Part shown: positions 1-64,000 of the stretch, piece after piece
Position numbering within the stretch: position 1 is the first letter of the stretch
How the letters are laid out: each line of letters starts with the position of its first letter
NCBI RefSeq assembly: GCF_016863615.1
Contig: NZ_BOPF01000034.1
Span: forward strand, 62,001 to 126,000
Reading direction: 5' to 3'
Length of the DNA stretch: 64,000 bases
Origin: Virgisporangium aliadipatigenens
GTDB taxonomy: Bacteria > Actinomycetota > Actinomycetes > Mycobacteriales > Micromonosporaceae
Position numbers and translations under genes: made by a program
The notes under the pieces: model-generated
Database searches by the model: none
What the model saw: the letters and a program-made list of their open reading frames with translations, nothing else
What the model was told of the DNA's origin: nothing

Positions 1-1072
1 GCTGCTGGAGGCCGGCCTGCTGGTCGAGGTCGGCTTCGAGGACTCGGGCGGCGGCCGGCCGCGCGGCCTCATCTCCGTCGACCCCGCCGGCGGTGTGCTG
101 GTGGGCGCGGACGTCGCCGAGACCTACGTGCACGTCGAGGTGTTCGACGCGGCACTGTCGGTCGTGGCGACCGTCGAGGAGGAGCTGCACCCCGAGGAGA
201 ACAGGCCGGACCAGGTGGTGGCGCACATCGTCTCCGGCGTTCGGGCGGCGGTCGAGCGGGCCGGTGTCGCCCCGGAGCGCGTGCTCGGTGTCGGCGTCAG
301 CGTGCCCGGGCAGGTCGACCGGGGCGGCGGCGTCTCCGTCTTCGCGCCCAACTGGGACTGGCACGACGTTCCGCTGCGCAGCCTGCTGACCGAACGGCTC
401 GACCTGCCGCTGTACCTCGACAATCCGCTGCGCGCGGCCGTCGTCGCGGAGCTCTGGTTCGGCGCCGGGCGCGGGCGGGACGACGTCGTCGTGCTCAACC
501 TGGGGACCGGCGTCGGCGCGGGGCTGGCGTTTCGCGGTTCGCTCTACCGGGGTGCCACCAACAGCGCCGGCGAGTGGGGGCACACCACGCTGGTCATCGA
601 CGGCCGGCCGTGCCACTGCGGCAGCCGCGGCTGCGTGGAGACGTACGTCGGCGCGCCGGGCATCATGCGCAACCTGAGCGAGCTGGACCCGAGCAGCCCG
701 ATGCTGCACCCCGACGACCAGACCGCCACGATCGAGGCCCTCGCGCGGGGCCACGAGGCGGGCGATCCGGTGGCGGCGAAGGTGATCGGCGAGACGGCCC
801 GCTACCTGGGGGTTGCCGTGGCCGACATGATCAACGTCGCCAACCCCGAGGTCATCGTGCTCAGCAGCTGGGTGGCGGCCCGCCTCGGGGAGCCGCTGCT
901 CGCGGAGGTGCGCGAGGTGGTCACCCGCCACGCGTTGCGCCGCCCGCTCGCGGCCACCGAGATCACGCTGTGCCGGCTGGCCGGCAATCCGGTGAGCCTC
1001 GGCGCGGCGACGTTCGCCCTGGAGGGATTCCTCGCCGCGATCGGCGGGTCTGCGCACCTTCGCATCCGATAG
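1..1072 (+). CDS. ROK-family transcriptional regulator (5' end outside window)
   Basis: The frame is open from base 2 to the stop at 1072, so the N-terminus lies before the window. The first visible residues (LLEAGLLVEVGFEDSGGGRP) look like the end of a winged helix-turn-helix, as in NagC/XylR-type ROK repressors. The sugar-kinase-like fold follows, with LNLGTGVGAG near 497-526 and the ROK zinc motif CHCGSRGCVE near 612-641. ROK regulators with an HTH are usually sugar-responsive repressors. Its position beside the GH42 gene and the sugar ABC importer suggests it controls them. The effector is unknown. A strong intrinsic terminator follows the stop directly. Confidence 0.9.
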   Translation, partial: LLEAGLLVEVGFEDSGGGRPRGLISVDPAGGVLVGADVAETYVHVEVFDAALSVVATVEEELHPEENRPDQVVAHIVSGVRAAVERAGVAPERVLGVGVSVPGQVDRGGGVSVFAPNWDWHDVPLRSLLTERLDLPLYLDNPLRAAVVAELWFGAGRGRDDVVVLNLGTGVGAGLAFRGSLYRGATNSAGEWGHTTLVIDGRPCHCGSRGCVETYVGAPGIMRNLSELDPSSPMLHPDDQTATIEALARGHEAGDPVAAKVIGETARYLGVAVADMINVANPEVIVLSSWVAARLGEPLLAEVREVVTRHALRRPLAATEITLCRLAGNPVSLGAATFALEGFLAAIGGSAHLRIR

Positions 1073-1075
1073 CTC

Positions 1076-1115
1076 ATCGGGCCCGTGTTGGGTGGCACGG
1101 GCCCGATGTTTTTCG
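1076..1115. terminator. Intrinsic terminator after the ROK gene
   Basis: A perfect 12-bp stem (ATCGGGCCCGTG at 1076-1087 pairing with 1096-1107) closes an 8-nt loop and is followed by GTTTTTC. It ends the ROK transcript and lies before the 3' end of the convergent GH42 gene. Confidence 0.88.
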
Positions 1116-1182
1116 ATGGTCTGTTTCCCGGGCCGTCGGGGGCATGGCCCCTTCGGGGCTACGCTTCCACGTCCGCGTGCGG

Positions 1183-3141
1183 TCACGGCGCCTCCGGCGG
1201 CCGGATTCCTCCGCCGCGCAGGATCAGCATCTCCCCGGGGGGCACCGTCACGCCGTCCACCGCAGCCGGTTCGGGTCCGTCGTTGGCCAGGAACAGGTAC
1301 TCGCGCCCGTCGGCGTGCCGTCGCCGCACGGCCTCCACACCCGCCGGCACCTCGGCGGCCGGCGCCACTCCCGCGGCAGCGGCGACGGTGCGCAGCAGCG
1401 GGGTGATGTCCACGGGGTGCGTGGTGAGGTAGTAGGCGTTGCCGCGCCTGGTCAGGGCGGGGCCGCCGACCAGCGGTCCGTCCACATAGGACAGCAGCGT
1501 CTCGGTGTCGGGGGCGACGGTCGCCAGTTCGGTCCAGATGCGGCCGCGGGTGCCGTCCGACAGGGCCACCGTCTCCCCGGTACGCAGCGGGAAGTGCTCC
1601 TGCACCCGCACGCCGAGCAGGTCCCGCCACGCGCCGGGGTAGCCGCCGAGGCGGACGTGGTCGCGTTCGTCGACGACGCCGCTGAACGGTCCGACGAGCA
1701 CGGTCCCGCCACCGTCCACATAGGACCCCAGGTTCTTCGCGCCGGCGTCGTCGACCAGGTACAGCGCGGGCACCAGCACCGCCCGGTACCGCGACAGGTC
1801 GCCGGCGGGAGGCGCGAAGTCGGCGGTGATCCCCAAAGCACGCAGCGCCGCGTGCCACTGCTCCGTCAGCGCGACCGGGTCCAGGTCCACGCTCGGCTGG
1901 CACTCGTGCGACTGCGCCCAGACGCTCGACCAGTCCAGCAGGATCGCCACGTCGGCGACGACCTCGCTGCCGGCGACGTCCGCGAGGTCGACCAGTTCCG
2001 CGCCGAGCCCGACGACCTCCCGCCAGACCTTCGTCTCCGTTCCCGCGTGCGGCACCATCCCGGAGTGCCACTTCTCCGCGCCCGCGCGGGACTGCCGCCA
2101 CTGGAAGTACAGGACGGCGTCGGCGCCGCGCGCCACGTGTGCCAGCGAGTCGCGGCGCAGCCGCCCCGGGGGCTTGGCGAGGTTGCGCGGCTGCCAGTTG
2201 ACGGCGCCCGTCGCATGTTCCATCAGAATCCACGGCTTGCCGTGGGCGAGCGAGCGTGCCAGGTCCGCGACCAGGGCGAGATCGGCGTACGGGTCGGTGC
2301 GGTCCGCGACGAGGTAGTGGTCCATCGCCACGACATCCACCTCCTCGGCGAACGCCCAATAGTCGACGCCCCACTCCGCGATGAGGAAGTTGGTGGTGAC
2401 CGGGATGCCGGGCGTCAGCCGGTGCAGGATGTCGCGCTCGACGCGGAAGCAGGCGATGAGCTCATCGGTGGAGAACCGGTAGAAGTCCAGCTGTTGCGTG
2501 GGATTGGCGAAGCTCGGGGAGTCCCGGGGCGGCAGCACCTGCGCCCAGTCGGTGTGCCGCTGCGACCAGAACGCCGTGCCCCACGCCTCGTCGAGCGTGT
2601 CGAGGTCGCCGTAGCGCCGCTGCAGCCACTCCCGGAACGCGGCGGCGGACACGTCGCACCAGCAGCGCCGGATGTGGCAGCCGTACTCGTTGTTGACGTG
2701 CCAGAGGGCGAGGGCCGGGTGCCCGGCGTAGCGCGTGGCGAGCGCCTCCGCCAACGCCCCGGCCGCTTCGCGGTACACCGGCGAGCTGGGGCAGAACTCC
2801 TGCCGGCTGCCGTAGGAGAGCCGCCGGCCGTCCCGCGTCACGGGCAGCGTCTCCGGGTGTGCGTGACTGAACCACGGCGGCGGGGAGGCTGTCGCCGTAG
2901 CGAGGTCGGCCGCGACCCCGTGTGCGGCGAGCCCGTCCAGCACACGGTCGAGCCACCCGAACTCGTACCGGCCGGGTGCCGGCTCGAGGCGGGACCAGGA
3001 GAAGATGCCGACCGTCGCGAGATTCACGCCGGCCGCTTTCATCAGCCGCAGGTCCTCGGCCCAGACCTCTTCCGGCCACTGCTCGGGACTGTAGTCGCCG
3101 CCGAAGGCGAACCCTCGGACGGCCGGGATGACGGGCGCCAT
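1183..3141 (-). CDS. GH42 beta-galactosidase
   Basis: The 652-residue product matches family GH42 in length and layout: a TIM barrel beginning FGGDYSPEQWPEEVW, then the trimerisation and C-terminal beta domains. The acid/base is E152 in HVNNEYGCH and the nucleophile is E308 in WILMEHATG. Cysteines at 117, 155, 160 and 162 resemble the zinc cluster of some GH42 enzymes. There is no signal peptide, so it should act in the cytoplasm on imported galactosides, probably galactan fragments of pectin. It is divergent from the importer that starts at 3321, which fits a shared sugar-responsive control region. The substrate is inferred. Confidence 0.93.
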   Translation of the reverse strand: MAPVIPAVRGFAFGGDYSPEQWPEEVWAEDLRLMKAAGVNLATVGIFSWSRLEPAPGRYEFGWLDRVLDGLAAHGVAADLATATASPPPWFSHAHPETLPVTRDGRRLSYGSRQEFCPSSPVYREAAGALAEALATRYAGHPALALWHVNNEYGCHIRRCWCDVSAAAFREWLQRRYGDLDTLDEAWGTAFWSQRHTDWAQVLPPRDSPSFANPTQQLDFYRFSTDELIACFRVERDILHRLTPGIPVTTNFLIAEWGVDYWAFAEEVDVVAMDHYLVADRTDPYADLALVADLARSLAHGKPWILMEHATGAVNWQPRNLAKPPGRLRRDSLAHVARGADAVLYFQWRQSRAGAEKWHSGMVPHAGTETKVWREVVGLGAELVDLADVAGSEVVADVAILLDWSSVWAQSHECQPSVDLDPVALTEQWHAALRALGITADFAPPAGDLSRYRAVLVPALYLVDDAGAKNLGSYVDGGGTVLVGPFSGVVDERDHVRLGGYPGAWRDLLGVRVQEHFPLRTGETVALSDGTRGRIWTELATVAPDTETLLSYVDGPLVGGPALTRRGNAYYLTTHPVDITPLLRTVAAAAGVAPAAEVPAGVEAVRRRHADGREYLFLANDGPEPAAVDGVTVPPGEMLILRGGGIRPPEAP

Positions 3142-3205
3142 GGCACAGAGCGTCCACAGTCGGCGACCCCCGCGTCAACCGCCCGGACACGCTTTTTTTC
3201 AGGCC

Positions 3206-3240
3206 TTGACGAAGGGGTAGCGGAATTCTACGCTCGCCTC
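3206..3240 (+). promoter_or_regulatory. Probable sigma70-type promoter of the sugar ABC operon
   Basis: TTGACG at 3206-3211 and TACGCT at 3229-3234 are 17 bp apart. The expected transcript starts near 3241, leaving an 80-nt leader before the ATG at 3321. It lies in the divergent region between the GH42 gene and the importer. Confidence 0.6.
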
Positions 3241-3320
3241 ACTTAACTCGATCGAAACACGTAATTCACCCCCGCGCGGCCGCGTCCCGACCACCCCCCG
3301 GCGACCCAGGAGCTGCTCAG

Positions 3321-4559
3321 ATGGCTATTTCTCGACGCAATCTTCTTCGCGGCGCCGGTGGCGTCGCGGCCGCGGCCGCCCTCGCGGCGTGCGGCTCCAA
3401 CACCGGCCGCAGCGGCAGCGGAAAGTCGCTGTCGCAGTGGTACCACCAGTACGGCGAGGCCGGCACTCAGCAGGCCGCCGAGAAGTTCGCCAAGGCGTAC
3501 AAGGACGCAAACGTCACGATCCAGTGGATCCCCGGCGAGTACGACCAGAAGCTCAACAGCTCACTGCTGACCGATGACGGTCCGGACGTCTTCGAGGGCC
3601 ACTTCAACGCCCAGATGGCCAAGTCCAACCAGGTCGTCCCGCTCGACGACATCATCGCCGACGTGAAGAGCGACTTCAGCGAGATCGACATCGCGTCCAA
3701 CACGTACAACGGCAAGTTGTACGGCATCCGCATGATCGACGACCCACAGCTGTTCATCTACCGCAAGAGCATGCTCGACAAGGCCGGCATCAAGCCGCCG
3801 ACGACGTTCGACGAGCTGATCGCCGCCGCGAAGGCGTTGACCACCAAGGACGTCAAGGGCCTCTTCCTCGGCAACGACGACGCGGTCGACTGGGCCGCCA
3901 ACCAGATGCTCGCCAGCACCGGCCAGCGCTTCCTGACGCCGGACAAGAAGGTCGGCTTCAACAGCGACAAGACCGTAGCCGCGCTCATCAAGGTGAAGGA
4001 GCTGGTCGACGCCAAGGTGACGCTCACCGGCGCACCGACGAACTGGTGGGACCCGTCGGCGTTCAACCAGGGGTTGTGCGCCATGAGCCGGCAGGGCATG
4101 TGGGCCATCCCCGGCATCAAGCAGGCCATCGGCGACGACTTCGGCGTCTTCCCGAGCCCGGCGTTCGACGGCGGCACACAGGCCATCTACCTCGGCGGCT
4201 GGACGACGTTCGTGAGCGCCAAGTCGAAGAACGTCGAGGCGGCGAAGAAGTTCGTGCGGTGGCTCTGGATCGACCAGACCGCTTACCAGGAGGAGTGGAG
4301 CCTCAACTACGGCTTCCACATCCCGCCGCGCAAGAGCATCGCCGCCAAGGCCACCAAGCTGCAGAGCGGGCAGGCGGCCGAGACGCTGAAGTTCACGCAG
4401 CAGTTCGGCTGGGTCGACGACCCCAACTGGACCGAGGCGATGAAGACGGCCATGAAGGACATGTGCAGCAACGTCTTCCTCAAGGGCGCCGATCCCAGGG
4501 CCGAGCTGGCGACCGCCGTCGGCAAGGTGGAGAACGAGCTGAAGACGCTCGTGGGATGA
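3321..4559 (+). CDS. Sugar ABC transporter substrate-binding lipoprotein
   Basis: The 412-residue protein starts with a twin-arginine signal (SRRNLL) ending in the lipobox LAAC, so it is probably a Tat-exported lipoprotein on the outer face of the membrane. The rest is a family-1 extracellular solute-binding protein: EFEGHFNAQMAKS-like and YGIRMIDDPQLFIYRKSMLDKAG segments and the aromatic ligand-site pattern are typical of CUT1 oligosaccharide importers. An AGGAG ribosome site lies 8 nt before the ATG. The two permease genes follow, the first overlapping by 4 nt. Context points to pectin- or galactan-derived oligosaccharides, which is inference. Confidence 0.93.
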   Translation: MAISRRNLLRGAGGVAAAAALAACGSNTGRSGSGKSLSQWYHQYGEAGTQQAAEKFAKAYKDANVTIQWIPGEYDQKLNSSLLTDDGPDVFEGHFNAQMAKSNQVVPLDDIIADVKSDFSEIDIASNTYNGKLYGIRMIDDPQLFIYRKSMLDKAGIKPPTTFDELIAAAKALTTKDVKGLFLGNDDAVDWAANQMLASTGQRFLTPDKKVGFNSDKTVAALIKVKELVDAKVTLTGAPTNWWDPSAFNQGLCAMSRQGMWAIPGIKQAIGDDFGVFPSPAFDGGTQAIYLGGWTTFVSAKSKNVEAAKKFVRWLWIDQTAYQEEWSLNYGFHIPPRKSIAAKATKLQSGQAAETLKFTQQFGWVDDPNWTEAMKTAMKDMCSNVFLKGADPRAELATAVGKVENELKTLVG

Positions 4560-5449
4560 GGCGACGCAAGGCACGCTCGGAGACGCTGACATTCTGGCTC
4601 TTCGTCGGGCCGTTCGTCGCCGGGATGCTCGTCTTCGTCTACGTGCCGATCCTGTGGAGCTTCACGCTCAGCTTCTTCGAGGCGCAGAGCACCGTCACGC
4701 CGAGCGTCTTCGTCGGGCTCGACAACTACGTGGAGATGCTGAAGAGCGGGCCGTTCCGGGACAGCCTCGTCACCTTCACCGTCTTCGCGGCGTTCATCGT
4801 GCCGCTGACCGTCGCGCTGTCGCTGGGCATGGCGGTGCTGGTGCACCGGTTGAGCTTCGCGCGGGCGTTCTTCCGGTCGGCGTTCTTCATCCCGACCGCG
4901 TGCTCCTACGTCGTCGCGTCGCTCATCTGGAAGATGTCCATCTTCAACGGGGTGCGCTTCGGCCTGGCCAACGTCGTCCTCGGACTCTTCGGCGTCGAGA
5001 ACATCTCCTGGCTCATCACGGCCGACCCGCCGTGGTACTGGGTGCCGCTGGTGACCGTGCGGCTCTGGCTGCAGCTCGGGTTCTACATGATCCTGTTTCT
5101 CGCCGGGTTGCAGCGCATCCCGGAGGAGCTGTACGAGGCGTCCTATGTGGACGGTGCATCGCCGGGGTGGCAGACGTTCCGCCACATCACGCTGCCGCAG
5201 CTGCGCACCACCACGGTGGCGGTCGTGCTGCTCACGCTCATCGCGGCGTACCAGGCGTTCGACGAGTTCTACAACCTCATGCCGAGCGCGGTCAACCTCG
5301 CCCGCACGCCGCTGCAGGAGCTGTACCTCGCCGCGCTCAGCCAGCAGGACTACGGCCGGGGCAGCGCGGGCGCGATGATCCTCACCCTGCTCATCATGCT
5401 GGCCACCCTGCTCCAGGGCCGGGTGCTCGGCTTCGGCCGGAAGGACTGA
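4556..5449 (+). CDS. Sugar ABC transporter permease, MalF type
   Basis: This 297-residue integral membrane protein has about six predicted helices. The EAA loop EELYEASYVDGASPGWQTFRHITLP is the docking site for the ATPase in CUT1 importers. Its ATG overlaps the stop of the binding-protein gene (ATGA), so the two are translationally coupled. The second permease follows after 5 nt. Actinomycete CUT1 operons commonly lack their own ATPase and share MsiK; no ATPase gene for this system is in the window. Confidence 0.93.
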   Translation: MRRRKARSETLTFWLFVGPFVAGMLVFVYVPILWSFTLSFFEAQSTVTPSVFVGLDNYVEMLKSGPFRDSLVTFTVFAAFIVPLTVALSLGMAVLVHRLSFARAFFRSAFFIPTACSYVVASLIWKMSIFNGVRFGLANVVLGLFGVENISWLITADPPWYWVPLVTVRLWLQLGFYMILFLAGLQRIPEELYEASYVDGASPGWQTFRHITLPQLRTTTVAVVLLTLIAAYQAFDEFYNLMPSAVNLARTPLQELYLAALSQQDYGRGSAGAMILTLLIMLATLLQGRVLGFGRKD

Positions 5450-5454
5450 TCGGG

Positions 5455-6297
5455 ATGGCCGTGCAGGGCGCGAAGGGCAGGGCGACCACGGGTGCCGCGT
5501 ACGCGGTGGCATCGGTCGCCGCCGTGCTCTTCCTCATCCCGTTCTATCTGCTGGTGCGAAACGGGCTGGCCACCGACGCGGAGATCACCGCGCCCGGCTG
5601 GCGGTTCCTCCCCGAGACGTGGCGTTGGGAGAACGTCTCCGAGCTGTTCGACGACCCGGCCGTCCCGTTCGGCCGCAGCCTGCTGAACTCGATGCTCGTC
5701 GCCGTCCTGCACACGCTCGGCACGCTGCTGGTCTGCTCGCTCGCCGGTTACGGGTTGGCGCGCATCCCGTACCGGCACGCCGACAAGGTGTTCTACGCGG
5801 TGCTCGGCACGCTGATGATCCCGTCCGCGGTGACGTTCGTGCCGAGCTACGTGGTGGTCTCGTCGCTCGGCTGGGTCTCCTCCCTGCGCGGGCTCATCAT
5901 TCCCGGGTTGTTCAGCGGCTTCACGGCGTTCCTGTTCCGCCAGTACTTCCTCAACTTCCCGAAGGAGCTGGAGGACGCCGCCCGGGTCGACGGCCTCGGC
6001 TACTGGGGAACGTTCTGGCGCGTGGTGATGCCCAACTCGCTGAACTTCACGGCCGCGATCGCCGTCATCACCTTCATCGCCGGCTGGAACGCCTTCCTGT
6101 GGCCGCTGGTCATCGGACAGGACCAGCAGTCGTGGACGGTGCAGGTGGCGCTGTCGTCGTTCCTCACGTCGCAGACCATCCGCATCCACGAACTGTTCAT
6201 CGCGGCGGCCATCTCGATCCTGCCGCTGCTGGTGGTCTTCCTCCTGCTGCAACGGTGGCTCGTGCGGGGTGTGGCGGAGACCGGCATCAAAGGTTGA
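5455..6297 (+). CDS. Sugar ABC transporter permease, MalG type
   Basis: The 280-residue product has six predicted membrane helices and the EAA motif ELEDAARVDGLGYWGTFWRVVMP. It pairs with the preceding permease to form the channel of the importer. The last 11 bases overlap the 3' end of the convergent DUF2264 gene, leaving no room for a terminator between them. Confidence 0.93.
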   Translation: MAVQGAKGRATTGAAYAVASVAAVLFLIPFYLLVRNGLATDAEITAPGWRFLPETWRWENVSELFDDPAVPFGRSLLNSMLVAVLHTLGTLLVCSLAGYGLARIPYRHADKVFYAVLGTLMIPSAVTFVPSYVVVSSLGWVSSLRGLIIPGLFSGFTAFLFRQYFLNFPKELEDAARVDGLGYWGTFWRVVMPNSLNFTAAIAVITFIAGWNAFLWPLVIGQDQQSWTVQVALSSFLTSQTIRIHELFIAAAISILPLLVVFLLLQRWLVRGVAETGIKG

Positions 6298-8149
6298 CCG
6301 CGTCCGTCTCACCGTCCGGCCAGCGCACCACGGCGGCGTCGCCCTCGACGGTGACCGTGGGGAGGGCGACGTCGCCGGTGCCGAGCACGACGGCCGCCGC
6401 GAAGAGCGCGCCGGCGCGCACCGGCCCGTCGCTCGCCACGATCGGGGTGGCCGACCGGCGGCCGTAGGCGTTGACGCCCTCGCGGCGCACCACCGAGGCG
6501 TGCGGTAGGCCGATCAGACCCTCCACAGTGGACGTGAGCCCGTCCGCGCGTCGCGCACTGCCGCGCGACACCGTCAGCGGCTCGTCGTCCGAGGCGAGCG
6601 GGTAGCCGCCGATCCGCAGCGTCCACGGGCCGCCGGTCCCCACCCGGACCAGCCGCACCTCGACCGCGCCGCGCAGCACCGACGCGCTCGTCAGCCACGG
6701 CCCCTCGCGGAACGACGGCGCGGCCGGCGGCCACCGGAAGTCGCGGGGGAGCCCGCCGAGGACCCAGCGCGCCCGGTGTCGAGACACCCCGACCCGCCCC
6801 TCGATCCGCAGCGGCCGCAGCGGGCAGCGGTGCGACGCGAGGCCGTGTGCGTCGACGAGCGCCACGTGGCTGTCCACCGGCGACTCGCGCGCCTCGTCGT
6901 CGTAGTCCGGCCCCGCGTGGGTCGAGTAGGCGTGCCGGGCGTAGCCGGGATCGTCGGGGTAGTAGCGCCCGTCGGTGCCGTGGTTGGCGACGCGCACCAC
7001 GCCGTCGGCCCGGGTGCCGGAGACGATCCAGCCCGGCGCCGGGAGGGTCATGTGCACGTCGCGGGTCTCCACCTCCAGCGGCTCCTCGGCGTCCGTCCAC
7101 ACGGGATGGTCGGGCGCGAGCACCAGCCCGGCGAACGCCTTCCCGGACCAGTACGGCGAACCCGCGCCGGAGTACGGCTGGCGGATGGCCGGGAAGGCGC
7201 CGCGCCACCCGATGGGCTGAAGCCCGTCGTCGCCCAGCCGCGCGCCGGTGAAGTAGCGCAGCACGCCGTTGGCCAGCCGGCGGGTGCGCCCCGGCGACAG
7301 CGGCGTGGCGTCGAAGACCGCGCCGGCCCAGACGGGTGCGAGCGCCGCGTGCCGGTACGTCAGCGAACGCCCCTGGTGCAGCGGCGCCCCGCCGGGGGAG
7401 TACAGGTGCTGGACGCCGTCGAGGTAGGCGCGCAGCCGTTCCCGGTAGCGGGCCCACGTGGCCTCGTCGACGTAGGGGCCGGACATGCGGCAGTACCAGA
7501 GCGGGTAGAAGTTCATCGCCCAGCCGGCGTACCAGTCGAAGTGGCGGCCGTGGCCGTCGGTGTACCAGCCGTCGCCCCGGTACCAGGACTCCGTGGCCGC
7601 GATGTTGCGCTCGAGGTCCGAGGACGACCAGGGTCCACCCACCGAGCGCAGGAACGCCTCCACGACGTTCTGGAACCAGAGCCAGTTGCACTGCGGGTAG
7701 TCGGTGCGCCCGACGGCCTCGGCCAGCCAGTCGACCACCCGCGCGCGGACCCGGTCGTCGAGCGCGTCCCAGAGCACCGCACGCGACTCGTGCAGCGCGA
7801 TCGCGATCGACGCCGCCTCGACCCGGGCCTGCGGCACGTCCGCCAGGCGGGGCCACGCCTCGGGGGAGGCCGGGTCGGTGCCGGCGTCGATCCCCTCGGC
7901 GTACCAGTGCGCGAGCGTCCCGTCGCCAGGGAACTCCCGCGCCAGCCGGAACCCGGCCGCGAGGAACGTGCGCGCGAACCCCTCCAGCCCGTCGCTCCGC
8001 GCTCCGGAGACGCTCAGCGGGCCGGGCAGCGCGACGAGTGCGTGTCCCGGCGAGGCGTACGGCCGGACGGCGGCGAGCGTGGTGTCCACAGTGGACTCCC
8101 AGTGCGCCCGGGTCCACCCCGTCGACGGTGCGTGCATGCGGTGCCCCAT
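6287..8149 (-). CDS. DUF2264 family protein, likely polysaccharide-fragment hydrolase
   Basis: The 620-residue protein matches DUF2264 over its full length: an alpha/alpha-barrel-like N-terminal part (CNWLWFQNVVEAFLRSVGG, GRHFDWYAGWAMNFYPLWY, YRHAALAPVWAGAVF) and a C-terminal beta region. DUF2264 proteins occur in bacterial loci for uronic-acid-rich glycans and are probably glycosidases acting on unsaturated or uronic products; that is family knowledge, and activity here is inferred. No signal peptide is seen. The first ATG (8149) has AGGAG directly abutting it, so the in-frame ATG at 8137 may be the real start. The gene is divergent from the PL11 lyase, whose products it may process. Confidence 0.82.
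   Translation of the reverse strand: MGHRMHAPSTGWTRAHWESTVDTTLAAVRPYASPGHALVALPGPLSVSGARSDGLEGFARTFLAAGFRLAREFPGDGTLAHWYAEGIDAGTDPASPEAWPRLADVPQARVEAASIAIALHESRAVLWDALDDRVRARVVDWLAEAVGRTDYPQCNWLWFQNVVEAFLRSVGGPWSSSDLERNIAATESWYRGDGWYTDGHGRHFDWYAGWAMNFYPLWYCRMSGPYVDEATWARYRERLRAYLDGVQHLYSPGGAPLHQGRSLTYRHAALAPVWAGAVFDATPLSPGRTRRLANGVLRYFTGARLGDDGLQPIGWRGAFPAIRQPYSGAGSPYWSGKAFAGLVLAPDHPVWTDAEEPLEVETRDVHMTLPAPGWIVSGTRADGVVRVANHGTDGRYYPDDPGYARHAYSTHAGPDYDDEARESPVDSHVALVDAHGLASHRCPLRPLRIEGRVGVSRHRARWVLGGLPRDFRWPPAAPSFREGPWLTSASVLRGAVEVRLVRVGTGGPWTLRIGGYPLASDDEPLTVSRGSARRADGLTSTVEGLIGLPHASVVRREGVNAYGRRSATPIVASDGPVRAGALFAAAVVLGTGDVALPTVTVEGDAAVVRWPDGETDAVNL
8085..8095. repeat. Dispersed 11-mer TCCACWGTGGA (representative copy)
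   Basis: Perfect copies start at 6522, 8085, 12575, 20532, 22551, 32959, 35356, 44289, 50701, 61785 and 63962. Near copies of the form TCCACNNNGGA include 1481, 1715, 10831, 14403, 43608, 46707 and 55081. Ten of the eleven perfect copies are inside genes, on either strand and in several reading frames; the eleventh covers a start codon. Confidence 0.85.
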
Positions 8150-8171
8150 CTCCTGAACATTTCACGCGCCA

Positions 8172-8206
8172 TTGACCGTCGGCAATCAGTGCGCCTAGAT
8201 TGACGC
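8172..8206 (+). promoter_or_regulatory. Promoter of the PL11 lyase gene
   Basis: TTGACC at 8172-8177 and CTAGAT at 8195-8200 have 17-bp spacing, predicting a transcript start near 8207. The palindromic operator lies immediately downstream over the predicted start. Confidence 0.6.
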
Positions 8207-8209
8207 GAA

Positions 8210-8221
8210 GAAAGCGCTTTC
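8210..8221. promoter_or_regulatory. LacI-type palindromic operator, GAAAGCGCTTTC
   Basis: This is a perfect 12-bp palindrome with a central CG, the form bound by LacI-family repressors. It covers the predicted transcription start of the PL11 gene, where a repressor would block initiation. No LacI gene is in the window, so the regulator is unknown. Confidence 0.7.
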
Positions 8222-8310
8222 CCCCAGGGCGGTCCGGAGCGGCCCGCGCGCCGCCCGGACCGGCGCGCACACCCTCCGCAAACCCCCCAATACGTTTGGA
8301 CGGTGTCCGA

Positions 8311-10173
8311 ATGAAACGTATCAACAGGGTCCGCGGCAGGCGGGCGGCGTTCGTGATCGCGATGACCGCGGTCGCGTCCGGCGCGTTCGCCACGCTGCCG
8401 TCGGGCGCATCGGTCGTGATCCCCGCCGCCGCACCGGCCGCGGCGTCCGGCACGGGGTTGACCGAACGCCTCGACCGTGGCCTCGTCAGCATCCGCAACG
8501 ACAGGGGCAACTTCGTCTCCTGGCGACTGCTGGCCGGGGACCCCACCGGCATAGCGTTCAACGTCTACCGCGGCGCCGCGAAGGTGAACGCCGCCCCGCT
8601 CACGACCGCCACGAGCTTCCTGGACGCCGGCGCGCCCGCGGACGCCACGTACACCGTGCGCCCCGTGCTGAACGGCGCCGAACAGGCCAGCACACTCGCG
8701 GCCGATCCGGTGACGCCGTTCGCGACGAGTCAGGACGTGCCGTTGCAGATCCCGCCGGGCGGCACCACACCCAGCGGCGAGGCGTACACCTACGTGGCCA
8801 ACGACGCCTCCGTGGGTGACCTCGACGGCGACGGCCAGTACGAGATCGTGCTCAAGTGGGACCCCACGAACGCCAAGGACAACTCGCAGTCCGGCTACAC
8901 GGGCAACGTCTACCTCGACGCGTACAAGCTCAACGGCACCCGCCTGTGGCGCATCGACCTCGGCCGGAACATCCGCGCCGGCGCGCACTACACGCAGTTC
9001 CAGGTGTTCGACTACGACGGCGACGGGCGCGCCGAGGTCGTCACGAAGACCGCCGACGGCACCCGTTCCGGCACGGGGCAGGTGATCGGGTCGGCCGGCG
9101 CGGACTACCGCAACTCCTCGGGCTACGTCCTGAGCGGTCCGGAGTTCCTGTCGGTGTTCCGCGGCACCGACGGCGCCGTGCTCGCCACCGCGGACTACGT
9201 GGTGCCGCGCGGCACCGTCTCCTCGTGGGGCGACAGCTACGGCAACCGCGTCGACCGCTTCCTCGCCGGAACGGCCTATGTGGACGGATCGCGGCCGAGC
9301 ATCATCATGGCGCGCGGCTACTACACCCGCAGCGTCGTCGTCGCCTGGGACTTCCGCAACGGGGCGCTGACCCGTCGATGGACGTTCGACAGCAACTCGT
9401 CGACGAACGGCAGCGCCTGGACCGGTAAGGGCAACCACCAGCTGTCCGTGGCCGACGTGGACAACGACGGACGCGACGAGATCATGTACGGCTCGATGGC
9501 GGTCGACGACAACGGCTACGGCCTGTGGCAGAACAACACTCACCACGGCGACGCCTATCACGTCAGCGACTTCATCCCGTCCCGCGCCGGCCTGGAGGTC
9601 TTCAAGCCCTCCGAGACCGGCAGCGAGCCGGCGCACTGGATGGGCGACGCCCGCACCGGCCAGATCCTCTGGAGCGCGCCCTCCTGCGGCACCGACAACG
9701 GGCGCGGGGTGGCCGCCGACATCTACGCCGGCAACCCGGGCGCGGAGGCGTGGTCATCCTGCGTGGCCGGCCTGCGCAGCGGCACCAACGGTGCGCAGGT
9801 GCACAGCCGCAAGCCCGGTTCCACCAACTTCGTCATCTGGTGGGACGGCGACGCCCAGCGCGAACTCCTCGACGGCACGCACATCGACAAGTACGGCACG
9901 GGCGGCGACACCCGCCTGCTGACCGGCTCCGGTGTCGCGTCCAACAACGGCACCAAGTCCACGCCGGCGCTGCAGGCCGACCTCTTCGGCGACTGGCGCG
10001 AGGAGGTCGTCTGGCGCACCACGGACAACCGGGCGCTGCGGATCTACTCCACCACCGACAGCACGTCCATCGCCCGGCCGTCGCTGATGCAGGACCGGCA
10101 GTACCGGGTCGCGGTCGCCTGGCAGAACACCGCCTACAACCAGCCGCCGCACCCGAGCTTCGCTTCCCCGTAG
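8311..10173 (+). CDS. Secreted PL11 rhamnogalacturonan lyase
   Basis: The 620-residue product has a basic start and a hydrophobic signal (FVIAMTAVASGAFATLPSGA), then TERLDRGLVSIRNDRGNFVSWRLL and an eight-bladed propeller with calcium-binding loops (DLDGDGQYEIVLKWD, DYDGDGRAEVVTKT, DVDNDGRDEIMYGS). These are hallmarks of PL11 lyases such as Bacillus YesW, which cut the rhamnosyl-galacturonic acid backbone of rhamnogalacturonan I outside the cell. Length fits a lyase without a carbohydrate-binding module. The start at 8311 was chosen because the signal peptide begins there; the longer upstream frame runs through the promoter and operator. Confidence 0.93.
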   Translation: MKRINRVRGRRAAFVIAMTAVASGAFATLPSGASVVIPAAAPAAASGTGLTERLDRGLVSIRNDRGNFVSWRLLAGDPTGIAFNVYRGAAKVNAAPLTTATSFLDAGAPADATYTVRPVLNGAEQASTLAADPVTPFATSQDVPLQIPPGGTTPSGEAYTYVANDASVGDLDGDGQYEIVLKWDPTNAKDNSQSGYTGNVYLDAYKLNGTRLWRIDLGRNIRAGAHYTQFQVFDYDGDGRAEVVTKTADGTRSGTGQVIGSAGADYRNSSGYVLSGPEFLSVFRGTDGAVLATADYVVPRGTVSSWGDSYGNRVDRFLAGTAYVDGSRPSIIMARGYYTRSVVVAWDFRNGALTRRWTFDSNSSTNGSAWTGKGNHQLSVADVDNDGRDEIMYGSMAVDDNGYGLWQNNTHHGDAYHVSDFIPSRAGLEVFKPSETGSEPAHWMGDARTGQILWSAPSCGTDNGRGVAADIYAGNPGAEAWSSCVAGLRSGTNGAQVHSRKPGSTNFVIWWDGDAQRELLDGTHIDKYGTGGDTRLLTGSGVASNNGTKSTPALQADLFGDWREEVVWRTTDNRALRIYSTTDSTSIARPSLMQDRQYRVAVAWQNTAYNQPPHPSFASP

Positions 10174-10188
10174 CGGTTTCCCCGCAGT

Positions 10189-10223
10189 GGCCCGGCACCC
10201 GGATTCCCCCCGGGTGCCGGGCC
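10189..10223. terminator. Hairpin between convergent genes
   Basis: GGCCCGGCACCCGG (10189-10202) pairs perfectly with 10210-10223 around a 7-nt loop. There is no T-run, as is common for actinobacterial hairpin terminators. It lies between the stop of the PL11 gene and the stop of the reverse-strand oxidoreductase and may serve both. Confidence 0.75.
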
Positions 10224-10224
10224 C

Positions 10225-11208
10225 TCACACGGTCAGCACCACCTTCGCGCGGGCGTGCCCGTCGGCGATGTACCGCAACGCCTCCGCCGCGTCCTCGAGC
10301 GCGTAGGTCCGTTCGACCATCGGGACGACCGCCCGGTCGGTGAGCAGGTCCGCGATCCGGCTCAGGTCGTCGCGGATCCCCCCGCTGACGAGGACTCCGG
10401 TGAACGTCGGACCGCCCCGCAGCTTCGCCCCGACACGCACCTTCGCCTGTGCGAAGAACGGCCCGACCCAGCGGCTCGTCTTCGGGCCGCCGATGAAGAC
10501 GACGGTGCCCTCCGGCGCCACGGCCTTCCAGTCGGCGAGCGTGCGGGTGCCGGCGATGTCGAGCACCAGATCGTACCGGATCCGTTGGCCGGTAAGGCTT
10601 TCCGTGCGGTAGTCGATGACGTGCCGGGCGCCGAGCGTGTGCGCGGCTGCGACGTTGCGGGTGCTGCAGACGGCGGTCACCGTCGCGCCGGCCGCGCGGG
10701 CCAACTGCACCGCGAAGGTCCCGACGCCGCCGGACGCGCCGTTGACGAGGACCCGTTGCCCTTCGCGCAGCCCGCCCTTCCGCATTCCCTGGAACGCCGT
10801 GAGCGCGGCCAGCGGCGTAGCCGCGGCGTCCACAAAGGACAGTGCGGGCGGCTTGTGCACCAGGCGTTCCACCGGCACCGCGGCGAACTCGGCGAACGCG
10901 GCAGCGTGCATCCCGAACACCGCGTCGCCGCGCGCGAACCCGGTGACGTCCGGCCCGACCGCCTCGACCTCACCGGCGAGGTCGACGCCCGGCACGGCCA
11001 GCTTCGGCCGGCGCAGCCCGATCGAGGTGCGCATCAGATACGGCGAACCGATGACGGAGTACAGGTCGTACGGATTGACCGACGCCGCGCGGACCCGCAC
11101 GAGGACCTCGCCGGCCCCGATCACCGGCCGGTCGACCTCGCGAACGCGCAGCGCCTCCGGCGCGCAGTAGGTGGTGCGGACGATCGCTCTCATGCGTGTG
11201 GCTGTCAT
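10225..11208 (-). CDS. NAD(P)-dependent medium-chain dehydrogenase/quinone reductase-like
   Basis: The 327-residue protein has the MDR fold: an N-terminal GroES-like domain (GEVLVRVRAASVNPYD, PGVDLAGEVEAVGPDV) and a Rossmann domain with VLVNGASGGVGTFAVQLARAAGATVTAV. The cysteine and histidine ligands of zinc-dependent alcohol dehydrogenases are missing, so it belongs to the zinc-free quinone-oxidoreductase branch. The substrate cannot be told. It stands alone, convergent with the PL11 gene. Confidence 0.88.
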   Translation of the reverse strand: MTATRMRAIVRTTYCAPEALRVREVDRPVIGAGEVLVRVRAASVNPYDLYSVIGSPYLMRTSIGLRRPKLAVPGVDLAGEVEAVGPDVTGFARGDAVFGMHAAAFAEFAAVPVERLVHKPPALSFVDAAATPLAALTAFQGMRKGGLREGQRVLVNGASGGVGTFAVQLARAAGATVTAVCSTRNVAAAHTLGARHVIDYRTESLTGQRIRYDLVLDIAGTRTLADWKAVAPEGTVVFIGGPKTSRWVGPFFAQAKVRVGAKLRGGPTFTGVLVSGGIRDDLSRIADLLTDRAVVPMVERTYALEDAAEALRYIADGHARAKVVLTV

Positions 11209-11357
11209 GGCATCACGGTGCGGGCCGGGGGCACCTCGACACGTCCTACGCGGGTCGGCGGTCGGGCTGCTCCCGTGGTGGTACGCCGGTGGCCCGCTGC
11301 GCCGCCGGGAGTACGCCGTCCGTTGGCGGGAGGATCGCCGCCGCCGCGCGGGTGACC

Positions 11358-11370
11358 TATCGTGCGGGAA
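11358..11370 (+). promoter_or_regulatory. -10 element TATCGT of a probable leaderless transcript
   Basis: TATCGT at 11358-11363 sits 6 nt before an ATG at 11370, the geometry of leaderless actinobacterial mRNAs. The ATG opens a 41-codon frame that runs into the start of the kinase gene. Confidence 0.5.
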
Positions 11371-11495
11371 TGACGGATGCCGGCCGCGTCAGCGGATGGG
11401 CGGTGCGCGGCGACGCCACGGTTGGCGGGGGCGCGGGCGGACGGTTGCCGGGTGGCGGGCGTCCTGTCGGGCGGCGCGTGGAGGTGGGTCGGTGA
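11370..11495 (+). CDS. Short upstream frame coupled to the histidine kinase
   Basis: A 41-codon frame starts at the leaderless-looking ATG and ends in a TGA that overlaps the GTG of the kinase (GTGA, 11492-11495). The product is rich in Gly and Arg and similar in composition to the kinase N-terminus (GRVSGW against GRAGGWP). It may be a coupling leader, or the original kinase start put out of frame by repeat slippage. I cannot tell which. Confidence 0.35.
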   Translation: MTDAGRVSGWAVRGDATVGGGAGGRLPGGGRPVGRRVEVGR

Positions 11496-12841
11496 CCGGG
11501 CGTGCGGGCGGGTGGCCGGCGCGTGGAGGTGTGGGCGGCGCGGGGCGTGCGGGCGGTTGGCCGCAGCGTGGTGGCGCGACCGGTGCCGGGCGTCCCAGCG
11601 GGTGGCCGCCGCCCAATCCGGACCGGGGCCGGGACAGCGCGCCGGGGCTGGGCGTCCTCGTGGCGGTGGCGCAGTGCGTGGGCGCCGCGTGGCAGTCGTC
11701 CGGGCGGCCCACGCTCGCCTTCGTGCTGTTCGCCGTGAGCGGGCTCGCGCTGTTCGACCGGCACCGGCATCCGCGGGTGGTGCTGCTGTTCACGGCGGGC
11801 GTGACGATGGTGTGCCTCGCGGTCGGTTTCCGGGCCGGCTGGACCCTGCCCGCCGTGGGGGTGGCGGCCGTCGCGGCGATCAACGCGGGTCACCACCTGA
11901 GCGCGTTCGTGGTCCTGGCGGTCCTCGGCGGTGGGGGATTCGCGCTCGGGCGGCCGCTCGTGCTGTCGGCGGCGGTCGCGGCGTCGTTCCTGCCGCTGGA
12001 GATCCTGTGCGCGATGGGGCGGTACGGGGCACGGATGTTCCGGGACCAGCGCAGACTCGACGAGGAGCGCGAACGGCGCCGCACCAGCGAGGAACGGCTG
12101 CGCATCGCGCGGGAACTGCACGACGTGCTGGGGCATCACCTGTCGCTGATCAACGTTCGGGCCGGCGTGGGGCTGCACCTGATGACGAAACAGCCGGCGC
12201 AGGTGCGGGATGCGCTGGAGGCGATCGTGCACACGAGTGCGGAGGCGCTGCGGGAGGTCCAGTCCGTTCTCACGACGCTGTATCCCGAGGGAGAGGCGGC
12301 GGCCCGGGCACCCGCTCCGGGGCTCGACCGGCTCGCGGAGCTGACCACCGACGCGGGTCTCGACGTGCGCACGGCGGTGACCGGCGATCGGCGCCCGCTG
12401 CCGGCCGAGATCGACCGCGCCGCGTACCGCATCGTGCGGGAGGCCCTGACGAACGTCCGCCGCCACGCCGGCCCCGGCGCGCGCGCCGCGATCTCCCTCG
12501 ACTACGGCGGGGAACACTTCACCCTCTCCGTGCGCGACAGCGGCGGCGCGGCGGCGTCCCCAGTGTCCGCAGCGTCCACAGTGGAGGGCAACGGCATCGC
12601 CGGAATGCGCGAGCGCGCCACCTCGCTCGGCGGGACGCTGGCCGCCGGGCCGGAGGCGGACGGCTGGGAGGTGCGCGCCCGCTTCCCGCTGCCCGCCACG
12701 CTTCCCGACGCGCGTGGAGCCGGACCCGCCGGGCCGGGCGGCCCCGGGCTTTTCGCGGCGGGCGGTGGCGGATCTGCTGGGCCGGGCCGGGATTCGGGCG
12801 CGGCGGGTGGCGGTGCCGGTGCGGCGGGGGGTGCGGAGTGA
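11492..12841 (+). CDS. Two-component sensor histidine kinase, NarL/DesK type (pair 1)
   Basis: I place the start at GTG 11492 because GGAGG lies just before it; the product is 449 residues. A Gly/Pro/Trp-rich N-terminus (residues 1-45, GRAGGWPxRGG repeats) leads into about five membrane helices (55-170), then HisKA_3 with the phospho-acceptor H210 in RIARELHDVLGHH, and an HATPase_c domain with REALTNVRRHAGPGA and GNGIAGMRERA. A Gly-Ala-rich tail of about 45 residues follows. The N- and C-terminal low-complexity tails are unusual. The response regulator gene overlaps by 4 nt. The signal is unknown. Confidence 0.88.
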   Translation: MTGRAGGWPARGGVGGAGRAGGWPQRGGATGAGRPSGWPPPNPDRGRDSAPGLGVLVAVAQCVGAAWQSSGRPTLAFVLFAVSGLALFDRHRHPRVVLLFTAGVTMVCLAVGFRAGWTLPAVGVAAVAAINAGHHLSAFVVLAVLGGGGFALGRPLVLSAAVAASFLPLEILCAMGRYGARMFRDQRRLDEERERRRTSEERLRIARELHDVLGHHLSLINVRAGVGLHLMTKQPAQVRDALEAIVHTSAEALREVQSVLTTLYPEGEAAARAPAPGLDRLAELTTDAGLDVRTAVTGDRRPLPAEIDRAAYRIVREALTNVRRHAGPGARAAISLDYGGEHFTLSVRDSGGAAASPVSAASTVEGNGIAGMRERATSLGGTLAAGPEADGWEVRARFPLPATLPDARGAGPAGPGGPGLFAAGGGGSAGPGRDSGAAGGGAGAAGGAE

Positions 12842-13542
12842 CCGGCGGTGCGGACGGCGGGACGGTGCGGGGCGGCGTGATCCGGGTCGTGCTCGCCGAC
12901 GATCAGACCCTGGTGCGGGCCGGGTTCCGGGCGCTGCTCGACAACGAGGACGACATCGAGGTGGTGGGCGAGGCCGACGACGGGGCGCACGCCGTGCGGC
13001 TGGCCCGGCAGTTGCGCCCCGACGTGATCCTCATGGACATCCGCATGCCCGGCACCGACGGCCTGGCGGCCACCCGGCACATCGCGGCCGACCCCGCGCT
13101 GGCGGGCGTGCGGGTCGTGGTGCTGACGACGTTCGAGCTGGACGAGTATGTGGTCGAGGCGTTGCGCGCGGGTGCGGCCGGTTTCCTGGTCAAGTCCACC
13201 GTCCCGGCCGAACTCGTCCGCGGCGTGCGGGTGGTGGCCGCCGGCGACGGGCTGCTCTCTCCGGGGGTGACCCGCCGCGTCATCGAGCAGTTCGCGCGGC
13301 GGGTGGCCACGCCTGCGCAGCCGGGCCGGCTGGCGGAGCTGACCGAGCGGGAACGCGAGGTCGTCGCGCTCGCCGGCACCGGCCTGTCCAACGAGGAGAT
13401 CGCCGGGCGGCTCGGGACGAGTCCGGCGACCGCGAAGACGCACGTTTCACGGGCGATGGTGAAGCTCGGCGCCCGCGACCGCGCTCAACTGGTCGTATTC
13501 GCGTACGAGGCGGGACTGGTGCGTCCGGGGTGGCTCACCTGA
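12838..13542 (+). CDS. NarL-family response regulator (pair 1)
   Basis: The GTG at 12838 overlaps the kinase stop (GTGA), giving 234 residues. The receiver domain has acidic residues DD at 21-22 and the phospho-acceptor D67 in VILMDIRMPGTDG, then the LuxR-type HTH (LTEREREVVALAGTGLSNEEIAGRLGTSPATAKTH...). It should bind DNA once phosphorylated by the upstream kinase. The GH30 gene begins 22 bp downstream, a possible target. Confidence 0.93.
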   Translation: MTGGADGGTVRGGVIRVVLADDQTLVRAGFRALLDNEDDIEVVGEADDGAHAVRLARQLRPDVILMDIRMPGTDGLAATRHIAADPALAGVRVVVLTTFELDEYVVEALRAGAAGFLVKSTVPAELVRGVRVVAAGDGLLSPGVTRRVIEQFARRVATPAQPGRLAELTEREREVVALAGTGLSNEEIAGRLGTSPATAKTHVSRAMVKLGARDRAQLVVFAYEAGLVRPGWLT

Positions 13543-13564
13543 CCCACCGCATCGACAATGAGCT

Positions 13565-14995
13565 ATGTTTGCGGAAAATGGCCGAAAGTTTCGACGCTTA
13601 CTGGCGGGCACCACGGTAGCCGCGGCGGTGCTCGGGTTCGCGCCGCCCGCGCAGGCGGGCACCGACAACCGCATCGCGTTCCGGCAGCGGCTGCAGTCGA
13701 TCGACGGGCTCGGGTTCGCGGAGGCGTTCCAGCGGGCGACGCTTGTGCGGGGCGACCGGGGCCTCTCGCCGGCGAACTCCGCCGCCGTCATCGACCTCCT
13801 CTTCAACCGGCGCACCGGGGCCGGCGCCTCGATCGTGCGCATCGGCATCGGTTCCTCCACCGACGACGTCTACGACCACATGCGCACGATCCTGCCGAAC
13901 GACCCCGGCGGCCCCGACGCGACGCCCGCGTACCGGTGGGACGGCGACGACGGCGGCCAGGTCTGGTTTCTCAAGCAGGCCCAGCGCTACGGCGTCACCC
14001 GCTTCATGGCCGACGCGTGGAGCGCGCCCGGGTTCATGAAGACCAACGGCAGTGACTCGGGCGGCGGCGAGCTGTGCGGCGTTCCCGGGACGGCCTGCGC
14101 GAGCGGCGACTGGCGGCAGGCCTACTCGAACTACCTGGTGCAGTACCTGCGCTTCTACCGGCAGGAGGGCATCCGGCTCACCGATGTCGGGTTCACCAAC
14201 GAACCGGACTGGACGGCCTCGTACGCCTCCATGCGCTTCACGCCGGAGCAGGCCGTCGACATGGTGAAGGTGCTCGGCCCCACGCTGCGCCGCAGCGGGC
14301 TCGGCGCGCGCCTGGTGTGCTGCGACTCGTTCGGCTGGCAGGAACAGGCGGCGTACAGCGCCGCGATCGAGGCCGACCCGCCGGCCGACCGGTACGTGAG
14401 TGTCCACACGGGACACATGTACGCGAGCCGGCCGACCCGGCCGCTGCCCACCGACGCGCCGGCCTGGATGACCGAGTGGAACCCCTCCGGCACCACCTGG
14501 AACGAGGCCTGGGACGACGGCAGCGGCTACGACGGGTTCACGATCGCGGAGAGCATCCATCAGAGCTTCGCCGAGGCGAACGCCAGCGCCTACGTGTACT
14601 GGGTGGCGACGTCGCTCGGCACGACGCGGGCGTTCGTGCAGATCGCCAACGAGGGCGACGGCTACCGGGTGTCGAAGCGGCTGTGGGCGTTCGCGGCGTA
14701 CTCGCGGTTCATCCGGCCGGGCGCGGTGCGGGTGCCGGTGACGTTCGCCGAGGAGGGGGTCAAGGCGACGGCGTTCCGCAACCGCGACGGCGCCCTCGTG
14801 GTCGAACTCCTCAACACCAACACGAGTGAGGTGCGCACGGACTTCCGGAGCGACACCAGATTCCGCCACGCCACGATCTACCGCACGGACACCACCCACG
14901 ACGTCGCGAAGGTCGGTGCGGCGAGCCCGCGGGACGCCAGGCGGCTGGCACTGACCCTCCCCGCCCGGGCCCTGACCACGGTCACCCTCTCCTGA
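13565..14995 (+). CDS. Secreted GH30 glycoside hydrolase
   Basis: The 476-residue protein opens with a signal peptide (KFRRLLAGTTVAAAVLGFAPPAQA). The body is a GH30 (beta/alpha)8 barrel: IDGLGFAEAFQRA at the start, acid/base E213 in FTNEPDW and nucleophile E304 in WMTEWNPSG, then the C-terminal side beta-sandwich. GH30 includes endo-xylanases and beta-galactanases; the subfamily cannot be fixed by eye. With two GH10 enzymes nearby, xylan or arabinogalactan is plausible. No clear ribosome site precedes the ATG, so a leaderless start is possible. Confidence 0.88.
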   Translation: MFAENGRKFRRLLAGTTVAAAVLGFAPPAQAGTDNRIAFRQRLQSIDGLGFAEAFQRATLVRGDRGLSPANSAAVIDLLFNRRTGAGASIVRIGIGSSTDDVYDHMRTILPNDPGGPDATPAYRWDGDDGGQVWFLKQAQRYGVTRFMADAWSAPGFMKTNGSDSGGGELCGVPGTACASGDWRQAYSNYLVQYLRFYRQEGIRLTDVGFTNEPDWTASYASMRFTPEQAVDMVKVLGPTLRRSGLGARLVCCDSFGWQEQAAYSAAIEADPPADRYVSVHTGHMYASRPTRPLPTDAPAWMTEWNPSGTTWNEAWDDGSGYDGFTIAESIHQSFAEANASAYVYWVATSLGTTRAFVQIANEGDGYRVSKRLWAFAAYSRFIRPGAVRVPVTFAEEGVKATAFRNRDGALVVELLNTNTSEVRTDFRSDTRFRHATIYRTDTTHDVAKVGAASPRDARRLALTLPARALTTVTLS

Positions 14996-15010
14996 TGGGG
15001 CGGCCGGCGT

Positions 15011-15745
15011 TCAGGACAGCCGCCGGTGGGCGCCCGGCGGCATTCCGTACGCGCGGGCGTAGACGTCGATGAACGCGCTGGTCGAGGACCAGCCGCAGCG
15101 GTGCGCCACCGTCGTGACCGGCAACCCGTCGGCCAGCAGCCGCAGCGCGTGGTACAGCCGCAGCCGGGTGCGCCACCGCGGGAACGTCATGCCCAGCTCC
15201 CGCGCGAACAGCCGGCTGAGGGTGCGTTCGCCGGCGCCGGTGGCCGTGCCGAGCTGCGCCAGCGTGCGCGGGTCGGCGGGGTCCTCGTGCAGCAGTGCGC
15301 AGACGGCCACGAGCCGCGGGTCGCGCGGGGTGGGCAGGCCGTCCGGCCGGCGCGGCGCCGCCCGCAGCTGGTCGAGCAGCACCGCGCGCAGGCGCCGGCG
15401 CTGCGGGGTGTCGACGTCGTCGGCGGTGTACGCCAGGATCAGTTCGCGCAGCAGCGGGCCGACGTCGAGGACGGTGGGCCCGTCGAACCCCAGCGACGTG
15501 GGCAGGCCGAGCAGGTGCAGGTCGAGCCGGCCGTGCGCGCGATGGGCGTGCACGCAGCCGGCCGGCACCCACACCGCGCGGTTGCCCGGCGCGTACCAGG
15601 TGCCGGTCTCCGTCGTGACGGCCAGCACTCCGGAGCCCGCGTAGACGAGCTGGTGGTCGTCGTGGCGGTGCGCGTCGATGCGTTCGCCGGCGGCCATCAC
15701 CTGGGTGCGGGTGGGCGCCGTCGGCAGGTGGCGGATCTGCGGCAT
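15011..15745 (-). CDS. AraC-family transcriptional regulator
   Basis: Starting at MPQIRHLP (15745) gives 244 residues: a cupin-type sensor domain (GERIDAHRHDDHQLVYAGSGVLAVTTETGTWYAPGNRAVWVPAG) and a C-terminal double HTH (RTLAQLGTATGAGERTLSRLFARELGMTFPRWR, CGWSSTSAFIDVYARAYGMPPG). A longer frame exists upstream, but it would run through the divergent transporter gene. Regulator and transporter are 54 bp apart, head to head, so the regulator probably controls the efflux gene. Confidence 0.88.
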   Translation of the reverse strand: MPQIRHLPTAPTRTQVMAAGERIDAHRHDDHQLVYAGSGVLAVTTETGTWYAPGNRAVWVPAGCVHAHRAHGRLDLHLLGLPTSLGFDGPTVLDVGPLLRELILAYTADDVDTPQRRRLRAVLLDQLRAAPRRPDGLPTPRDPRLVAVCALLHEDPADPRTLAQLGTATGAGERTLSRLFARELGMTFPRWRTRLRLYHALRLLADGLPVTTVAHRCGWSSTSAFIDVYARAYGMPPGAHRRLS

Positions 15746-15799
15746 CGGTTGGCAGATTATCGGAAGCGCGCCGGTGCCTACCCGGGCCACGATGATCAG

Positions 15800-16936
15800 G
15801 TGCGCAGACCGATCGTGTTGCTCGCCCTCGGCCACGCCTGCGTCGACATGTACCAGGGCGCGGTGGCGGCGCTGGTGCCGTTCCTCGTGGCCGAACGGCA
15901 CTACTCATACGCCGCCGTCTCCGGGGTGGTGCTCGCGGCGACGCTGCTCTCCTCGGTCGTGCAGCCGCTCTTCGGGGCGCTCACCGACCGGTGGGCGATG
16001 CCGTGGCTGCTGCCGGTGAGCGCGTTCGTCGGTGGTGCGGGCGTGGCGCTGGCCGGGGTCGGCGACTCCTACGCGCTGACGGTCGTCGCCGTGGCGGTCT
16101 CCGGGATCGGGGTGGCGGCCTACCATCCCGAGGCGGCGCGGGTGGCCCGGGCGGCCAGCACCGGCAGCCACACCGCGATGGGCTGGTTCTCCCTGGGCGG
16201 CAACGTCGGATTCGCGACCGCTCCGCTGCTCGTCGCCGCCGTGGTCGCCACGGGCGGCCTCGGCGCCTCGCCGCTGCTCGTCGTCCCGGCGATCGCCGGC
16301 GCGGCCCTGTGCGTTGCCGGAATCCGTGCAACAACAAGGGGCAATGCGGCCGGCAAGAGGCAAAGCGGGGGGATCGACGACTGGAGATCGTTCGGACGGC
16401 TCTCCGGCGCCATCGTCTGCCGTTCGATCGTCTTCGTCGGCCTGAGCGCCTTCATCGCCCTGCACGCCGGCGGCGGGGCCCAGGGCACGACCGCGCTGTT
16501 CGTCCTGTACCTCGGCGGCGCCGTCGGAACGGTCGCCGGCGGCCGCCTGGCCAACAGATACGGGCGCGTGCCCGTGGTGCGGGCCGCCTACGCGCTGACG
16601 ATCCTCGCCGTCGCCGGGGTCGTCCTGACGAGCGGGCCGGCGCTGCTCGCGTTCGTGGCCCTCGCCTCGGCCGGCCTGTACGTGCCGTTCTCGCTGCACA
16701 TCACCCTGGGCCAGGACTATCTGCCCAGGCACGTCGGCACGGCGAGCGGCGTCACGCTCGGCCTCACGGTCAGCGTCGGCGGCGCGGTCGCCCCGCTGAT
16801 CGGTGCGCTCGCCGACGCCACGTCGCTGCGGGCCGCGCTGGCGCCGCTGGTGCTCGTGCCGGCGTTCGGCTGGCTCCTGCTGCGCCCGCTAAGGGAACCC
16901 GCACAACCTGAGCGCTTCCTCAGCGGCGCGGGCTGA
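15800..16936 (+). CDS. MFS efflux transporter, fosmidomycin-resistance (Fsr) type
   Basis: The GTG at 15800 gives 378 residues with twelve predicted membrane helices. The start RRPIVLLALGHACVDMYQGAVAALVPFLV and the cytoplasmic loop PLFGALTDRW resemble Fsr-like MFS exporters. The gene is divergent from the AraC regulator. The substrate is unknown; export of a drug-like or metabolic compound is inferred. Confidence 0.85.
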   Translation: MRRPIVLLALGHACVDMYQGAVAALVPFLVAERHYSYAAVSGVVLAATLLSSVVQPLFGALTDRWAMPWLLPVSAFVGGAGVALAGVGDSYALTVVAVAVSGIGVAAYHPEAARVARAASTGSHTAMGWFSLGGNVGFATAPLLVAAVVATGGLGASPLLVVPAIAGAALCVAGIRATTRGNAAGKRQSGGIDDWRSFGRLSGAIVCRSIVFVGLSAFIALHAGGGAQGTTALFVLYLGGAVGTVAGGRLANRYGRVPVVRAAYALTILAVAGVVLTSGPALLAFVALASAGLYVPFSLHITLGQDYLPRHVGTASGVTLGLTVSVGGAVAPLIGALADATSLRAALAPLVLVPAFGWLLLRPLREPAQPERFLSGAG

Positions 16937-16967
16937 CGGTGGTCGACGCGTGTCATGCTCGATAACG

Positions 16968-17606
16968 ATGACGATCATCCGATCACGCAGCAGCAGCCGA
17001 CGCCGTCGCCTCCGGACCGTTCTCGGGGTCTTCGCGTTCGGCGTCGTCGCGGCGCTCATCGCCGGTGCCGTCGTGGCGTACCAGTACACGCGGCCGCCCG
17101 GGCCGGAGCCGACGTTCCAGATGCCGGTGGCCTGCGGCGAGACCTGGCGGCTGGGCACGTATCCCGGCCACGACGACTTCGATGTGGACTTCTTCCCGAC
17201 CCAGGGGGAGGCGTGGGGGCGGCCGATCCTCGCGGCCTACGCGGGCGAGGTCGTCAAGGCCGGCCCCAGCGGCGACCTGGGCGGACGCACCAAGGAGAAC
17301 CCCAAGGGCCCGATGGGCCGCGGCGGCGGTTACATGGTGGAGATCGACCATGGCGGTAAGTGGTCGACCCAGTACCTGCACATGATCGAGCAGCCCATGG
17401 TCAAGAAGGGCGACCGCGTCGCGACCGGGCAGCAGATCGGCAAGGTCGGCAGCACCGGCGAGTCGGGTGCGCCGCACCTGCACTACGAGGTGCACGCCGG
17501 CTGGCAGAAGGTCGTGGCCAACTTCGACGGCAAGCCCTCCGGCATCACCACCGACGACCGGGAGTACTCGGTCGAACGCAAGAGCAACAACTGCCCGAAG
17601 AAGTAG
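16968..17606 (+). CDS. Membrane-anchored M23-type (LytM) peptidase domain protein
   Basis: The 212-residue protein has a basic N-terminus and one membrane helix (LRTVLGVFAFGVVAALIAGAVVAYQY), followed by an extracytoplasmic M23 domain. H68 and D72 in GHDDFDVDF and the HLHYEVH motif are the zinc ligands and catalytic histidine expected of M23 endopeptidases, so it should be active on peptidoglycan crosslinks. A GTG at 16950 would add six residues. Confidence 0.85.
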   Translation: MTIIRSRSSSRRRRLRTVLGVFAFGVVAALIAGAVVAYQYTRPPGPEPTFQMPVACGETWRLGTYPGHDDFDVDFFPTQGEAWGRPILAAYAGEVVKAGPSGDLGGRTKENPKGPMGRGGGYMVEIDHGGKWSTQYLHMIEQPMVKKGDRVATGQQIGKVGSTGESGAPHLHYEVHAGWQKVVANFDGKPSGITTDDREYSVERKSNNCPKK

Positions 17607-17661
17607 CGCAACGGCGACACCTGCCGCTCCGCGCCCGACGTCGACGGCCTATAAAGGCTGA

Positions 17662-17964
17662 GTGATGGTGGAGTTCGAGGCGGAGCTGTGGGTGTGGGAC
17701 GCGCGCCGCTCCGAGACGTGGACCTTCGTGAGCCTGCCGGAGGACGCCTCGGAGGAGATCCGTGCGCTGACGGCGGGTAACGCGCGGGGGTTCGGGTCGC
17801 TCAAGGTGCGCGCCTCGATCGGCGGCAGCACGTGGTCGACCTCGATCTTCCCGGGCTCCGGCGGTGGGCCGTACGTGCTGCCGGTCAAGCGGGCGGTGCG
17901 CAAGAAGGAGGGCATCGAGCCCGGCGACACCGTTCCGGTGGCCGTCGAGTTGGTGTACGCGTGA
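17662..17964 (+). CDS. DUF1905 domain protein
   Basis: The 100-residue product matches the small DUF1905 barrel (FEAELWVWDARRSETWTFVSLPEDASEEI, GFGSLKVRASIGGSTWSTSIFP, YVLPVKRAVRKKEGIEPGDTVPVAVEL). The function of the family is not established. The GTG at 17662 or the adjoining ATG at 17665 could be the start. The next gene overlaps by 4 nt. Confidence 0.85.
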   Translation: MMVEFEAELWVWDARRSETWTFVSLPEDASEEIRALTAGNARGFGSLKVRASIGGSTWSTSIFPGSGGGPYVLPVKRAVRKKEGIEPGDTVPVAVELVYA

Positions 17965-18746
17965 GCGGAACCGGACGGGTGCCCCCGCGCGTCAAAGACG
18001 GCGTGAAGCTGCGCGCCCTGGCACTCCTGCTCGTTCTCGCCGCGACGGCCTGCGGGGAGGCGTCGGCCGACACCGGTTCCTTCGAGGGACGCACGTTCCT
18101 GTCGACCGGTGTCACCGACGGCGGGCAGCCGAAGCCGCTCGCGGCCAACACCCGGATCCGGATGTCGTTCACGGCCGACGAGGTGAAGGCGAACGCCGGC
18201 TGCAACCACCTCTCCGGCCCGGTGAGCCTCGACGGCGACAAGCTCGTCGTCGGCGAACTGGGCAGCACCGCCATCGGCTGCCCGCCGGGGCTCTCCGAGC
18301 AGGATCAATGGTTCGCCGGAGTGCTGAGCGGGCGCCCCGGCTGGAAGCTCGACGGCGACACGCTGACCCTGACGGCCGGCGCCGTCACGGTGACGTTCGT
18401 GGACCAGCGGGTGGCCGAGCCGGACCGGCCGCTCCTCGGTACCAGGTGGACGGTCGACACGGTGTTCAGCGGTGGCGTCGCGAGTTCGGGGCAGGGGAGC
18501 GCGGGGTTGGTGTTCGCGGACGGGCGGGTCACCGGGTCCACGCCGTGCGGGGTCTTCGAGGGGTCCTACACCCGCGAGGGAGACAGGCTGCGCTTCGCCG
18601 ATCTGATGCACACGCCGTGCCACGACCAGTTGCACGCGTCGGTCGTGGGAACGCTCGCCGACGAGGCGACAGTGTCCGTCAAGGGGGATCGGTTGACACT
18701 GACCACAGTGGACGGTCGAGGCCTGGGCCTACACGCGACCGGCTAG
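17961..18746 (+). CDS. Lipoprotein with two META (HslJ-like) domains
   Basis: The GTG at 17961 overlaps the stop of the DUF1905 gene. A lipoprotein signal (LRALALLLVLAATAC) follows; a second GTG at 18003 lies closer to it and may be the true start. The mature part holds two META domains, the first with RIRMSFTADEVKANAGCNHLSGPVSLDGDKLVVGELGSTAIGC and the second with GTRWTVDTVFSGG...CGVFEGSYTREGDRLRF. META/HslJ proteins are linked to envelope stress and resistance; a precise role is not known. Confidence 0.85.
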   Translation: MSGTGRVPPRVKDGVKLRALALLLVLAATACGEASADTGSFEGRTFLSTGVTDGGQPKPLAANTRIRMSFTADEVKANAGCNHLSGPVSLDGDKLVVGELGSTAIGCPPGLSEQDQWFAGVLSGRPGWKLDGDTLTLTAGAVTVTFVDQRVAEPDRPLLGTRWTVDTVFSGGVASSGQGSAGLVFADGRVTGSTPCGVFEGSYTREGDRLRFADLMHTPCHDQLHASVVGTLADEATVSVKGDRLTLTTVDGRGLGLHATG

Positions 18747-18762
18747 TTGTCCACAGCCCGCA

Positions 18763-19230
18763 GGTGCGTCTTGCGGGCCACCGTGCGCGGACCCCAATGC
18801 CGGCCCGCACTACGTGCGGCTCTTCCCCGACGTGTACGCCGCGGCCGGGGTGACGCTGGATCACGCCGCGTGGTGCCGCGCCGCCGCGCTGCTGCTCAGG
18901 GGACGGGGCGCGCTGAGTGGCCACTCCGCGGCCCTGCTCCGAGGAGCCGACGTGCTCCCGCGGGACGCTCCGGTGGAGGTGACGGTCCCGCGGGACAAGC
19001 GGCTGGCGCCGCAGCGCGGCCTCGTGGTGGTCCGATGCTGCTTGACGGCGGCCTGCCCAGACCGCTGACGCAGCACGAGGTGCGTGACAGGTGCGGCGCT
19101 CTTGTCGCCCGGCTCGACCTGGCCTACGAGGCACAGCGGGTGGGCGTCGAGTACGAGGGCGCCCACCACAGGGAGCGCGACGCCTTCCAGCGCGACCTGA
19201 GGCCCCGGCGACATCTATCGCACACCCGAG
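18763..19230 (+). pseudogene. Decayed DUF559/AbiEi-C-type protein gene
   Basis: Two pieces of one actinobacterial family are recognisable in different frames. Bases 18814-19035 encode RLFPDVYAAAGVTLDHAAWC...LSGHSAALLRGADVLP...VEVTVP, the usual N-terminal half. Bases 19033-19200 in another frame encode GGLPRPLTQHEVRD...ARLDLAYEAQRVGVEYEGAHH, the C-terminal endonuclease-like DUF559 segment. The middle of the protein and the very end are missing, and the frame changes at the junction near 19035. A further piece (VLRATVRGPQ) near 18768 is in the second frame, so more than one lesion is present. Confidence 0.75.
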
Positions 19231-19476
19231 CGCTGCGACTAGCCGAGTGCCGCGACGGACAGGGCGGCCCCGGTGCCCTCAGCTCTGGCGATGATCTGGC
19301 CGTCGCGGATGCTGAGGGCACCGGGGCTCGTCTGGTGCGCGGTGTTCCTCGTGCTCTTCTGTCCGCTCGCCGTGCGCGGCTACGCGCGTTGGGAGTGAAC
19401 GCGAGCCCGGCAGCGGAGCGGTGCGCGCGGGAGCATACGGTCGCGCCCACGGCGGACGCGCGTAAATAGGGATCTA
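19231..19476. other. Non-coding stretch with a 17-bp inverted repeat
   Basis: No convincing gene is seen. GCCCCGGTGCCCTCAGC at 19267-19283 is repeated in inverted form at 19311-19327 with a 27-bp spacer. It follows the decayed gene and precedes the stop of the reverse-strand sugar dehydrogenase. It could be a terminator without a T-run or a repetitive palindrome. Confidence 0.6.
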
Positions 19477-20550
19477 TCAGACGGGCGGGAAGCGGAGGAT
19501 GCGGTCGTCGGTGGCGGCGGGCGAACCGCGGCCGTCCCGGTTGCTCGTCGTCACCCAGAGGTAGCCGTCCGGCCCGACGACGACGGTGCGCAGCCGGCCG
19601 TACTGCCCCTGCAACTCGGCCACCGGCGTACCGGCGCCGCCGCTCGCGGTGATCGGGACGGTCCACAGCCGGGTGCCGCGCAGCGCCGCCGCGAAGAGCG
19701 TGCCGTTTGCGAACGCCGCCCCGCTCGGCGAGGCCTGCGCGGTGCTCCACACGACGATCGGGTTGCGGAAGTTGGCGTTGTTGCCCATGCCCTCGACCGT
19801 CGGCCAGCCGTAGTTGCCGCTGGCGACGATGAGGTTGACCTCGTCCCAGGTGTTCTGGCCGAACTCCGTGGCGAACAGCCGCCCCTGGGTGTCCCACGCC
19901 AGCCCCTGCACGTTGCGGTGGCCGAGGCTGTAGACGAGCGAACCCGCGGTCGGGTTGTCGGCCGGCACGCTGCCGTCGGGGCGCATGCGCAGGATCTTTC
20001 CGTTGCGGCTGCTCGGGTTCTGCGCGTTGGAGGTGGTGCCCGCGTCGCCCACGCCGGCGTAGAGGTTGCCGTCCGGCCCGAACGCGATCCGCCCGCCGTT
20101 GTGGATGGACGCCTTCGCGAGGCCGGTGACGACGGCGGTCTGCGCCTGGATGCTGTTCAGGTCGAAGCGCACGATGCGGTTGTCGCCGGCGGCCGTGAAG
20201 TACGCGTACACGAGGTTGTCCTGGGCGAACGTGGGCGACACGGCCAGCCCGAGCAGCCCGCCCTCGCCGCCGCGCACCACGTTCGGCACGGTGCCCAGGG
20301 AGACCGGCGCGCTCCCGGCGCGGACGCGCAGGAGGCGTGCGCTGTCGCGCTCGGCGACCAGTGCGCTCCCGTCGGGCAGGAACGCCACACCCCACGGCGT
20401 GGCGAGGTTGGTGGCGACGGTCTCCGGGCGGGTGAAGTCGAAGCCGCCGGCGGCCCGCGCCTCGGCCGGCCGGTGCGCCTGCAACGTGACGGCGCCGATG
20501 ACGGCGGCGCCCGCGACGAGTGCCGCAGTTGTCCACAGTGGACGGTGCAT
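19477..20550 (-). CDS. Secreted PQQ-dependent sugar dehydrogenase-like beta-propeller protein
   Basis: Starting at MHRPLW (20550, with GGGAGA before it) gives 357 residues with a signal peptide (TTAALVAGAAVIGAVTLQAHRPAEARA). The body is the GSDH propeller: FTRPETVATNLATPWGVAFLPDGSALVAERD, GGEGGLLGLAVSPTFAQDNLVYAYF, HNGGRIAFGPDGNLYAGVGDAG and GHRNVQGLAWD, containing the catalytic histidine and PQQ-contact positions of soluble aldose dehydrogenases. It probably oxidises sugars outside the cell. It is divergent from the GH10 xylanase gene. Confidence 0.88.
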   Translation of the reverse strand: MHRPLWTTAALVAGAAVIGAVTLQAHRPAEARAAGGFDFTRPETVATNLATPWGVAFLPDGSALVAERDSARLLRVRAGSAPVSLGTVPNVVRGGEGGLLGLAVSPTFAQDNLVYAYFTAAGDNRIVRFDLNSIQAQTAVVTGLAKASIHNGGRIAFGPDGNLYAGVGDAGTTSNAQNPSSRNGKILRMRPDGSVPADNPTAGSLVYSLGHRNVQGLAWDTQGRLFATEFGQNTWDEVNLIVASGNYGWPTVEGMGNNANFRNPIVVWSTAQASPSGAAFANGTLFAAALRGTRLWTVPITASGGAGTPVAELQGQYGRLRTVVVGPDGYLWVTTSNRDGRGSPAATDDRILRFPPV

Positions 20551-20678
20551 GTCGGATCTCCCAGTTTGGGGGCAAATGAGCGATCGATGCCAATCTACCC
20601 CCGGCTCCCGCCCGCCGCACTTTCGGCGCAACTTTCGAACGGTCGAAATACCAATTGGCGGCGACGAATGATCAGTTC

Positions 20679-20714
20679 TTGACGGGTCACGAAATGCACA
20701 CCTAGCGTTCATGC
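20679..20714 (+). promoter_or_regulatory. Promoter of the first GH10 xylanase gene, probably leaderless
   Basis: TTGACG at 20679-20684 and TAGCGT at 20703-20708 are 18 bp apart. The GTG start at 20715 lies 6 nt after the -10, so the mRNA would begin at or next to the start codon. Confidence 0.55.
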
Positions 20715-21944
20715 GTGTTATCGCGAAGACTCATCGTCGCAGGTGTTGTCGCTGCCGTACTGCTTCCGTCGCTGTCGGCATCGGCCTCACACACCCCACC
20801 CAACCCCGCCGGAGAAACGCTCCGCGCCCTGGCCCAGCGCCACGGGCTGTACGTCGGCACGGCCGTCAACATGGACGCGTTGCAGGACCCCGCCGAGTCG
20901 CGCTACCGCGAACTGGCCAGCACCGAATTCAACACCGTCACCGCCGAGAACGTCATGAAATGGGAGGCGCTGCAGAAGGAAAAGAACGGCCCGTACGATT
21001 TCACCGAGGCCGACAAGCTGATCGACTTCGCCCGCAAGAACCGCCAGAAGGTGCGCGGGCACGTGCTCGTGTGGCACAACCAGGTGCCCGAGTGGCTGGG
21101 CAAGGGCGTCAAGGACGGCTCCATCTCCAAGACCGAGCTGCGCGCCATCCTGGAACGCCACGTGAAGACCGTCGTGTCGCACTTCCGGGGCAAGATCTGG
21201 CAGTGGGACGTCGTCAACGAGGCCGTCACCGACCCGTGGGACAGCCCGCCGAGCGGCATCACCTACCGGCCCACCCCCGCCGCCGGCGCCGGTGACAACC
21301 AGGTCTTCTGGGCCGATCACCTCGGGCCGGGCTACATCGCCGACGCGTTCCGCTGGGCGCGCTCGGCCGACCCGCAGGCGCTGCTCTTCTACAACGACTA
21401 CAACCTCGAGGCGTTCGGCGACGAGGGCCCGATGGACAAGGTGCAGTTCGTCTACAACATGACGAAGAACCTGCGCGCGCAGGGCGTCCCGATCGACGGC
21501 GTCGGCAGCCAGGGCCACCTCTCCACGCAGTACGGCAACTACAGCGCGTTCCAGATCAGGGACGCCCTGGACAAGTTCGCCGGGCTGGGCGTCGCCACCG
21601 CCTACACCGAGGTCGACGTGCGCAGCCAGCGCACCCCGGCCGTCGAGGCCGGCGACACCAAGGAGATCAACCCGCGGCTGCAGGGGTCGGCGTTCAACTA
21701 CAGCGCACTGCTGCAGGGCTGCCTGATGAGCCGCAAGTGCCTGTCGTTCACGGTATGGGGCTTCACCGACCGCTACCAGTGGACGAACGACTGGGAGTTC
21801 GGGGGCGAGGGACGTACCGGTCTCGCCGCCATCTACGACACGAACTACAACCCGAAGCACGCCTACCAGTCGATGCGGGCGGACCTGGCGACGGCCGGTG
21901 CGCCGTACGTGCAGCCGCGCATCCCGCAGAAACCGAAACGCTGA
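20715..21944 (+). CDS. Secreted GH10 endo-beta-1,4-xylanase (catalytic domain only)
   Basis: The 409-residue protein has a signal peptide (SRRLIVAGVVAAVLLPSLSASA) and one GH10 barrel. The acid/base is E169 in WDVVNEAV and the nucleophile is E299 in AYTEVDV; TAENVMKWEAL and GHVLVWHNQVPEW are family signatures. It cleaves xylan in the medium. No binding module follows, unlike the GH10-CBM2 enzyme at 27545. The start is the GTG at 20715. Confidence 0.94.
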   Translation: MLSRRLIVAGVVAAVLLPSLSASASHTPPNPAGETLRALAQRHGLYVGTAVNMDALQDPAESRYRELASTEFNTVTAENVMKWEALQKEKNGPYDFTEADKLIDFARKNRQKVRGHVLVWHNQVPEWLGKGVKDGSISKTELRAILERHVKTVVSHFRGKIWQWDVVNEAVTDPWDSPPSGITYRPTPAAGAGDNQVFWADHLGPGYIADAFRWARSADPQALLFYNDYNLEAFGDEGPMDKVQFVYNMTKNLRAQGVPIDGVGSQGHLSTQYGNYSAFQIRDALDKFAGLGVATAYTEVDVRSQRTPAVEAGDTKEINPRLQGSAFNYSALLQGCLMSRKCLSFTVWGFTDRYQWTNDWEFGGEGRTGLAAIYDTNYNPKHAYQSMRADLATAGAPYVQPRIPQKPKR

Positions 21945-21960
21945 CGCGGGTCCTGGGAAG

Positions 21961-21989
21961 CGGCCGCGGGGCATCGGGCCCCGCGGCCG
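21961..21989. terminator. Bidirectional hairpin terminator
   Basis: CGGCCGCGGGGC (21961-21972) pairs perfectly with 21978-21989 over a 5-nt loop. It lies between the GH10 stop (21944) and the stop of the convergent propeller gene (21997). There is no T-run. Confidence 0.78.
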
Positions 21990-21996
21990 TCCCGAC

Positions 21997-23154
21997 TCAG
22001 CGGAACATGTCGAGGACGCGGCCGTCCGTCGCGTACAGGCGGCCGTCGACCACCACGACGTGCCCGACCGAACGGCGGATGATCGGCGTGTCCTCGAGCG
22101 GCTGACCGGTGCGCGCGTCGAGCATCGTCACCGACTGCAGGTCCGAACCGGCGAACACGACGCCGCCGGCGACCACCGGCCGGGCGACCGGGCTCCACAC
22201 CTCGTGCTTCCACGCGGGGCGGCCGTCGGTCAGGTTCAGGGCGAGGATGTCCTCGCCGTGCGCCACGTAGACGCGGGTGTCGTCGACGGCCAGCCGGCCG
22301 GCGGCGTTCGGGGCTTTCCAGGCGGTTGCGCCGGTGCGGGCGTGCACGGCCAGCAGGTCACCACCGGGCGTCGTGGCGAGGAAGAGCCGGCCGTCCCGAT
22401 CGGCGGCCTGCACGGACCACTCCGCCGGCCGGGTCCAGAGCCGCTTCCCGGTGCGCAGGTGCACCGCCTCGGTGGCGCTGCCGTCGGTGCGCGTCAGCAG
22501 GATCAGGTTGCCGGCCGCCGCGCCGGAGCCCAGTTCGACCCCGTCACGTGTCCACAGTGGACGGCCGTCGTCGAGCCGGTACGCGGTCACCGTGTCCACG
22601 CCGGCGTCGCCGCCGCCCGCCACCACCACGTCGCCGGCCACGACCACCTGGTACATCGGCGCGTCGCGCCGGAGCGACCAGCGTTCCCGGCCGGTCGCCG
22701 CGTCGTACGCCGTGAGCAAGCCGTCCGGGTCGCTCGTGGAGCCGCACGTGTTGGCCGCCGCGACGAGCGTGTCCCCGGCGACGCTCAGCTCCGGCGTCTC
22801 CTCGTCGGCGGTGCTGTCGACGGTGTGCCGCCACAGGCGTCTGCCGGTCGCGGCGTCGTAGGCGGCGAAGCCGTTCGCGTCGGAGAGGAACATCCGCCCG
22901 CCGGCCACCACCGGCGACCACTGCCCGAGGCAGCTCGCGCGCACCGCGGGGGAGACGATCGACCAGCGGTACGTCAGCGCGCCGGCGGTCCTCGGGTTGA
23001 TGGCGCGCTCGTGCGGGTTCCAGCCGGTGTTGGCCGGGCCGTAGCCGTCCTGCGCCCACCCCTCGCCGGAGGCGGCGGCGGCCGGTGTCGCGGACAGGCT
23101 GACACAGAGGGCGGCGGTGGCGATGGCGGACAGTGTGGCGCGCATGATCGCCAT
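21997..23154 (-). CDS. Secreted PQQ-like beta-propeller repeat protein
   Basis: The 385-residue product has a signal peptide (ATLSAIATAALCVSLSATPAAAA) and repeated propeller blades ending in motifs such as FAAYDAATGRRLWRH, LTAYDAATGRERWS, LLAVHARTGATAWK and ILALNLTDGRPAWKH. These are the tryptophan-docking blades of the PQQ/BamB superfamily. The catalytic residues of PQQ alcohol dehydrogenases are not evident, so a binding or scaffold role is as likely as an enzyme. It is convergent with the GH10 gene. Confidence 0.82.
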   Translation of the reverse strand: MAIMRATLSAIATAALCVSLSATPAAAASGEGWAQDGYGPANTGWNPHERAINPRTAGALTYRWSIVSPAVRASCLGQWSPVVAGGRMFLSDANGFAAYDAATGRRLWRHTVDSTADEETPELSVAGDTLVAAANTCGSTSDPDGLLTAYDAATGRERWSLRRDAPMYQVVVAGDVVVAGGGDAGVDTVTAYRLDDGRPLWTRDGVELGSGAAAGNLILLTRTDGSATEAVHLRTGKRLWTRPAEWSVQAADRDGRLFLATTPGGDLLAVHARTGATAWKAPNAAGRLAVDDTRVYVAHGEDILALNLTDGRPAWKHEVWSPVARPVVAGGVVFAGSDLQSVTMLDARTGQPLEDTPIIRRSVGHVVVVDGRLYATDGRVLDMFR

Positions 23155-23202
23155 CTTTTACGAGAAGGTGTTGCCGGACGGCGGTTTTCGGTAAGAAATG
23201 AC

Positions 23203-23241
23203 GATCACGGGCCGGCATCCCGGAGGCGCCGGCCCGTGATC
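23203..23241. terminator. Hairpin terminator after the serine hydrolase gene
   Basis: GATCACGGGCCGGC at 23203-23216 pairs perfectly with 23228-23241 over an 11-nt loop. It follows the stop of the reverse-strand serine hydrolase and separates it from the propeller gene on the same strand. Confidence 0.78.
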
Positions 23242-23250
23242 CGGATCGGG

Positions 23251-24447
23251 TCAGTGGGAGCAGAGTGCGTGGTCGATCAGCTCCATGGACTTGTCCGTCC
23301 GGGGCGGCGTGACGCCCTCGTCGGGCTCGAACGAGTGGGTGTTGAACGAGACCATCACGCTCCGCCTGCCGTCCGGCGTCACGCCGTTGCGGGTCTGGAA
23401 GCCGATGACGTCGCCGCCGTGCGACCACGAGCCGCCGCAGGAGTTCGGGACGAACACGAGCCCCAGGCCGTAGCGGGCGCCCGGCCAGTTCTCCCGGAAC
23501 TCCTCGCTCGGCGTCACGGTCGCCCGCATCTCCTCGAGCTGTGCGGGCTTGAGCACCCTGCCGCTCAGCAGCAGGCGCAGGAACCGGTTGCCGTCGTCGA
23601 GCGTGCTGACCATGGCGCCGGCCGCGCCGCCCCAGGACGGGTTCTGCTCGGTGACGTCGACGAACTCGCCGTACTTCGGGTCCTCTTCGGTGGCGCCCTC
23701 GCCGGGGAAGCGTTCGTAGCCGACGGCGTGCGGGCGCGGGATCCGGCTCTCCGTGTACGGGGCGCTGGTGTCCTTGAGGCCGAACGGCTCGATGATGCGC
23801 TCGCGCACCTCGTCGAACCACGTGCGCCCGGTGACCTTCTGGATGATCATGCCGGCGAGCGCGTAGTTCGTGTTCGAGTACTCCCATCCGGCGCCGGGCG
23901 GGAACAGTGGCGGGTGCTGCACGGCCAAAGCCACCGCCTCCTCCGCCGTCACCGTCGTGAAGCGCTTGTCCCGGAAGCCCTGTTCGGAGAAGAGCCACGG
24001 CATGTCCATCAGGTACTCGTTCAGGCCGCTGGTGTGCTGCAGCAGCTGGCGAACGGTGATGGCGCGGCCGTCGTTGCCGTTGGCGTTCACCACGCCGGGC
24101 AGCCAACGCTCGACCGGGTCGTCGAGGGAGAGCTTCCCCTCGCCCACCAACTGCAGCACGGTCGCCGCCACGAACGTCTTCGTGAAGGAGCCGATGCGGA
24201 ATTTGGCGTTCCACGGAACGGGTGTCCGGGCGGAGACGTCGCCGAGCCCGCTACGGACCTTGATGTCGCGGCCGGGGGTGTCGACCCCGACCAGCACGCC
24301 CGGTGTGCCGTACTTCAACAGCGCGTCGGCGTCGCGTTGCAGGGTGGTTCTCTCACCCGCCTCCGCGGTGCCGGTGCCGACAAGGGCGACGCCGGCCGCG
24401 AGCACGGCGGCGGTGGCAGCCGTCAATGTGATCCGAAGTGGCTTCAT
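23251..24447 (-). CDS. Secreted serine hydrolase (beta-lactamase/DD-carboxypeptidase family)
   Basis: From MKPLRITL (24447) the product is 398 residues, with a signal peptide ending near GTAEA. The class C beta-lactamase fold motifs are intact: S87-F-T-K90, Y190-S-N192 in WEYSNTNYA, and SHGGD near the C-terminus. Similar secreted actinomycete enzymes are D-alanyl-D-alanine carboxypeptidases or esterases. It is divergent from the kinase at 24584, which may sense cell-wall status; that link is inference. Confidence 0.9.
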   Translation of the reverse strand: MKPLRITLTAATAAVLAAGVALVGTGTAEAGERTTLQRDADALLKYGTPGVLVGVDTPGRDIKVRSGLGDVSARTPVPWNAKFRIGSFTKTFVAATVLQLVGEGKLSLDDPVERWLPGVVNANGNDGRAITVRQLLQHTSGLNEYLMDMPWLFSEQGFRDKRFTTVTAEEAVALAVQHPPLFPPGAGWEYSNTNYALAGMIIQKVTGRTWFDEVRERIIEPFGLKDTSAPYTESRIPRPHAVGYERFPGEGATEEDPKYGEFVDVTEQNPSWGGAAGAMVSTLDDGNRFLRLLLSGRVLKPAQLEEMRATVTPSEEFRENWPGARYGLGLVFVPNSCGGSWSHGGDVIGFQTRNGVTPDGRRSVMVSFNTHSFEPDEGVTPPRTDKSMELIDHALCSH

Positions 24448-24570
24448 GCTTGGGAACGCTATGGCGGGACATCGACCGCAGTCGTCACACGGGCACGGCA
24501 ACTTCGCCTACCCCGCCGGGGGTACCGGGGGTTACCACGCTGGTGAGAGGCTCACCGGGGAGATCGCGAC

Positions 24571-24583
24571 TATCGTCGAACGG
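24571..24583 (+). promoter_or_regulatory. -10 element of a leaderless kinase transcript
   Basis: TATCGT at 24571-24576 lies 7 nt before the GTG at 24584. No ribosome site is present, and the geometry fits a leaderless mRNA. Confidence 0.5.
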
Positions 24584-25720
24584 GTGCGGACGCTCCTCCG
24601 ATCCGTCCTGGTGGACGTGCTGCTGGCCATCGTGTTCACCGGGCTGGCCCTGGCCACGCTCGTCCAGCAGCGCGACGGCAGGCCGAGCCTTCCAGCCGTC
24701 CTCTTCGCCACGCTCAGCGTCGCGCCGATCGCCTGGCGCCAGCGCGCGCCCGTGCTCACCGTGGTGGCGATCCTGGTCGGGCTCACCGGCTACGCGATGC
24801 TCGGCAACGGCGAGTTCCCCGACTCGGGCGTCGGCCTGCTCTTCGGCATGTTCACCGCCGCGATGCTGTGCCGGCGCGCGGTCGTGGCGGGACTGTTCGT
24901 GGCGGCGCTGGCCGTGATGGCGATCGCCTACAGCCGCACGTTTCCGGACGCGCTGCCGTGGTCGCAGATCCTCCAGATCGCCCTGCTGATCGCCGGCGTG
25001 TGGGCGCTCGGGGAGAGCACCCGCGAGTGGTCGACGCGCGCCGAACGGCTCGCCGCCCAGGCCGCCCGCGCCGCCGCCAACGAACGCGTCCGCATCGCCC
25101 GCGAACTGCACGACATCGTCTCGCACCACATGTCGGTCATCTCCCTGCAGGCCGGCCTCGCCGAGTACGTTCTGGACGCCGACCCGCCGACCGCGCGCAC
25201 CGCTATCGCCACCGTCGGCGAGGCGAGTCGCGACGCCCTGCTGGACATGCGCCGCCTGCTCGACGTGCTCCGCGTCGAACCGGGCGACCTCCCCGACACC
25301 GGTCGCGACGACGGCTACCGGCCGCAACCCGGCCTCGCCCAACTGGAGGAACTCGTGAATCGCACGCGCACCGCAGGCGTCCCGGTCGACGTGACGGTCA
25401 CCGGAACGGCCGTCCCGCTGCCGCCCGGCCCCGACCTGTGCGCCTACCGGGTGGTGCAGGAGTCGCTGACGAACGTGCTCAAGCACGCCGGCCCCGCCTC
25501 GGCGCGGGTGGAGGTCGAGTACTCGGAACGGGCGCTCACCGTGCGGATCAGCGACACCGGCGGGCGGGTGTCCCGTTCGGCGGCGGTCTCCCCGACGTCG
25601 CACGGCATCAAGGGCATGCGGGAACGGGCGGAACTGTACGGGGGCGTGTTGACCGCGTCGCCCGCCGACGGGGGCGGGTTCACGGTCGAACTGCGGCTGC
25701 CGGTGGGGGCGGCGCGATGA
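24584..25720 (+). CDS. Two-component sensor histidine kinase, DesK type (pair 2)
   Basis: The GTG at 24584 gives 378 residues. Four to five membrane helices (about 8-145) carry no large extracellular domain, so the signal is probably sensed in or at the membrane. HisKA_3 follows with H176 in RIARELHDIVSHHMSVISLQAGLAEYVLD, then HATPase_c with VVQESLTNVLKHAGPASA and HGIKGMRERAELYGG. A much longer upstream frame is antisense to the serine hydrolase and was not used. Confidence 0.9.
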   Translation: MRTLLRSVLVDVLLAIVFTGLALATLVQQRDGRPSLPAVLFATLSVAPIAWRQRAPVLTVVAILVGLTGYAMLGNGEFPDSGVGLLFGMFTAAMLCRRAVVAGLFVAALAVMAIAYSRTFPDALPWSQILQIALLIAGVWALGESTREWSTRAERLAAQAARAAANERVRIARELHDIVSHHMSVISLQAGLAEYVLDADPPTARTAIATVGEASRDALLDMRRLLDVLRVEPGDLPDTGRDDGYRPQPGLAQLEELVNRTRTAGVPVDVTVTGTAVPLPPGPDLCAYRVVQESLTNVLKHAGPASARVEVEYSERALTVRISDTGGRVSRSAAVSPTSHGIKGMRERAELYGGVLTASPADGGGFTVELRLPVGAAR

Positions 25721-26433
25721 GCACCCCTCCTGTCGGCGCGCCCGGCGACTCGTCGGCGGCGCCGGTGCGGGTTCTGGTCGTCGACGATCAGGACCTCATC
25801 CGGGCCGGGCTCGTGGCCCTGTTCCGGGCGGCGCCCGGGCTGGAGATCGCGGGGGAGGCGAGCGACGGCGCCCAGGCCGTGGCGCTGACCGCCGAGACCC
25901 GGCCGGACGTGGTGCTGATGGACATCCGCATGCCCGTCATGGACGGCATCGCCGCCACCCGGGCGATCCTCGCCGACGACAGCCCGCACCGGCCGCACGT
26001 GGTGGTGCTGACGACGTTCGACCTCGACGAGTACGTGTACACCGCGCTCGGGGCCGGCGCGTCGGGGTTCCTGCTGAAGGACACGCCGCCGCAGCGCATC
26101 ATCGCCGCCGTGCACACCATCGCGGCCGGCGACATCCTCATCGCACCGCGCATCACGCACCGGCTCATCGAGGCGTACGCCGACAAGCACCGCACGACGA
26201 CGGTCGGCGGTTCCGCGCTGGCCGAGCTGACCGCGCGCGAGGCGGAGGTGTTGAGCCTCGTCGGCACCGGCCTCAGCAACACCGAGATCGCCGAACGGCT
26301 CGTGCTCAGCGAGGCGACCGTCAAGACGCACGTCAAGCGCGTGATGGCCAAGCTCGGGCTGAACAGCCGGGCGCAGGCGGTGGTGGTCGCCTACGAGACC
26401 GGCCTCGTCGTTCCCTCGACGGGCACCACCTAG
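25717..26433 (+). CDS. NarL-family response regulator (pair 2)
   Basis: The ATG overlaps the kinase stop (ATGA), giving 238 residues. The receiver has DD at 23-24 and the phospho-acceptor D69 in VVLMDIRMPVMDG; the LuxR-type HTH follows (LTAREAEVLSLVGTGLSNTEIAERLVLSEATVKTHV). It is the cognate output of the upstream kinase. Confidence 0.93.
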   Translation: MSTPPVGAPGDSSAAPVRVLVVDDQDLIRAGLVALFRAAPGLEIAGEASDGAQAVALTAETRPDVVLMDIRMPVMDGIAATRAILADDSPHRPHVVVLTTFDLDEYVYTALGAGASGFLLKDTPPQRIIAAVHTIAAGDILIAPRITHRLIEAYADKHRTTTVGGSALAELTAREAEVLSLVGTGLSNTEIAERLVLSEATVKTHVKRVMAKLGLNSRAQAVVVAYETGLVVPSTGTT

Positions 26434-26549
26434 ATTGCCGGAACCCGGCAGCCGGGGCCCGGCCCGGACAGCCGCCGGCCGACCTGTCGCACACCGCACC
26501 GTGTGGAACATCCTCGACGGCAGCAGCGCACGGGGAAAGGCGGCGGCCG

Positions 26550-26801
26550 ATGGACAGACGCGTCGACGGCGCGACGGTGATGGAATGGATCATCAAGTTG
26601 ACGGCCATGATGCTGTTCTGCGTTCTGCTGCTCCGCGTGCTTCCCGGCATTCGTCCTCCCGAGCCCGAGAGCGACAAGGCCGGCGTCGCGCGCGTCCGGG
26701 TGTCGCTGTATTTCTACCGCGGCGACGACGAGATAAATCGTTCCGTGGAACTGCGCCGGGAGGCCGACGGCGAATGGCGGGTCTGCGGGAACCCGCTGTA
26801 G
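26550..26801 (+). CDS. Small membrane-anchored protein of unknown function
   Basis: The 83-residue product (or 73 from the internal ATG at 26580) has one membrane helix (MEWIIKLTAMMLFCVLLLRVLP) followed by a short polar domain with two predicted beta strands (VRVSLYFYRGD, RSVELRREADGEWRVCG). I do not recognise it. Its codon pattern looks coding, and a purine-rich stretch precedes the start. It lies between response regulator 2 and the reverse-strand MCP-like gene. Confidence 0.6.
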   Translation: MDRRVDGATVMEWIIKLTAMMLFCVLLLRVLPGIRPPEPESDKAGVARVRVSLYFYRGDDEINRSVELRREADGEWRVCGNPL

Positions 26802-26815
26802 TGGGCTGACCGGGC

Positions 26816-27343
26816 TCAGTCGTCGCGCAGTGCCGCCGCCGCGTGGGTGACCTCGGTCCGCAGCGCCTCCACCAGGCGGCACAGCCCGGCGCTCGCCCCG
26901 CCGGCCCCGTCGACCGCCGCCGTGATCCCGGTGATCGTCTCGTCCATCCGACGGATGCCGGCGGTGGCCCGTTCGAGCGCGGTGACGGCCTCGTCGACGG
27001 CCCGCAGCAGGGCGTCGACCCGGTCGGGGACGGCCGCCTCGTCGGCCGGAGGGTCGGTCGGGAGGCCGAAGCCGCGCCACGTCCCGCCGCCGTGCGCGGC
27101 CACGATGGTGGCGTTGAGCGCGAGCAGCCGGGTCTGCGCGGACACCTGGGAGATGAGGCCGACGGCCGAACGGATGTCGGCGGTGGCGGTGCGCAGCGCC
27201 TCCACGGTGCCGAGTGCGCGCCCCGACTCGACGGTGGCGTCCCGGGCCAGGGCGGCGAGGCCGCGCGCCGAGGCGCCCAGCTCGGTGGCGGCCGTCGCGA
27301 CCCGCTCGGCCGCGTCGAGCACCGCCCGTTCCGTCGCGCGCAT
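26816..27343 (-). CDS. Orphan soluble methyl-accepting-chemotaxis-like signalling domain
   Basis: The 175-residue protein is nearly all helical. ISQVSAQTRLLALNATIVAAHGG closely follows the hairpin-tip consensus of chemoreceptors (I..I..QTNLLALNA.IEAARAGE), but the Glu and the GRGFAVVA end are altered (GGGTWRGFGLP). There is no membrane segment or ligand domain, and no che genes are near. It may be a small coiled-coil signalling adaptor; the function is unknown. Confidence 0.7.
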   Translation of the reverse strand: MRATERAVLDAAERVATAATELGASARGLAALARDATVESGRALGTVEALRTATADIRSAVGLISQVSAQTRLLALNATIVAAHGGGTWRGFGLPTDPPADEAAVPDRVDALLRAVDEAVTALERATAGIRRMDETITGITAAVDGAGGASAGLCRLVEALRTEVTHAAAALRDD

Positions 27344-27399
27344 CTGACCCCCGTCCGCAGGACCGCGGTACCGAGTGTAGATCTAAATTTCCAGTCCGA

Positions 27400-27416
27400 C
27401 GCTGAAACTTCCAGCG
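27400..27416. promoter_or_regulatory. Palindromic operator upstream of the GH10-CBM2 gene
   Basis: CGCTGAAACTTCCAGCG is a 17-bp near-perfect palindrome around a central C, with perfect 5-bp outer arms. GAAA...TTTC-type palindromes are typical LacI-family operators near actinomycete xylanase genes. It lies about 130 bp before the xylanase start at 27545 and about 57 bp before the divergent MCP-like gene. Confidence 0.55.
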
Positions 27417-27502
27417 GTCTGTCTGACGTTTTCCCAGGTAGAGCGCGCTGAGCATGTTTCGGCCGGGTACGAACGTCGATTTGCCCGCCCGCCCGCCGCT
27501 AG

Positions 27503-28936
<1,434 letters not shown>

Positions 28937-28958
28937 AGCCCCACGCGAGCTGCCGGCG

Positions 28959-28990
28959 CCCGTCTGTCGTGTGTGGACGGACGGGCGTCG
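28959..28990. terminator. Imperfect hairpin after the GH10-CBM2 gene
   Basis: CGCCCGTC pairs with GACGGGCG across a short internal segment, with partial extension of the stem. It lies 22 bp past the stop and before the DUF664 gene. It is weaker than the other hairpins listed. Confidence 0.5.
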
Positions 28991-29039
28991 TGCGCAATTG
29001 CGGTGGCGGGCCGGTCCGTCGCCCGGCAAGGATGCGGGA

Positions 29040-29597
29040 ATGACCTCGGACGAGCCCGGCCGCTGGACCAAGTCCACCGTTTACGCCGACATGTGGGTCG
29101 ACCCCGCCGACGACCCACGGGAGACCGGCGTCGCGTACGTCGACGAGCGCACCACGCTGCGCGACTTCCTGCACCGCTACCGGCGCACGCTGGAGCTGAA
29201 GTGCGCGGATCTGGACGCCGCGCAGCTGGCCAGCCGTTCGGTGCCGCCGTCGACCATGTCGCTGCTCGGCCTGGTGCGCCACCTCGCGGAGGTGGAGCGC
29301 GGCTGGTTCCGCCGCCGGCTCGCCGGCGCGGACGCGCCGTACCTGTACGGTCCGGGGGAGGAGGCGTGGGACGGGGCGTCCGCCGATCCCGCCGTCGTCG
29401 CGGACGCGTGGGCCGCGTGGCGGGCCGAGGTGGATTTCGCGGAACGCCTTGTCGACGCCGCTCCCGACCTGGGTCCCACCGGCCCCACCGGCCTCCCGCT
29501 GCGGCAGGTGCTGGTGCACATGATCGAGGAGTACGCGCGCCACTGCGGCCACGCCGACCTGCTGCGCGAACGGATCGACGGCCGGATCGGCCAGTAG
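29040..29597 (+). CDS. DinB/DUF664 family protein
   Basis: The 185-residue product matches the DUF664 branch of the DinB-like four-helix bundle: YVDERTTLRDFLHRYRRTLELKCADLDAAQLASRSVPPSTMSLLGLVRHLAEVERGWFRR and VLVHMIEEYARHCGHADLLRERIDG. Histidines in RHLAEVE, VHMIEEYARHCGH form the usual metal site. Relatives are thiol-dependent (mycothiol) transferases, but many are uncharacterised; the substrate is unknown. Confidence 0.87.
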   Translation: MTSDEPGRWTKSTVYADMWVDPADDPRETGVAYVDERTTLRDFLHRYRRTLELKCADLDAAQLASRSVPPSTMSLLGLVRHLAEVERGWFRRRLAGADAPYLYGPGEEAWDGASADPAVVADAWAAWRAEVDFAERLVDAAPDLGPTGPTGLPLRQVLVHMIEEYARHCGHADLLRERIDGRIGQ

Positions 29598-29630
29598 CTT
29601 TTCCGCGCCCGCGCACGGCAGAGTGGGGGC

Positions 29631-30731
29631 ATGAGACGCGCGCTGGCCGCCCTGACGCTCGGGGCGTTCGCGACGATCGGGGTGGACCTGATCGGGGCGG
29701 GCCAGCGGCTGTGGCCCCTGGTGCCGAGCGCGCTCTTCGCCGCGGCGGCGATCGCCGGGTTCCAATGGGTGGCGCGGCGCGGGCGGGCCGGGGCGTACGC
29801 GTACGTCGTCGTCCAGATGCTGCTCGGCTTCATCGTCTTCGTCGGCGCGCGGTCGTACGTCGGCGCGACGCTGTTCCTCGTGGTGCTGGTGAGCCAGAGC
29901 GTGCTGCTGTTGCCCTGGCGGGCGGCGGCGGTGGTGGTCGGTGTGGTGCCGTTCTACCACGTCGGGATGGCGTGGCGGGACGGGCTGCGCGAGGGGCTGG
30001 GACTGCTGGCGGCCGGGCTGTTCACGGCGTTCGTGACGAAGCTGCTGATGCGCGAACAGCGGTCGCGGGCCGAACTGGCCGAGGCGCACAGACGGCTGCG
30101 CGAGTACGCCGTCCAGGCGGAAGGGCTCGCCGTCGTGCGGGAGCGCAACCGGGTGGCCCGCGACATCCACGACGGGCTGGGCCATTCGCTGACGGTCGTC
30201 CAGATGCAGATCAAGGCGGCGCGCGCGGTGCTGGCGGCGGACGCGGCCCGCGCGGACGCGGTGCTGTCCAAGGCGCAGTCCCAGGCGGAGACGGCGTTGC
30301 GCGACGTTCGCCGTTCCGTCGGAGCTTTGCGGGAACCGGAGTCGCGCGCACCGCTACCGGACGCCCTCCGGGCCCTGGCGGAGGAGGCCTCGGCGGCCGG
30401 CGTGCCCACGGGCCTGGACGTCGTAGGGGAGGCCCGCCCGCTGGCTCCCGCGGCGACGGAGTCGTTGTACCGTGCGGCCCAGGAGGGCCTGACGAACGTC
30501 CGCAAGCACGCCGCCGCCACCCGCGCCGACCTGACCCTGGACTACACGCACGCCGCGAACGTCCGCCTGGAGGTGCGCGATGACGGCACCGGAGTGTCCG
30601 ATGTGGACGGTGCGCGGGGCGGCTTCGGACTGCTCGGCATCGAGGAGCGCACCGCGCACGCCGGCGGAACGATGACGCTGGAATCGTTGCCCGGCAAGGG
30701 TTACACGCTCCGCGTGGAGGTGCCCGGATGA
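29631..30731 (+). CDS. Two-component sensor histidine kinase (pair 3)
   Basis: The 366-residue protein has four to five membrane helices (about 5-135), HisKA_3 with H180 in RVARDIHDGLGHSLTVVQMQIKAARAVL, and HATPase_c with AAQEGLTNVRKHAAATRADLTLDY and GFGLLGIEERTAHAGG. It is the third kinase of this class within 20 kb. The response regulator gene overlaps by 4 nt. Confidence 0.92.
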   Translation: MRRALAALTLGAFATIGVDLIGAGQRLWPLVPSALFAAAAIAGFQWVARRGRAGAYAYVVVQMLLGFIVFVGARSYVGATLFLVVLVSQSVLLLPWRAAAVVVGVVPFYHVGMAWRDGLREGLGLLAAGLFTAFVTKLLMREQRSRAELAEAHRRLREYAVQAEGLAVVRERNRVARDIHDGLGHSLTVVQMQIKAARAVLAADAARADAVLSKAQSQAETALRDVRRSVGALREPESRAPLPDALRALAEEASAAGVPTGLDVVGEARPLAPAATESLYRAAQEGLTNVRKHAAATRADLTLDYTHAANVRLEVRDDGTGVSDVDGARGGFGLLGIEERTAHAGGTMTLESLPGKGYTLRVEVPG

Positions 30732-31369
30732 CGCGGGTGCTGCTCGTCGACGACCAGTCGCTCTTCCGCGAGGCGCTCGCGGTGCTGCTGAGCGTGCACG
30801 AGGACATCGAGGTCGTCGGGGAGGCCGGCAACGGCGAGGAGGCGCTGCGCCGCGCCGCCGAACTGGCACCCGACGTGGTGCTGATGGACCTGCGCATGCC
30901 GGTGCTCGACGGGATCGCCGCGACCCGCCGCCTGCGTGCCGAACGCCCCGGCGCGCGGGTGATCGCGCTGACGACGTTCGACGACGACGCGGACGTGTTC
31001 GCGGCGTTGCGCGCCGGCGCGGTCGGCTACCTGCTCAAGGACGTCTCCTCCGAACGCCTCGTCGAGGCCGTTCGGGCGGCCGCACGCGACGAGTCCGTGC
31101 TCCAGCCGTCCGTGGCGGCCAAGGTGGTGGCGGCGTTCGCGCGCCTGCCGGACGAGCCGCCGCCGGTCACGTCACCGCTGTCCGACCGCGAACTCGACGT
31201 CGTGCGGCTGCTCGCCGGGGGGCACAGCAACCGGGAGATCGCGGCGGCGCTGTTCCTCGCCGAGGGCACCGTCAAGAACCACGTCACGAACGTGCTGGGC
31301 AAGCTCGGTGCGCGCGACCGGACGCAGGCGGCGCTGCGGGCCCGTGCGCTGGGGCTGCTGGGACCATGA
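30728..31369 (+). CDS. NarL-family response regulator (pair 3)
   Basis: The ATG overlaps the kinase stop. The 213-residue protein has the receiver (DD at 8-9, D54 in VVLMDLRMPVLDG) and the HTH (LSDRELDVVRLLAGGHSNREIAAALFLAEGTVKNHVTNVLGKLG). The small membrane protein gene at 31428 follows after 58 bp and may be its target. Confidence 0.94.
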   Translation: MTRVLLVDDQSLFREALAVLLSVHEDIEVVGEAGNGEEALRRAAELAPDVVLMDLRMPVLDGIAATRRLRAERPGARVIALTTFDDDADVFAALRAGAVGYLLKDVSSERLVEAVRAAARDESVLQPSVAAKVVAAFARLPDEPPPVTSPLSDRELDVVRLLAGGHSNREIAAALFLAEGTVKNHVTNVLGKLGARDRTQAALRARALGLLGP

Positions 31370-31427
31370 CCCGGGTCATGACGTTCGGCACGTGCGCGCG
31401 GCCGGCCGGTTCGACACCCTGTGCGGC

Positions 31428-31829
31428 ATGACCGATACGACTTCGCTTCGTTCCCGCTCCTACCTTCGCTTCGCGGGCCACTACGTGGAGATGGTGGTGG
31501 CCATGTTCGTCGGCATGTTCGTGCTGGCGCCGGTGTGGTCGTTCGCGGCGCCCGGACTCGTGGCGCGCGACGACGTGGGGGCGTTGGTGATGGCGTTCGA
31601 CATGACGGTGGGCATGGTGCTGTGGATGCGGGTGCGTCGGCACGCGTGGCGGCCGATCGTGGAGATGTCGGTGGCGATGGTGGCGCCGTTCGTGGTGCTG
31701 CTCGTGCCGTACTGGCTGGGCGCCGTCTCCGGGGAGACGCTGATGATGGCCGGGCACACGCTGATGTTCGCGACGATGCTCCTGGCGATGCTGCTGCGCC
31801 CGGCCGAGTACCTGCACCACCGCCACTGA
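31428..31829 (+). CDS. Small four-helix membrane protein of unknown function
   Basis: The 133-residue product has about four membrane helices (MVVAMFVGMFVLAPVW, GALVMAFDMTVGMVLWM, PIVEMSVAMVAPFVVLLVPYW, MAGHTLMFATMLLAMLL) and is rich in methionine. I do not assign a function. It follows response regulator 3 and is followed at once by a 71-bp palindromic repeat that could end its transcript. Confidence 0.75.
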   Translation: MTDTTSLRSRSYLRFAGHYVEMVVAMFVGMFVLAPVWSFAAPGLVARDDVGALVMAFDMTVGMVLWMRVRRHAWRPIVEMSVAMVAPFVVLLVPYWLGAVSGETLMMAGHTLMFATMLLAMLLRPAEYLHHRH

Positions 31830-31834
31830 CCGTG

Positions 31835-31905
31835 CGATCTTGCAGTTGTGGCGCCCGACCTGCGGCCTTCGGTGGGGATTTGTCGCAGCCACAACTGCAA
31901 GATCG
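31835..31905. repeat. 71-bp palindromic repeat, copy 1
   Basis: CGATCTTGCAGTTGTGGC at 31835-31852 is repeated exactly in inverted form at 31888-31905. A second 71-bp element with the same arms lies at 34956-35026 in the opposite orientation; the shared part extends about 28 bp at one end to include GCGACAAATC. Copy 1 lies 5 bp after the membrane protein stop and just before the ribokinase stop, so it can act as a terminator. Confidence 0.88.
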
Positions 31906-31914
31906 GCGAGCGGG

Positions 31915-32778
31915 TCAGCCCCGGGCGCCGGCCACCCCCACGGACCGCGCGGCCGCGCGGTTGCCGGCCAGGGCCGCGGCCAGCAGGTCGGCCCCGGCGG
32001 CCACCGCTGCGGCGAGCGTGCCGACGAAGACGTCGCCGGCGCCCGTGGTGTCCACGACGTCGGCCGGTTCGCCGGGCACCACCGTCTCGACGGTGTCCCC
32101 GGTGACGACCACGCACCCGGCCCCGCCCAGCGTCACCACGACCGAACGCGCCCCGGTCGCCCGCAGCACCGCGGCGGCGAGCGTGCTGCCCTCGGGAAGC
32201 GGCCCGCCGAGCAGGTCGTGCGCCTCGTGCTCGTTGACGATGAGCGGGTCGGCGGCGGCGAGCGTGGCCGGTGCGAGCGGCACCACGGGCGCGTCGCTGA
32301 CGACCAGCCGGGCCCCGCGCGTGGCGGCCGCCGTCGCCGCCGCGTCGACCGCCGCCGGCCCGATCTCCGCCTGGGCCACCACGACGTCGCCCTCGCGCAG
32401 GTTGTCGCGCAGCGCCGACAGGGCGCCGTCGAGCCGCCGGTTGGCGCCGGGCACGACGACGATGGAGTTCTCCCCGTCGGGTGTCAGGACGATGAACGCG
32501 AGCCCGGTCGGCGCGTCGTCCAGCACGGCCACCGGTCCGGTCCGCACCCCCGCCGCGTCGAGCGCCGCCAGCTGGGCGCGCCCGAGGTCGTCGGCGCCGA
32601 CCGCGCCGATCATCGTGACGCGGCCACCCGCCCGGGCCGCCGCGACGGCCTGGTTGGCGCCCTTGCCGCCGGGGGAGCGACGCAGTTCGCTCGCGAGGAC
32701 CGTCTCGCCGCCGGTGGGGCGGTGCGGCACGACGGTGGTCAGGTCAGCGTTGATCGAACCGACGACGTAGATCGCCAA
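31915..32778 (-). CDS. Ribokinase-like PfkB sugar kinase
   Basis: A TTG at 32778 with AAGGA before it gives 287 residues. The PfkB motifs are clear: N-terminal GSINADL, GGKGANQAVAAARAGG, and C-terminal DTTGAGDVFVGTLAAAVA, which holds the catalytic Asp. Ribokinases phosphorylate D-ribose or related pentoses in the cytoplasm. It stands alone, with no ribose importer near, so the sugar is uncertain. Confidence 0.9.
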   Translation of the reverse strand: MAIYVVGSINADLTTVVPHRPTGGETVLASELRRSPGGKGANQAVAAARAGGRVTMIGAVGADDLGRAQLAALDAAGVRTGPVAVLDDAPTGLAFIVLTPDGENSIVVVPGANRRLDGALSALRDNLREGDVVVAQAEIGPAAVDAAATAAATRGARLVVSDAPVVPLAPATLAAADPLIVNEHEAHDLLGGPLPEGSTLAAAVLRATGARSVVVTLGGAGCVVVTGDTVETVVPGEPADVVDTTGAGDVFVGTLAAAVAAGADLLAAALAGNRAAARSVGVAGARG

Positions 32779-32912
32779 GGCGCGTCCTTCCCGGTGGGGC
32801 GGTGCGCCGAGCCTAACCGGCCGCCCGGATCCCGATCGCGCGCCGCACCGCGTCGACGGAGCGCTGTGCGGGTAATTGAAAAGACAGCGTCCGCCGGGTT
32901 GGTCATCATCGG

Positions 32913-33563
32913 GTGATGGTGACACCCGCGCAGCTGTGGCCCCCGTTCGCGTTGAGCGTCCACTGTGGACACATCCGGCTGAGCGCCGTCACGGACGCGG
33001 ACATCGGACCGCTGGCCGCACTGGCGCTCGGGGGTGTGCACGAGCCGGGGCGGATGCCGTTCGCGTTCCCGTGGACGGAGGCGCCGAAGGAGGAGCTTCC
33101 CTCCCGCATGGCCGCCTACTACTGGCGCAAGCGGGCGACGTTCTCCCCGGAGGAATGGACCCTCGACCTGGTGGTCCGCGTGGACGGTGAGATCGTCGGG
33201 GTCCAGGGCTTCTCGGCGAAGGACTACGCGGTCGTGCGCACCGGCGAGACCGGATCCTGGCTGGGCCAGCGGTTCCAGGGCAAGGGCATCGGCACGGCCA
33301 TGCGCCGCACGGTCTGCGCGCTCTTCTTCGACCACCTCGGCGCGGCCGAGATCACGTCGGCGGCGTTCCTCGACAACCCGGCCTCGCTGGCGGTGAGCCG
33401 CAAGGTCGGCTATGTCGACAACGGCACGTCGCGCTGGCGGCGGCGGCCCGGCGAGCTGGCCATGCTGCGCCGGCTGGTGCTCACCCCGGAGCGCTTCGTC
33501 CGGCCGGAACACCCGTTGACCGTCGAGGGCATCACGGAGGTACGCGCCGCGATCGGCCTGTAG
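32913..33563 (+). CDS. GNAT-family acetyltransferase (RimJ/RimL type)
   Basis: The 216-residue product (GTG 32913 or ATG 32916) has the GNAT core: IRLSAVTDADIGPLAAL, LVVRVDGEIVGVQGFSAKDY, the acetyl-CoA loop GSWLGQRFQGKGIGTAMRRTVCALFFDHLGA, and AFLDNPASLAVSRKVGYVDNG. Relatives acetylate protein N-termini or small amines. A TCCACTGTGGA 11-mer lies in the gene at 32959. The formyltransferase gene starts 10 bp downstream. Confidence 0.88.
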   Translation: MMVTPAQLWPPFALSVHCGHIRLSAVTDADIGPLAALALGGVHEPGRMPFAFPWTEAPKEELPSRMAAYYWRKRATFSPEEWTLDLVVRVDGEIVGVQGFSAKDYAVVRTGETGSWLGQRFQGKGIGTAMRRTVCALFFDHLGAAEITSAAFLDNPASLAVSRKVGYVDNGTSRWRRRPGELAMLRRLVLTPERFVRPEHPLTVEGITEVRAAIGL

Positions 33564-33573
33564 CGTGCGGTAG

Positions 33574-34338
33574 GTGGCCCGAATTGTCCTGATCACGCCG
33601 GGTGGCTTCCGGGGCCGGCTGCTGCTGGACCGCTTCCGCCGGCGGGGCGTGCCGCTCGACGCGGTGGTGTTCCTCGCCGGCGACTGGGAACGGCCGTGGC
33701 CGACCCTGCGGCGCACGCTGCACTTCCACCGCCGCTGGCGGGGCATCCGGACCAGCGGCGGCCTCGCCGGCGCACGGCTGCGCCGGGACCTGGTGCGGCT
33801 CGCGCCGGACTGCGTTCTGCTCGGCGGCTGCGGCCTCCTGCCGGCCGAACTCATCGACGCGGTCGCGGTGCCGGTGCTCAACACCCATCCGGCGCTGCTG
33901 CCGTGGATGCGCGGCAGCGGGGTGGTCGGCTACTCGCTCGCCGAGGGGATACCGCTCGGGGCCACGGTGCACCGCGTCGACGCGGGGATCGACACCGGCG
34001 CGATCGTCGTGCGGCGGCCGATGCCGGTGCCGTCGGGTCCGCTCTCGCTCTGGTATCTGGAACGGGCTGCCGACGTGTTCGCGGCGGATCTCATGGTCGA
34101 CGCCGTTGTTGGCCTGCGGCGCGGTGAACTCCCGGCGGGTGTGCCGCAGGCGGCGCGGTTCCCGCTGCACACTCTCGCCGGAGCGGCGGCGGCCCGGCCG
34201 GCGCACGAGGCGCTGGCGCGGGCCGGCCGGGCGGGCGAACTGTGGCGTCAGAACGAGGCGCCGATCGCCTTCGGCTCCCCGGCGGTGCGGGCCAGTTCCT
34301 CCTGGGTGCCGAGTGTCTCGATGGCCGGCGGGACGTAG
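33574..34338 (+). CDS. Formyltransferase-family protein
   Basis: The 254-residue product (GTG start) keeps the catalytic triad of the PurN/Fmt fold: N103 and H105 in VLNTHPALLP and D140 in HRVDAGIDTGAIVV. The substrate is unknown; relatives act on sugar nucleotides, amino acids or tRNA-bound methionine. The C-terminal 30 residues run over an opposite-strand 44-codon gene, which suggests this tail is not essential or that the small gene is compact. It is probably cotranscribed with the acetyltransferase 10 bp upstream. Confidence 0.8.
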   Translation: MARIVLITPGGFRGRLLLDRFRRRGVPLDAVVFLAGDWERPWPTLRRTLHFHRRWRGIRTSGGLAGARLRRDLVRLAPDCVLLGGCGLLPAELIDAVAVPVLNTHPALLPWMRGSGVVGYSLAEGIPLGATVHRVDAGIDTGAIVVRRPMPVPSGPLSLWYLERAADVFAADLMVDAVVGLRRGELPAGVPQAARFPLHTLAGAAAARPAHEALARAGRAGELWRQNEAPIAFGSPAVRASSSWVPSVSMAGGT

Positions 34339-34382
34339 TCGGCGTCCAGCGTGATCTCGCGTTCCTCAACGATCGTGGTCAT
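34248..34382 (-). CDS. 44-residue peptide with a RiPP-type leader
   Basis: A reverse-strand frame encodes 44 residues starting MTTIVEERE. Its middle part, YVPPAIETLGTQEELARTAG, fits the lasso-type leader pattern YxxPxLxxxGxFxxxTxG recognised by PqqD-like (RRE) proteins, with Thr two residues before a Gly. The last ten residues, GEPKAIGASF, would be the core; they lack Asp/Glu at positions 7-9, so a normal lasso ring is not expected. No RRE, protease or cyclase gene is near. The gene overlaps the end of the formyltransferase and is divergent from an HPr-kinase-like gene. Confidence 0.55.
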   Translation of the reverse strand: MTTIVEEREITLDADYVPPAIETLGTQEELARTAGEPKAIGASF

Positions 34383-34434
34383 GGCGCCAAGGTACCGCGA
34401 CGTATGAGTTTTTGTCCGTATATGTTCTTTAATC

Positions 34435-35397
34435 GTGGAGCACTGCGGCGCCTTCGGCTTTCGGCTCGATCCCCACCTCTTCGGCCGCCGCTACCTGCAT
34501 ACCGCCGCGCCGGACTGGCCGGCCCTGGAGGTGCGCGTCGGCGACCCGCCGGAGGGCTGGCGGGAGGTGTTCGCCGGCGACGGATGGGCGGTGCGGGTCC
34601 GGCGGGGCGGGGAGGCCGTCTGGTGGACGGGCGGGGCGGTGCACCGCCCCGACAGCCGCGTGCACCCGATGCTGTCGCTCGTCGTCTGCGCCGCCACCCT
34701 CGAACGCGGCGGCGACTGCCTGCACGCCGGCGCCGTGCACACGCCCGACGGGGTGGTCGCCGTGCTCGCCCCGTCCGGCGGCGGGAAGACCTCGACGATG
34801 GCGTACCTCGCCTTCGAGGCCGGGCTGGACGTGCTCACCGACGACCACCTGAACCTGCGCGACGGCGTGGCCCACGCCGGGCCCGGCTGCCTGGACCTCC
34901 GCCCGGACGCGGCCGCCCGCCTGGGCTTCGCTTCCGCTCCCGGTGGGGACTTCGCCGATCTTGCAGTTGTGGCGGCGACAAATCAGGCTCGGACCGGATA
35001 CGCCGGGCACCACAACTGCAAGATCGCCGTGCGCGGGCCGGGGGCCGTGCGCGGGCCGGAGGCGGGTGGCGAGGTTGTGCGGGGCGGGGAGCGGGTCCGG
35101 CTGGAGCTTCCGGCGCCGCGCACCCTCGCCGCGCCCGTCGTCCGGACGGTCGTGCTCGAGTGGGGCGACTCCGAGCGGGTCGATCCCGTGCCGCCCCGGG
35201 AACGCCTCGCCCTGCTGTGTGCCGCCCGCACCGCGCCCCTCGTCCCGGGCGGGCTCGCGGTGCCGCTGGCCCTGGCCGCGCTGCCGATGCACCGGGTGAC
35301 CAGGCGGCGCACGTTCGGCACGCTCCCGTGGACGGCTCGGGCCGTGCTGACCGGGTCCACAGTGGAACGTCCCTGGTGGAGTGCCGCCGGAACGTAG
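34435..35397 (+). CDS. HPr-kinase-like P-loop protein carrying an in-frame repeat insertion
   Basis: The 320-residue product (GTG start) has the HprK C-terminal fold: LHAGAVHTPDGVVAVLAPSGGGKTS (Walker A around G115-T119) and VLTDDHLNL (acidic pair near 136-137). Such stand-alone kinases sit in some RiPP clusters, where they phosphorylate a C-terminal serine of the peptide. Residues about 174-198 are encoded by the 71-bp palindromic repeat, followed by a VRGPGAVRGPEAG stretch; neither belongs to the family. The frame stays open, so the protein may still fold, but this could be an inactivated gene. The upstream region is unusually AT-rich. Confidence 0.75.
   Translation: MEHCGAFGFRLDPHLFGRRYLHTAAPDWPALEVRVGDPPEGWREVFAGDGWAVRVRRGGEAVWWTGGAVHRPDSRVHPMLSLVVCAATLERGGDCLHAGAVHTPDGVVAVLAPSGGGKTSTMAYLAFEAGLDVLTDDHLNLRDGVAHAGPGCLDLRPDAAARLGFASAPGGDFADLAVVAATNQARTGYAGHHNCKIAVRGPGAVRGPEAGGEVVRGGERVRLELPAPRTLAAPVVRTVVLEWGDSERVDPVPPRERLALLCAARTAPLVPGGLAVPLALAALPMHRVTRRRTFGTLPWTARAVLTGSTVERPWWSAAGT
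34956..35026. repeat. 71-bp palindromic repeat, copy 2, inside a coding sequence
   Basis: The arm CGATCTTGCAGTTGTGGC (34956-34973) is matched by a 17-bp inverted arm at 35010-35026. The element has the same 71-bp length as copy 1 and is in the opposite orientation. It is read through as DLAVVAATNQARTGYAGHHN and following residues of the HPr-kinase-like protein. The reading frame survives the insertion. Confidence 0.88.
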
Positions 35398-35407
35398 GAT
35401 CGCGCGC

Positions 35408-35749
35408 ATGGTGGACCTGTTCGGCGGGATCCGGGTGCGCGACTACGCGACCGCGCTCGCCTGGTACGAACGCCTCTTCGGCGGCCCGCCGGCGTTCGTG
35501 CCCAACGACGTCGAGGCCGTCTGGGAGGTGGCCGAGCACCGCTACCTCTACATCGAGGTCAACCCGGAGCACGCCGGCCACGCCCTGCACACGCTCTTCG
35601 TCGAGGACCTGGACGCGGTGGTGGCGGCGATCGGCGCCCGCGGCATCGAGCCCGCCGGGCGCGAGACCTACGGCAACGGCGTGCGCAAGGTGACGTTCCG
35701 GGACCCGGACGGCAACGAGATCGGCTACGGCGGGGGCCCGGAGGCCTGA
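35408..35749 (+). CDS. VOC-family (glyoxalase/bleomycin-resistance-like) protein
   Basis: The 113-residue product has the paired beta-alpha-beta-beta-beta modules of the VOC fold: GGIRVRDYATALAWYERLFGG, HRYLYIEVNPEHAG, HTLFVEDLDAVVAAIGARG and VRKVTFRDPDGNEIGYG. The terminal Glu of the last strand (NEIGYG) is a usual metal ligand. The substrate is unknown. The last 25 bp overlap the convergent STAS gene. Confidence 0.87.
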   Translation: MVDLFGGIRVRDYATALAWYERLFGGPPAFVPNDVEAVWEVAEHRYLYIEVNPEHAGHALHTLFVEDLDAVVAAIGARGIEPAGRETYGNGVRKVTFRDPDGNEIGYGGGPEA

Positions 35750-36060
35750 GCGAGGCTGCTGTACATCTCGAACACCTCGTGCAGCCCGGTCACCTCGAAC
35801 GGCCGCCGGATCCGTTCGTCGGGGCAGAGCACCCCGAAGCGGCCGCCGGCCGTGGTGGCCCGACGGTGCACGGCGATGAGCGCGTTGAGCACCGCCGAGT
35901 CGACGAACGTGGTGGCGCTCAGGTCGACGACCAGGTGGGTGGCCCCGCCCTCGAGCGCGTCGTACAGGTACGTGCGCAGGTCGGCGGCCGTGGCGAGGTC
36001 GGCGTCCTCGTGCACGGTGACCACCGTGAGCGGCCCGGACACGCGGGTCGTCAGTTCCAT
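35725..36060 (-). CDS. STAS-domain anti-sigma factor antagonist
   Basis: From MELTTRVS (36060, with GGAGG before it) the product is 111 residues, one STAS domain of SpoIIAA/RsbV type. S55 in TTFVDSAVLNALI is the phosphorylation site. Such proteins release a sigma factor by binding an RsbW-like kinase when unphosphorylated. No kinase or sigma factor gene is near, so it is a stand-alone antagonist. Confidence 0.9.
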   Translation of the reverse strand: MELTTRVSGPLTVVTVHEDADLATAADLRTYLYDALEGGATHLVVDLSATTFVDSAVLNALIAVHRRATTAGGRFGVLCPDERIRRPFEVTGLHEVFEMYSSLAQASGPPP

Positions 36061-36209
36061 TCCACCTCCTCCGACGGTACATAGTTGCATTCCGGCAAAC
36101 ATTTGTGTGACGGGCCCCCGCACCGCTCTCCACTCGACCGCCACCTGATCGACCGTTATGGTTCTCCTGACTGCGATGTCGGCAAACGGGGGCACGGGGA
36201 GGGCCGACG

Positions 36210-38234
36210 ATGTCGCTGCACATTGGCGTGCTCGGACCGCTGGACATCCGCCTCGACGGACAACTGCGGACGGTACCCGCGGGGCGGCTGGCGACCTTTC
36301 TCGCCGGCATGGCGCTGCGGGCCAACCGCGTGGTCCCGTTGCTGGCCCTGGCCGAGGAGCTGTGGGGCGCGTCCCCGCCGCGTTCGGCCCGCTACAACCT
36401 GCGCAGCTACGCCTCGCAGGCGCGCCGCGTCCTCGGCGACCCCGACCGGCTGGTCGCCCGCGGCGAGGGCTACCTGCTGGTCGCGGCGCCCGGCGAGGTG
36501 GACGCCGAGGTGTTCGAGAGTTCGGTCAACGACGCCGCGGGAGCCCCGGCGGGCGAGGCCGGGGCGCTGCTCGGCGCGGCCCTCGGACTGTGGCGCGGCC
36601 CGGTCGCCGCCGACGTCGCGCACGGGCCGCTGATCGCCGCCCGGGCCGGCATGCTGGACGAGTTGCGGGTGGTCGCGGTGGAGGAGCACGTCGCCGCGCA
36701 ACTGCGGACCGGAGCCGCGCACCCGGCCGAGCTGGCCGCCCGCTTACGGCAGCACCTCGCCGAGCATCCTTATCGGGAACGGGCGTGGAGCCAGCTGATG
36801 CTCGCCCTGTACCGCGCGGGCGACCCGGCCGCGGCGCTGGGCGCACACGCCGCCGCCACCCGCGTTCTCGCGGAGGATCTCGGCATCGCACCCGGGCCGG
36901 AGCTGGCCGCCATGTACCGCGCCGTGCGGGACCGGGACGCCAGCGTCGCCGGAGGCACCCCGGCCGGCTGGAGCGGCGAACCGCCGCCGGTGCCGCACCA
37001 GTTGCCGCCGACGTCGGGCTGGTTCACCGGCCGGCAGGCGGAACTCGACCGGGTCTGCGGCGCCCTGCGCCCCGGTGCTGGGCCGGCCGTCGTGGTGGTG
37101 ACCGGGCCGCCCGGCGTGGGCAAGTCCGCGCTCGCCGTGACCGCCGCGCACCGCGTCGCCGAGGCGTTCCCGGACGGCCAGTTGTACGTGGACCTGTCGC
37201 CGGTCACCGCGCCCGAGCAGGTGTTGCGGCGGCTGCTGCAGGCGCTGCGCCGCACGCCCACCCCGCAGGTCGACGCCGCCGAACTGCGCACCGCCGGCTA
37301 CGGGCGCCGGCTGCTGTTCGTGCTGGACAACGCCGACGCCTTCCCCGACCTGGGCCAGCTGCTGCCGACCGGCCCGGGCTGTGCGGTGATCATCACCCGG
37401 CGCAGCGTGCCGGAGCGGCCCGCGGCGTTCCAGGTGGCGCTGGGCGCGATGCCCCTGGCGGAGGCCCGCGAACTGATCGCCCGCGTCGTCGGCGCCGAAC
37501 CGCAGCCGGACGACAGCGATGCCGTGACGGCCGTGGCGCAACGCTGCGACCTGTTGCCGTTGGCCGTTCGGGCGGCGGCCGTGCGGCTGGCCCGCAGGCC
37601 GGACCTGCCGGTGCCGGTGCTCGCGGCGCGGCTGCGCCCGCTGCGGTTCCGGCTGGACGAGCTGCGCTGCGAACTGCTCGACGTGCGCACGCACTACGCC
37701 CGCGCCTGCCGCACGCTCGGCCCCGGCACGGAAGCCCTCTGGCGGCTGGCCCAGTTGCGGGTGCCGGAGTACCGGGTGCCGGTGCTCGCGGCGGTGCTCG
37801 GCTCGGGTGTGCGCGAGGCGGAGACGGTGTTCGACCGGCTGGTCGCCGAACACATCGTGACGCCGGTTGGCACCGACCGGTTCCGGCTGCCCGATCTGCT
37901 GCGCGCCTACGGCGCCGAACTGGCCGGCTACGAGCCGACCGTGCGCCGGCACGCGGCCCTGATGCGGGCGTTCGACTGGTACGCCGCGGCGGCCGGGCAC
38001 GCGAGCGCCACCTGGCTGCGCGTGGAGCGGGAGAACCTCCTCGCCGCGATGCGCCAGGCGGCCCGCGTGCCCGGGGGCGAGAACGCCGTGCGCCGCATCG
38101 CCCGCGCGCTGCACGACAACCTGCGCCGGGGCGGCCACGAACGGCAGGCCGCGCTGGTGCGGCGCCTCGCCGTCGACGCGGCCCGCCGCAGCACCGCAGC
38201 GGCGTCGGCCTACGTGGCGGCCGGGGACGCGTAA
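36210..38234 (+). CDS. SARP-family (AfsR-like) regulator with NB-ARC domain
   Basis: The 674-residue protein starts with an OmpR-type DNA-binding domain (IGVLGPLDIRLDGQLRTVPAGRLATFLAGMALRANRVV), then a bacterial transcriptional activation domain (about 100-240), an NB-ARC ATPase with Walker A GPPGVGKS at 299-306 and LLFVLDNADAF, and a helical C-terminus. SARPs switch on secondary-metabolite genes. The usual TPR end of AfsR is short here. It is convergent with the ABC exporter operon, overlapping by 25 nt, and is the best candidate regulator of the 38.2-42.0 kb peptide locus. Confidence 0.92.
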   Translation: MSLHIGVLGPLDIRLDGQLRTVPAGRLATFLAGMALRANRVVPLLALAEELWGASPPRSARYNLRSYASQARRVLGDPDRLVARGEGYLLVAAPGEVDAEVFESSVNDAAGAPAGEAGALLGAALGLWRGPVAADVAHGPLIAARAGMLDELRVVAVEEHVAAQLRTGAAHPAELAARLRQHLAEHPYRERAWSQLMLALYRAGDPAAALGAHAAATRVLAEDLGIAPGPELAAMYRAVRDRDASVAGGTPAGWSGEPPPVPHQLPPTSGWFTGRQAELDRVCGALRPGAGPAVVVVTGPPGVGKSALAVTAAHRVAEAFPDGQLYVDLSPVTAPEQVLRRLLQALRRTPTPQVDAAELRTAGYGRRLLFVLDNADAFPDLGQLLPTGPGCAVIITRRSVPERPAAFQVALGAMPLAEARELIARVVGAEPQPDDSDAVTAVAQRCDLLPLAVRAAAVRLARRPDLPVPVLAARLRPLRFRLDELRCELLDVRTHYARACRTLGPGTEALWRLAQLRVPEYRVPVLAAVLGSGVREAETVFDRLVAEHIVTPVGTDRFRLPDLLRAYGAELAGYEPTVRRHAALMRAFDWYAAAAGHASATWLRVERENLLAAMRQAARVPGGENAVRRIARALHDNLRRGGHERQAALVRRLAVDAARRSTAAASAYVAAGDA

Positions 38235-40063
38235 CCCCGCGCCTGCAGGGAGAAGAGCCGCGCGTAGCCGCCGCCGGCCGCCATCAGCGCGGCGTGGTCA
38301 CCCTCCTCGGCGACCCGCCCCTCGGCGAGCACCACGATCACGTCGGCCGAACGCACGGCGCTCAGCCGGTGCGAGATGAGCAGGCTGCTGCGCCCCTCCC
38401 GCATCCGCATCAGGCGCACGTGCAGGTCGTGTTCCGCCTCGGCGTCGAGGCCGTTGCTCGGCTCGTCGAGGATCAGCAGGTCGCGGTCGGCCCGCAGGAA
38501 CCCGCGCGCCACCGCCATCCGCTGCCACTGCCCGCCGGAGAGGACGACCCCGGCGCCGGTGTCCGGATCGCCGTCGGCCGCCAGGTCGTCGGCGTCGAAG
38601 AAGATGCGGCTCAGCAGCGTGTCGTAGCCGCGCGGCAGGGCGGCGATCGCGTCGTGCAGCCCGGCGTCGCGGGCCGCGGCGGCGATGCGGGCCGGATCCG
38701 AGAGGGCAGGCAGGTCGGCGACGCCGATGTTCTCCGTCGCGGTCAGGTCGTACGCGGTGTGGTCCTGGAACACCGCGCCGAGCCGGGCCCGCAGCGCCGC
38801 CGGGTCGAGGTCGCGCAGGTCCACGCCGTCCCAGGTGATGCGTCCCTTCGTCGGGTCGTAGAACCGGCACAGCAGCTTCACCATCGTGCTCTTGCCGGCG
38901 CCGTTCAACCCGACGAGACCGACCGAACGTCCGGCCGGGAGGGTCAGGTCCACGCCGCGCAGCACCCACGGGTGGTTGTCCCCGTACCGGAACCACACGT
39001 CGTGAAAGACGATCCCCTCGGACAGCGCCGCGACGGGCACCGGCGACCCGGCCAGCGGCAGGTCGGGCGGCTGGCCCGTGGCGACCCGGTAGTGGTCGAA
39101 GAAGAGCAGCGCCTGGTGCATCCGGCCGGCCTGCCCGACCAGGGAACCGAGCCCGCCCTGCACCCCCGGGATGGCGGCCAGCACCAGCGCCACGCCGCCG
39201 GCCGTGATCCGCCCGTCGAACGCCGCCGCCACGGCGGACCAGATCGCGAGGCCGGCCACCGCCGCGCCGAGCAGCCCGACGAGGGACTGCGCGCGCAGCT
39301 GACGCCGGTCGAGCCCGCGGTGCTCGGCGTTCGCGGCGTCGAGTTCGGCGAGCATACGGCCGGTGAAGAAGCCGCCGAGCCCGAACAGGCGCACCTCCTT
39401 CGCCGCCTCCACGCCGGTGACCAGGTGGGTGTAGAAGCGTTCGCGCCGCTCCCGCTGCTCCATCCGCAGGAACGTGGCCGCGCGGGCCCGGCTCAGGCGC
39501 AGTTCGGCCCAGAGGCCCGGGCCGGCGGCGGCCACCACGAGAAGGGCGACCAGCGGGTGCAGGAGCAGCAGCGACGTGGCGAACCCGCCGACGGCGACCA
39601 GTCCCGCGGCCATGCGCATGAGGCCGCCGGACAGTTCGGAGGGGCCCATGTGGCCGGTCTGCTGGGCGAGCTGCAACCGGTCGTGGAAGCGCGGGTCCTC
39701 CAGCCGGCCGATGCCGGTGAGCCGGTTCACGGCGGTGAACAGCCGCTGCCGCACCAGGCGGGTCACCCGGCGGGTGATCTCCGCATCGAGGTAACGGGTC
39801 ACGTGCGGCAGCACCAGCCCCACAACGCCGGTCGCGCCGAGGGCGGCGGCCAGCGCGAGGACCCGTTCGCGGCTCGCCCGGCCCGAGGTCAGGTCGTCGA
39901 GCAGCAGCTTGAGCAGCCATGCCGTCAGGACCGGGGTGGCGCCGGTGAGCAGCGTGATCAGCAGTTCGACGACGGAACCGACGGGTGCGGCCCGCCAGCG
40001 CATGCCGGCCGCGGCGAGGCTGTGCGAGACGGCCCGCCGCGGCCCGAGGCGTTGCTGCCTCAT
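38210..40063 (-). CDS. ABC exporter, fused membrane and ATPase domains
   Basis: Starting at 40063 (ATGA overlap with the TlpA-like gene) the product is 617 residues. Six membrane helices (about 25-330) precede the ATPase with Walker A GLNGAGKST, the signature LSGGQWQRMAVARG, and Walker B DLLILDEPSNGLDAEAE followed by SHRLSAVRSADVIVVL. There is no C39 peptidase domain, so leader removal must be done by another protease; the S26 peptidase nearby could do it. The likely cargo is the cysteine-rich peptide, by context. An acidic insertion (DADDLAADGDPDTGAG) precedes the signature. Confidence 0.93.
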   Translation of the reverse strand: MRQQRLGPRRAVSHSLAAAGMRWRAAPVGSVVELLITLLTGATPVLTAWLLKLLLDDLTSGRASRERVLALAAALGATGVVGLVLPHVTRYLDAEITRRVTRLVRQRLFTAVNRLTGIGRLEDPRFHDRLQLAQQTGHMGPSELSGGLMRMAAGLVAVGGFATSLLLLHPLVALLVVAAAGPGLWAELRLSRARAATFLRMEQRERRERFYTHLVTGVEAAKEVRLFGLGGFFTGRMLAELDAANAEHRGLDRRQLRAQSLVGLLGAAVAGLAIWSAVAAAFDGRITAGGVALVLAAIPGVQGGLGSLVGQAGRMHQALLFFDHYRVATGQPPDLPLAGSPVPVAALSEGIVFHDVWFRYGDNHPWVLRGVDLTLPAGRSVGLVGLNGAGKSTMVKLLCRFYDPTKGRITWDGVDLRDLDPAALRARLGAVFQDHTAYDLTATENIGVADLPALSDPARIAAAARDAGLHDAIAALPRGYDTLLSRIFFDADDLAADGDPDTGAGVVLSGGQWQRMAVARGFLRADRDLLILDEPSNGLDAEAEHDLHVRLMRMREGRSSLLISHRLSAVRSADVIVVLAEGRVAEEGDHAALMAAGGGYARLFSLQARGYASPAAT

Positions 40064-40611
40064 GCGCTCGACGCCACCGGGATGTCCAGCCGGTCGATGG
40101 CGATGGAGCTGGTGACGACCTTCCCGAACGGGTCGAGGAGCGCGAACGCCGGCAGCCCGGTCAGCCTGAACTCCTTCGTGATCGGCCCGTTGCCCGGCTC
40201 GATGACGACCTTCGCGACGTCGCGGAACCGTTCGGCGTACTCGCCGGCCTTCTCGTCCTTGCCGACGATGACGACGAGCACGTTGTCCCGCCCGCCGAGC
40301 ATGCTGCGCGCGGCGTCGAGCAGGCCGGGGATCTGCGCCTCGCAGCGGTCGCACAGCGGCGACAGGAACGCCACCAGCCGCGCACCGGTCACGTCGTCGC
40401 GGCTCACCGGTTCGCCGTCGATCGTGGTGTTGGCGAAGTCCCCGGGTGTCTCGCCGGCGCTCAGCAGCGGGTCCTCGACCTGTTCGGCCACGGCCGTCTT
40501 GGCGAGCTGTTCGGACTGCTCACGCAGGCGCTTCAACACCCCGAGGGTGAGGATGAGGTTGAGGGTGGTCAGCACGCCGAAGATGACGACTGCCGCGGAC
40601 AGGATCCACAT
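40060..40611 (-). CDS. Membrane-anchored TlpA-like thiol-disulfide oxidoreductase
   Basis: The 183-residue protein has one N-terminal membrane helix (SAAVVIFGVLTTLNLILTLGVL) and an extracytoplasmic thioredoxin fold: VAFLSPLCDRCEAQIPGLL gives the active-site pair C87-x-x-C90, and LTGLPAFALLD supplies the cis-proline. It should exchange disulfides outside the membrane. It lies between the MauE-like and ABC exporter genes, a redox pair expected to act on a disulfide-rich product. Confidence 0.9.
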   Translation of the reverse strand: MWILSAAVVIFGVLTTLNLILTLGVLKRLREQSEQLAKTAVAEQVEDPLLSAGETPGDFANTTIDGEPVSRDDVTGARLVAFLSPLCDRCEAQIPGLLDAARSMLGGRDNVLVVIVGKDEKAGEYAERFRDVAKVVIEPGNGPITKEFRLTGLPAFALLDPFGKVVTSSIAIDRLDIPVASSA

Positions 40612-40638
40612 CGGAGCCTCCGACTTTCAAGAGGGGCC

Positions 40639-41178
40639 TCAGCGCGAACGCGGGGAGGAGACCGGCGCGAACAGGGCCACGACGTCGTCGAGCCGGACGA
40701 CGAGGGCGGCGACCAGGACACCCGAGAGCGCCGCGAGCGCGGCTCCCGCCGGTTCGACCGGATCGTCGACGAACATCCGGGCCGCCACGGCGAGCAGCGC
40801 GACCACGACGAGCCCGAGGTTGCGTGCGACGTGCACGGCGGTGACGGCGGACCCGCGCCCACCGAAGCACCGGCACACCGGCTGGGCGCCGCGCCGCAGC
40901 GACACCGCCATCGCGACGGCGAACGCCGCCAGCAGCGCGGCCGCCAGCCCATAGCCCGCGACCACGGTCGCCGGGACGGCCAGCAGCGCCACACCCACCG
41001 CCTCGCACCCGGCCACGAGCGCCGCGACGGGCCGGACGGCGCGCGCCGGCACCACGTCGAACGCCCGCACCGAGGCGACGAACTCCCGCCACGCCTCCCC
41101 GCCGTGCGCCTTGCCCCACACGGCGACGACGAACACCGTCACCACGAGGGCCCGGACCGCCACTTCGACGTATGCCAC
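40639..41178 (-). CDS. MauE/DoxX-like redox-associated membrane protein
   Basis: The 179-residue protein has four membrane helices and the paired cysteines C102 and C104 in QPVCRCFGG, the CxC motif of MauE-type proteins. MauE works in disulfide formation of methylamine dehydrogenase; it probably passes electrons between the membrane and a TlpA-like partner. It is first in the reverse-strand MauE-TlpA-ABC operon and divergent from the cysteine-rich peptide gene. Confidence 0.9.
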   Translation of the reverse strand: MAYVEVAVRALVVTVFVVAVWGKAHGGEAWREFVASVRAFDVVPARAVRPVAALVAGCEAVGVALLAVPATVVAGYGLAAALLAAFAVAMAVSLRRGAQPVCRCFGGRGSAVTAVHVARNLGLVVVALLAVAARMFVDDPVEPAGAALAALSGVLVAALVVRLDDVVALFAPVSSPRSR

Positions 41179-41235
41179 GCCGGTCCCACTCCCTTGCGAT
41201 CAGCTGAGCGATCAACAGCGCCGACCGTAGGACCC

Positions 41236-41282
41236 GCGCATACGGCGTCGATACAACGCGCCTGTACCGGCGCCGTATGCGC
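41236..41282. promoter_or_regulatory. Perfect 12-bp inverted repeat in the divergent peptide/MauE promoter region
   Basis: GCGCATACGGCG at 41236-41247 is matched exactly in inverted form at 41271-41282 with a 23-bp spacer. It lies in the 148-bp region between the start of the MauE-like gene and the cysteine-rich peptide gene, placed to control both. The protein that binds it is unknown. Confidence 0.65.
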
Positions 41283-41326
41283 GGCGCCTAGCGTGTCGCC
41301 CGATCAACGGAAGGGAGGGATTGATC

Positions 41327-41539
41327 ATGATCAAGACCATCGAATCGATGGGCTCCTGGATGCTCGGCAAGCTCGTGCCGACCGTTCAGGCGTCCGCGGC
41401 GTGCCCCCCGGATCCGTACTGCCGGGTCTGCGCCACGTGCTACCTCCAGCGGTGCTGGACGACGCCGCAGTGCGGGAACAAGTGCAACGGGTGCAACACC
41501 GGGTGCGGGCAGGCGGCCGGCGCCATCAGCCTCTGCTGA
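41327..41539 (+). CDS. Cysteine-rich precursor peptide, ten cysteines
   Basis: The 70-residue product starts at ATG 41327, 8 nt after AGGGAGG. Residues 1-24 form a cysteine-free leader (MIKTIESMGSWMLGKLVPTV, then QASA) ending in an A-x-A site fit for a type I signal peptidase. The remaining 46 residues hold cysteines at 26, 32, 35, 38, 43, 49, 53, 56, 60 and 70. The leader has no long hydrophobic core, so it is not a standard Sec signal. Divergent MauE-TlpA-ABC genes and the convergent S26 peptidase gene fit an exported, disulfide-crosslinked peptide. I do not recognise the family. Confidence 0.85.
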   Translation: MIKTIESMGSWMLGKLVPTVQASAACPPDPYCRVCATCYLQRCWTTPQCGNKCNGCNTGCGQAAGAISLC

Positions 41540-41547
41540 TCCGAGCC

Positions 41548-42027
41548 TCAGGGCTCGCCGGGCCCGTCCGGTCGTGCGGCCGGGCGGGCCTCGGCGCGTT
41601 CGGCCCGCAGGCGCGGAACCACACCGAGGAGCCGGTCGGCCGGGAACAGCCCGAGCTGGCGGGAATCCATGCTCCAGCCCGGGTTGTCGCCCAGCACCAC
41701 CAGCTGCTCCGGCGGAACCGTCTCCAGCGGCAGGTCGCGCAGCTTCGGCACCCGGGCGCGCGGCACCGGATCGCCAGGCAGCGCGAGGATCCGTTTGATC
41801 ACCAGGCCGTCGCCGTGCGGCCCGCCCGGCGGCGGATACAGCACCACCACGTCGCCGCGGCGCACCCGGCGCAGGCCGGCCCGGCGGGCCAGCACCCGCT
41901 GGCCGTTGGACAGCGTCGGCTCCATGCTCCGGCCCGAGACGCTGACCAGCACGTACGAGCGGCGCAGCCACCACAGCACCGCCCCGACGACAACGCACCC
42001 ACCGATGAACGTCAACGCCGCCCCCAT
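41548..42027 (-). CDS. S26-family signal peptidase I-like protease
   Basis: The 159-residue protein has one N-terminal membrane helix (LTFIGGCVVVGAVLWWL). The catalytic serine is S34 in VSGRSMEPTL and the general-base lysine is K79 in LVIKRILALPGD; GDNPGWSMDSRQLGLFP is box E. It is shorter than housekeeping signal peptidases. It ends 9 bp from the cysteine-rich peptide gene, convergent with it, and probably removes that leader at ASA. Confidence 0.92.
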   Translation of the reverse strand: MGAALTFIGGCVVVGAVLWWLRRSYVLVSVSGRSMEPTLSNGQRVLARRAGLRRVRRGDVVVLYPPPGGPHGDGLVIKRILALPGDPVPRARVPKLRDLPLETVPPEQLVVLGDNPGWSMDSRQLGLFPADRLLGVVPRLRAERAEARPAARPDGPGEP

Positions 42028-42055
42028 GCCGAGGCACTGTACGCCGCGACCGGCG

Positions 42056-42079
42056 TTCGAATCGGCGAAGTCACCGGTC
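42056..42079 (-). promoter_or_regulatory. Shared 23-bp upstream element, copy before the S26 gene
   Basis: Read on the reverse strand it begins GACCGGTGACTTCGCCGATT and continues TCGA. The same 23 bp, with one mismatch, occurs on the forward strand at 44947-44969. Each copy lies about 30 bp before the start codon of the gene it faces: the S26 peptidase here, the FAD monooxygenase there. This copy also covers the stop codon of the LuxR gene. Confidence 0.7.
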
Positions 42080-44929
42080 CGCGCGCGCGGCCAGGATCAG
42101 TTCGGCCCGGGAGGTGACGCCCAGCTTGGCGAAGACCTTGCGCAGGTGGTAGTCGACCGTGCGCGGGCTGAGGAACAGCTGCGCGGCGACCTCCCGGTTC
42201 GTGGCGCCCTCGCCGACGATGCGCACGATCTGCACCTCCTGCGGGGTCAGCGCGGTCGCCGTGTCCGGGCGGCGCTTGCGGGCGGTCTCGCCGGTGGCGC
42301 GCAGCTCGGTCCCCGCCAGGTCCGCCCAGGGCCGCAGGCCCAGCCGTTCGAACGTCTCGTGCGCCGTCCGCAGGTGCACCCGCGCGTCCGCCCGGCGGCG
42401 CCGCCGGCGCAGCACCTCGCCGTAGAGCAGCGCCGTGCGCGCCGCGTCGAACGGCCGGCCGCCCCGGGTGTGCAGCGCCAGCGCCTCGGTGAAGTGCCGG
42501 TCGGCCGCGGAGCCCTCCGCCAGCAGGCCCTTTCCGCGGGCCACGAGCGCCGCGCCCCACACCGATCCGGTGTGGCCGGCCCACGACGCGAGACGTTCGA
42601 CCGCATGGTGGGCGAGGTCGAGGCGGTCGGTCCGGACGGCGGCCTCCACGAGATCGGCGGCGGAGAAGATCGCGACCACCGGATGCGAGTCGCCCGGCCC
42701 GGCCTCGGCGAGCGCGGCGAGGCGGTCGCGGGCCTCGTCGGGCCGCCGGCACGCCAGGTCCAGCAGGGCCAGCGCCCACCCGGCGATCCCGGCCGACGGT
42801 CCGAGCCGGTGCCCGATCGCCCGGCTGATCGCGGCCTCGGCGTGCGCCCGGCACTCGCCCTCCCGCCCGTGTACCGCATTTATCCAGGAGAGAACGGCAT
42901 GCAGGTGCGCGCCCGGATTTTCCTGACCGGTGTCGTGGGCGATGCGCAGGCCCTCCGTCGCGTTGGCGGTGGCCGCCGCGAAGCGACCCGTCCACGCCTC
43001 CAGCGACGACAGCGGGGCGAGCAGGGCCGGCAGCACGGCCGCCGCACCCGCCGAACGCGCCCGCGCCACACCCGTCGAGAACAGGCCCAACGCCACGGAG
43101 TCGTCGCCGAGGAACATCGAACCGGCCGCCGTCAGCATCACCGCGCGCAGGTCCGGCGACTGCGTCGCCCGGGCGGCCACCTCGCGCAGGTGCCCGACGG
43201 CGCGGGCGGTGTCGCCGCTCAGCAGGCGGTCCAGGCCCAGGATCAGCTCCGCACTCATCGGCACGGCCGCCTGTGCCGCTCCGCCGGTCGGCCCGCTGTG
43301 CGCGGCGGCGGTCTGTTCGTTCGGCGCGGCGGCGGGCGGGGCGCTCGGCGGGGCGGTGTGCGGGAGGGCGGCGAGGCGGGTCGCCACGGCGTGCAGGCCG
43401 CGCACGTCGCCGGCGAGCCAGGCCGACTGTCCCGCCTCGGTCAGCATGGCGGCGGCGCGCGCCGGTTCGGTGGTGGCGATCGGCTCCGCGGCGGCGACCA
43501 GGGTCGCGTAGGCGGCGGTGAGCTCGCCGCTGACCGCCGCGATCGAGCCCCGCAGGTGCGCCACCCGCGCGCGCAGCGGCACCGTCGAGGCCAGCTCGGC
43601 CGCACCGTCCACAAGGGACTTCGCCCGTTCGGGGAGGCCGGCCTGCCAGGCGGCGTCGGCGGCGTCGGCGAGGCGTTCCCCGCGCCGCTGCGCCTCCAGG
43701 GTCAGCGCGGCCGCCCGCTCGAACGCCGTCGCCGCTGCCGCGTGCCCGCCGCGGGCGCGGGCCCGTTCGGCGGAATCGTGCAGCAGCGCGGCGACCTCCT
43801 CGTCGGGCCCCAGCGCGGCCGCGGCGAGATGCCACGCGCGCCGGTCCTCGTCGGCGCCGGCCAGCACGTCGGCCAGGGCGCGCTGCGCCTCCCGCCGTTG
43901 CCAGAACGTGGCACCCCGGTACACCGCCGTGCGCACGAGCGGGTGGCAGAACGCGATGCTCCGGTCGTTCACCCGGATCAACCCGGCGCGCTCGGCGGCG
44001 TCGAGGGCGCCCGCGGCGACGCCCAGCGCGGACGCGGCGCGCAGCACCACACCGGGATCCCCGGTCTCCTCCGCGGCGGCGACCAGCAACAGCGTCTGGG
44101 TGGCGGGGTCCTGCCGGCGCACCCGGTCGAGGAAGACCTGCTCGACGTCGGCCCCGACCGGCAGCCGGCGCGGCAACGGCTCGCGGCCGGACAGCTGCGC
44201 CCCGCTCAGCGAACCCGGCAACTCCAGCAGCGCCAACGGATTCCCGGCCGTGCTCGCCACCAGGCTGTCCCGCACCGACCCGGGAAGCTCCACAGTGGAG
44301 CGTGCGGCGAGGAGCGCACCGGCCGCGGGCGCGTCCAGGCCGGCCAGCGTCAGCTCCGGCAGCCCCGGCGCGGCGAACGTCGCCGGATCGCCGTCCCGCG
44401 CCGCGAACAGCATTACCACGCCCTCGGCGTCCAACCGCCGCGCCACGAACGTCAACGCGCCCGCCGACGCGCCGTCGAGCCAGTGCGCGTCGTCCACCAG
44501 GCACAGCACCGGCCCCGACTCGGCCGCCTCGGCGAGCACGCTCAGCACACCCAGCGAGATGAGGAACCGGTCCCCGCCACCGGCCGGCCCCAGCCCGAAC
44601 GCACCCCGCAGGGCGGCACCGGGGCGCTCCGGAACGGCGTCGATGAGGTCCGCGACCGGCCGCAGCAGCTGGTGCACGGCCGCGAACGGGAACTCCGACT
44701 CGGACTCGATGCCGGTGCCGCGCAGGATCTTCCATTGTTTTCCCTCGCCGGCTCGTGCGGCGTTTCCGGCCTGTGTGGCGTCTCCGGCCTGCGCGGCGGC
44801 GTAGGCCAGCAGCGCGGACTTGCCGATGCCGGCCTCGCCGCGCAGCACCAGCGCACCACTGCGCCCCTCGACCGCCCCCGCGAGAAGGGCGTCCACGGCC
44901 GCGCACTCGTCGGTCCTGCCGTACAGCAC
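42071..44929 (-). CDS. Large ATP-binding LuxR (LAL) regulator
   Basis: I start it at GTG 44929 (VLYGRTDECAAVD), the usual opening of LAL proteins, giving 952 residues. An AAA-type ATPase domain with Walker A GEAGIGKS (31-38) and VLCLVDDAHWLD leads into a long helical repeat region and a C-terminal LuxR HTH (LTPQEVQIVRIVGEGATNREVAAQLFLSPRTVDYHLRKVFAKLG). A longer start at 45001 would overlap the divergent monooxygenase ATG. TAGACT 7 nt before the GTG suggests a leaderless mRNA. It is flanked by inverted copies of a 23-bp sequence. Confidence 0.9.
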   Translation of the reverse strand: MLYGRTDECAAVDALLAGAVEGRSGALVLRGEAGIGKSALLAYAAAQAGDATQAGNAARAGEGKQWKILRGTGIESESEFPFAAVHQLLRPVADLIDAVPERPGAALRGAFGLGPAGGGDRFLISLGVLSVLAEAAESGPVLCLVDDAHWLDGASAGALTFVARRLDAEGVVMLFAARDGDPATFAAPGLPELTLAGLDAPAAGALLAARSTVELPGSVRDSLVASTAGNPLALLELPGSLSGAQLSGREPLPRRLPVGADVEQVFLDRVRRQDPATQTLLLVAAAEETGDPGVVLRAASALGVAAGALDAAERAGLIRVNDRSIAFCHPLVRTAVYRGATFWQRREAQRALADVLAGADEDRRAWHLAAAALGPDEEVAALLHDSAERARARGGHAAAATAFERAAALTLEAQRRGERLADAADAAWQAGLPERAKSLVDGAAELASTVPLRARVAHLRGSIAAVSGELTAAYATLVAAAEPIATTEPARAAAMLTEAGQSAWLAGDVRGLHAVATRLAALPHTAPPSAPPAAAPNEQTAAAHSGPTGGAAQAAVPMSAELILGLDRLLSGDTARAVGHLREVAARATQSPDLRAVMLTAAGSMFLGDDSVALGLFSTGVARARSAGAAAVLPALLAPLSSLEAWTGRFAAATANATEGLRIAHDTGQENPGAHLHAVLSWINAVHGREGECRAHAEAAISRAIGHRLGPSAGIAGWALALLDLACRRPDEARDRLAALAEAGPGDSHPVVAIFSAADLVEAAVRTDRLDLAHHAVERLASWAGHTGSVWGAALVARGKGLLAEGSAADRHFTEALALHTRGGRPFDAARTALLYGEVLRRRRRRADARVHLRTAHETFERLGLRPWADLAGTELRATGETARKRRPDTATALTPQEVQIVRIVGEGATNREVAAQLFLSPRTVDYHLRKVFAKLGVTSRAELILAARADR

Positions 44930-44946
44930 GCTGCGGAGTCTATGCC

Positions 44947-44969
44947 GACCGGCGACTTCGCCGATTCGA
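44947..44969 (+). promoter_or_regulatory. Shared 23-bp upstream element, copy before the monooxygenase operon
   Basis: It begins GACCGGCGACTTCGCCGATT and differs at one base from the reverse-strand copy at 42056-42079. It sits in the 70-bp divergent region between the LuxR gene and the monooxygenase, 30 bp before the latter's ATG. Confidence 0.7.
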
Positions 44970-44999
44970 CCGCGTTCGATTTTTCGCAGGCTGGTGCCC

Positions 45000-46418
45000 A
45001 TGAATTCCGCTGATGTCATCGTTGTCGGCGCCGGCCCCACCGGCCTCGCCCTCGCCTGCGAACTCGCCCTGGCCGGCGTGCGGGTGCGCCTCCTCGAACG
45101 CCGCGCCGAAGAATCCAACATCACCCGGGCGTTCGCCGTGCACGCCCGCACCCTCGAACTGCTCGACGCCCGCGGCCTCGCCGACGAGGTGCTGCTGCGC
45201 GGCGTGCGGATCGACGGCGTCGCCCCCGTCCCCGGGGCCTACCTGGACCTCGGCATCCTGGACACCCGCTACCCGATGCTGTGCATCGCGCCGCAGAGCG
45301 CCACCGAGAAGGCGTTGCAGGCGCGGGCGTCGCGGCTCGGGGTCGCGATCGTGCGGGGCGCCGTCGTCACCGCGCTCGAGCAGGACCCCTCCGGCGTGAC
45401 CCTGTCCCTCGCGGACGGTTCGCGGGAACGGGCGGACTACGTCGTCGGCTGCGACGGCGCGCACAGCACGGTGCGCACGCTGATCGGGGTGCCGTTCGCC
45501 GGCAAGGAGTACGAGACGCACATCCTGCTGGCCGACGTGCGGCTGGCCGAGCCGCCGGCCGAGGCGATGTTCGCGCGCACCAACACCGAGGGCGCGGTCA
45601 TCTCGGTGCCGTTCGGGGACGGCTGGTTCCGCGTCATCGCCTGGGACCGCAGCCGCGAACGGGCACCGCTGTCCGAGCCGGTCACCCGCGACGAGATGGT
45701 CGACGCGTTCCGGCGCATCGCCGGCGGCGACCTCGGCATGGGCGAGCCGCGCTGGAGCACCCGCTTCCTCAGCGAACGCCGGCAGGCCGCGAAGTACCGC
45801 GTCGGACGGGTGTTCCTCGCCGGCGACGCCGCCCACGTGCACTCGCCGCTCGGCGGCCAGGGCATGAACACCGGCATCCAGGACGCGATGAACCTCGGCT
45901 GGAAGCTCGCCGCCGCCGTGCGCGGGACGGCCGCCGCGGAGCTGCTCGACACCTACGAGTCCGAACGCCACCCGGTCGGCGAGAAGGTGCTGGCGCTCAC
46001 GGACACGTTCAACCGGCTGGTGCTGGGGCGCTCGAAGCTGCGCAACGTGGCGCAGGCGGTGGTGATCCGGACCGTGCTGCGCTTCCACCGCACCCGGCTC
46101 CTCATGGCCGAACGCCTCAGCGGCATCGGCATCGCATACCCGTCGAACGGGCACTCGTGGGTCGGCCGGCGCATGCCCGACGTGGACTGCGACGGCGGCC
46201 GCCTCTACGAACTGATGCGGGACGGCCGGTTCGTGCTGCTCTCTCGCGACACCCCGGCGGAACTCCCGTCGACTGTCCACTGTGTACGGTCGCTCGCCGC
46301 CGGGCTGCCGGATTACGTGCTGGTGCGCCCCGACGGCTACGTGGCCTGGGCCGGCTCCGTGCTCGATCCGGCGGCGATCGCCCGTTGGTGCGGTCCGGTG
46401 CCGGCGGTGCGCTCATGA
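45000..46418 (+). CDS. FAD-dependent aromatic hydroxylase-type monooxygenase
   Basis: The 472-residue protein has the PHBH-class motifs: DVIVVGAGPTGLALACELA for FAD binding, DYVVGCDGAHSTVR (DG motif), and FLAGDAAHVHSPLGGQGMNTGIQDAMNLGWKLA (GD motif). A C-terminal thioredoxin-like remnant (LVRPDGYVAWAG) fits the PheA/TetX-like long branch. It hydroxylates an aromatic or polyketide substrate; which one is unknown. It heads a three-gene operon with 4-nt overlaps and is divergent from the LuxR regulator. Confidence 0.92.
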   Translation: MNSADVIVVGAGPTGLALACELALAGVRVRLLERRAEESNITRAFAVHARTLELLDARGLADEVLLRGVRIDGVAPVPGAYLDLGILDTRYPMLCIAPQSATEKALQARASRLGVAIVRGAVVTALEQDPSGVTLSLADGSRERADYVVGCDGAHSTVRTLIGVPFAGKEYETHILLADVRLAEPPAEAMFARTNTEGAVISVPFGDGWFRVIAWDRSRERAPLSEPVTRDEMVDAFRRIAGGDLGMGEPRWSTRFLSERRQAAKYRVGRVFLAGDAAHVHSPLGGQGMNTGIQDAMNLGWKLAAAVRGTAAAELLDTYESERHPVGEKVLALTDTFNRLVLGRSKLRNVAQAVVIRTVLRFHRTRLLMAERLSGIGIAYPSNGHSWVGRRMPDVDCDGGRLYELMRDGRFVLLSRDTPAELPSTVHCVRSLAAGLPDYVLVRPDGYVAWAGSVLDPAAIARWCGPVPAVRS

Positions 46419-46822
46419 GCCCGCGGCTGCTGTTCACCGTCAACGGGCTCTTCCTGGCCGTCATCGGTGGCGTGCAGGTCGTCTTCGAACTGGTCGGGCA
46501 CCGGTTCGGCGTCGGGCCGCTCGGGGACATCTTCGACGGTTCGTACCTGACGATCGGCTGGGTCGAGGCGCACGGGCAGGCGTTCCTCGTGGGGCTGCTG
46601 TTCCTGCTCGTGGCGCGGCACGACCCGCGGGCATACTGGCACCGGTTCGCGCTGGCGCTGCACGTGCTCCTCGGCGGCGCGAACGTCTACTTCTGGGACA
46701 GCTTCGTCCACTATGGACTGGTGCCGATGGGCATCGCGGCGACCGCCGCGCACGCGGCGCTGGTGGTGGCGCACGCGTGGTGCCTTCGCCGTTTCGCACG
46801 GGCGGTTACGCTGCCGCGATGA
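46415..46822 (+). CDS. Small four-helix membrane protein
   Basis: The 135-residue product has about four membrane helices (LLFTVNGLFLAVIGGVQVVFEL, AFLVGLLFLLVARH, ALALHVLLGGANVYFW, GIAATAAHAALVVAHAW). Function is not recognised. ATG overlaps both at the start (with the monooxygenase stop) and at the end (with the next gene) show it is translated as part of the operon. Confidence 0.8.
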   Translation: MSPRLLFTVNGLFLAVIGGVQVVFELVGHRFGVGPLGDIFDGSYLTIGWVEAHGQAFLVGLLFLLVARHDPRAYWHRFALALHVLLGGANVYFWDSFVHYGLVPMGIAATAAHAALVVAHAWCLRRFARAVTLPR

Positions 46823-47763
46823 CCGACGAACGGCGTGCCGCGCTCGCGGAGATGACCGGACGGTTCCCCGCCGTGGCCGAACGCTTCCGGCGCGTCTACG
46901 GGCTGCGGCTACCCCGCCACACGGCCGTGGCCGCGGCGTTCTTCGCCTCGGCCACCCCGGCGGAGTCCGCGGCCCTCGACCGGATGGGCCTGCGGCCGGC
47001 CGGCGTGCTGGATCACTTCGGCGCCGACGGGCCGCGCCTGGTGGCCCGCGACGGACTCGACGAACGGCTGCACTGGCGCTACCGGCGGGACCCGGCCGAG
47101 TTCGTGACCGTCATGAGCGGTGGCAGCGACGGGCTGCACTTCGGACTCTGGTACGACGATCCGGCCCACCTGCCGTCGCTCATCGCGTTCAACTACGCGC
47201 GGGACTCCGCCGAGACCGGAACCGACCGCTGCAGCACGATCCTGGAGCAGGTCGGCATCCACCTCGCGCACGTCGACCGCGACCTGCGCGGCTACGGCGA
47301 GGACACCGCCGTGCTGGAACCGCTGCGCGACGCACTCCACTGGTTCCACGAGATCGACCGGGCATCGCTCAAGGAGGACGGCCCCCGGCGGCTGACGCGG
47401 CTGAAACGCCCCAAGGGCGGTATCTCGGTCGGACCGGTCCTCCTGCCGGGCATCGGCGACCCGCGCCTGACACCGGCCGCCACGCGCCACCGCCTGGCGG
47501 ACTACCGCGACCCGGCGGCCGCCCGGCGCCACATCGACCTGGCCCGCGCCGAACTCGCCGAGGGACGCCCGGCCTTCGCGCTTACGGTCGGCGGCGAGCT
47601 GCACTGGTGCGACGTCGACGCGTTCCGCCACGAGGCCCTGGAACTCCTCACCGGCGCGTATCGGGCACTCGGCCGCGACGCGCTCGCCTCGATCGTGGAG
47701 GTCCACTACGCCAACCGCGACCTCCGCTCGGTGAACGTCCTGGTCGTGGGCGACGATCGCTGA
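46819..47763 (+). CDS. DUF2228-like (ADP-ribosylation family) protein
   Basis: The 314-residue protein opens with AEMTGRFPAVAERFRRVYGLRLPRHTAVAAAF and has EFVTVMSGGSDGLHFGLWYDDPAHLPSLIAFNYARDS. I associate this pattern from memory with actinobacterial proteins grouped with DUF2228, the family of human HPF1, which completes the PARP active site. No ADP-ribosyltransferase gene is adjacent, so the role is open. It is the last gene of the monooxygenase operon; its stop begins a long hairpin. Confidence 0.65.
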   Translation: MTDERRAALAEMTGRFPAVAERFRRVYGLRLPRHTAVAAAFFASATPAESAALDRMGLRPAGVLDHFGADGPRLVARDGLDERLHWRYRRDPAEFVTVMSGGSDGLHFGLWYDDPAHLPSLIAFNYARDSAETGTDRCSTILEQVGIHLAHVDRDLRGYGEDTAVLEPLRDALHWFHEIDRASLKEDGPRRLTRLKRPKGGISVGPVLLPGIGDPRLTPAATRHRLADYRDPAAARRHIDLARAELAEGRPAFALTVGGELHWCDVDAFRHEALELLTGAYRALGRDALASIVEVHYANRDLRSVNVLVVGDDR

Positions 47764-47825
47764 CCGGATGACACGCCGGGTACCTCATTCCCGGAAAATG
47801 ACGTACCTGCGGTGTCATCCGGTCA
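47761..47825. terminator. Exceptionally long hairpin at the operon end
   Basis: A 29-bp arm (47761-47789) pairs with 47797-47825 with four mismatches across a 7-nt loop. The stop codon of the DUF2228-like gene is the first three bases of the arm. The ends of the arms read TGACCGGATGACAC. It can serve as a terminator but is much longer than the other hairpins here. Confidence 0.75.
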
Positions 47826-47847
47826 TCGACCGGGCTGCGCACCCGGG

Positions 47848-47875
47848 GCGACTGAGTACCTAGCGCGACTGAGTA
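47848..47875. promoter_or_regulatory. Direct repeat GCGACTGAGTA before the SCO7613-type gene
   Basis: GCGACTGAGTA occurs at 47848-47858 and 47865-47875, a 17-bp period. Direct repeats of this kind upstream of a start codon suggest a regulator-binding site, for instance for a SARP or PadR protein. The binding protein is unknown. Confidence 0.45.
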
Positions 47876-47920
47876 TGTGAGCCGATGACCGGCGGTCACC
47901 GCCGGGGCACCCTGACGGTC

Positions 47921-50900
47921 ATGACACACGGCATGACGGGGGAGAACAGCACGGCGTACGCGTGCCCGCGATGCGGCGCGGTCGCGGACATCGTGCGGGG
48001 ATGCCGGACCTGTGGGAGCCCGCCGGAGCCGGAGGCGCCCGAGGTGGCGCGGCTGCGCGACGAGATCGACGGGCTGTCCGCCGAGGCGCAGACCGCGTGG
48101 CTGCGGCACCACGCGCTGCTCGGGCAGCTCGGGGCGGCGAGGGGGCGCTTCGAGTCGCTGCTCGGCATGATCCGGCAGCGATCCCTCGCGTCGGCGGCCG
48201 GCCCCGTGCCCGTGCCGCCGCCCGGCTTCGCCCCACCGTCGTCGGGTGCCCCGGCTGCCACCGCCCCGGCCCCTGGTCCGTACGGCGGCCCCGTCCCGAG
48301 CGGCCCGAGCGGCCCCGCTGTCCCGGGTGGGCCTGGCGTGGGTGGTGTGGGCGTCGGCGGTGGGTGGCCGGCGCACCACAGCCGGGGACCCGCGCCGGAG
48401 GCGTCGCCGCTGACCGTGCAGACGCTGCTGTTCGTGCTCGGCGGCCTGCTGTTGGGCGCTGCCGCGATCGTGTTCACGGCGGTGGCGTGGGCGAACTTCG
48501 GCGCTGGCGGGCGGGCGGCCATCCTGACGGCGTTCACCGTTCTGGCGCTGGCCGTCGGTCCGATCGCCCGACAGCGTGGGCTCGCCGGGACGGGTGAGAC
48601 GTTCGCGGCGCTGGGGCTGCTGCTCGTGCTCCTCGACGGGTGCGCCGCACGGCTGCTCGACGTGGCGGCCGTCGACGCGATCCCGCTGGCCAGGTACATC
48701 GGCGGGGTGTGCGGCGCGACAGCGCTCATCGCGGCCGGCTACGCCGCGGCGACCGGGCTCGTCGGGCCGCGCTTCGTGGCGCTGCTGATCGCGCAGCCGG
48801 TCCTGCCGCTGCTCGTGGCCGAACAGCGGCCGAGCCCCGCCGGATGGGTCGCCGCGTTCGCGATCGTCGCCGGCCTCGACGCGACGGCCGCGACGGTCGG
48901 CTCCCGTTGGGCTGACGTGTCCGGCGCGGTGCGCGGGTTCCGGGTCACCGGTTGGCTCCTCTTCGTGCCGAACGCCGCCCTTGCCGGCATCCTCGCCGTG
49001 CTCGCCTTCGCGGGCGCCGGCCGGAGCGAATGGGTCGGGTCGCCGCTGCTGGCCGCCACGCTACTGGCCGCCGTGCTCGGGTACGCCGGCGCCCGCAGCC
49101 GGAACGCTGCCGTCGCCGCCCTGCTCACCGCTGTCGCGGTGGCCGGCTGGACCGGCGGGGCGGCGCGGGTGATCGCGGTGTCGTGGCCCGGGTACGCAAC
49201 GGTCGGGATCGCGGCGTTGACGCTGTCCGTGGCACTCGCGGTGGCCCTGCCCGCCGCCGTCGCACCGGTGGCGGGTGGTCCGGGCGGGGCCGGTGGCGGC
49301 GGCGGTACGTCGCCGGGTGTGCTCGCGGGCGGTGTCGTGTCGTCGGCTGCGTCGGTGGCCGGTGGTCCCGGGCCGGGTGGGCTCGGGGTGGCGGTGGCGT
49401 GGAGCGGCGGCGTGCTCGGCGCGATCCGGCGGGGCGCCATGGCCGGGGTGCTGTTCGTGGCGGGGTGTGTGGCGCTGGTGCTCGCCAACTCGGCGCTGAC
49501 CGGTGCGGCGTTCACGGCGGCGCTCGGGCTGCCGGCGTGGCGGGACGGGGCCGATCCGGCGCGGCTGTACGACTGGCAGTTGCCGGTGTCGCTGGTGCTG
49601 GTGGCGGGGGCGTTCGCGGTGGCGCTGTGGCGGATCGTGCCGCGCGGCCGTGCCGCCGTGCCGGCGCCGGCCGCCGTGGGGATCGTCGGTGGGGCGCTGG
49701 TGGTGTTCGCGGTGCCGGTGTCGTTCGCGACGGTGTGGTGGACACCGTCCTTTGTGGACGGTCTGGTGGCCGTGCCGTTGGCGCTCGCGGCGGCGCGGGT
49801 CACGTCGCGGCGCGCGGCTCACCTCTGCGGCGCGGGCGCGGGTGTGCTCGTGGCGCACGCGGTGCTGGTCGGGTTGGGGCGTCCGGCGGGGACGGCCGGA
49901 GTGCTGGCCGGTGTGGTGGCGCTCGGGATCGTCGTCGGGTGGTTCGCGCGGGTGCCGGCGGTACGCGCCGTGACCGTCGCCGCGGTGGTGCTCGCGGTGC
50001 CGGCATTGGCCGCCGCCCTGGGCGAACTGCTCGCCGCGCCGGCTGTGCTGCTCGACACCCCCGTGGCCTCGGTGTGCGCGGTCGTCGCCTCGGTGGGTGT
50101 CGCGGGTGGGCTCGCGGTGCCGCGGGTGGCGAGGGAGCCGTGGGCGATGGCGGGCGGGTTCGCGTCCGCGGCCGCCGGAGCGGGTGTGACGGTGGCGGCC
50201 GTCGCGGTGCCCGGGGTGCCGTTCGGGGTGGTGGCCGCCGTCGAACTGCTCTGTGCCGTCGCGCTCGCCCTCGTGCTCGGCCGGCGTGTGCCGGGCGGGA
50301 CCCGTGCGCTCGGTGCGGCCGCGCTGCCGGTGGGCGGGGCGCTCGCGGTGGCCGTCGCGCCGACCGTCGGTGCGTTGCTGTTCGGGCCGTACCGCTGGGC
50401 CGGTGAGGTCTGGAGCGGGGCCGTGGTCGGGGTCGGGCTCGCGCCGGGCCGGTCGGGGTACGGCGGCGTCGGTGGTCCCTTCGGGGTCGGGCCGGCCGCG
50501 GTGTCGCTCGCGATTCTCACCGTCGTGGTCGGGCTCGTCGCCCGGGCCTACGCGACCGGGCGGATCGCCGCGTCGGCGGGCTGGGCTCCCGTGGCGGCAG
50601 GGGCCCCGGAGGCGTTGTCCGGGCCGCATCCCGCGCCGGGCGGGACGGTGCCGGCGGACGGAGCGGCACCCATGCCCGCCGGCGTCGCCCACGAGCACCG
50701 TCCACTGTGGACCGTGTTGCGGGCGACCCTGCCGTTGGCCACGTTGACCGCGCTCGCCGCGTGTGCCGCGCTCGGCGCGCAGTGGCCGGCCGTCCCGATC
50801 GTCAGCCTGGCCGGCGGCCTCGCGGCCGTTGTGCTCGCCGCGTTCGGCCCGCGTCCGGAGCGGTTCGCCGTCGGTGGTGTGCTCGCGTGGGGTTCGGTCG

Positions 50901-51817
50901 CGGCGGGGTTGGCGGGGTCGCTCGCCACGCGCCCGATGACGCTCTCCGCGCTCGGCGCGATCGTCGCCGTGGGCGGGATCTGCGGTGCGGTCGGGCGTTC
51001 GGTGCCGGTTCGCGTGACGGGGTGGCTCGTGGCGGGCGCGAGCGGGGTCGCCCTGGGGCTGGCCGCCGGCCGGGCCGCCGACCTGCCGCTGCATCTGGTC
51101 GCCTACTGCGTGCTGGGCGCGGCGGCGGTGCTGCTGGCCGGTTCGGCTGTGGTGCGGCGCCGTCCTGAGTGGACGGTCCTCGAGGCCGCGGGGCATGCGG
51201 GCGCCGCGGTGGCGTTCCTGCTCGCGGGCGGGCGGCTCGGGCACGCCGCGGGCGTGTGCGGGCTGTGGGGGATCGCCGTCGGGCTGCGGGCACTGCGCGC
51301 TGCGGGGGACGGTCGCCGTTCCCGCGTGGTCGCCGCCACTCTGGTCGAACTTCTCGCGTACTGGTACCTGCTCGCCGCCAACGATGTGGCGCTGGTGGAG
51401 GCGTACACGGTGCCGAGCGCCGCGGCGGCGGTGTTCGCGGGGTGGACGGTCGCGAAGCGGCGGCCGGGCCTGTCGAGCTGGTCCGCGTACGGGGCCGCGC
51501 TGTTGGCCGGGTTCGGGCCGAGTGTCGCAAGTGGACTGGCGCAGGAGGGCGACCCGGTGCGCCGCCTCGCGCTGGGCGTCGCGGCGGTAGCCGTGGTGCT
51601 CGTGGGCGCGAAGTGGCGGCTGCGCGCGCCGTTCGTGGTGGGTGGTGCCGTGCTCGTGCTGGTGGCGTTCCATGAAATGGTCCTGATCTGGGATCTTGTG
51701 CCGCGATGGGCGCCGCTCGCGATCGGCGGTCTGGCACTGGTCGCCGTGGCGACGACCTACGAGCGGCGCCGGCGCGATCTCGACCGCCTGCGCGGCGCGG
51801 TCGCGCGAATGCGCTGA
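47921..51817 (+). CDS. Giant multipass membrane protein, SCO7613 C-terminal type
   Basis: The product is about 1,298 residues from ATG 47921; starts at 47885 and 47933 are also possible. An N-terminal zinc ribbon (CPRCG...CRTCG) and a short coiled coil (RLRDEIDGLSAEAQTAWLRHHALLGQLGAAR) precede a Pro/Gly-rich linker and more than thirty hydrophobic helices separated by Gly/Pro-rich loops. It resembles the actinobacterial family annotated as SCO7613 C-terminal domain membrane proteins, of unknown function. A palindrome (CCGGCGGTCACCGCCGG) just after 47885 argues for the later start. Confidence 0.8.
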   Translation: MTHGMTGENSTAYACPRCGAVADIVRGCRTCGSPPEPEAPEVARLRDEIDGLSAEAQTAWLRHHALLGQLGAARGRFESLLGMIRQRSLASAAGPVPVPPPGFAPPSSGAPAATAPAPGPYGGPVPSGPSGPAVPGGPGVGGVGVGGGWPAHHSRGPAPEASPLTVQTLLFVLGGLLLGAAAIVFTAVAWANFGAGGRAAILTAFTVLALAVGPIARQRGLAGTGETFAALGLLLVLLDGCAARLLDVAAVDAIPLARYIGGVCGATALIAAGYAAATGLVGPRFVALLIAQPVLPLLVAEQRPSPAGWVAAFAIVAGLDATAATVGSRWADVSGAVRGFRVTGWLLFVPNAALAGILAVLAFAGAGRSEWVGSPLLAATLLAAVLGYAGARSRNAAVAALLTAVAVAGWTGGAARVIAVSWPGYATVGIAALTLSVALAVALPAAVAPVAGGPGGAGGGGGTSPGVLAGGVVSSAASVAGGPGPGGLGVAVAWSGGVLGAIRRGAMAGVLFVAGCVALVLANSALTGAAFTAALGLPAWRDGADPARLYDWQLPVSLVLVAGAFAVALWRIVPRGRAAVPAPAAVGIVGGALVVFAVPVSFATVWWTPSFVDGLVAVPLALAAARVTSRRAAHLCGAGAGVLVAHAVLVGLGRPAGTAGVLAGVVALGIVVGWFARVPAVRAVTVAAVVLAVPALAAALGELLAAPAVLLDTPVASVCAVVASVGVAGGLAVPRVAREPWAMAGGFASAAAGAGVTVAAVAVPGVPFGVVAAVELLCAVALALVLGRRVPGGTRALGAAALPVGGALAVAVAPTVGALLFGPYRWAGEVWSGAVVGVGLAPGRSGYGGVGGPFGVGPAAVSLAILTVVVGLVARAYATGRIAASAGWAPVAAGAPEALSGPHPAPGGTVPADGAAPMPAGVAHEHRPLWTVLRATLPLATLTALAACAALGAQWPAVPIVSLAGGLAAVVLAAFGPRPERFAVGGVLAWGSVAAGLAGSLATRPMTLSALGAIVAVGGICGAVGRSVPVRVTGWLVAGASGVALGLAAGRAADLPLHLVAYCVLGAAAVLLAGSAVVRRRPEWTVLEAAGHAGAAVAFLLAGGRLGHAAGVCGLWGIAVGLRALRAAGDGRRSRVVAATLVELLAYWYLLAANDVALVEAYTVPSAAAAVFAGWTVAKRRPGLSSWSAYGAALLAGFGPSVASGLAQEGDPVRRLALGVAAVAVVLVGAKWRLRAPFVVGGAVLVLVAFHEMVLIWDLVPRWAPLAIGGLALVAVATTYERRRRDLDRLRGAVARMR

Positions 51818-51820
51818 TTC

Positions 51821-52963
51821 CTAGGGGAGGCGCCACTTCTGGTTGGCGCCGGTGTGGCAGTCGTACAGCACCAGCGGCGTGCGGTCGGCCGGGTTGGCGC
51901 CGGAGACGTCGAGGCAACGGCCGGACTGCGGGTTCTGCAACTGCAGTGCGGCCGTGGCTCTCCACTGTTGTGCGCCGCTGGTATTGCACGTGTACAACTG
52001 CACCCTCGTGTAGTTCGCGGTGCCGGCGTCGGCGACGTCGAGGCACTTGCCGAGCGCGCGGATCGTGCCGTCGGTGCCGATCGTCCAGCGCTGCGCGGCG
52101 CTGGTGTTGCAGGTGTACAGCTGCACGACGGTCCGGTCGGCGGGGTTGGCGCCGTCGACGTCCATGCACTTGTCGGCGAGACCGACGACCGGGCCGACGC
52201 GCGGGGTCGGTTCGGTGCTGCCCGGCGCGTGGAACGTGATCGTGAAGCCGGAACAGTTGGCGCACTGGCGCATCACCTGGTTGCCGGGCTCCTGGTCGTG
52301 CCGGGACCACGAGTAGGCGTAGGGGCACTGGGCCTTGAGCGCCTCGCTGTACGGGGTCTGCGCGTCGCGGTTCGGGTTGGTGCAGAGCATCCGCGCGCCG
52401 GTGCTCGGGTGGTACGTGACGTTGCCGGCCGGGCAGTACGGCAGCAGGTCCTTGGCGCAGCCCATGACCTGACAGGATCCGCCGCCCGGCGGGGGAGCCG
52501 GCGCGTTGTCGGGACTGATCGTGATCGGCAGCGAGAACGCGTTCACGTAGCTGACGTTGTACCAGGGGGCGAGGCCGTCGCCGGGGTCGAAGTTGAACTC
52601 CGCGAGGCTGCTCGGCTGTTCGCCGGTGGTGCAGCGGTCGGCGTACACGCCGCAGTCGCCCACGAGACAGTGGAACGTGCTGCCGGACGCGCCCGTGCAG
52701 CCCTGCCGGGCGAAGAACTTTCCGCGCCAGTGCCCCGGGGCGACGTTCTCCGGGATGGTGATCGTGGCGGACTGACCGGGGGCGAGGGTCGGCAAACCGG
52801 TGAGCGACGCGGACCCGTCCGCGTTGACGGTGCTGCCGATCCAGATCGTCTGGTTGGAACTGTTGACGAACCGGACGGTGTGCGGGACGGCCGCGGCGGC
52901 GGGTGGCGGCGCGAGCACGAGGCTGGCCCACAGGAACAGCCCCAGGGCGACGAGTTTGGACAC
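51821..52963 (-). CDS. Secreted thaumatin-like protein with ricin-B (CBM13) lectin domain
   Basis: A GTG at 52963 with GGGGAGG before it gives 380 residues. A signal peptide (KLVALGLFLWASLVLAPPPAAAA) is followed by a cysteine-rich thaumatin-like domain (about 26-240; TVRFVNSSNQTIWIGSTVN, CRGKFFARQGCTG-like, LVGDCG, LAEFNFDPGDGLAPWYNVSYV). A ricin-B trefoil ends the protein, with QxW motifs AQRW, AQQW and NQKW. Thaumatin-like proteins often bind or cut beta-glucans, so an anti-fungal or fungal-wall-binding role is possible. Confidence 0.9.
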   Translation of the reverse strand: MSKLVALGLFLWASLVLAPPPAAAAVPHTVRFVNSSNQTIWIGSTVNADGSASLTGLPTLAPGQSATITIPENVAPGHWRGKFFARQGCTGASGSTFHCLVGDCGVYADRCTTGEQPSSLAEFNFDPGDGLAPWYNVSYVNAFSLPITISPDNAPAPPPGGGSCQVMGCAKDLLPYCPAGNVTYHPSTGARMLCTNPNRDAQTPYSEALKAQCPYAYSWSRHDQEPGNQVMRQCANCSGFTITFHAPGSTEPTPRVGPVVGLADKCMDVDGANPADRTVVQLYTCNTSAAQRWTIGTDGTIRALGKCLDVADAGTANYTRVQLYTCNTSGAQQWRATAALQLQNPQSGRCLDVSGANPADRTPLVLYDCHTGANQKWRLP

Positions 52964-53168
52964 GGATGACCTCCCCAGAAAGGCGTGAGCGGGGAGGCTC
53001 GCTCGTGCGCACACCGTAACAGGCATCGATGTGCGCTGATACGACGTTTCGTTCCCCGGGAAATCCCTGGGTTCGGCCGTCCGCGGAGACCGGGGATTTC
53101 ACCGGCGTCAAGCCGCCCCTCGATCCATACCGTCGATGGCACGCAGACAACTTGGAGGAGGGTGCGTC
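52964..53168. other. Leader region of the phage-tail operon
   Basis: No gene is seen. The region separates the reverse-strand thaumatin-like gene from the forward tail operon and should hold its promoter. CATACC near 53126 is a possible -10. GAAATCCC at 53060-53067 is inverted at 53093-53100. A strong ribosome site (GGAGGAGG) lies before the ATG at 53169. Confidence 0.4.
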
Positions 53169-53336
53169 ATGCCGGAGATCCGCCTCACCTACTGGTGGAA
53201 CGGGCACGTCCCGGGTGACGTCGTCGACGTGGACGAGACCACCGCCCGCACGCTCTCGGTGATCTCCGTGCCGGCGTCCGAGTCCGAGCCGGAGCCCCCG
53301 AAGGACAAGAAGAGCGCGAAGAAGTCCGATGACTGA
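53169..53336 (+). CDS. Small protein at the head of the tail operon
   Basis: The 55-residue product starts MPEIRLTYWWNGHVPGDVVDV and ends in a lysine-rich tail (KDKKSAKKSDD). In siphovirus maps, a small gene just before the tail terminator is often a head-tail joining or adaptor protein; here there is no head. The longer frame upstream lacks a ribosome site. It overlaps the next gene by 8 nt. Confidence 0.7.
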   Translation: MPEIRLTYWWNGHVPGDVVDVDETTARTLSVISVPASESEPEPPKDKKSAKKSDD

Positions 53337-53736
53337 GCCGCTCGTCACGTTCCCGGACGTCGAACGGCTGGTCGTGGACAACCTGAAGAACCGTCCCGAA
53401 CTCGCCGGCGTCGTCGTGGACAACCGCCCGCCGGCCGGCTTCGACGGCACCCAGAAGGTCGTGCTCGTGTCGCGGATGGGCGGTGCCTGGGTCGTCGACG
53501 AACGCCTCGACCACGCACTCGTCGACCTCGAGGTGTACGGCCCCGACAAGCCGGCCGCGCACACCGTGGCCAACGTCGCGCGTTCGCTCACCGTCGGGCT
53601 GCGCGGCATCACCTACGGCGGCGCGGTCGTCGTCGACCTCGTCGAGGAGGACGGGCCGCGCTGGCTGCCCGACTACCTGCACAACGGCGCCAGCCGATAC
53701 CTGTCCACGGTTCGTCTCGTCATCCGACCCTCCTGA
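53329..53736 (+). CDS. Phage tail terminator-like protein
   Basis: The 135-residue product (LVTFPDVERLVVDNLKNRPELAGVVVDNRPP, VVLVSRMGGAWVVDERLDHALVDLEVYGPDKPAAHTVANVARSL, DYLHNGASRYLSTVRLVIRP) matches actinophage proteins that cap the tail tube (lambda gpU-like). Its position directly before the tube protein is the conserved siphovirus order. Confidence 0.82.
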   Translation: MTEPLVTFPDVERLVVDNLKNRPELAGVVVDNRPPAGFDGTQKVVLVSRMGGAWVVDERLDHALVDLEVYGPDKPAAHTVANVARSLTVGLRGITYGGAVVVDLVEEDGPRWLPDYLHNGASRYLSTVRLVIRPS

Positions 53737-53751
53737 GAAAGGTTCAGTGCC

Positions 53752-54324
53752 ATGGCCGGTAACAACGCCAAGGAGATCCGCGTCGCGGGCAACGGCCGCA
53801 TCCTCGTGGCCAAGCTCGGCAGCACCGCGCCCGCCGACACCACCGTCGCGTGGGACGCCGCGTGGAAGGACCTCGGCTACACCACCGTCGACGGCGTGAA
53901 GCTCGCCAAGAAGGACAAGATCGATCCGATCGACACCTGGCAGAGCGTGAGCGCGGCCCGGTTCGTCTACTCCGACCGCGATCTGACGCTGAAGTTCCAG
54001 CTGCTCCAGCTCAACGAGGACACGCTGCCGTTCTTCTTCGGCGGCGGGGCGGTCGCCGCCAACGGCACCACCGCCGGCAACTACAAGTACGAACTGGCCG
54101 GCGACCCGGCGTTCGACGAGCGGATGCTCGGGGTCGAGTTCGTCGACGGGACCGACGTGAAGTACCGGCTCGTCATCGCGCGGGGCCAGGTCACCGAGAC
54201 CGAGGAGCTGACGCTCACCCGCACCGCGCCGATCAAGCTGGGCGTCACCTTCACCGCGCTCGCCGTCGACTCGGCCGCGCCGCTGGTCACGTTCCTCATG
54301 AAGGACCCCGCCTACGCGGTCTGA
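53752..54324 (+). CDS. Major tail (tube) protein
   Basis: The 190-residue product (GNGRILVAKLGSTAPADTTVAWDAAWKDLGYTTVDGVKLAKKDK, FQLLQLNEDTLPFFFGG, AIKLGVTFTALAVD-type ending) is a typical actinophage major tail protein with a Hcp-like tube fold. It has a good ribosome site (GAGAAAGG). It would form the tube by stacking hexamers. A hairpin follows that could limit expression of later genes. Confidence 0.88.
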   Translation: MAGNNAKEIRVAGNGRILVAKLGSTAPADTTVAWDAAWKDLGYTTVDGVKLAKKDKIDPIDTWQSVSAARFVYSDRDLTLKFQLLQLNEDTLPFFFGGGAVAANGTTAGNYKYELAGDPAFDERMLGVEFVDGTDVKYRLVIARGQVTETEELTLTRTAPIKLGVTFTALAVDSAAPLVTFLMKDPAYAV

Positions 54325-54359
54325 CAGTGCCCCGCACGTCGGAGGCACTGCACATACGT

Positions 54360-54390
54360 GGGGCGCCGGGCCGGGAGGACCCGGTGCCCC
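54360..54390 (+). terminator. Hairpin between tube gene and chaperone gene
   Basis: GGGGCGCCGGG at 54360-54370 pairs with 54380-54390, with one G-T pair, over a 9-nt loop. It lies in the 106-bp gap, the largest within the operon. It could be a partial terminator keeping the tube protein more abundant than the minor proteins. Confidence 0.55.
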
Positions 54391-54430
54391 GCTTCCTCCC
54401 GCATCCTCCCGCACGAGGAGTGAGATCGAC

Positions 54431-54721
54431 ATGGGTACGTTCAACGTCAACGCCGCCCGCGCCCAGCGCCTGGAAACCCTGGGCCGGGAGTGGAAGTTCG
54501 AACTCGACGGGCAGACCTACACGCTGCCGACGGAGTTCCCGCGCCAGACCGCCAAGAAGATGCAGCAGCTGGAGAACGAGGACGTCGACGGGCTGCTCGA
54601 GCTGCTGCTCGGCCCCGAGCAGTTCGAACGCTTCGCCCAGCACGACGTGAGCGTGCAGGACGTCGCGGCGGTGCTCGACGCGTACGGCACCGAGACGGGG
54701 CTGACCCTGGGGGAAGGCTGA
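54431..54721 (+). CDS. Tail assembly chaperone, short form (G-like)
   Basis: The 96-residue product (FNVNAARAQRLETLGREWKFELDGQTYTLPTEFPRQTAKKMQQL, ENEDVDGLLELLLGPEQF) is the first part of an actinophage tail assembly chaperone. GAGGAG precedes the ATG. The slippery run GGGGGAA at 54709-54715 lies four codons before the end (counting the stop). A -1 shift there joins it to the frame ending at 55137. In lambda-type phages the short and long forms load the tape measure and recruit tube protein. Confidence 0.88.
   Translation: MGTFNVNAARAQRLETLGREWKFELDGQTYTLPTEFPRQTAKKMQQLENEDVDGLLELLLGPEQFERFAQHDVSVQDVAAVLDAYGTETGLTLGEG
54709..54715 (+). promoter_or_regulatory. Probable -1 ribosomal frameshift site GGGGGAA
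   Basis: In the zero frame the codons are CTG GGG GAA GGC TGA. Slipping back one base at the G run reads GGG then GGA AGG CTG AGC, entering the downstream frame. The G-run allows perfect P-site re-pairing; A-site re-pairing (GAA to GGA) is poor. Tail assembly chaperone genes commonly use a -1 shift at exactly this place. Confidence 0.75.
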
Positions 54722-55137
54722 GCCTCGGCGAGCTCGTCGAGGAGCACGCCGAGGCCCTGGAGGCCGACCTGCTGCGCCACTACGGCGTGGACCTGCTCGA
54801 CTGGCACCGCGGCACGCTGACCTCGCGCCGGCTGCGCGTTCTCGTGCAGCACCTGCCGGCCGACTCGTCGTTCGGCCGGGCGGTCAACGGGGAGGCGGCC
54901 GAGTGGGGCGTCACCGAGCACCTCCTGGCGGCGGTGGTGGATCAGTTGGCGGCGGCCAACTGGATGTTCGCCACCGTCAACCGGGACGAGGACGCCGAGG
55001 CGTTGCCGTATCCGGAACCGCTCGCCCGGCCGGGCCTCCCCGCCGGCGTGGAGCCCGGCTCGGCGGCCGGTCCGGAGGAGTCCACATCGGACGGTGCGTC
55101 GTCCGCTGAGATCGCCGCCTTCTTCGGCGCGCCGTGA
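54712..55137 (+). CDS. Tail assembly chaperone, frameshifted C-terminal part (T-like)
   Basis: The -1 frame reads GRLSLGELVEEHAEALEADLL, then RHYGVDLLDWHRGTLTSRRLRVLVQHLP and AAVVDQLAAANWMFATVNRDED, the standard C-terminal half of actinophage chaperone fusions. It has no own ribosome site and no start codon close to its beginning, so it is translated only as a fusion (54431-55137, about 235 residues). The Pro/Ser-rich end is variable in the family. Confidence 0.85.
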   Translation, partial: GRLSLGELVEEHAEALEADLLRHYGVDLLDWHRGTLTSRRLRVLVQHLPADSSFGRAVNGEAAEWGVTEHLLAAVVDQLAAANWMFATVNRDEDAEALPYPEPLARPGLPAGVEPGSAAGPEESTSDGASSAEIAAFFGAP

Positions 55138-55152
55138 GCTAGGAGGATCGCC

Positions 55153-56175
55153 GTGGCACCGGTCGACAAGGCCCAGTTCGACAACCTCGTGAGCGACCTG
55201 GCCAACGGGACCAAGAACTTCGCGGGCGTCGCGCAGTGGCGTGAGGCCGCGCAGGGCGCGATCAACCGGGTCGGCACGGTGGCCACCGAGCTGGCGACCC
55301 TGACCACGGAGGTCAACGCGCTCAAGGTGAAGGCCAACGCGATCAAGCAGTACGACGCCGACATGATCCAGTTCAAGGCGTACGTGCAGTGGTTCTCCGC
55401 GTCGCTGCAGGCCTTCAAGGCGGACCTGCAGGCGGTGACGGCCAGCGCCCAGCTGTTCAAGCTCGACTACAGCGTGGTGAAGTTCGACGAGAAAGGGCTG
55501 ACGATCTTCGGCCGGCCGGTCTTCGGCACGGACTGGGTCACCAACAACAAGCTGGCCAAGAGCACCGCCGACAAGGTCAACGACCTGGCCAAGAAGATCG
55601 ACGACCTGCGCCGCAGGCTGACCGGCAAACCCGCCCGCGACGACGTGACGGGGGCCAAGCCGGACGCCGCTGCCGCGGCGCTGGAGAAGCGGCTGCAGAA
55701 ACTGCAGACCGACATCGTCGGCGTCGGGGGAAAGATCGCGGAGCGGGACCTTCAGCTCGATGCGCTCAAGAAGACCTTCACGGCCCACAAGGGCGAGCTG
55801 AAGGACCACAACGAACTGGTGAAGAAGCACAACATCGACGTCAAGAAGCTGCTGTCCGAGGCGACGCAGGCCGGCGACAAGCTCGACAAGGCGAAGTCGG
55901 CGGTGAAAGAGGCGGAGCAGGCGACGAAGTCGGCGAAGAAGGCCGCGAAGGACGCCCAGGACGCGGTCACCGACCACGCGAGCAACACGACCAAACGCTT
56001 CCGCGCGCTCGACGATCGGGCCGGTAAGGCGGAAAAGGCCGCCGAGAAGGCGGAGAAGGCGGCGGCCAGGGCCACGAAGCAGGCCGGGGCGCTGGAGGAG
56101 AAGGCACGTGGCGCGACCGGCGCCATCAGGACCCTGTTGCAGCGCGTCGAAGACCTGAACAAGGCGTTCAAGTGA
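55153..56175 (+). CDS. Long coiled-coil protein between chaperone and tape measure
   Basis: The 340-residue product (GTG start, AGGAGG before it) is almost entirely helical: heptad-like segments at about 30-100 (INRVGTVATELATLTTEVNALKV) and 175-335 (LEKRLQKLQTDIVGVGGKIAERDLQLDALKK, then KAAEKAEKAAARATKQ). A small folded insert (FDEKGLTIFGRPVFGTDWV) lies near 113-131. I do not recognise a family. Its place suggests the first half of a split tape measure or a tail fibre component. Confidence 0.7.
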   Translation: MAPVDKAQFDNLVSDLANGTKNFAGVAQWREAAQGAINRVGTVATELATLTTEVNALKVKANAIKQYDADMIQFKAYVQWFSASLQAFKADLQAVTASAQLFKLDYSVVKFDEKGLTIFGRPVFGTDWVTNNKLAKSTADKVNDLAKKIDDLRRRLTGKPARDDVTGAKPDAAAAALEKRLQKLQTDIVGVGGKIAERDLQLDALKKTFTAHKGELKDHNELVKKHNIDVKKLLSEATQAGDKLDKAKSAVKEAEQATKSAKKAAKDAQDAVTDHASNTTKRFRALDDRAGKAEKAAEKAEKAAARATKQAGALEEKARGATGAIRTLLQRVEDLNKAFK

Positions 56176-56197
56176 GCCAGACGGCCAGACGGATGGA

Positions 56198-57337
56198 GTG
56201 TCCGTGAACGGGAACATCAACGCGGCCACCGCTTCGCTCGGGCGGCTGCGGACGGCTCTGACGCAGGCGGGCTCCGCCGCGAGCCGGCTGCGTACCTCGG
56301 TGCAGCAGGCCGGCACCGCCGCCACCCAGCTGCGCAACTCGGCGACCCAGTCGGCGACCGCGATCCAGGCGGCCGGCACGCGGGCGGCGGCGAGCGGCGG
56401 GCTGATGGGCCGCTTCAAGACCGGCCTGCAGGGCGTGACGACGGCGCAGAAGGGCCTGAACGCCGCCATGAAGGCCAACCTGCTGGGGATGATCATCGGG
56501 CTGGTGATGATGGTCGTCACGAAGCTCGTCGACATGGCGATGCAGTCCCAGAAGGTGCGCCAGATCGTGCAGACGGCGTTCCGGATCATCGGTCAGGTCG
56601 TCGGCGCGGTGATGGATTTCATCAAAAAGATCATCGGTGCGGTGTGGCCCTGGATCGAGGCCTACGTGCGCACCTACATCACCATCGTCATGACGGTCAT
56701 CCGCACCGTCATGAACGTCATCAGCACCGTCATCTCCGCCGTCTGGAACGGCATCAGCTGGTACTTCCGCACGGTCATGAACGTCATCACGACCATCATC
56801 ACCGGCGCGTGGAACGGCATCCGCAGCGCCGTCATGGCCGTGGTCAACTGGCTGGGCGACGCGCTGCAGGGCGCCTGGAACAGGATCACCGGCGCGCTGC
56901 GGGCCGCCTGGGACGGGCTGGCCGGCTTCGCGCGGGCGGCGTTCTCGGCGGTGCTGTCGGTCATCAAGGGACCGGTCAACGCGATCATCGGACTGGTCAA
57001 CTCGGTGATCCGCGGCCTGAACAGCATCAGCGTCACCATCCCCGACTGGGTGCCGCTGGTCGGCGGGAAGACGTTCGGCATCAACCTGCCGACCATCCCG
57101 ACCCTGGCGCAGGGCGGCATCGCACTGCCCACGGCCGGCGGCCGCCTGGTCAACGTCGCCGAGGCGGGGCAGGCGGAGGCGATCGTTCCGCTCAACCGGC
57201 TGCCGGACCTGCTGGACCTGCGGCCCCGCCGGGCGGCCGAGTCCGTCACGGTCAACATCCATCCCCGCGCCGGACAGTCCGAGTACGAGATCGGGCGCAT
57301 CGTCGCCCGCGAGCTTGCATGGGCGGCGAAGCGATGA
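56198..57337 (+). CDS. Short tape measure protein
   Basis: The 379-residue product (GTG 56198; GTG 56204 is possible) has an N-terminal helical region (LGRLRTALTQAGSAASRLRTSVQQAG), central hydrophobic helices (NLLGMIIGLVMMVVTKLVDMA, repeated WNGI.....VM units at 180-260) and the C-terminal LAQGGIALPTAGGRLVNVAEAG, AEAIVPLNRL of tape measure proteins. Most phage tape measures are 700 residues or more; at about 0.15 nm per residue this would set a tail of about 57 nm. Confidence 0.88.
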   Translation: MSVNGNINAATASLGRLRTALTQAGSAASRLRTSVQQAGTAATQLRNSATQSATAIQAAGTRAAASGGLMGRFKTGLQGVTTAQKGLNAAMKANLLGMIIGLVMMVVTKLVDMAMQSQKVRQIVQTAFRIIGQVVGAVMDFIKKIIGAVWPWIEAYVRTYITIVMTVIRTVMNVISTVISAVWNGISWYFRTVMNVITTIITGAWNGIRSAVMAVVNWLGDALQGAWNRITGALRAAWDGLAGFARAAFSAVLSVIKGPVNAIIGLVNSVIRGLNSISVTIPDWVPLVGGKTFGINLPTIPTLAQGGIALPTAGGRLVNVAEAGQAEAIVPLNRLPDLLDLRPRRAAESVTVNIHPRAGQSEYEIGRIVARELAWAAKR

Positions 57338-58200
57338 GAGAACCGGGCAGCGTGTTGCAGCAACCCGTCTTCGAGGTCGACGGCTGGGCCGGCAACACCG
57401 TGGACGACCTCGGTGTCGAGTGGTGGGTGACGAAGGAGGAGGGCTGGGCCGGCACGCCGCCGCTGCGACTGTCCCTTGTGGACCGTCCCGAACGCGACGG
57501 CTCGTTCGACTCGCCCTCCTATCGGGGCGCGCGGGTGGTGACGCTGGAGGGGAGCGCCGTCGCGCCGGACCGGATGACGAAGGAGCACGCGAAGGACCGG
57601 CTGGCGGCCGTGCTCAACGACGGCGGGCCGCTGCGCCCGCTGGTGGTGACCGAGCCGCACCTGACCCGGCGGCTGCTGGTGCGCCTGTCGGCGGAGACCA
57701 AGATCAGTGACCGCAAGAACGGCGTCTTCGACTTCTCGATCCAGGTGACCGCCCCGGACCCGGTGCGCTACAGCGCCGCGCTCAACCAGGCGACCTGTCC
57801 GCTGCCGACGTCGAGCGGCGGCGTGGCGTTCCCGCTGTCGTTCCCGCTCGACTTCGGCCAGGGTTCCTCCGGCGGCCGGCTGCAGCTGGACAACCGCGGG
57901 ACGGCGCCGGCGTGGCCGGTGTGGCGCATCGTGGGCCCCTGCGTCGAGCCGGTGATCGTCAATCCGGAGACCGGGGAGCAGTTGGCGTTCGGCATGGCGG
58001 TGCAGGGCGGCGAGGTGCTGGTGGTCGACACGGACGCGCGCACCGTGCTGTTGCAGGGGACGGCGTCGCGGCGTTCGTTCCTGCTGCCGGACTCGGAGTG
58101 GTTCCCGCTGCGGCCGGGCGCCAACCGGATCGGCTTCCGCGCCGCGCGCTTCGACGCCGACGCGCGCCTCACCGCCGAGTGGCGCGACGCCTGGACCTAG
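57334..58200 (+). CDS. Distal tail protein (Dit-like)
   Basis: The ATG overlaps the tape measure stop (ATGA), giving 288 residues. VTLEGSAVAPDRMTKEHAKDRLAAVLND, FDFSIQVTAPDPVRYS and LQLDNRGTAPAWPVWRIVGPCVEPVIVNPETGEQLAF are typical of siphophage distal tail proteins, which form the hub joining tube and tip. A perfect 17-bp inverted repeat begins directly after the stop. Confidence 0.85.
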   Translation: MREPGSVLQQPVFEVDGWAGNTVDDLGVEWWVTKEEGWAGTPPLRLSLVDRPERDGSFDSPSYRGARVVTLEGSAVAPDRMTKEHAKDRLAAVLNDGGPLRPLVVTEPHLTRRLLVRLSAETKISDRKNGVFDFSIQVTAPDPVRYSAALNQATCPLPTSSGGVAFPLSFPLDFGQGSSGGRLQLDNRGTAPAWPVWRIVGPCVEPVIVNPETGEQLAFGMAVQGGEVLVVDTDARTVLLQGTASRRSFLLPDSEWFPLRPGANRIGFRAARFDADARLTAEWRDAWT

Positions 58201-58268
58201 GTCGTGGGTCGGAGTGGCTGGCCGGCCTGCGGCGGACTCAGACCCGACCGACCACTCCGACCCACGAC
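58201..58268. repeat. Perfect 17-bp inverted repeat between tail hub and fibre genes
   Basis: GTCGTGGGTCGGAGTGG at 58201-58217 is repeated in inverted form at 58252-58268, spacer 34 bp, with smaller self-complementary pieces inside. It fills most of the 84-bp gap. It could be a terminator, a REP-like element or a recombination site next to the fibre genes. Confidence 0.8.
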
Positions 58269-58284
58269 GTGAAAGGAAATCTCG

Positions 58285-59310
58285 ATGGCAGAACGTGATT
58301 CCGGCTGGATCTCCGGCGGGGTGGTCGACGCGGAGGACGCCCGGCTCGCCACCGGCCTGCTCGCCGCGCCGGCCTCCGGCCCGCTCGCCAGCCGCACCGG
58401 CATCCGGCCCACCGCCGGGCATCCGGGGCGGGTAGAGGCGACGGCCACGGCGTCGAAGGACGTGACGGTGCGGCCGTTCCAGGCGGTGATCCAGGGGACG
58501 CGTGGCTCGTCGGCCGGCGCATACCTGGTGACGCTCGACGCGACGAAGACCGTGGACGTGCTGGGCGCCGCGCCGGCCGACGCCTCACAGCCGCGCCATG
58601 ACCTGCTCGTCGCGCGGCAGTTCGACCCGCAGTACGCGGACTCGCGCACCGGCATGGTGGTCGAACGGATCACCGGCGCGCCGTCCGTGAGCCCGCTCGA
58701 TCCCGCCGTCTCCGGTGACTACCTGCCGCTGGCCCGGATCCGGGTGCGCGCCGGTGCCACCACGGTCGTCGCGGGCGACATCACCGACCTGCGCCGCTAC
58801 ACCAGTGCGCTCGGCGGCGTCATGCTGGCCCGCGACGCCGGGGACCGCCCGGTCGACGCGTACATGGGGTTCTACATCCACCGGCTGGACACCAACCGGC
58901 TGGAGGTCTTCGACGGGGCGCAGTGGCGCTATCCGCTCGCCGACGACACGGGTTGGCAGACGCTGACGCCGGCCACGGACTGGGCGGCCGCGGGCGGCGC
59001 CAGCGCGGAGGAGAGCGCGTTCCGGGTGCGGCGCATCGGGTCCGTGGTGTATTTCCGGGCGGCCGCCGCGCGCCAGCGGGCCGCCGCGACGGGCGCCTCG
59101 GTCGTCTGCACCGTCCCGGCCGGGTTCCGTCCGGCGTGGGGTTACTGGTGGGTGACCGCGACGCGCTTCGGGATCCAGCGCAGCCAGCCGCAGTTCTTCG
59201 AGATGGGTGTGCGCCCGGACGGCACCGTCGTCGTGGCCCCTGACTCGGCGAACGCCCCGGTCGCGGTCGACGAGACGTTGTACCTCAGTGCCAGCTGGCC
59301 GATCGACTGA
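58285..59310 (+). CDS. Tail fibre/receptor-binding protein 1
   Basis: The 341-residue protein has an N-terminal part of about 200 residues (DSGWISGGVVDAEDARLATGL, TVRPFQAVIQGTRGSSAGAYLVTLDATKTVDVL, LPLARIRVRAGATTVVAGDITDLRRY) shared with the next gene. The C-terminal 130 residues (from about 210) are different and beta-rich, ending in a jelly-roll-like domain. Actinophage baseplate fibres have this form: a constant base and a variable binding tip. AAAGGAAA lies before the ATG. Confidence 0.82.
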   Translation: MAERDSGWISGGVVDAEDARLATGLLAAPASGPLASRTGIRPTAGHPGRVEATATASKDVTVRPFQAVIQGTRGSSAGAYLVTLDATKTVDVLGAAPADASQPRHDLLVARQFDPQYADSRTGMVVERITGAPSVSPLDPAVSGDYLPLARIRVRAGATTVVAGDITDLRRYTSALGGVMLARDAGDRPVDAYMGFYIHRLDTNRLEVFDGAQWRYPLADDTGWQTLTPATDWAAAGGASAEESAFRVRRIGSVVYFRAAAARQRAAATGASVVCTVPAGFRPAWGYWWVTATRFGIQRSQPQFFEMGVRPDGTVVVAPDSANAPVAVDETLYLSASWPID

Positions 59311-59324
59311 TGAGGAGATGACCC

Positions 59325-60383
59325 ATGGCCGAACGTGACTCCGGGTGGGTGTCGGGCGGTGTCCTCGACGCCGAGGACGCCCGGCTGGCGACCGCCGCGC
59401 TGGCCGCCCCCGGCACCGGACCGATCCAGGCCCGCACGGGCATCCGGCCGACCGCCGGCAACCCCGGACTGGTCCGCGCGACGAGCACGCCGTCGGGTTC
59501 CGTGACGGTCGAGCCCTTCCAGGCGGTTATCCAGGGAACGCGGTTCAGCGCGGCGGGCGCCTATCTCGCCACGCTCGACACCGTGAAGACCATCAACGTG
59601 CTGGCCGATCCGCCGCACGCGACCAATCCGCGCCGGGACTTCATCGTGGCGGTGCAGTCCGACGCCCAGTACGGCGACCAGGCGACCAAGCTGGAGATCC
59701 GACGGGTGCTCGGCACACCGGGCAACCCGCCCACCGATCCGGCGCTGCCGGCCGATCACGTCAAGCTGGCGGTGATCACCGTCCCGGCCGGCGCCACCAG
59801 CATCACCACCTCCAACATCCTCGACCTGCGCTCGTACACGACGGCGGCCGGCGGCGTCCTGCCCGTGGCCAACCGGGGTGCCCGCCCGTCGCCGGCGTAC
59901 CCGGGGCAGGTGGTGTACGTCCAGGACATCGCCACCACCGAGATATCCGACGGCGCGGCCTGGTACCCGGCGGCCCGCGGCGGCCTGGCGATCTACGGGC
60001 CGTCCGACGACGGGTGGCCGGTGTCGACGTCGATCTCCACACCGGTCAAGACGGTGATCAACAGGACCACCGCGGCGGCGGTGCCGTACCCGCGGCGGCT
60101 CCTCGTGACGGGACACACGATGATCACCTACGCGGCGCACAACGGCCGGTACGACCTGGCGATCGAGTACACCGGTGCCAGCGCGCCGGCGGCCATCGTG
60201 GTGATCCAGCCGGGTGCGTCGGACGGGTACAACTCGGCGACCGTCAGCGGGATCATCAACCAGCCGGCCAACACGCCGCTCACGATCGACCTGACCCTGC
60301 GCCGGGCCGGCGGCACCGGTGCCGTGTCGACGGGGCAGAGCGGGGCATACACCAGCACCAACGTGCTCGCGATCCCGGTGTAG
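59325..60383 (+). CDS. Tail fibre/receptor-binding protein 2
   Basis: The 352-residue protein is a paralogue of the previous one. Its first 30 residues (MAERDSGWVSGGVLDAEDAR...) are nearly identical and similarity runs to about residue 190. The C-terminus (from about 215: PSDDGWPVSTSISTPVKTVINRTTAAAVPYPRRLLVTGHTMITYAAHNGRYDLAIEY) is unrelated to that of fibre 1. Two tips on one tail would widen the target range. GAGGAG precedes the ATG. Confidence 0.82.
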   Translation: MAERDSGWVSGGVLDAEDARLATAALAAPGTGPIQARTGIRPTAGNPGLVRATSTPSGSVTVEPFQAVIQGTRFSAAGAYLATLDTVKTINVLADPPHATNPRRDFIVAVQSDAQYGDQATKLEIRRVLGTPGNPPTDPALPADHVKLAVITVPAGATSITTSNILDLRSYTTAAGGVLPVANRGARPSPAYPGQVVYVQDIATTEISDGAAWYPAARGGLAIYGPSDDGWPVSTSISTPVKTVINRTTAAAVPYPRRLLVTGHTMITYAAHNGRYDLAIEYTGASAPAAIVVIQPGASDGYNSATVSGIINQPANTPLTIDLTLRRAGGTGAVSTGQSGAYTSTNVLAIPV

Positions 60384-60392
60384 GGGTACGAC

Positions 60393-61556
60393 GTGCCGGG
60401 ATCCACGTTCGCCCGGTCGCGGGCGCGCTACTCGTACCTCGTCGCCGACCTGCGCACCGGTGTGGAGCTGGACGAACTGCCGCTGCACGGCGTCTCGTTC
60501 AGCACCGTACTCAACGACTCCGGTGAGTTCCGGGGCCAACTGGCCATCGGCGACCGGCGGATCGGCATCCGCGAACCGCAGCGGGTCACCGAGCCGGGCC
60601 GCACCGCCCTGTACGTCGCGCGCGACGGCGTGCTCGTGTGGGGCGGCATCATCTGGACCAGCAAGTACAGCTCGCCCGAACGGATCCTCGAGATCGGCGC
60701 CGCCGGTTTCCTGTCGTACTTCGACCGCCGCCGCGTTCTGCGACCGGACTACGACCCCGCCACGCACGACGTCGCGACGCTCCCACCGGTGCCGTTCACG
60801 AACATCGACCAGGCGGAGATCGCCCGGGCACTGGTGCGCGGCGCGCAGAGCCACCCGGGCGGCAACATCGGCATCCAGGTCGACCCGCCGCCGCCGGAGG
60901 GCACCCCGCCGCGGTGGCCCCGCACGTTGGAGTACCGCGGCTACGAGCTGAAGAGCGTCGGCGAGGCCCTGCGGGAGCTGGCGGCGCTCGACAACGGGCC
61001 GGACATCCTGATGGACGTGGCGTTCGGCGCGGACGGGCGGGCGGTGCGCCGGCTGCGGGTGGGCGAACCGCACCTGGGCCAGCCCGGCGCCCCGCACTTC
61101 TGGGAGTACGGCGCCAATCTGGTCTCCTACACCTGGCCGCAGGACGGCGCCTCGATGGCCAACCGGGTCTTCGCGCTCGGTTCGGGGAGCGAGGAGGGTC
61201 AGCTCATCGAGCCGGCGGTCGACGCGGCGCAGCTGTCGGCGGGCTTTCCGCTGACCGAGACCGAGGTGTCGTACGTGCACGTGGAGGACCGCGCCCTGCT
61301 CCGTTCGATCGCCACCGCCGAACTGTCCACAGTGGCCGATCCGGTGGTGCTGCCGGAGCTGGTGGTGCGCGCCGACCTCGAGCCCACGCTCGGTTCCTAC
61401 CAGGTGGGCGACCACGCGCAGGTGCTGGTGAAGGACGGGTTCTTCCCGGGCGGGCGGGAGTTCCGGGTGCGCATTCTCGGCATCGAGGTGTCTCCCGGCG
61501 ACGACGCCGGCGAGGAACTGGTCACGCTGACCGTCGCGCCGCTCCGGGAGGGATAG
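60393..61556 (+). CDS. Tail-tip (Tal-like) minor tail protein
   Basis: The 387-residue product (GTG start) has YSYLVADLRTGVELDELPLHGVSFSTVLNDSGEFRGQL, ARDGVLVWGGIIWTSKYSSPERILEIGAAGFLSYFDRR and a C-terminal YQVGDHAQVLVKDGFFPGGREFRVRILGIEVSPGDDAGEELVTLTVAPL. This is a common actinophage minor tail protein class related to the tail-tip hub (gp27/Tal-like). There is no peptidase or lysozyme domain. Confidence 0.82.
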   Translation: MPGSTFARSRARYSYLVADLRTGVELDELPLHGVSFSTVLNDSGEFRGQLAIGDRRIGIREPQRVTEPGRTALYVARDGVLVWGGIIWTSKYSSPERILEIGAAGFLSYFDRRRVLRPDYDPATHDVATLPPVPFTNIDQAEIARALVRGAQSHPGGNIGIQVDPPPPEGTPPRWPRTLEYRGYELKSVGEALRELAALDNGPDILMDVAFGADGRAVRRLRVGEPHLGQPGAPHFWEYGANLVSYTWPQDGASMANRVFALGSGSEEGQLIEPAVDAAQLSAGFPLTETEVSYVHVEDRALLRSIATAELSTVADPVVLPELVVRADLEPTLGSYQVGDHAQVLVKDGFFPGGREFRVRILGIEVSPGDDAGEELVTLTVAPLREG

Positions 61557-61558
61557 CC

Positions 61559-61783
61559 GTGTCGAAGGTGAACCGGGTCGACTCGTTGACGGCCGAACTG
61601 CGCGACATCAAGCGACGCCTGCACGCGCTGGAAACGGCGCTGGGCGCGGTCGCCGCGCGCGCCGCCCAGTCGACGGCCGCCGCCGACAACAAGGAAGCGG
61701 CCGCCGCCGACAGCAACGAAGCGGCCGCCGGCGAGGCCGAGGATGCGGACTCCGCGGAGGACGACGAACCGGAGCGGCCATAA
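61559..61783 (+). CDS. Small coiled-coil tail-operon protein
   Basis: The GTG at 61559, 2 nt after the previous stop, gives 74 residues. A coiled coil (VDSLTAELRDIKRRLHALETALGAV) is followed by an acidic Ala-rich tail with a repeat (TAAADNKEAAAADSNEAAAG). Similar short proteins end many actinophage tail operons. Function is unknown. Confidence 0.75.
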   Translation: MSKVNRVDSLTAELRDIKRRLHALETALGAVAARAAQSTAAADNKEAAAADSNEAAAGEAEDADSAEDDEPERP

Positions 61784-61790
61784 TTCCACT

Positions 61791-62321
61791 GTGGACACCA
61801 GGCTCGCGCGGCACGCGGACGTTCCGGCACTGAGACAGCTGATCGCGGCGTCGATCGGTGAGCTCCAGAAGGGCTTCCTGGACGAGGCGCAGATCGCGGC
61901 GAGCCGTTCGAGCATGGGCGTCGACACCCAGCTGATCGACGACGGCACGTACTTCGTCGTCGAGGCGGACGGGGCCCTGGCGGGCTGCGGCGGCTGGAGC
62001 CGGCGGGCGACGCTCTACGGCGGGGACCATTCGCGGGGCCGTGACGCGGCGCTGCTCGACCCGACCCGGGAGCCGGCCCGCGTGCGGGCGATGTTCACGC
62101 ATCCGGCGTTCGCGCGGCGCGGCGTGGGGCGGCTGATCCTGGCCCGCTGCGAGGAGGCGGCCCGCGCGGAGGGGTTCACGGCTCTGTCGCTGATGGCGAG
62201 CCTCGCCGGGCGGCCGCTGTACGAGGCGGCCGGGTTCACCGTGGTGGAACACGTCGAGGACACCACCGGCGGCGTTCCGGTGCCGCTGGTGCGCATGTCC
62301 AAGGTCATGTCAGGGCGCTAG
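61791..62321 (+). CDS. GNAT-family acetyltransferase
   Basis: The GTG at 61791 gives 176 residues: TRLARHADVPALRQLIAASIGELQKG, YFVVEADGALAGCGGWSRRATLYGGD, FTHPAFARRGVGRLILARCEEAARAEGF (acetyl-CoA loop) and RPLYEAAGFTVVEHVED. CATAAT 6 nt before the GTG suggests a leaderless mRNA overlapping the end of the tail operon. A TCCACTGTGGA motif covers the start codon. Its 3' end overlaps the remnant response regulator by 12 nt. Confidence 0.87.
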   Translation: MDTRLARHADVPALRQLIAASIGELQKGFLDEAQIAASRSSMGVDTQLIDDGTYFVVEADGALAGCGGWSRRATLYGGDHSRGRDAALLDPTREPARVRAMFTHPAFARRGVGRLILARCEEAARAEGFTALSLMASLAGRPLYEAAGFTVVEHVEDTTGGVPVPLVRMSKVMSGR

Positions 62322-62585
62322 GTACCGAAGCACCGCGAGCACCCGCCGGTGGTCGTCCGGCGACGGCGGCAGGTCCAGCTTGGTGAAGATGCCGGTGACG
62401 TACTTCTCCACGGAGGCCGCGCTCAGGTGCAGCGCCTGGGCGATCGCGCCGTTGGAACGGCCCTCCGACATGAGGCCGAGCACCTGGCGTTCGCGCTCGG
62501 TCAGCCGGGCCAGGTCGGGTGCGCGCCGGCCGGCGCCGACGACGCGGCGCACCACCTCCGGGTCCAGGGCCGTCCCGCCGGACCG
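62310..62585 (-). pseudogene. Response regulator remnant (LuxR HTH only)
   Basis: The reverse strand encodes the end of a NarL-type regulator: SGGTALDPEVVRRVVGAG, then LARLTERERQVLGLMSEGRSNGAIAQALHLSAASVEKYVTGIFTKLDL. The receiver domain that should precede SGGTALDP is absent; beyond about 62585 the DNA belongs to the hydrolase on the other strand. The gene therefore lost its 5' two thirds. Confidence 0.8.
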
Positions 62586-63636
62586 GGCCAGCTTCGACGA
62601 GAGCGTCGCGCTGAACCGCGGCCTGGCCGCGCGCTGCGCCGTTCACCGGAAGCTGTTGCCGCACGCCTCGACCCGGAACGTGGCGCGCGACCTCGACCTG
62701 GTCCGGGCGGCGCTCGGCGAACGACGGATCTCCTACCTCGGCTGGTCCTACGGCGGCTACCTCGGCGCGGTCTACGCGCGGCTCTTCCCGCACCGGGTGG
62801 CGCGGATGGTCCTGGACAGCGCACCCGACCCGCAGACCTACGGCCCGGACGGCGAGCGGGACCACTACGCGGCCCAGGCCGCCGAACAGGAGAACTGGGT
62901 CGCCTGGGAGGCCCGCCGGCGCGGCACCACGCCCGCGGCGGTACGCGCGACGGTCGACGCGATCCGGGAGGTGGCCGACCGGCACGGCACGCTGACGATC
63001 GGCCGGCACACCGTCGACCCGAACCTGGTGCGCCGCCTCGCCCTCGGCACCGACACCGAGGAGCTGTACGGCCGCTGGAGCGACCTGCTGGCGCTGTTCG
63101 CCGCCGCCGCCCGGGGCGAACCGGTGACGCCGGGCCCGCAGTGGGAGCCGTTCTTCGAGAGCCTGTCGTCGCGGGAGGTCGACGCCGGGGCGAGCGCGTT
63201 CGCGGCGTCGCTGTGCGCCGACCGGGCCGCGTACTCCCGCGGTCCCGAGGCGTACTTCCGCGACATCCGCGCGCACCGCGTCAGCGAGCCGATGTACGGG
63301 CCGGTGAACCGCAACGTCACGCCGTGCACGTTCTGGCCGACGGCACCGGCGGAGCCGCCGACGCGGGTGGGCGGTGCCTTGCCGGCGCTGCTGGTGGGCG
63401 CGACCGGCGACCCGTCGACGCCGTACGCGGGGCAGCAGGTGCTGCACGGGGCGCTGCGCGGCTCGCGGATGGTGTCGCTGCACGGCGCGTTCCGGCACGG
63501 CGTCTACTCGTGGGACGCGAACCCGTGCGTGGACGGGGTGGTGGTCGCCTACCTGCTCGGCGGCCGGCTGCCGGCGAGCGACGTCACCTGCACCCGGTCG
63601 AGCCCCACGGGTCCTACGGGACCAGGTGGATCCTGA
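62580..63636 (+). pseudogene. N-terminally truncated TAP-like alpha/beta hydrolase
   Basis: Similarity to secreted tripeptidyl-aminopeptidase-type hydrolases begins abruptly at PPDRASFDESVALNRGLAARCAVH (about 62577). The catalytic set downstream is intact: Ser in LGWSYGGYLG, Asp in GATGDPSTPYAG and His in GAFRHGVYSW, with the family's C-terminal NPCVDGVVVAYLLGG. The signal peptide, oxyanion region and first strands are missing, and no start codon with a ribosome site is present at the junction. It is probably not functional. Confidence 0.8.
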
Positions 63637-64000
63637 CCCGCCGGGCCACCACGGCGGCCTCCTCCAGCACGTTCAGCCGCGGCTCCGCCACGTCCAGGAA
63701 ATGGGCGTGGCGCAGCGGCACGAGCGGCGCCAGGCGCGGGTCCTCCAGCACGGCGTCGACCATCGCCCGATCCCCGCCGCACACCAGGGAAACGGTCCCG
63801 CCGACCGGGAGCAGGACCCGGGCCGCCACGTCGGCCGCCCCGGAGACGGCCGCGTCGGTCTGGTTGCCGCGCCGTCGCGCGTACCGCTGCTGCGACCAGC
63901 CGCCCGCCGCCGTGCGGCCCTGGACGTAGAAGCGTTCCACCTTGGAGGCGACGAGTTTGAGTCCACTGTGGACACCGGCGGCGGCCGCGCCCTTGCGGGC
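63614..64000 (-). CDS. acVLRF1-type peptidyl-tRNA hydrolase (N-terminus outside window)
   Basis: The reverse frame runs off the right end. GLKLVASKVERFYVQGRTAAGG, then WSQQRYARRRGNQ, ending PLRHAHFLDVAEPRLNVLEEAA, matches the actinobacterial Vms1-like release factor 1 family, which frees nascent chains from stalled large ribosomal subunits. The Gln in GGWSQQRY is the catalytic position by family analogy. Its last 23 bases overlap the truncated hydrolase. A GTCCACTGTGGAC motif lies at 63961. Confidence 0.85.
   Translation of the reverse strand, partial: ARKGAAAAGVHSGLKLVASKVERFYVQGRTAAGGWSQQRYARRRGNQTDAAVSGAADVAARVLLPVGGTVSLVCGGDRAMVDAVLEDPRLAPLVPLRHAHFLDVAEPRLNVLEEAAVVARRVRIHLVP

What the first reader, a model, noticed from the sequence alone, without database searches (positions are those of the whole stretch)
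36210..42027. Candidate new disulfide-rich peptide system: ten-cysteine precursor with MauE, TlpA, ABC exporter, S26 peptidase and SARP regulator
The 70-residue peptide at 41327-41539 has a cysteine-free leader ending ASA and 46 residues with ten cysteines. Around it lie two disulfide-handling membrane proteins (MauE-like, CxC; TlpA-like, CxxC), an ABC exporter lacking a C39 protease, and a small S26 peptidase that could cut at ASA. A SARP regulator stands at the border and a perfect 12-bp inverted repeat controls the divergent promoters. Together these give a complete set for making, folding, exporting and trimming a crosslinked peptide, and I do not recognise it as a described class.
Basis: partly seen in the sequence, partly recalled or inferred. 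Interest (0 to 1): 0.9.

Follow-up and report, generated by a model that had tools for sequence, protein, structure and literature searches.

The report
Widespread bacterial disulfide-rich secreted peptide system
The ten-cysteine peptide gene and its neighbours belong to a gene cassette shared by many Micromonospora relatives and some Streptomyces that very probably makes, exports, trims and oxidatively folds small disulfide-knotted peptides whose active parts vary greatly, rather as venom peptides do.

Summary
In detail: a 70-residue precursor (cysteine-free 24-residue leader ending ASA, then ten cysteines in 46 residues) among intact SARP, ABC exporter, TlpA-like, MauE and S26 peptidase genes. 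Comparison makes it one family. Close ABC homologues occur in 137 of 354 genomes of the window's family (Micromonosporaceae) and 33 of 200 of a second family. Of 40 sampled loci in the first, 35 carry a small cysteine-rich gene within 4 kb of the ABC gene (4 on weak leader scores, one on none); of 20 in the second, 20. The other 5 of 40 are graspetide-type loci of one nested clade, without S26. Of 74 non-redundant precursors, 72 have A-x-A before the core, 71 an even cysteine number, with 67 cysteine spacings. Catalytic residues of S26, TlpA and MauE are conserved. No Pfam or NCBIfam model matches the peptide. decRiPPter (2020) already flagged three mauE-containing Streptomyces candidate families with precursors of at least 8 cysteines. 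Product, disulfides and activity are untested.

The parts
36210..38234 (+). SARP-family regulator (BTAD, NB-ARC ATPase), probable activator of the cassette
   Evidence: PF03704 3.7e-33, PF00931 2.2e-8; homologue beside the cassette in all 7 first-tier orthologous loci L017-L023
38210..40063 (-). ABC exporter, fused permease-ATPase, 617 aa, no C39 peptidase domain
   Evidence: PF00005 3e-26, PF00664 just below gathering, no Peptidase_C39 match; Walker A/B, signature and H-loop residues in 82 of 82 homologues found
40060..40611 (-). membrane-anchored TlpA/thioredoxin-like protein with CDRC
   Evidence: PF13905 1.5e-5, below its gathering score; sequence matches to solved thioredoxin-family and DsbF proteins, best 4e-5; first Cys 80 of 80, second 78 of 80 homologues found
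40639..41178 (-). MauE-family membrane protein with CRCFG
   Evidence: PF07291 2e-21; CxCFG in 69 of 69 homologues found
41224..41255 (-). putative SARP operator and -10 (TACGGT, 41224-41229) for the leftward MauE-TlpA-ABC operon: GTAT repeats 11 bp apart at 41240-41243 and 41251-41254
   Evidence: inference, SARP site architecture is recalled
41262..41294 (+). putative SARP operator (CTGTACC / CCGTATG, 11-bp period, 41262-41279) and -10 (TAGCGT, 41289-41294) for the peptide gene
   Evidence: alignment of 13 upstream regions; strict pattern scan of loci (the window has only the loose form)
41327..41398 (+). leader, residues 1-24 (MIKTIESMGSWMLGKLVPTVQASA), cysteine-free, A-x-A cut site
   Evidence: P18, A22, A24 invariant in 17 aligned precursors; A-x-A in 72 of 74 in the wider set
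41399..41539 (+). predicted mature core, 46 residues, ten cysteines (monoisotopic 4799.98 reduced, 4789.91 with five disulfides), and stop codon
   Evidence: ten Cys invariant in 12 aligned ten-cysteine precursors
41548..42027 (-). S26 (signal-peptidase-I type) leader peptidase
   Evidence: PF10502 1.5e-20, TIGR02227 2.5e-21; Ser and Lys of the dyad in 76 of 76 homologues found

Best explanation
This is one member of a large family of ribosomal, disulfide-rich secreted peptides. The precursor has a short amphipathic leader that lacks a Sec hydrophobic core; it is exported with its leader by the dedicated ABC transporter; the dedicated S26 peptidase, whose active site should face outward, cuts after A-x-A; the TlpA-like (CxxC) and MauE (CxC) pair at the outer face of the membrane drives or proofreads pairing of the ten cysteines into (probably) five disulfides; a SARP activates both divergent operons through 11-bp direct repeats. 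The product is a roughly 46-residue, 4.8 kDa knotted peptide, most likely an antagonistic (bacteriocin-like) weapon, less likely a signal. Shown here: gene content, conservation, co-occurrence, motif invariance, even cysteine parity. Inferred: export route, cut position, disulfides, direction of electron flow, regulation, activity.
For: The cassette recurs in different settings: beside pheT/pheS in 7 Micromonosporaceae orthologous loci, elsewhere in the window, and on Streptomyces and Embleya linear plasmids (precursor found in all 4 plasmid loci read, one weakly). In a phylum sample of 396 the peptide profile and the ABC protein each gave the window's genome and one other strong one, the same G222 (the peptide search also one weak hit, G535). 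Leader peptide by profile in 32 of 40 ABC loci, at most 3.7 kb away, three of them at E 2e-3 to 6e-3; three more by inspection, of which L124 and L110 score 1.3e-3 and 5.9e-3 and L113 is not significant. In the second family 19 of 20 by profile, one by inspection. S26 and TlpA in the stretch held in 35 of 35 peptide loci, MauE in 27 of 35; all three in 20 of 20 in the second family. Even cysteine number in 71 of 74 non-redundant precursors; among unrelated small frames with at least 6 Cys 178 of 272 are even, against which 68 of 71 has p = 7e-10. No cysteine in the first 20 residues in 74 of 74; A-x-A in 72 of 74. S26 found in 0 of 5 graspetide-type loci, which lack the A-x-A leader.
Against: No experiment. 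MauE is missing locally in 8 of 35 peptide loci, and TlpA has lost its second Cys in 2 of 80 (a closely related pair, L037 and L158), so the redox pair may be replaceable. Three of 74 precursors have seven cysteines, three only four. The leader Pro is absent in 9 of 74. AlphaFold gave no usable fold (pLDDT 51.5). No immunity gene recurred, though that clustering is insensitive. Loss of S26 in graspetide-type loci is consistent with one event (one clade), not five. The parity test treats related peptides as independent. The search profiles were built from the family itself.
Confidence: 0.8

Rival explanations
1. The cysteines bind metal or an iron-sulfur/copper centre (a secreted chelator), and TlpA/MauE only keep thiols reduced or handle the metal.
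For: Several cores have CxC and CxxC pairs; TlpA-like proteins also serve as reductants in other systems (general knowledge).
Against: 67 different cysteine spacings among 74 non-redundant precursors do not fit one metal site; even numbers in 71 of 74 fit pairing; no metal-uptake family recurred among neighbours (an insensitive clustering).
Confidence: 0.08
2. A RiPP with further enzymatic cross-links (lanthionine, ester, etc.) made by enzymes encoded elsewhere; disulfides are incidental.
For: Transporters of the same family, mostly with TlpA and MauE, serve graspetide-type loci in 5 of 40. An ATP-grasp protein is annotated about 3.6 kb beyond S26 in the S. clavuligerus locus.
Against: In a clustering of neighbours of 50 loci the families of 27 loci or more were ABC (43), TlpA (31), SARP (27) and S26 (27); the next, graspetide-type, had 5 and 4. 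That clustering missed even MauE, so rare or divergent enzymes could be missed.
Confidence: 0.08
3. The peptide is an intercellular signal or developmental/surface peptide, not a weapon (same biosynthesis).
For: No recurrent immunity gene seen; up to three strong ABC matches per genome (where only three candidates per genome were scored); SARP control.
Against: Hypervariable cores with a conserved leader, transporters of the two bacterial families interleaved in the tree and plasmid carriage look more like weapons.
Confidence: 0.3
4. An ordinary Sec-secreted or lipoprotein-type small cysteine-rich protein that happens to sit near an ABC transporter.
For: A-x-A resembles a signal peptidase site; AGC resembles the end of a lipobox.
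Against: Leader lacks a hydrophobic core (best 10-residue Kyte-Doolittle mean 1.04 in the window; family median 1.2, range 0.06 to 2.26); Cys is not at a fixed place after A-x-A; co-occurrence with the ABC gene.
Confidence: 0.03

Closest known systems
decRiPPter mauE-containing candidate RiPP families in Streptomyces (Kloosterman et al. 2020, PMC7794033)
   Same: mauE homologues (one family also mauD), precursors with at least 8 cysteines, proposed as RiPP clusters (passages; section 7 part 1 of 2)
   Different: In the parts I saw the families are not united by a leader, no S26 cut site is named (0 occurrences of S26 in the main text) and no cysteine parity is noted; only Streptomyces was mined. 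Their precursor sequences are in a supplement I could not open, so identity with this family is likely but untested
Mau methylamine dehydrogenase maturation (MauE/MauD)
   Same: MauE family membrane protein working with a second Mau protein, speculated to make disulfides in a subunit (passage of PMC7794033)
   Different: Client here is a small exported peptide; no methylamine dehydrogenase family recurred beside the cassette
Graspetides (ATP-grasp omega-ester RiPPs, TIGR04187-like maturase)
   Same: Transporters nested in the same family; TlpA and MauE in 4 of 5 sampled loci
   Different: Different precursor with ATP-grasp maturase, no S26 found, no A-x-A leader
Cinnamycin-type lanthipeptides (A-x-A leader end; recalled, search listing only)
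   Same: Leader ending in A-x-A on a RiPP precursor
   Different: No lanthionine synthetase here; a dedicated S26 peptidase is encoded
Disulfide bacteriocins with thiol helpers (pediocin-like, sublancin, bactofencin; recalled)
   Same: Exported small peptides with disulfides and dedicated thiol oxidoreductases
   Different: Those use double-glycine leaders and C39 ABC transporters; here S26 and MauE, up to 12 cysteines

Membership tests
RiPP / ribosomal peptide natural product | gene-encoded precursor with conserved leader and variable core | tested here: met
RiPP / ribosomal peptide natural product | post-translational modification and leader removal demonstrated | not testable with these tools
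   needs mass spectrometry; only catalytic residues and the A-x-A motif shown
decRiPPter mauE candidate families | mauE homologue with precursor of at least 8 cysteines | tested here: met
   window: MauE and ten cysteines; text of PMC7794033
decRiPPter mauE candidate families | precursor homologous to theirs | not testable with these tools
MauE family (PF07291) | profile match above gathering score, CxCFG | tested here: met
   77.1 bits against 27; 69 of 69 found
TlpA/thioredoxin-like family | profile match above gathering score with CxxC | tested here: inconclusive
   CxxC present; Pfam scores just below gathering; weak matches to solved thioredoxin-family proteins
Type I signal peptidase, S26 | Ser-Lys dyad in the SMxP and KR boxes | tested here: met
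Double-glycine bacteriocin with C39 ABC transporter | C39 peptidase domain on the ABC transporter | tested here: not met
   no C39 match in Pfam
Graspetide | ATP-grasp maturase beside the precursor | tested here: not met
   none among the window cassette proteins; found in other loci only
Lanthipeptide | lanthionine synthetase beside the precursor | tested here: not met
   none among the cassette proteins; none recurred in the neighbour clustering (insensitive)
Sec-exported protein | hydrophobic signal core before the cut site | tested here: not met
   (hydropathy only; no dedicated predictor was available)

The most novel reading that the evidence does not exclude
A bacterial counterpart of venom superfamilies: one conserved leader, exporter, S26 peptidase and MauE/TlpA oxidation chassis carries dozens of differently spaced disulfide scaffolds (4 to 12 cysteines), exchanged between Micromonosporaceae and Streptomycetaceae and on linear plasmids, as an arsenal of knotted antagonistic peptides. 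It would be a Sec-independent peptide class released by a dedicated signal-peptidase-type enzyme and folded by a MauE-TlpA pair.
Probability: 0.5. Interest if true: 0.85.

Novelty: new variant of a known kind. Interest (0 to 1): 0.72.

Why it matters
If true, Micromonospora relatives and some Streptomyces hold a large, almost unannotated reservoir of disulfide-knotted peptides, with the genes needed to export and fold them neatly grouped. That gives a peptide scaffold library, a dedicated folding and export cassette for cysteine-rich peptides, and a tractable model for what MauE proteins do. The leader profile and the A-x-A/even-cysteine rule make mining immediate, and Streptomyces clavuligerus carries a cassette with two precursors annotated only as hypothetical proteins.

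Tried and rejected
Lipoprotein reading (AGC like a lipobox): rejected because Cys is not at a fixed place after A-x-A across the family and the peptidase is S26. Inverted repeat as operator: not conserved as such, the direct repeats are. Structure prediction of the ten-cysteine group (12 sequences) gave pLDDT 51.5 and was neither used nor searched. PDB sequence search with the peptide and with MauE: no match up to E 1. PHROGs: one weak hit, E 0.028. Pfam scan of 17 precursors gave two single-member hits at 0.04 and 0.074, taken as chance; NCBIfam none. A first genome-contig scan with the single sequence found nothing; with an alignment it found 11 named Micromonospora loci. The third ABC copy in the window's own genome (L067) has MauE, TlpA and SARP, but neither S26 nor a convincing leader peptide was found there. 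A first parity control counted nested starts of one frame repeatedly and was replaced. Paper searches: (one search used a misspelt tool name), in an open-access library only. I looked at passages of three papers: PMC7794033 (relevant; also section 7 part 1), PMC13192320 and PMC8406197 (both matched 'MauE' only through author names); the rest I saw as listings.

Full report
What is there. The 70-residue reading frame at 41327-41539 is as described: leader MIKTIESMGSWMLGKLVPTVQASA without cysteine, then 46 residues with ten cysteines, preceded by a purine-rich ribosome-site-like stretch. Around it lie an S26 peptidase, a MauE protein, a TlpA-like protein, an ABC exporter and a SARP; the TlpA assignment rests on CxxC and sub-threshold profile scores. 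The peptide itself matches no Pfam or NCBIfam family up to E 1; 17 relatives give only two single hits near 0.05.

Is it a real gene. A sample of the window's family gave peptide matches in 13 of 200 genomes; 11 named Micromonospora loci came from the named collection, three of them the same genomes as unnamed loci, which is why I call the family Micromonosporaceae. All ten cysteines are invariant in 12 aligned ten-cysteine precursors. Over 11 Micromonospora strains the gene is under purifying selection, leader dN/dS 0.12, core 0.33, with 0 of 10 cysteine columns, 5 of 24 leader columns and 22 of 37 other core columns variable.

Does the cassette hold together. In 7 first-tier loci (L017-L023) all six genes are present, beside pheT or pheS in all seven (identified in one) and with argC on the far side in three; the window copy lies elsewhere. 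The ABC protein, searched by itself, gave matches at E 1e-120 or better in 137 of 354 genomes of the family and 2 of 396 of the phylum, the window's own and G222, the same two strong genomes as the peptide profile. From the listing, below the 21 best rows, I took about every second row (40 loci; one near a contig end and one already held were skipped; more matches exist than were listed). A leader profile finds the peptide in 32 of 40, never more than 3.7 kb from the ABC gene, three at E 2e-3 to 6e-3; three more came by inspection, one of which (L113) rests on position and cysteines only. The remaining 5 of 40 share a homologous 95-96-residue frame next to, in four cases, an ATP-grasp maturase frame; the one maturase scanned matches TIGR04187 at 311.5 bits, below its cut-off of 350, and the precursor scanned matches no NCBIfam model, so 'graspetide-type' is an inference. 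From a relative, G222, in another family (f4, unnamed; Streptomycetaceae is my inference), 33 of 200 genomes have its ABC at E 1e-130; of the 47 listed loci I took 20, mostly the better-scoring ones, and found the peptide in 19 by profile and one by inspection, all 23 precursors there with even cysteine numbers. Controls: no hit in one resampled copy of the 40 loci, in the rest of the window, or beside 9 more distant ABC exporters held with short flanks. In the stretches held, the 35 peptide loci have S26 and TlpA in 35 and MauE in 27; the 5 graspetide-type loci S26 in 0, TlpA and MauE in 4 each (L135 has neither); the 20 loci of the second family all three in 20. A tree of 82 transporters (midpoint root, SH-aLRT) puts the five graspetide-type loci in one clade (98) among the others, consistent with a single capture and loss of S26, and interleaves the two bacterial families.

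What the sequences say about mechanism. Across 17 diverse precursors P18, A22, A24 and three cysteines are invariant; in the wider set the Pro is missing in 9 of 74. In 74 non-redundant precursors (99 before reduction, from 90 loci) none has a cysteine in the first 20 residues, 72 have A-x-A (the other two have VQA and VEA there), and there are 67 cysteine spacings. 71 of 74 have an even cysteine number; among unrelated small frames with at least 6 cysteines 178 of 272 are even, against which 68 of 71 has probability 7e-10, though related sequences are not independent. That fits full pairing in disulfides. Among homologues found by tblastn in 83 loci, S26 Ser and Lys are invariant in 76 of 76, TlpA CxxC in 78 of 80, MauE CxC in 69 of 69, ABC motifs in 82 of 82. 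The leader is amphipathic (mean z 1.38 against shuffles) and mostly not hydrophobic enough for Sec. I infer export by the ABC transporter with the leader on, cutting by S26 outside, and oxidation by TlpA and MauE; the MauE link to disulfides is taken from a passage of PMC7794033 that cites van der Palen et al. 1997, which I did not read.

Regulation. The intergenic region shows, in both directions, a pair of TGTA-type repeats 11 bp apart followed by a -10 box. The strict pattern occurs 19 times in 1.39 Mb of loci against 0.0 expected; 16 of the 19 lie just upstream of a peptide gene. This is partly circular: the pattern was drawn from 13 of these upstream regions, two of the 19 are duplicate genomes, and most others are close orthologues; independent support comes from the distant loci L036, L065, L122 and L123. 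Only 16 of 70 peptide genes have the strict form, so distant members use variants or other control; the window itself has the loose form. SARPs binding 11-bp direct repeats next to the -10 is recalled knowledge.

Results against. Peptide genes without the full set nearby occur; MauE is not always local; no immunity or tailoring gene recurred, but the neighbour clustering was insensitive, missing even MauE; structure prediction failed; the third copy in the own genome is unresolved. An FtsX-like permease beside three cassettes could be self-protection but is rare.

Comparison and novelty. decRiPPter (PMC7794033) flagged three mauE-containing families, one with mauD, each with a precursor of at least 8 cysteines, in Streptomyces (passages; section 7 part 1 of 2). 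So the kind had been noticed computationally. In ten paper searches of an open-access library I found no study that characterises such a product; MauE with TlpA and RiPP gave no paper. What is added here is one family across two bacterial families, its leader and cut site, the parity of cysteines, the operator, and the apparent single capture by graspetide-type loci. Hence: new variant of a known kind.

Noticed in passing
L101, L105, L106, L120, L135: Graspetide-type (ATP-grasp) loci use an ABC exporter nested in the same family, 4 of 5 with TlpA and MauE, none with a detected S26.
   Followed up: partly
L036 and L067 (own genome, contigs C26 and C9): Two further cassettes in the window's own genome; L036 has a six-cysteine peptide, L067 has MauE, TlpA, ABC and SARP but no clear peptide or S26.
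   Followed up: partly
L025, L026, L028, L030 (genome G082): Dispersed peptide genes with a similar core pattern but only one strong cassette ABC in the genome (L064), suggesting one machine serving several precursors.
   Followed up: partly
L161 7141-7730, L165, L178, L099, L103: Two or three different precursor genes in one locus, some looking like tandem duplicates.
   Followed up: no
L178 (Streptomyces clavuligerus linear plasmid): A cassette with two six-cysteine precursors annotated as hypothetical proteins; an ATP-grasp protein is annotated about 3.6 kb beyond the S26 gene.
   Followed up: partly
L027, L132, L133: FtsX/MacB-like large permease next to the cassette, possibly self-protection.
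   Followed up: no
window 42071-45151 (-): Large LuxR-type regulator with AAA_16 domain beside the cassette; not among the recurrent neighbours.
   Followed up: partly
window 47885-51817 (+) and 51821-53026 (-): A very long open frame in a stretch with AT skew near -0.44, and next to it a frame that looks thaumatin-like (by eye).
   Followed up: no
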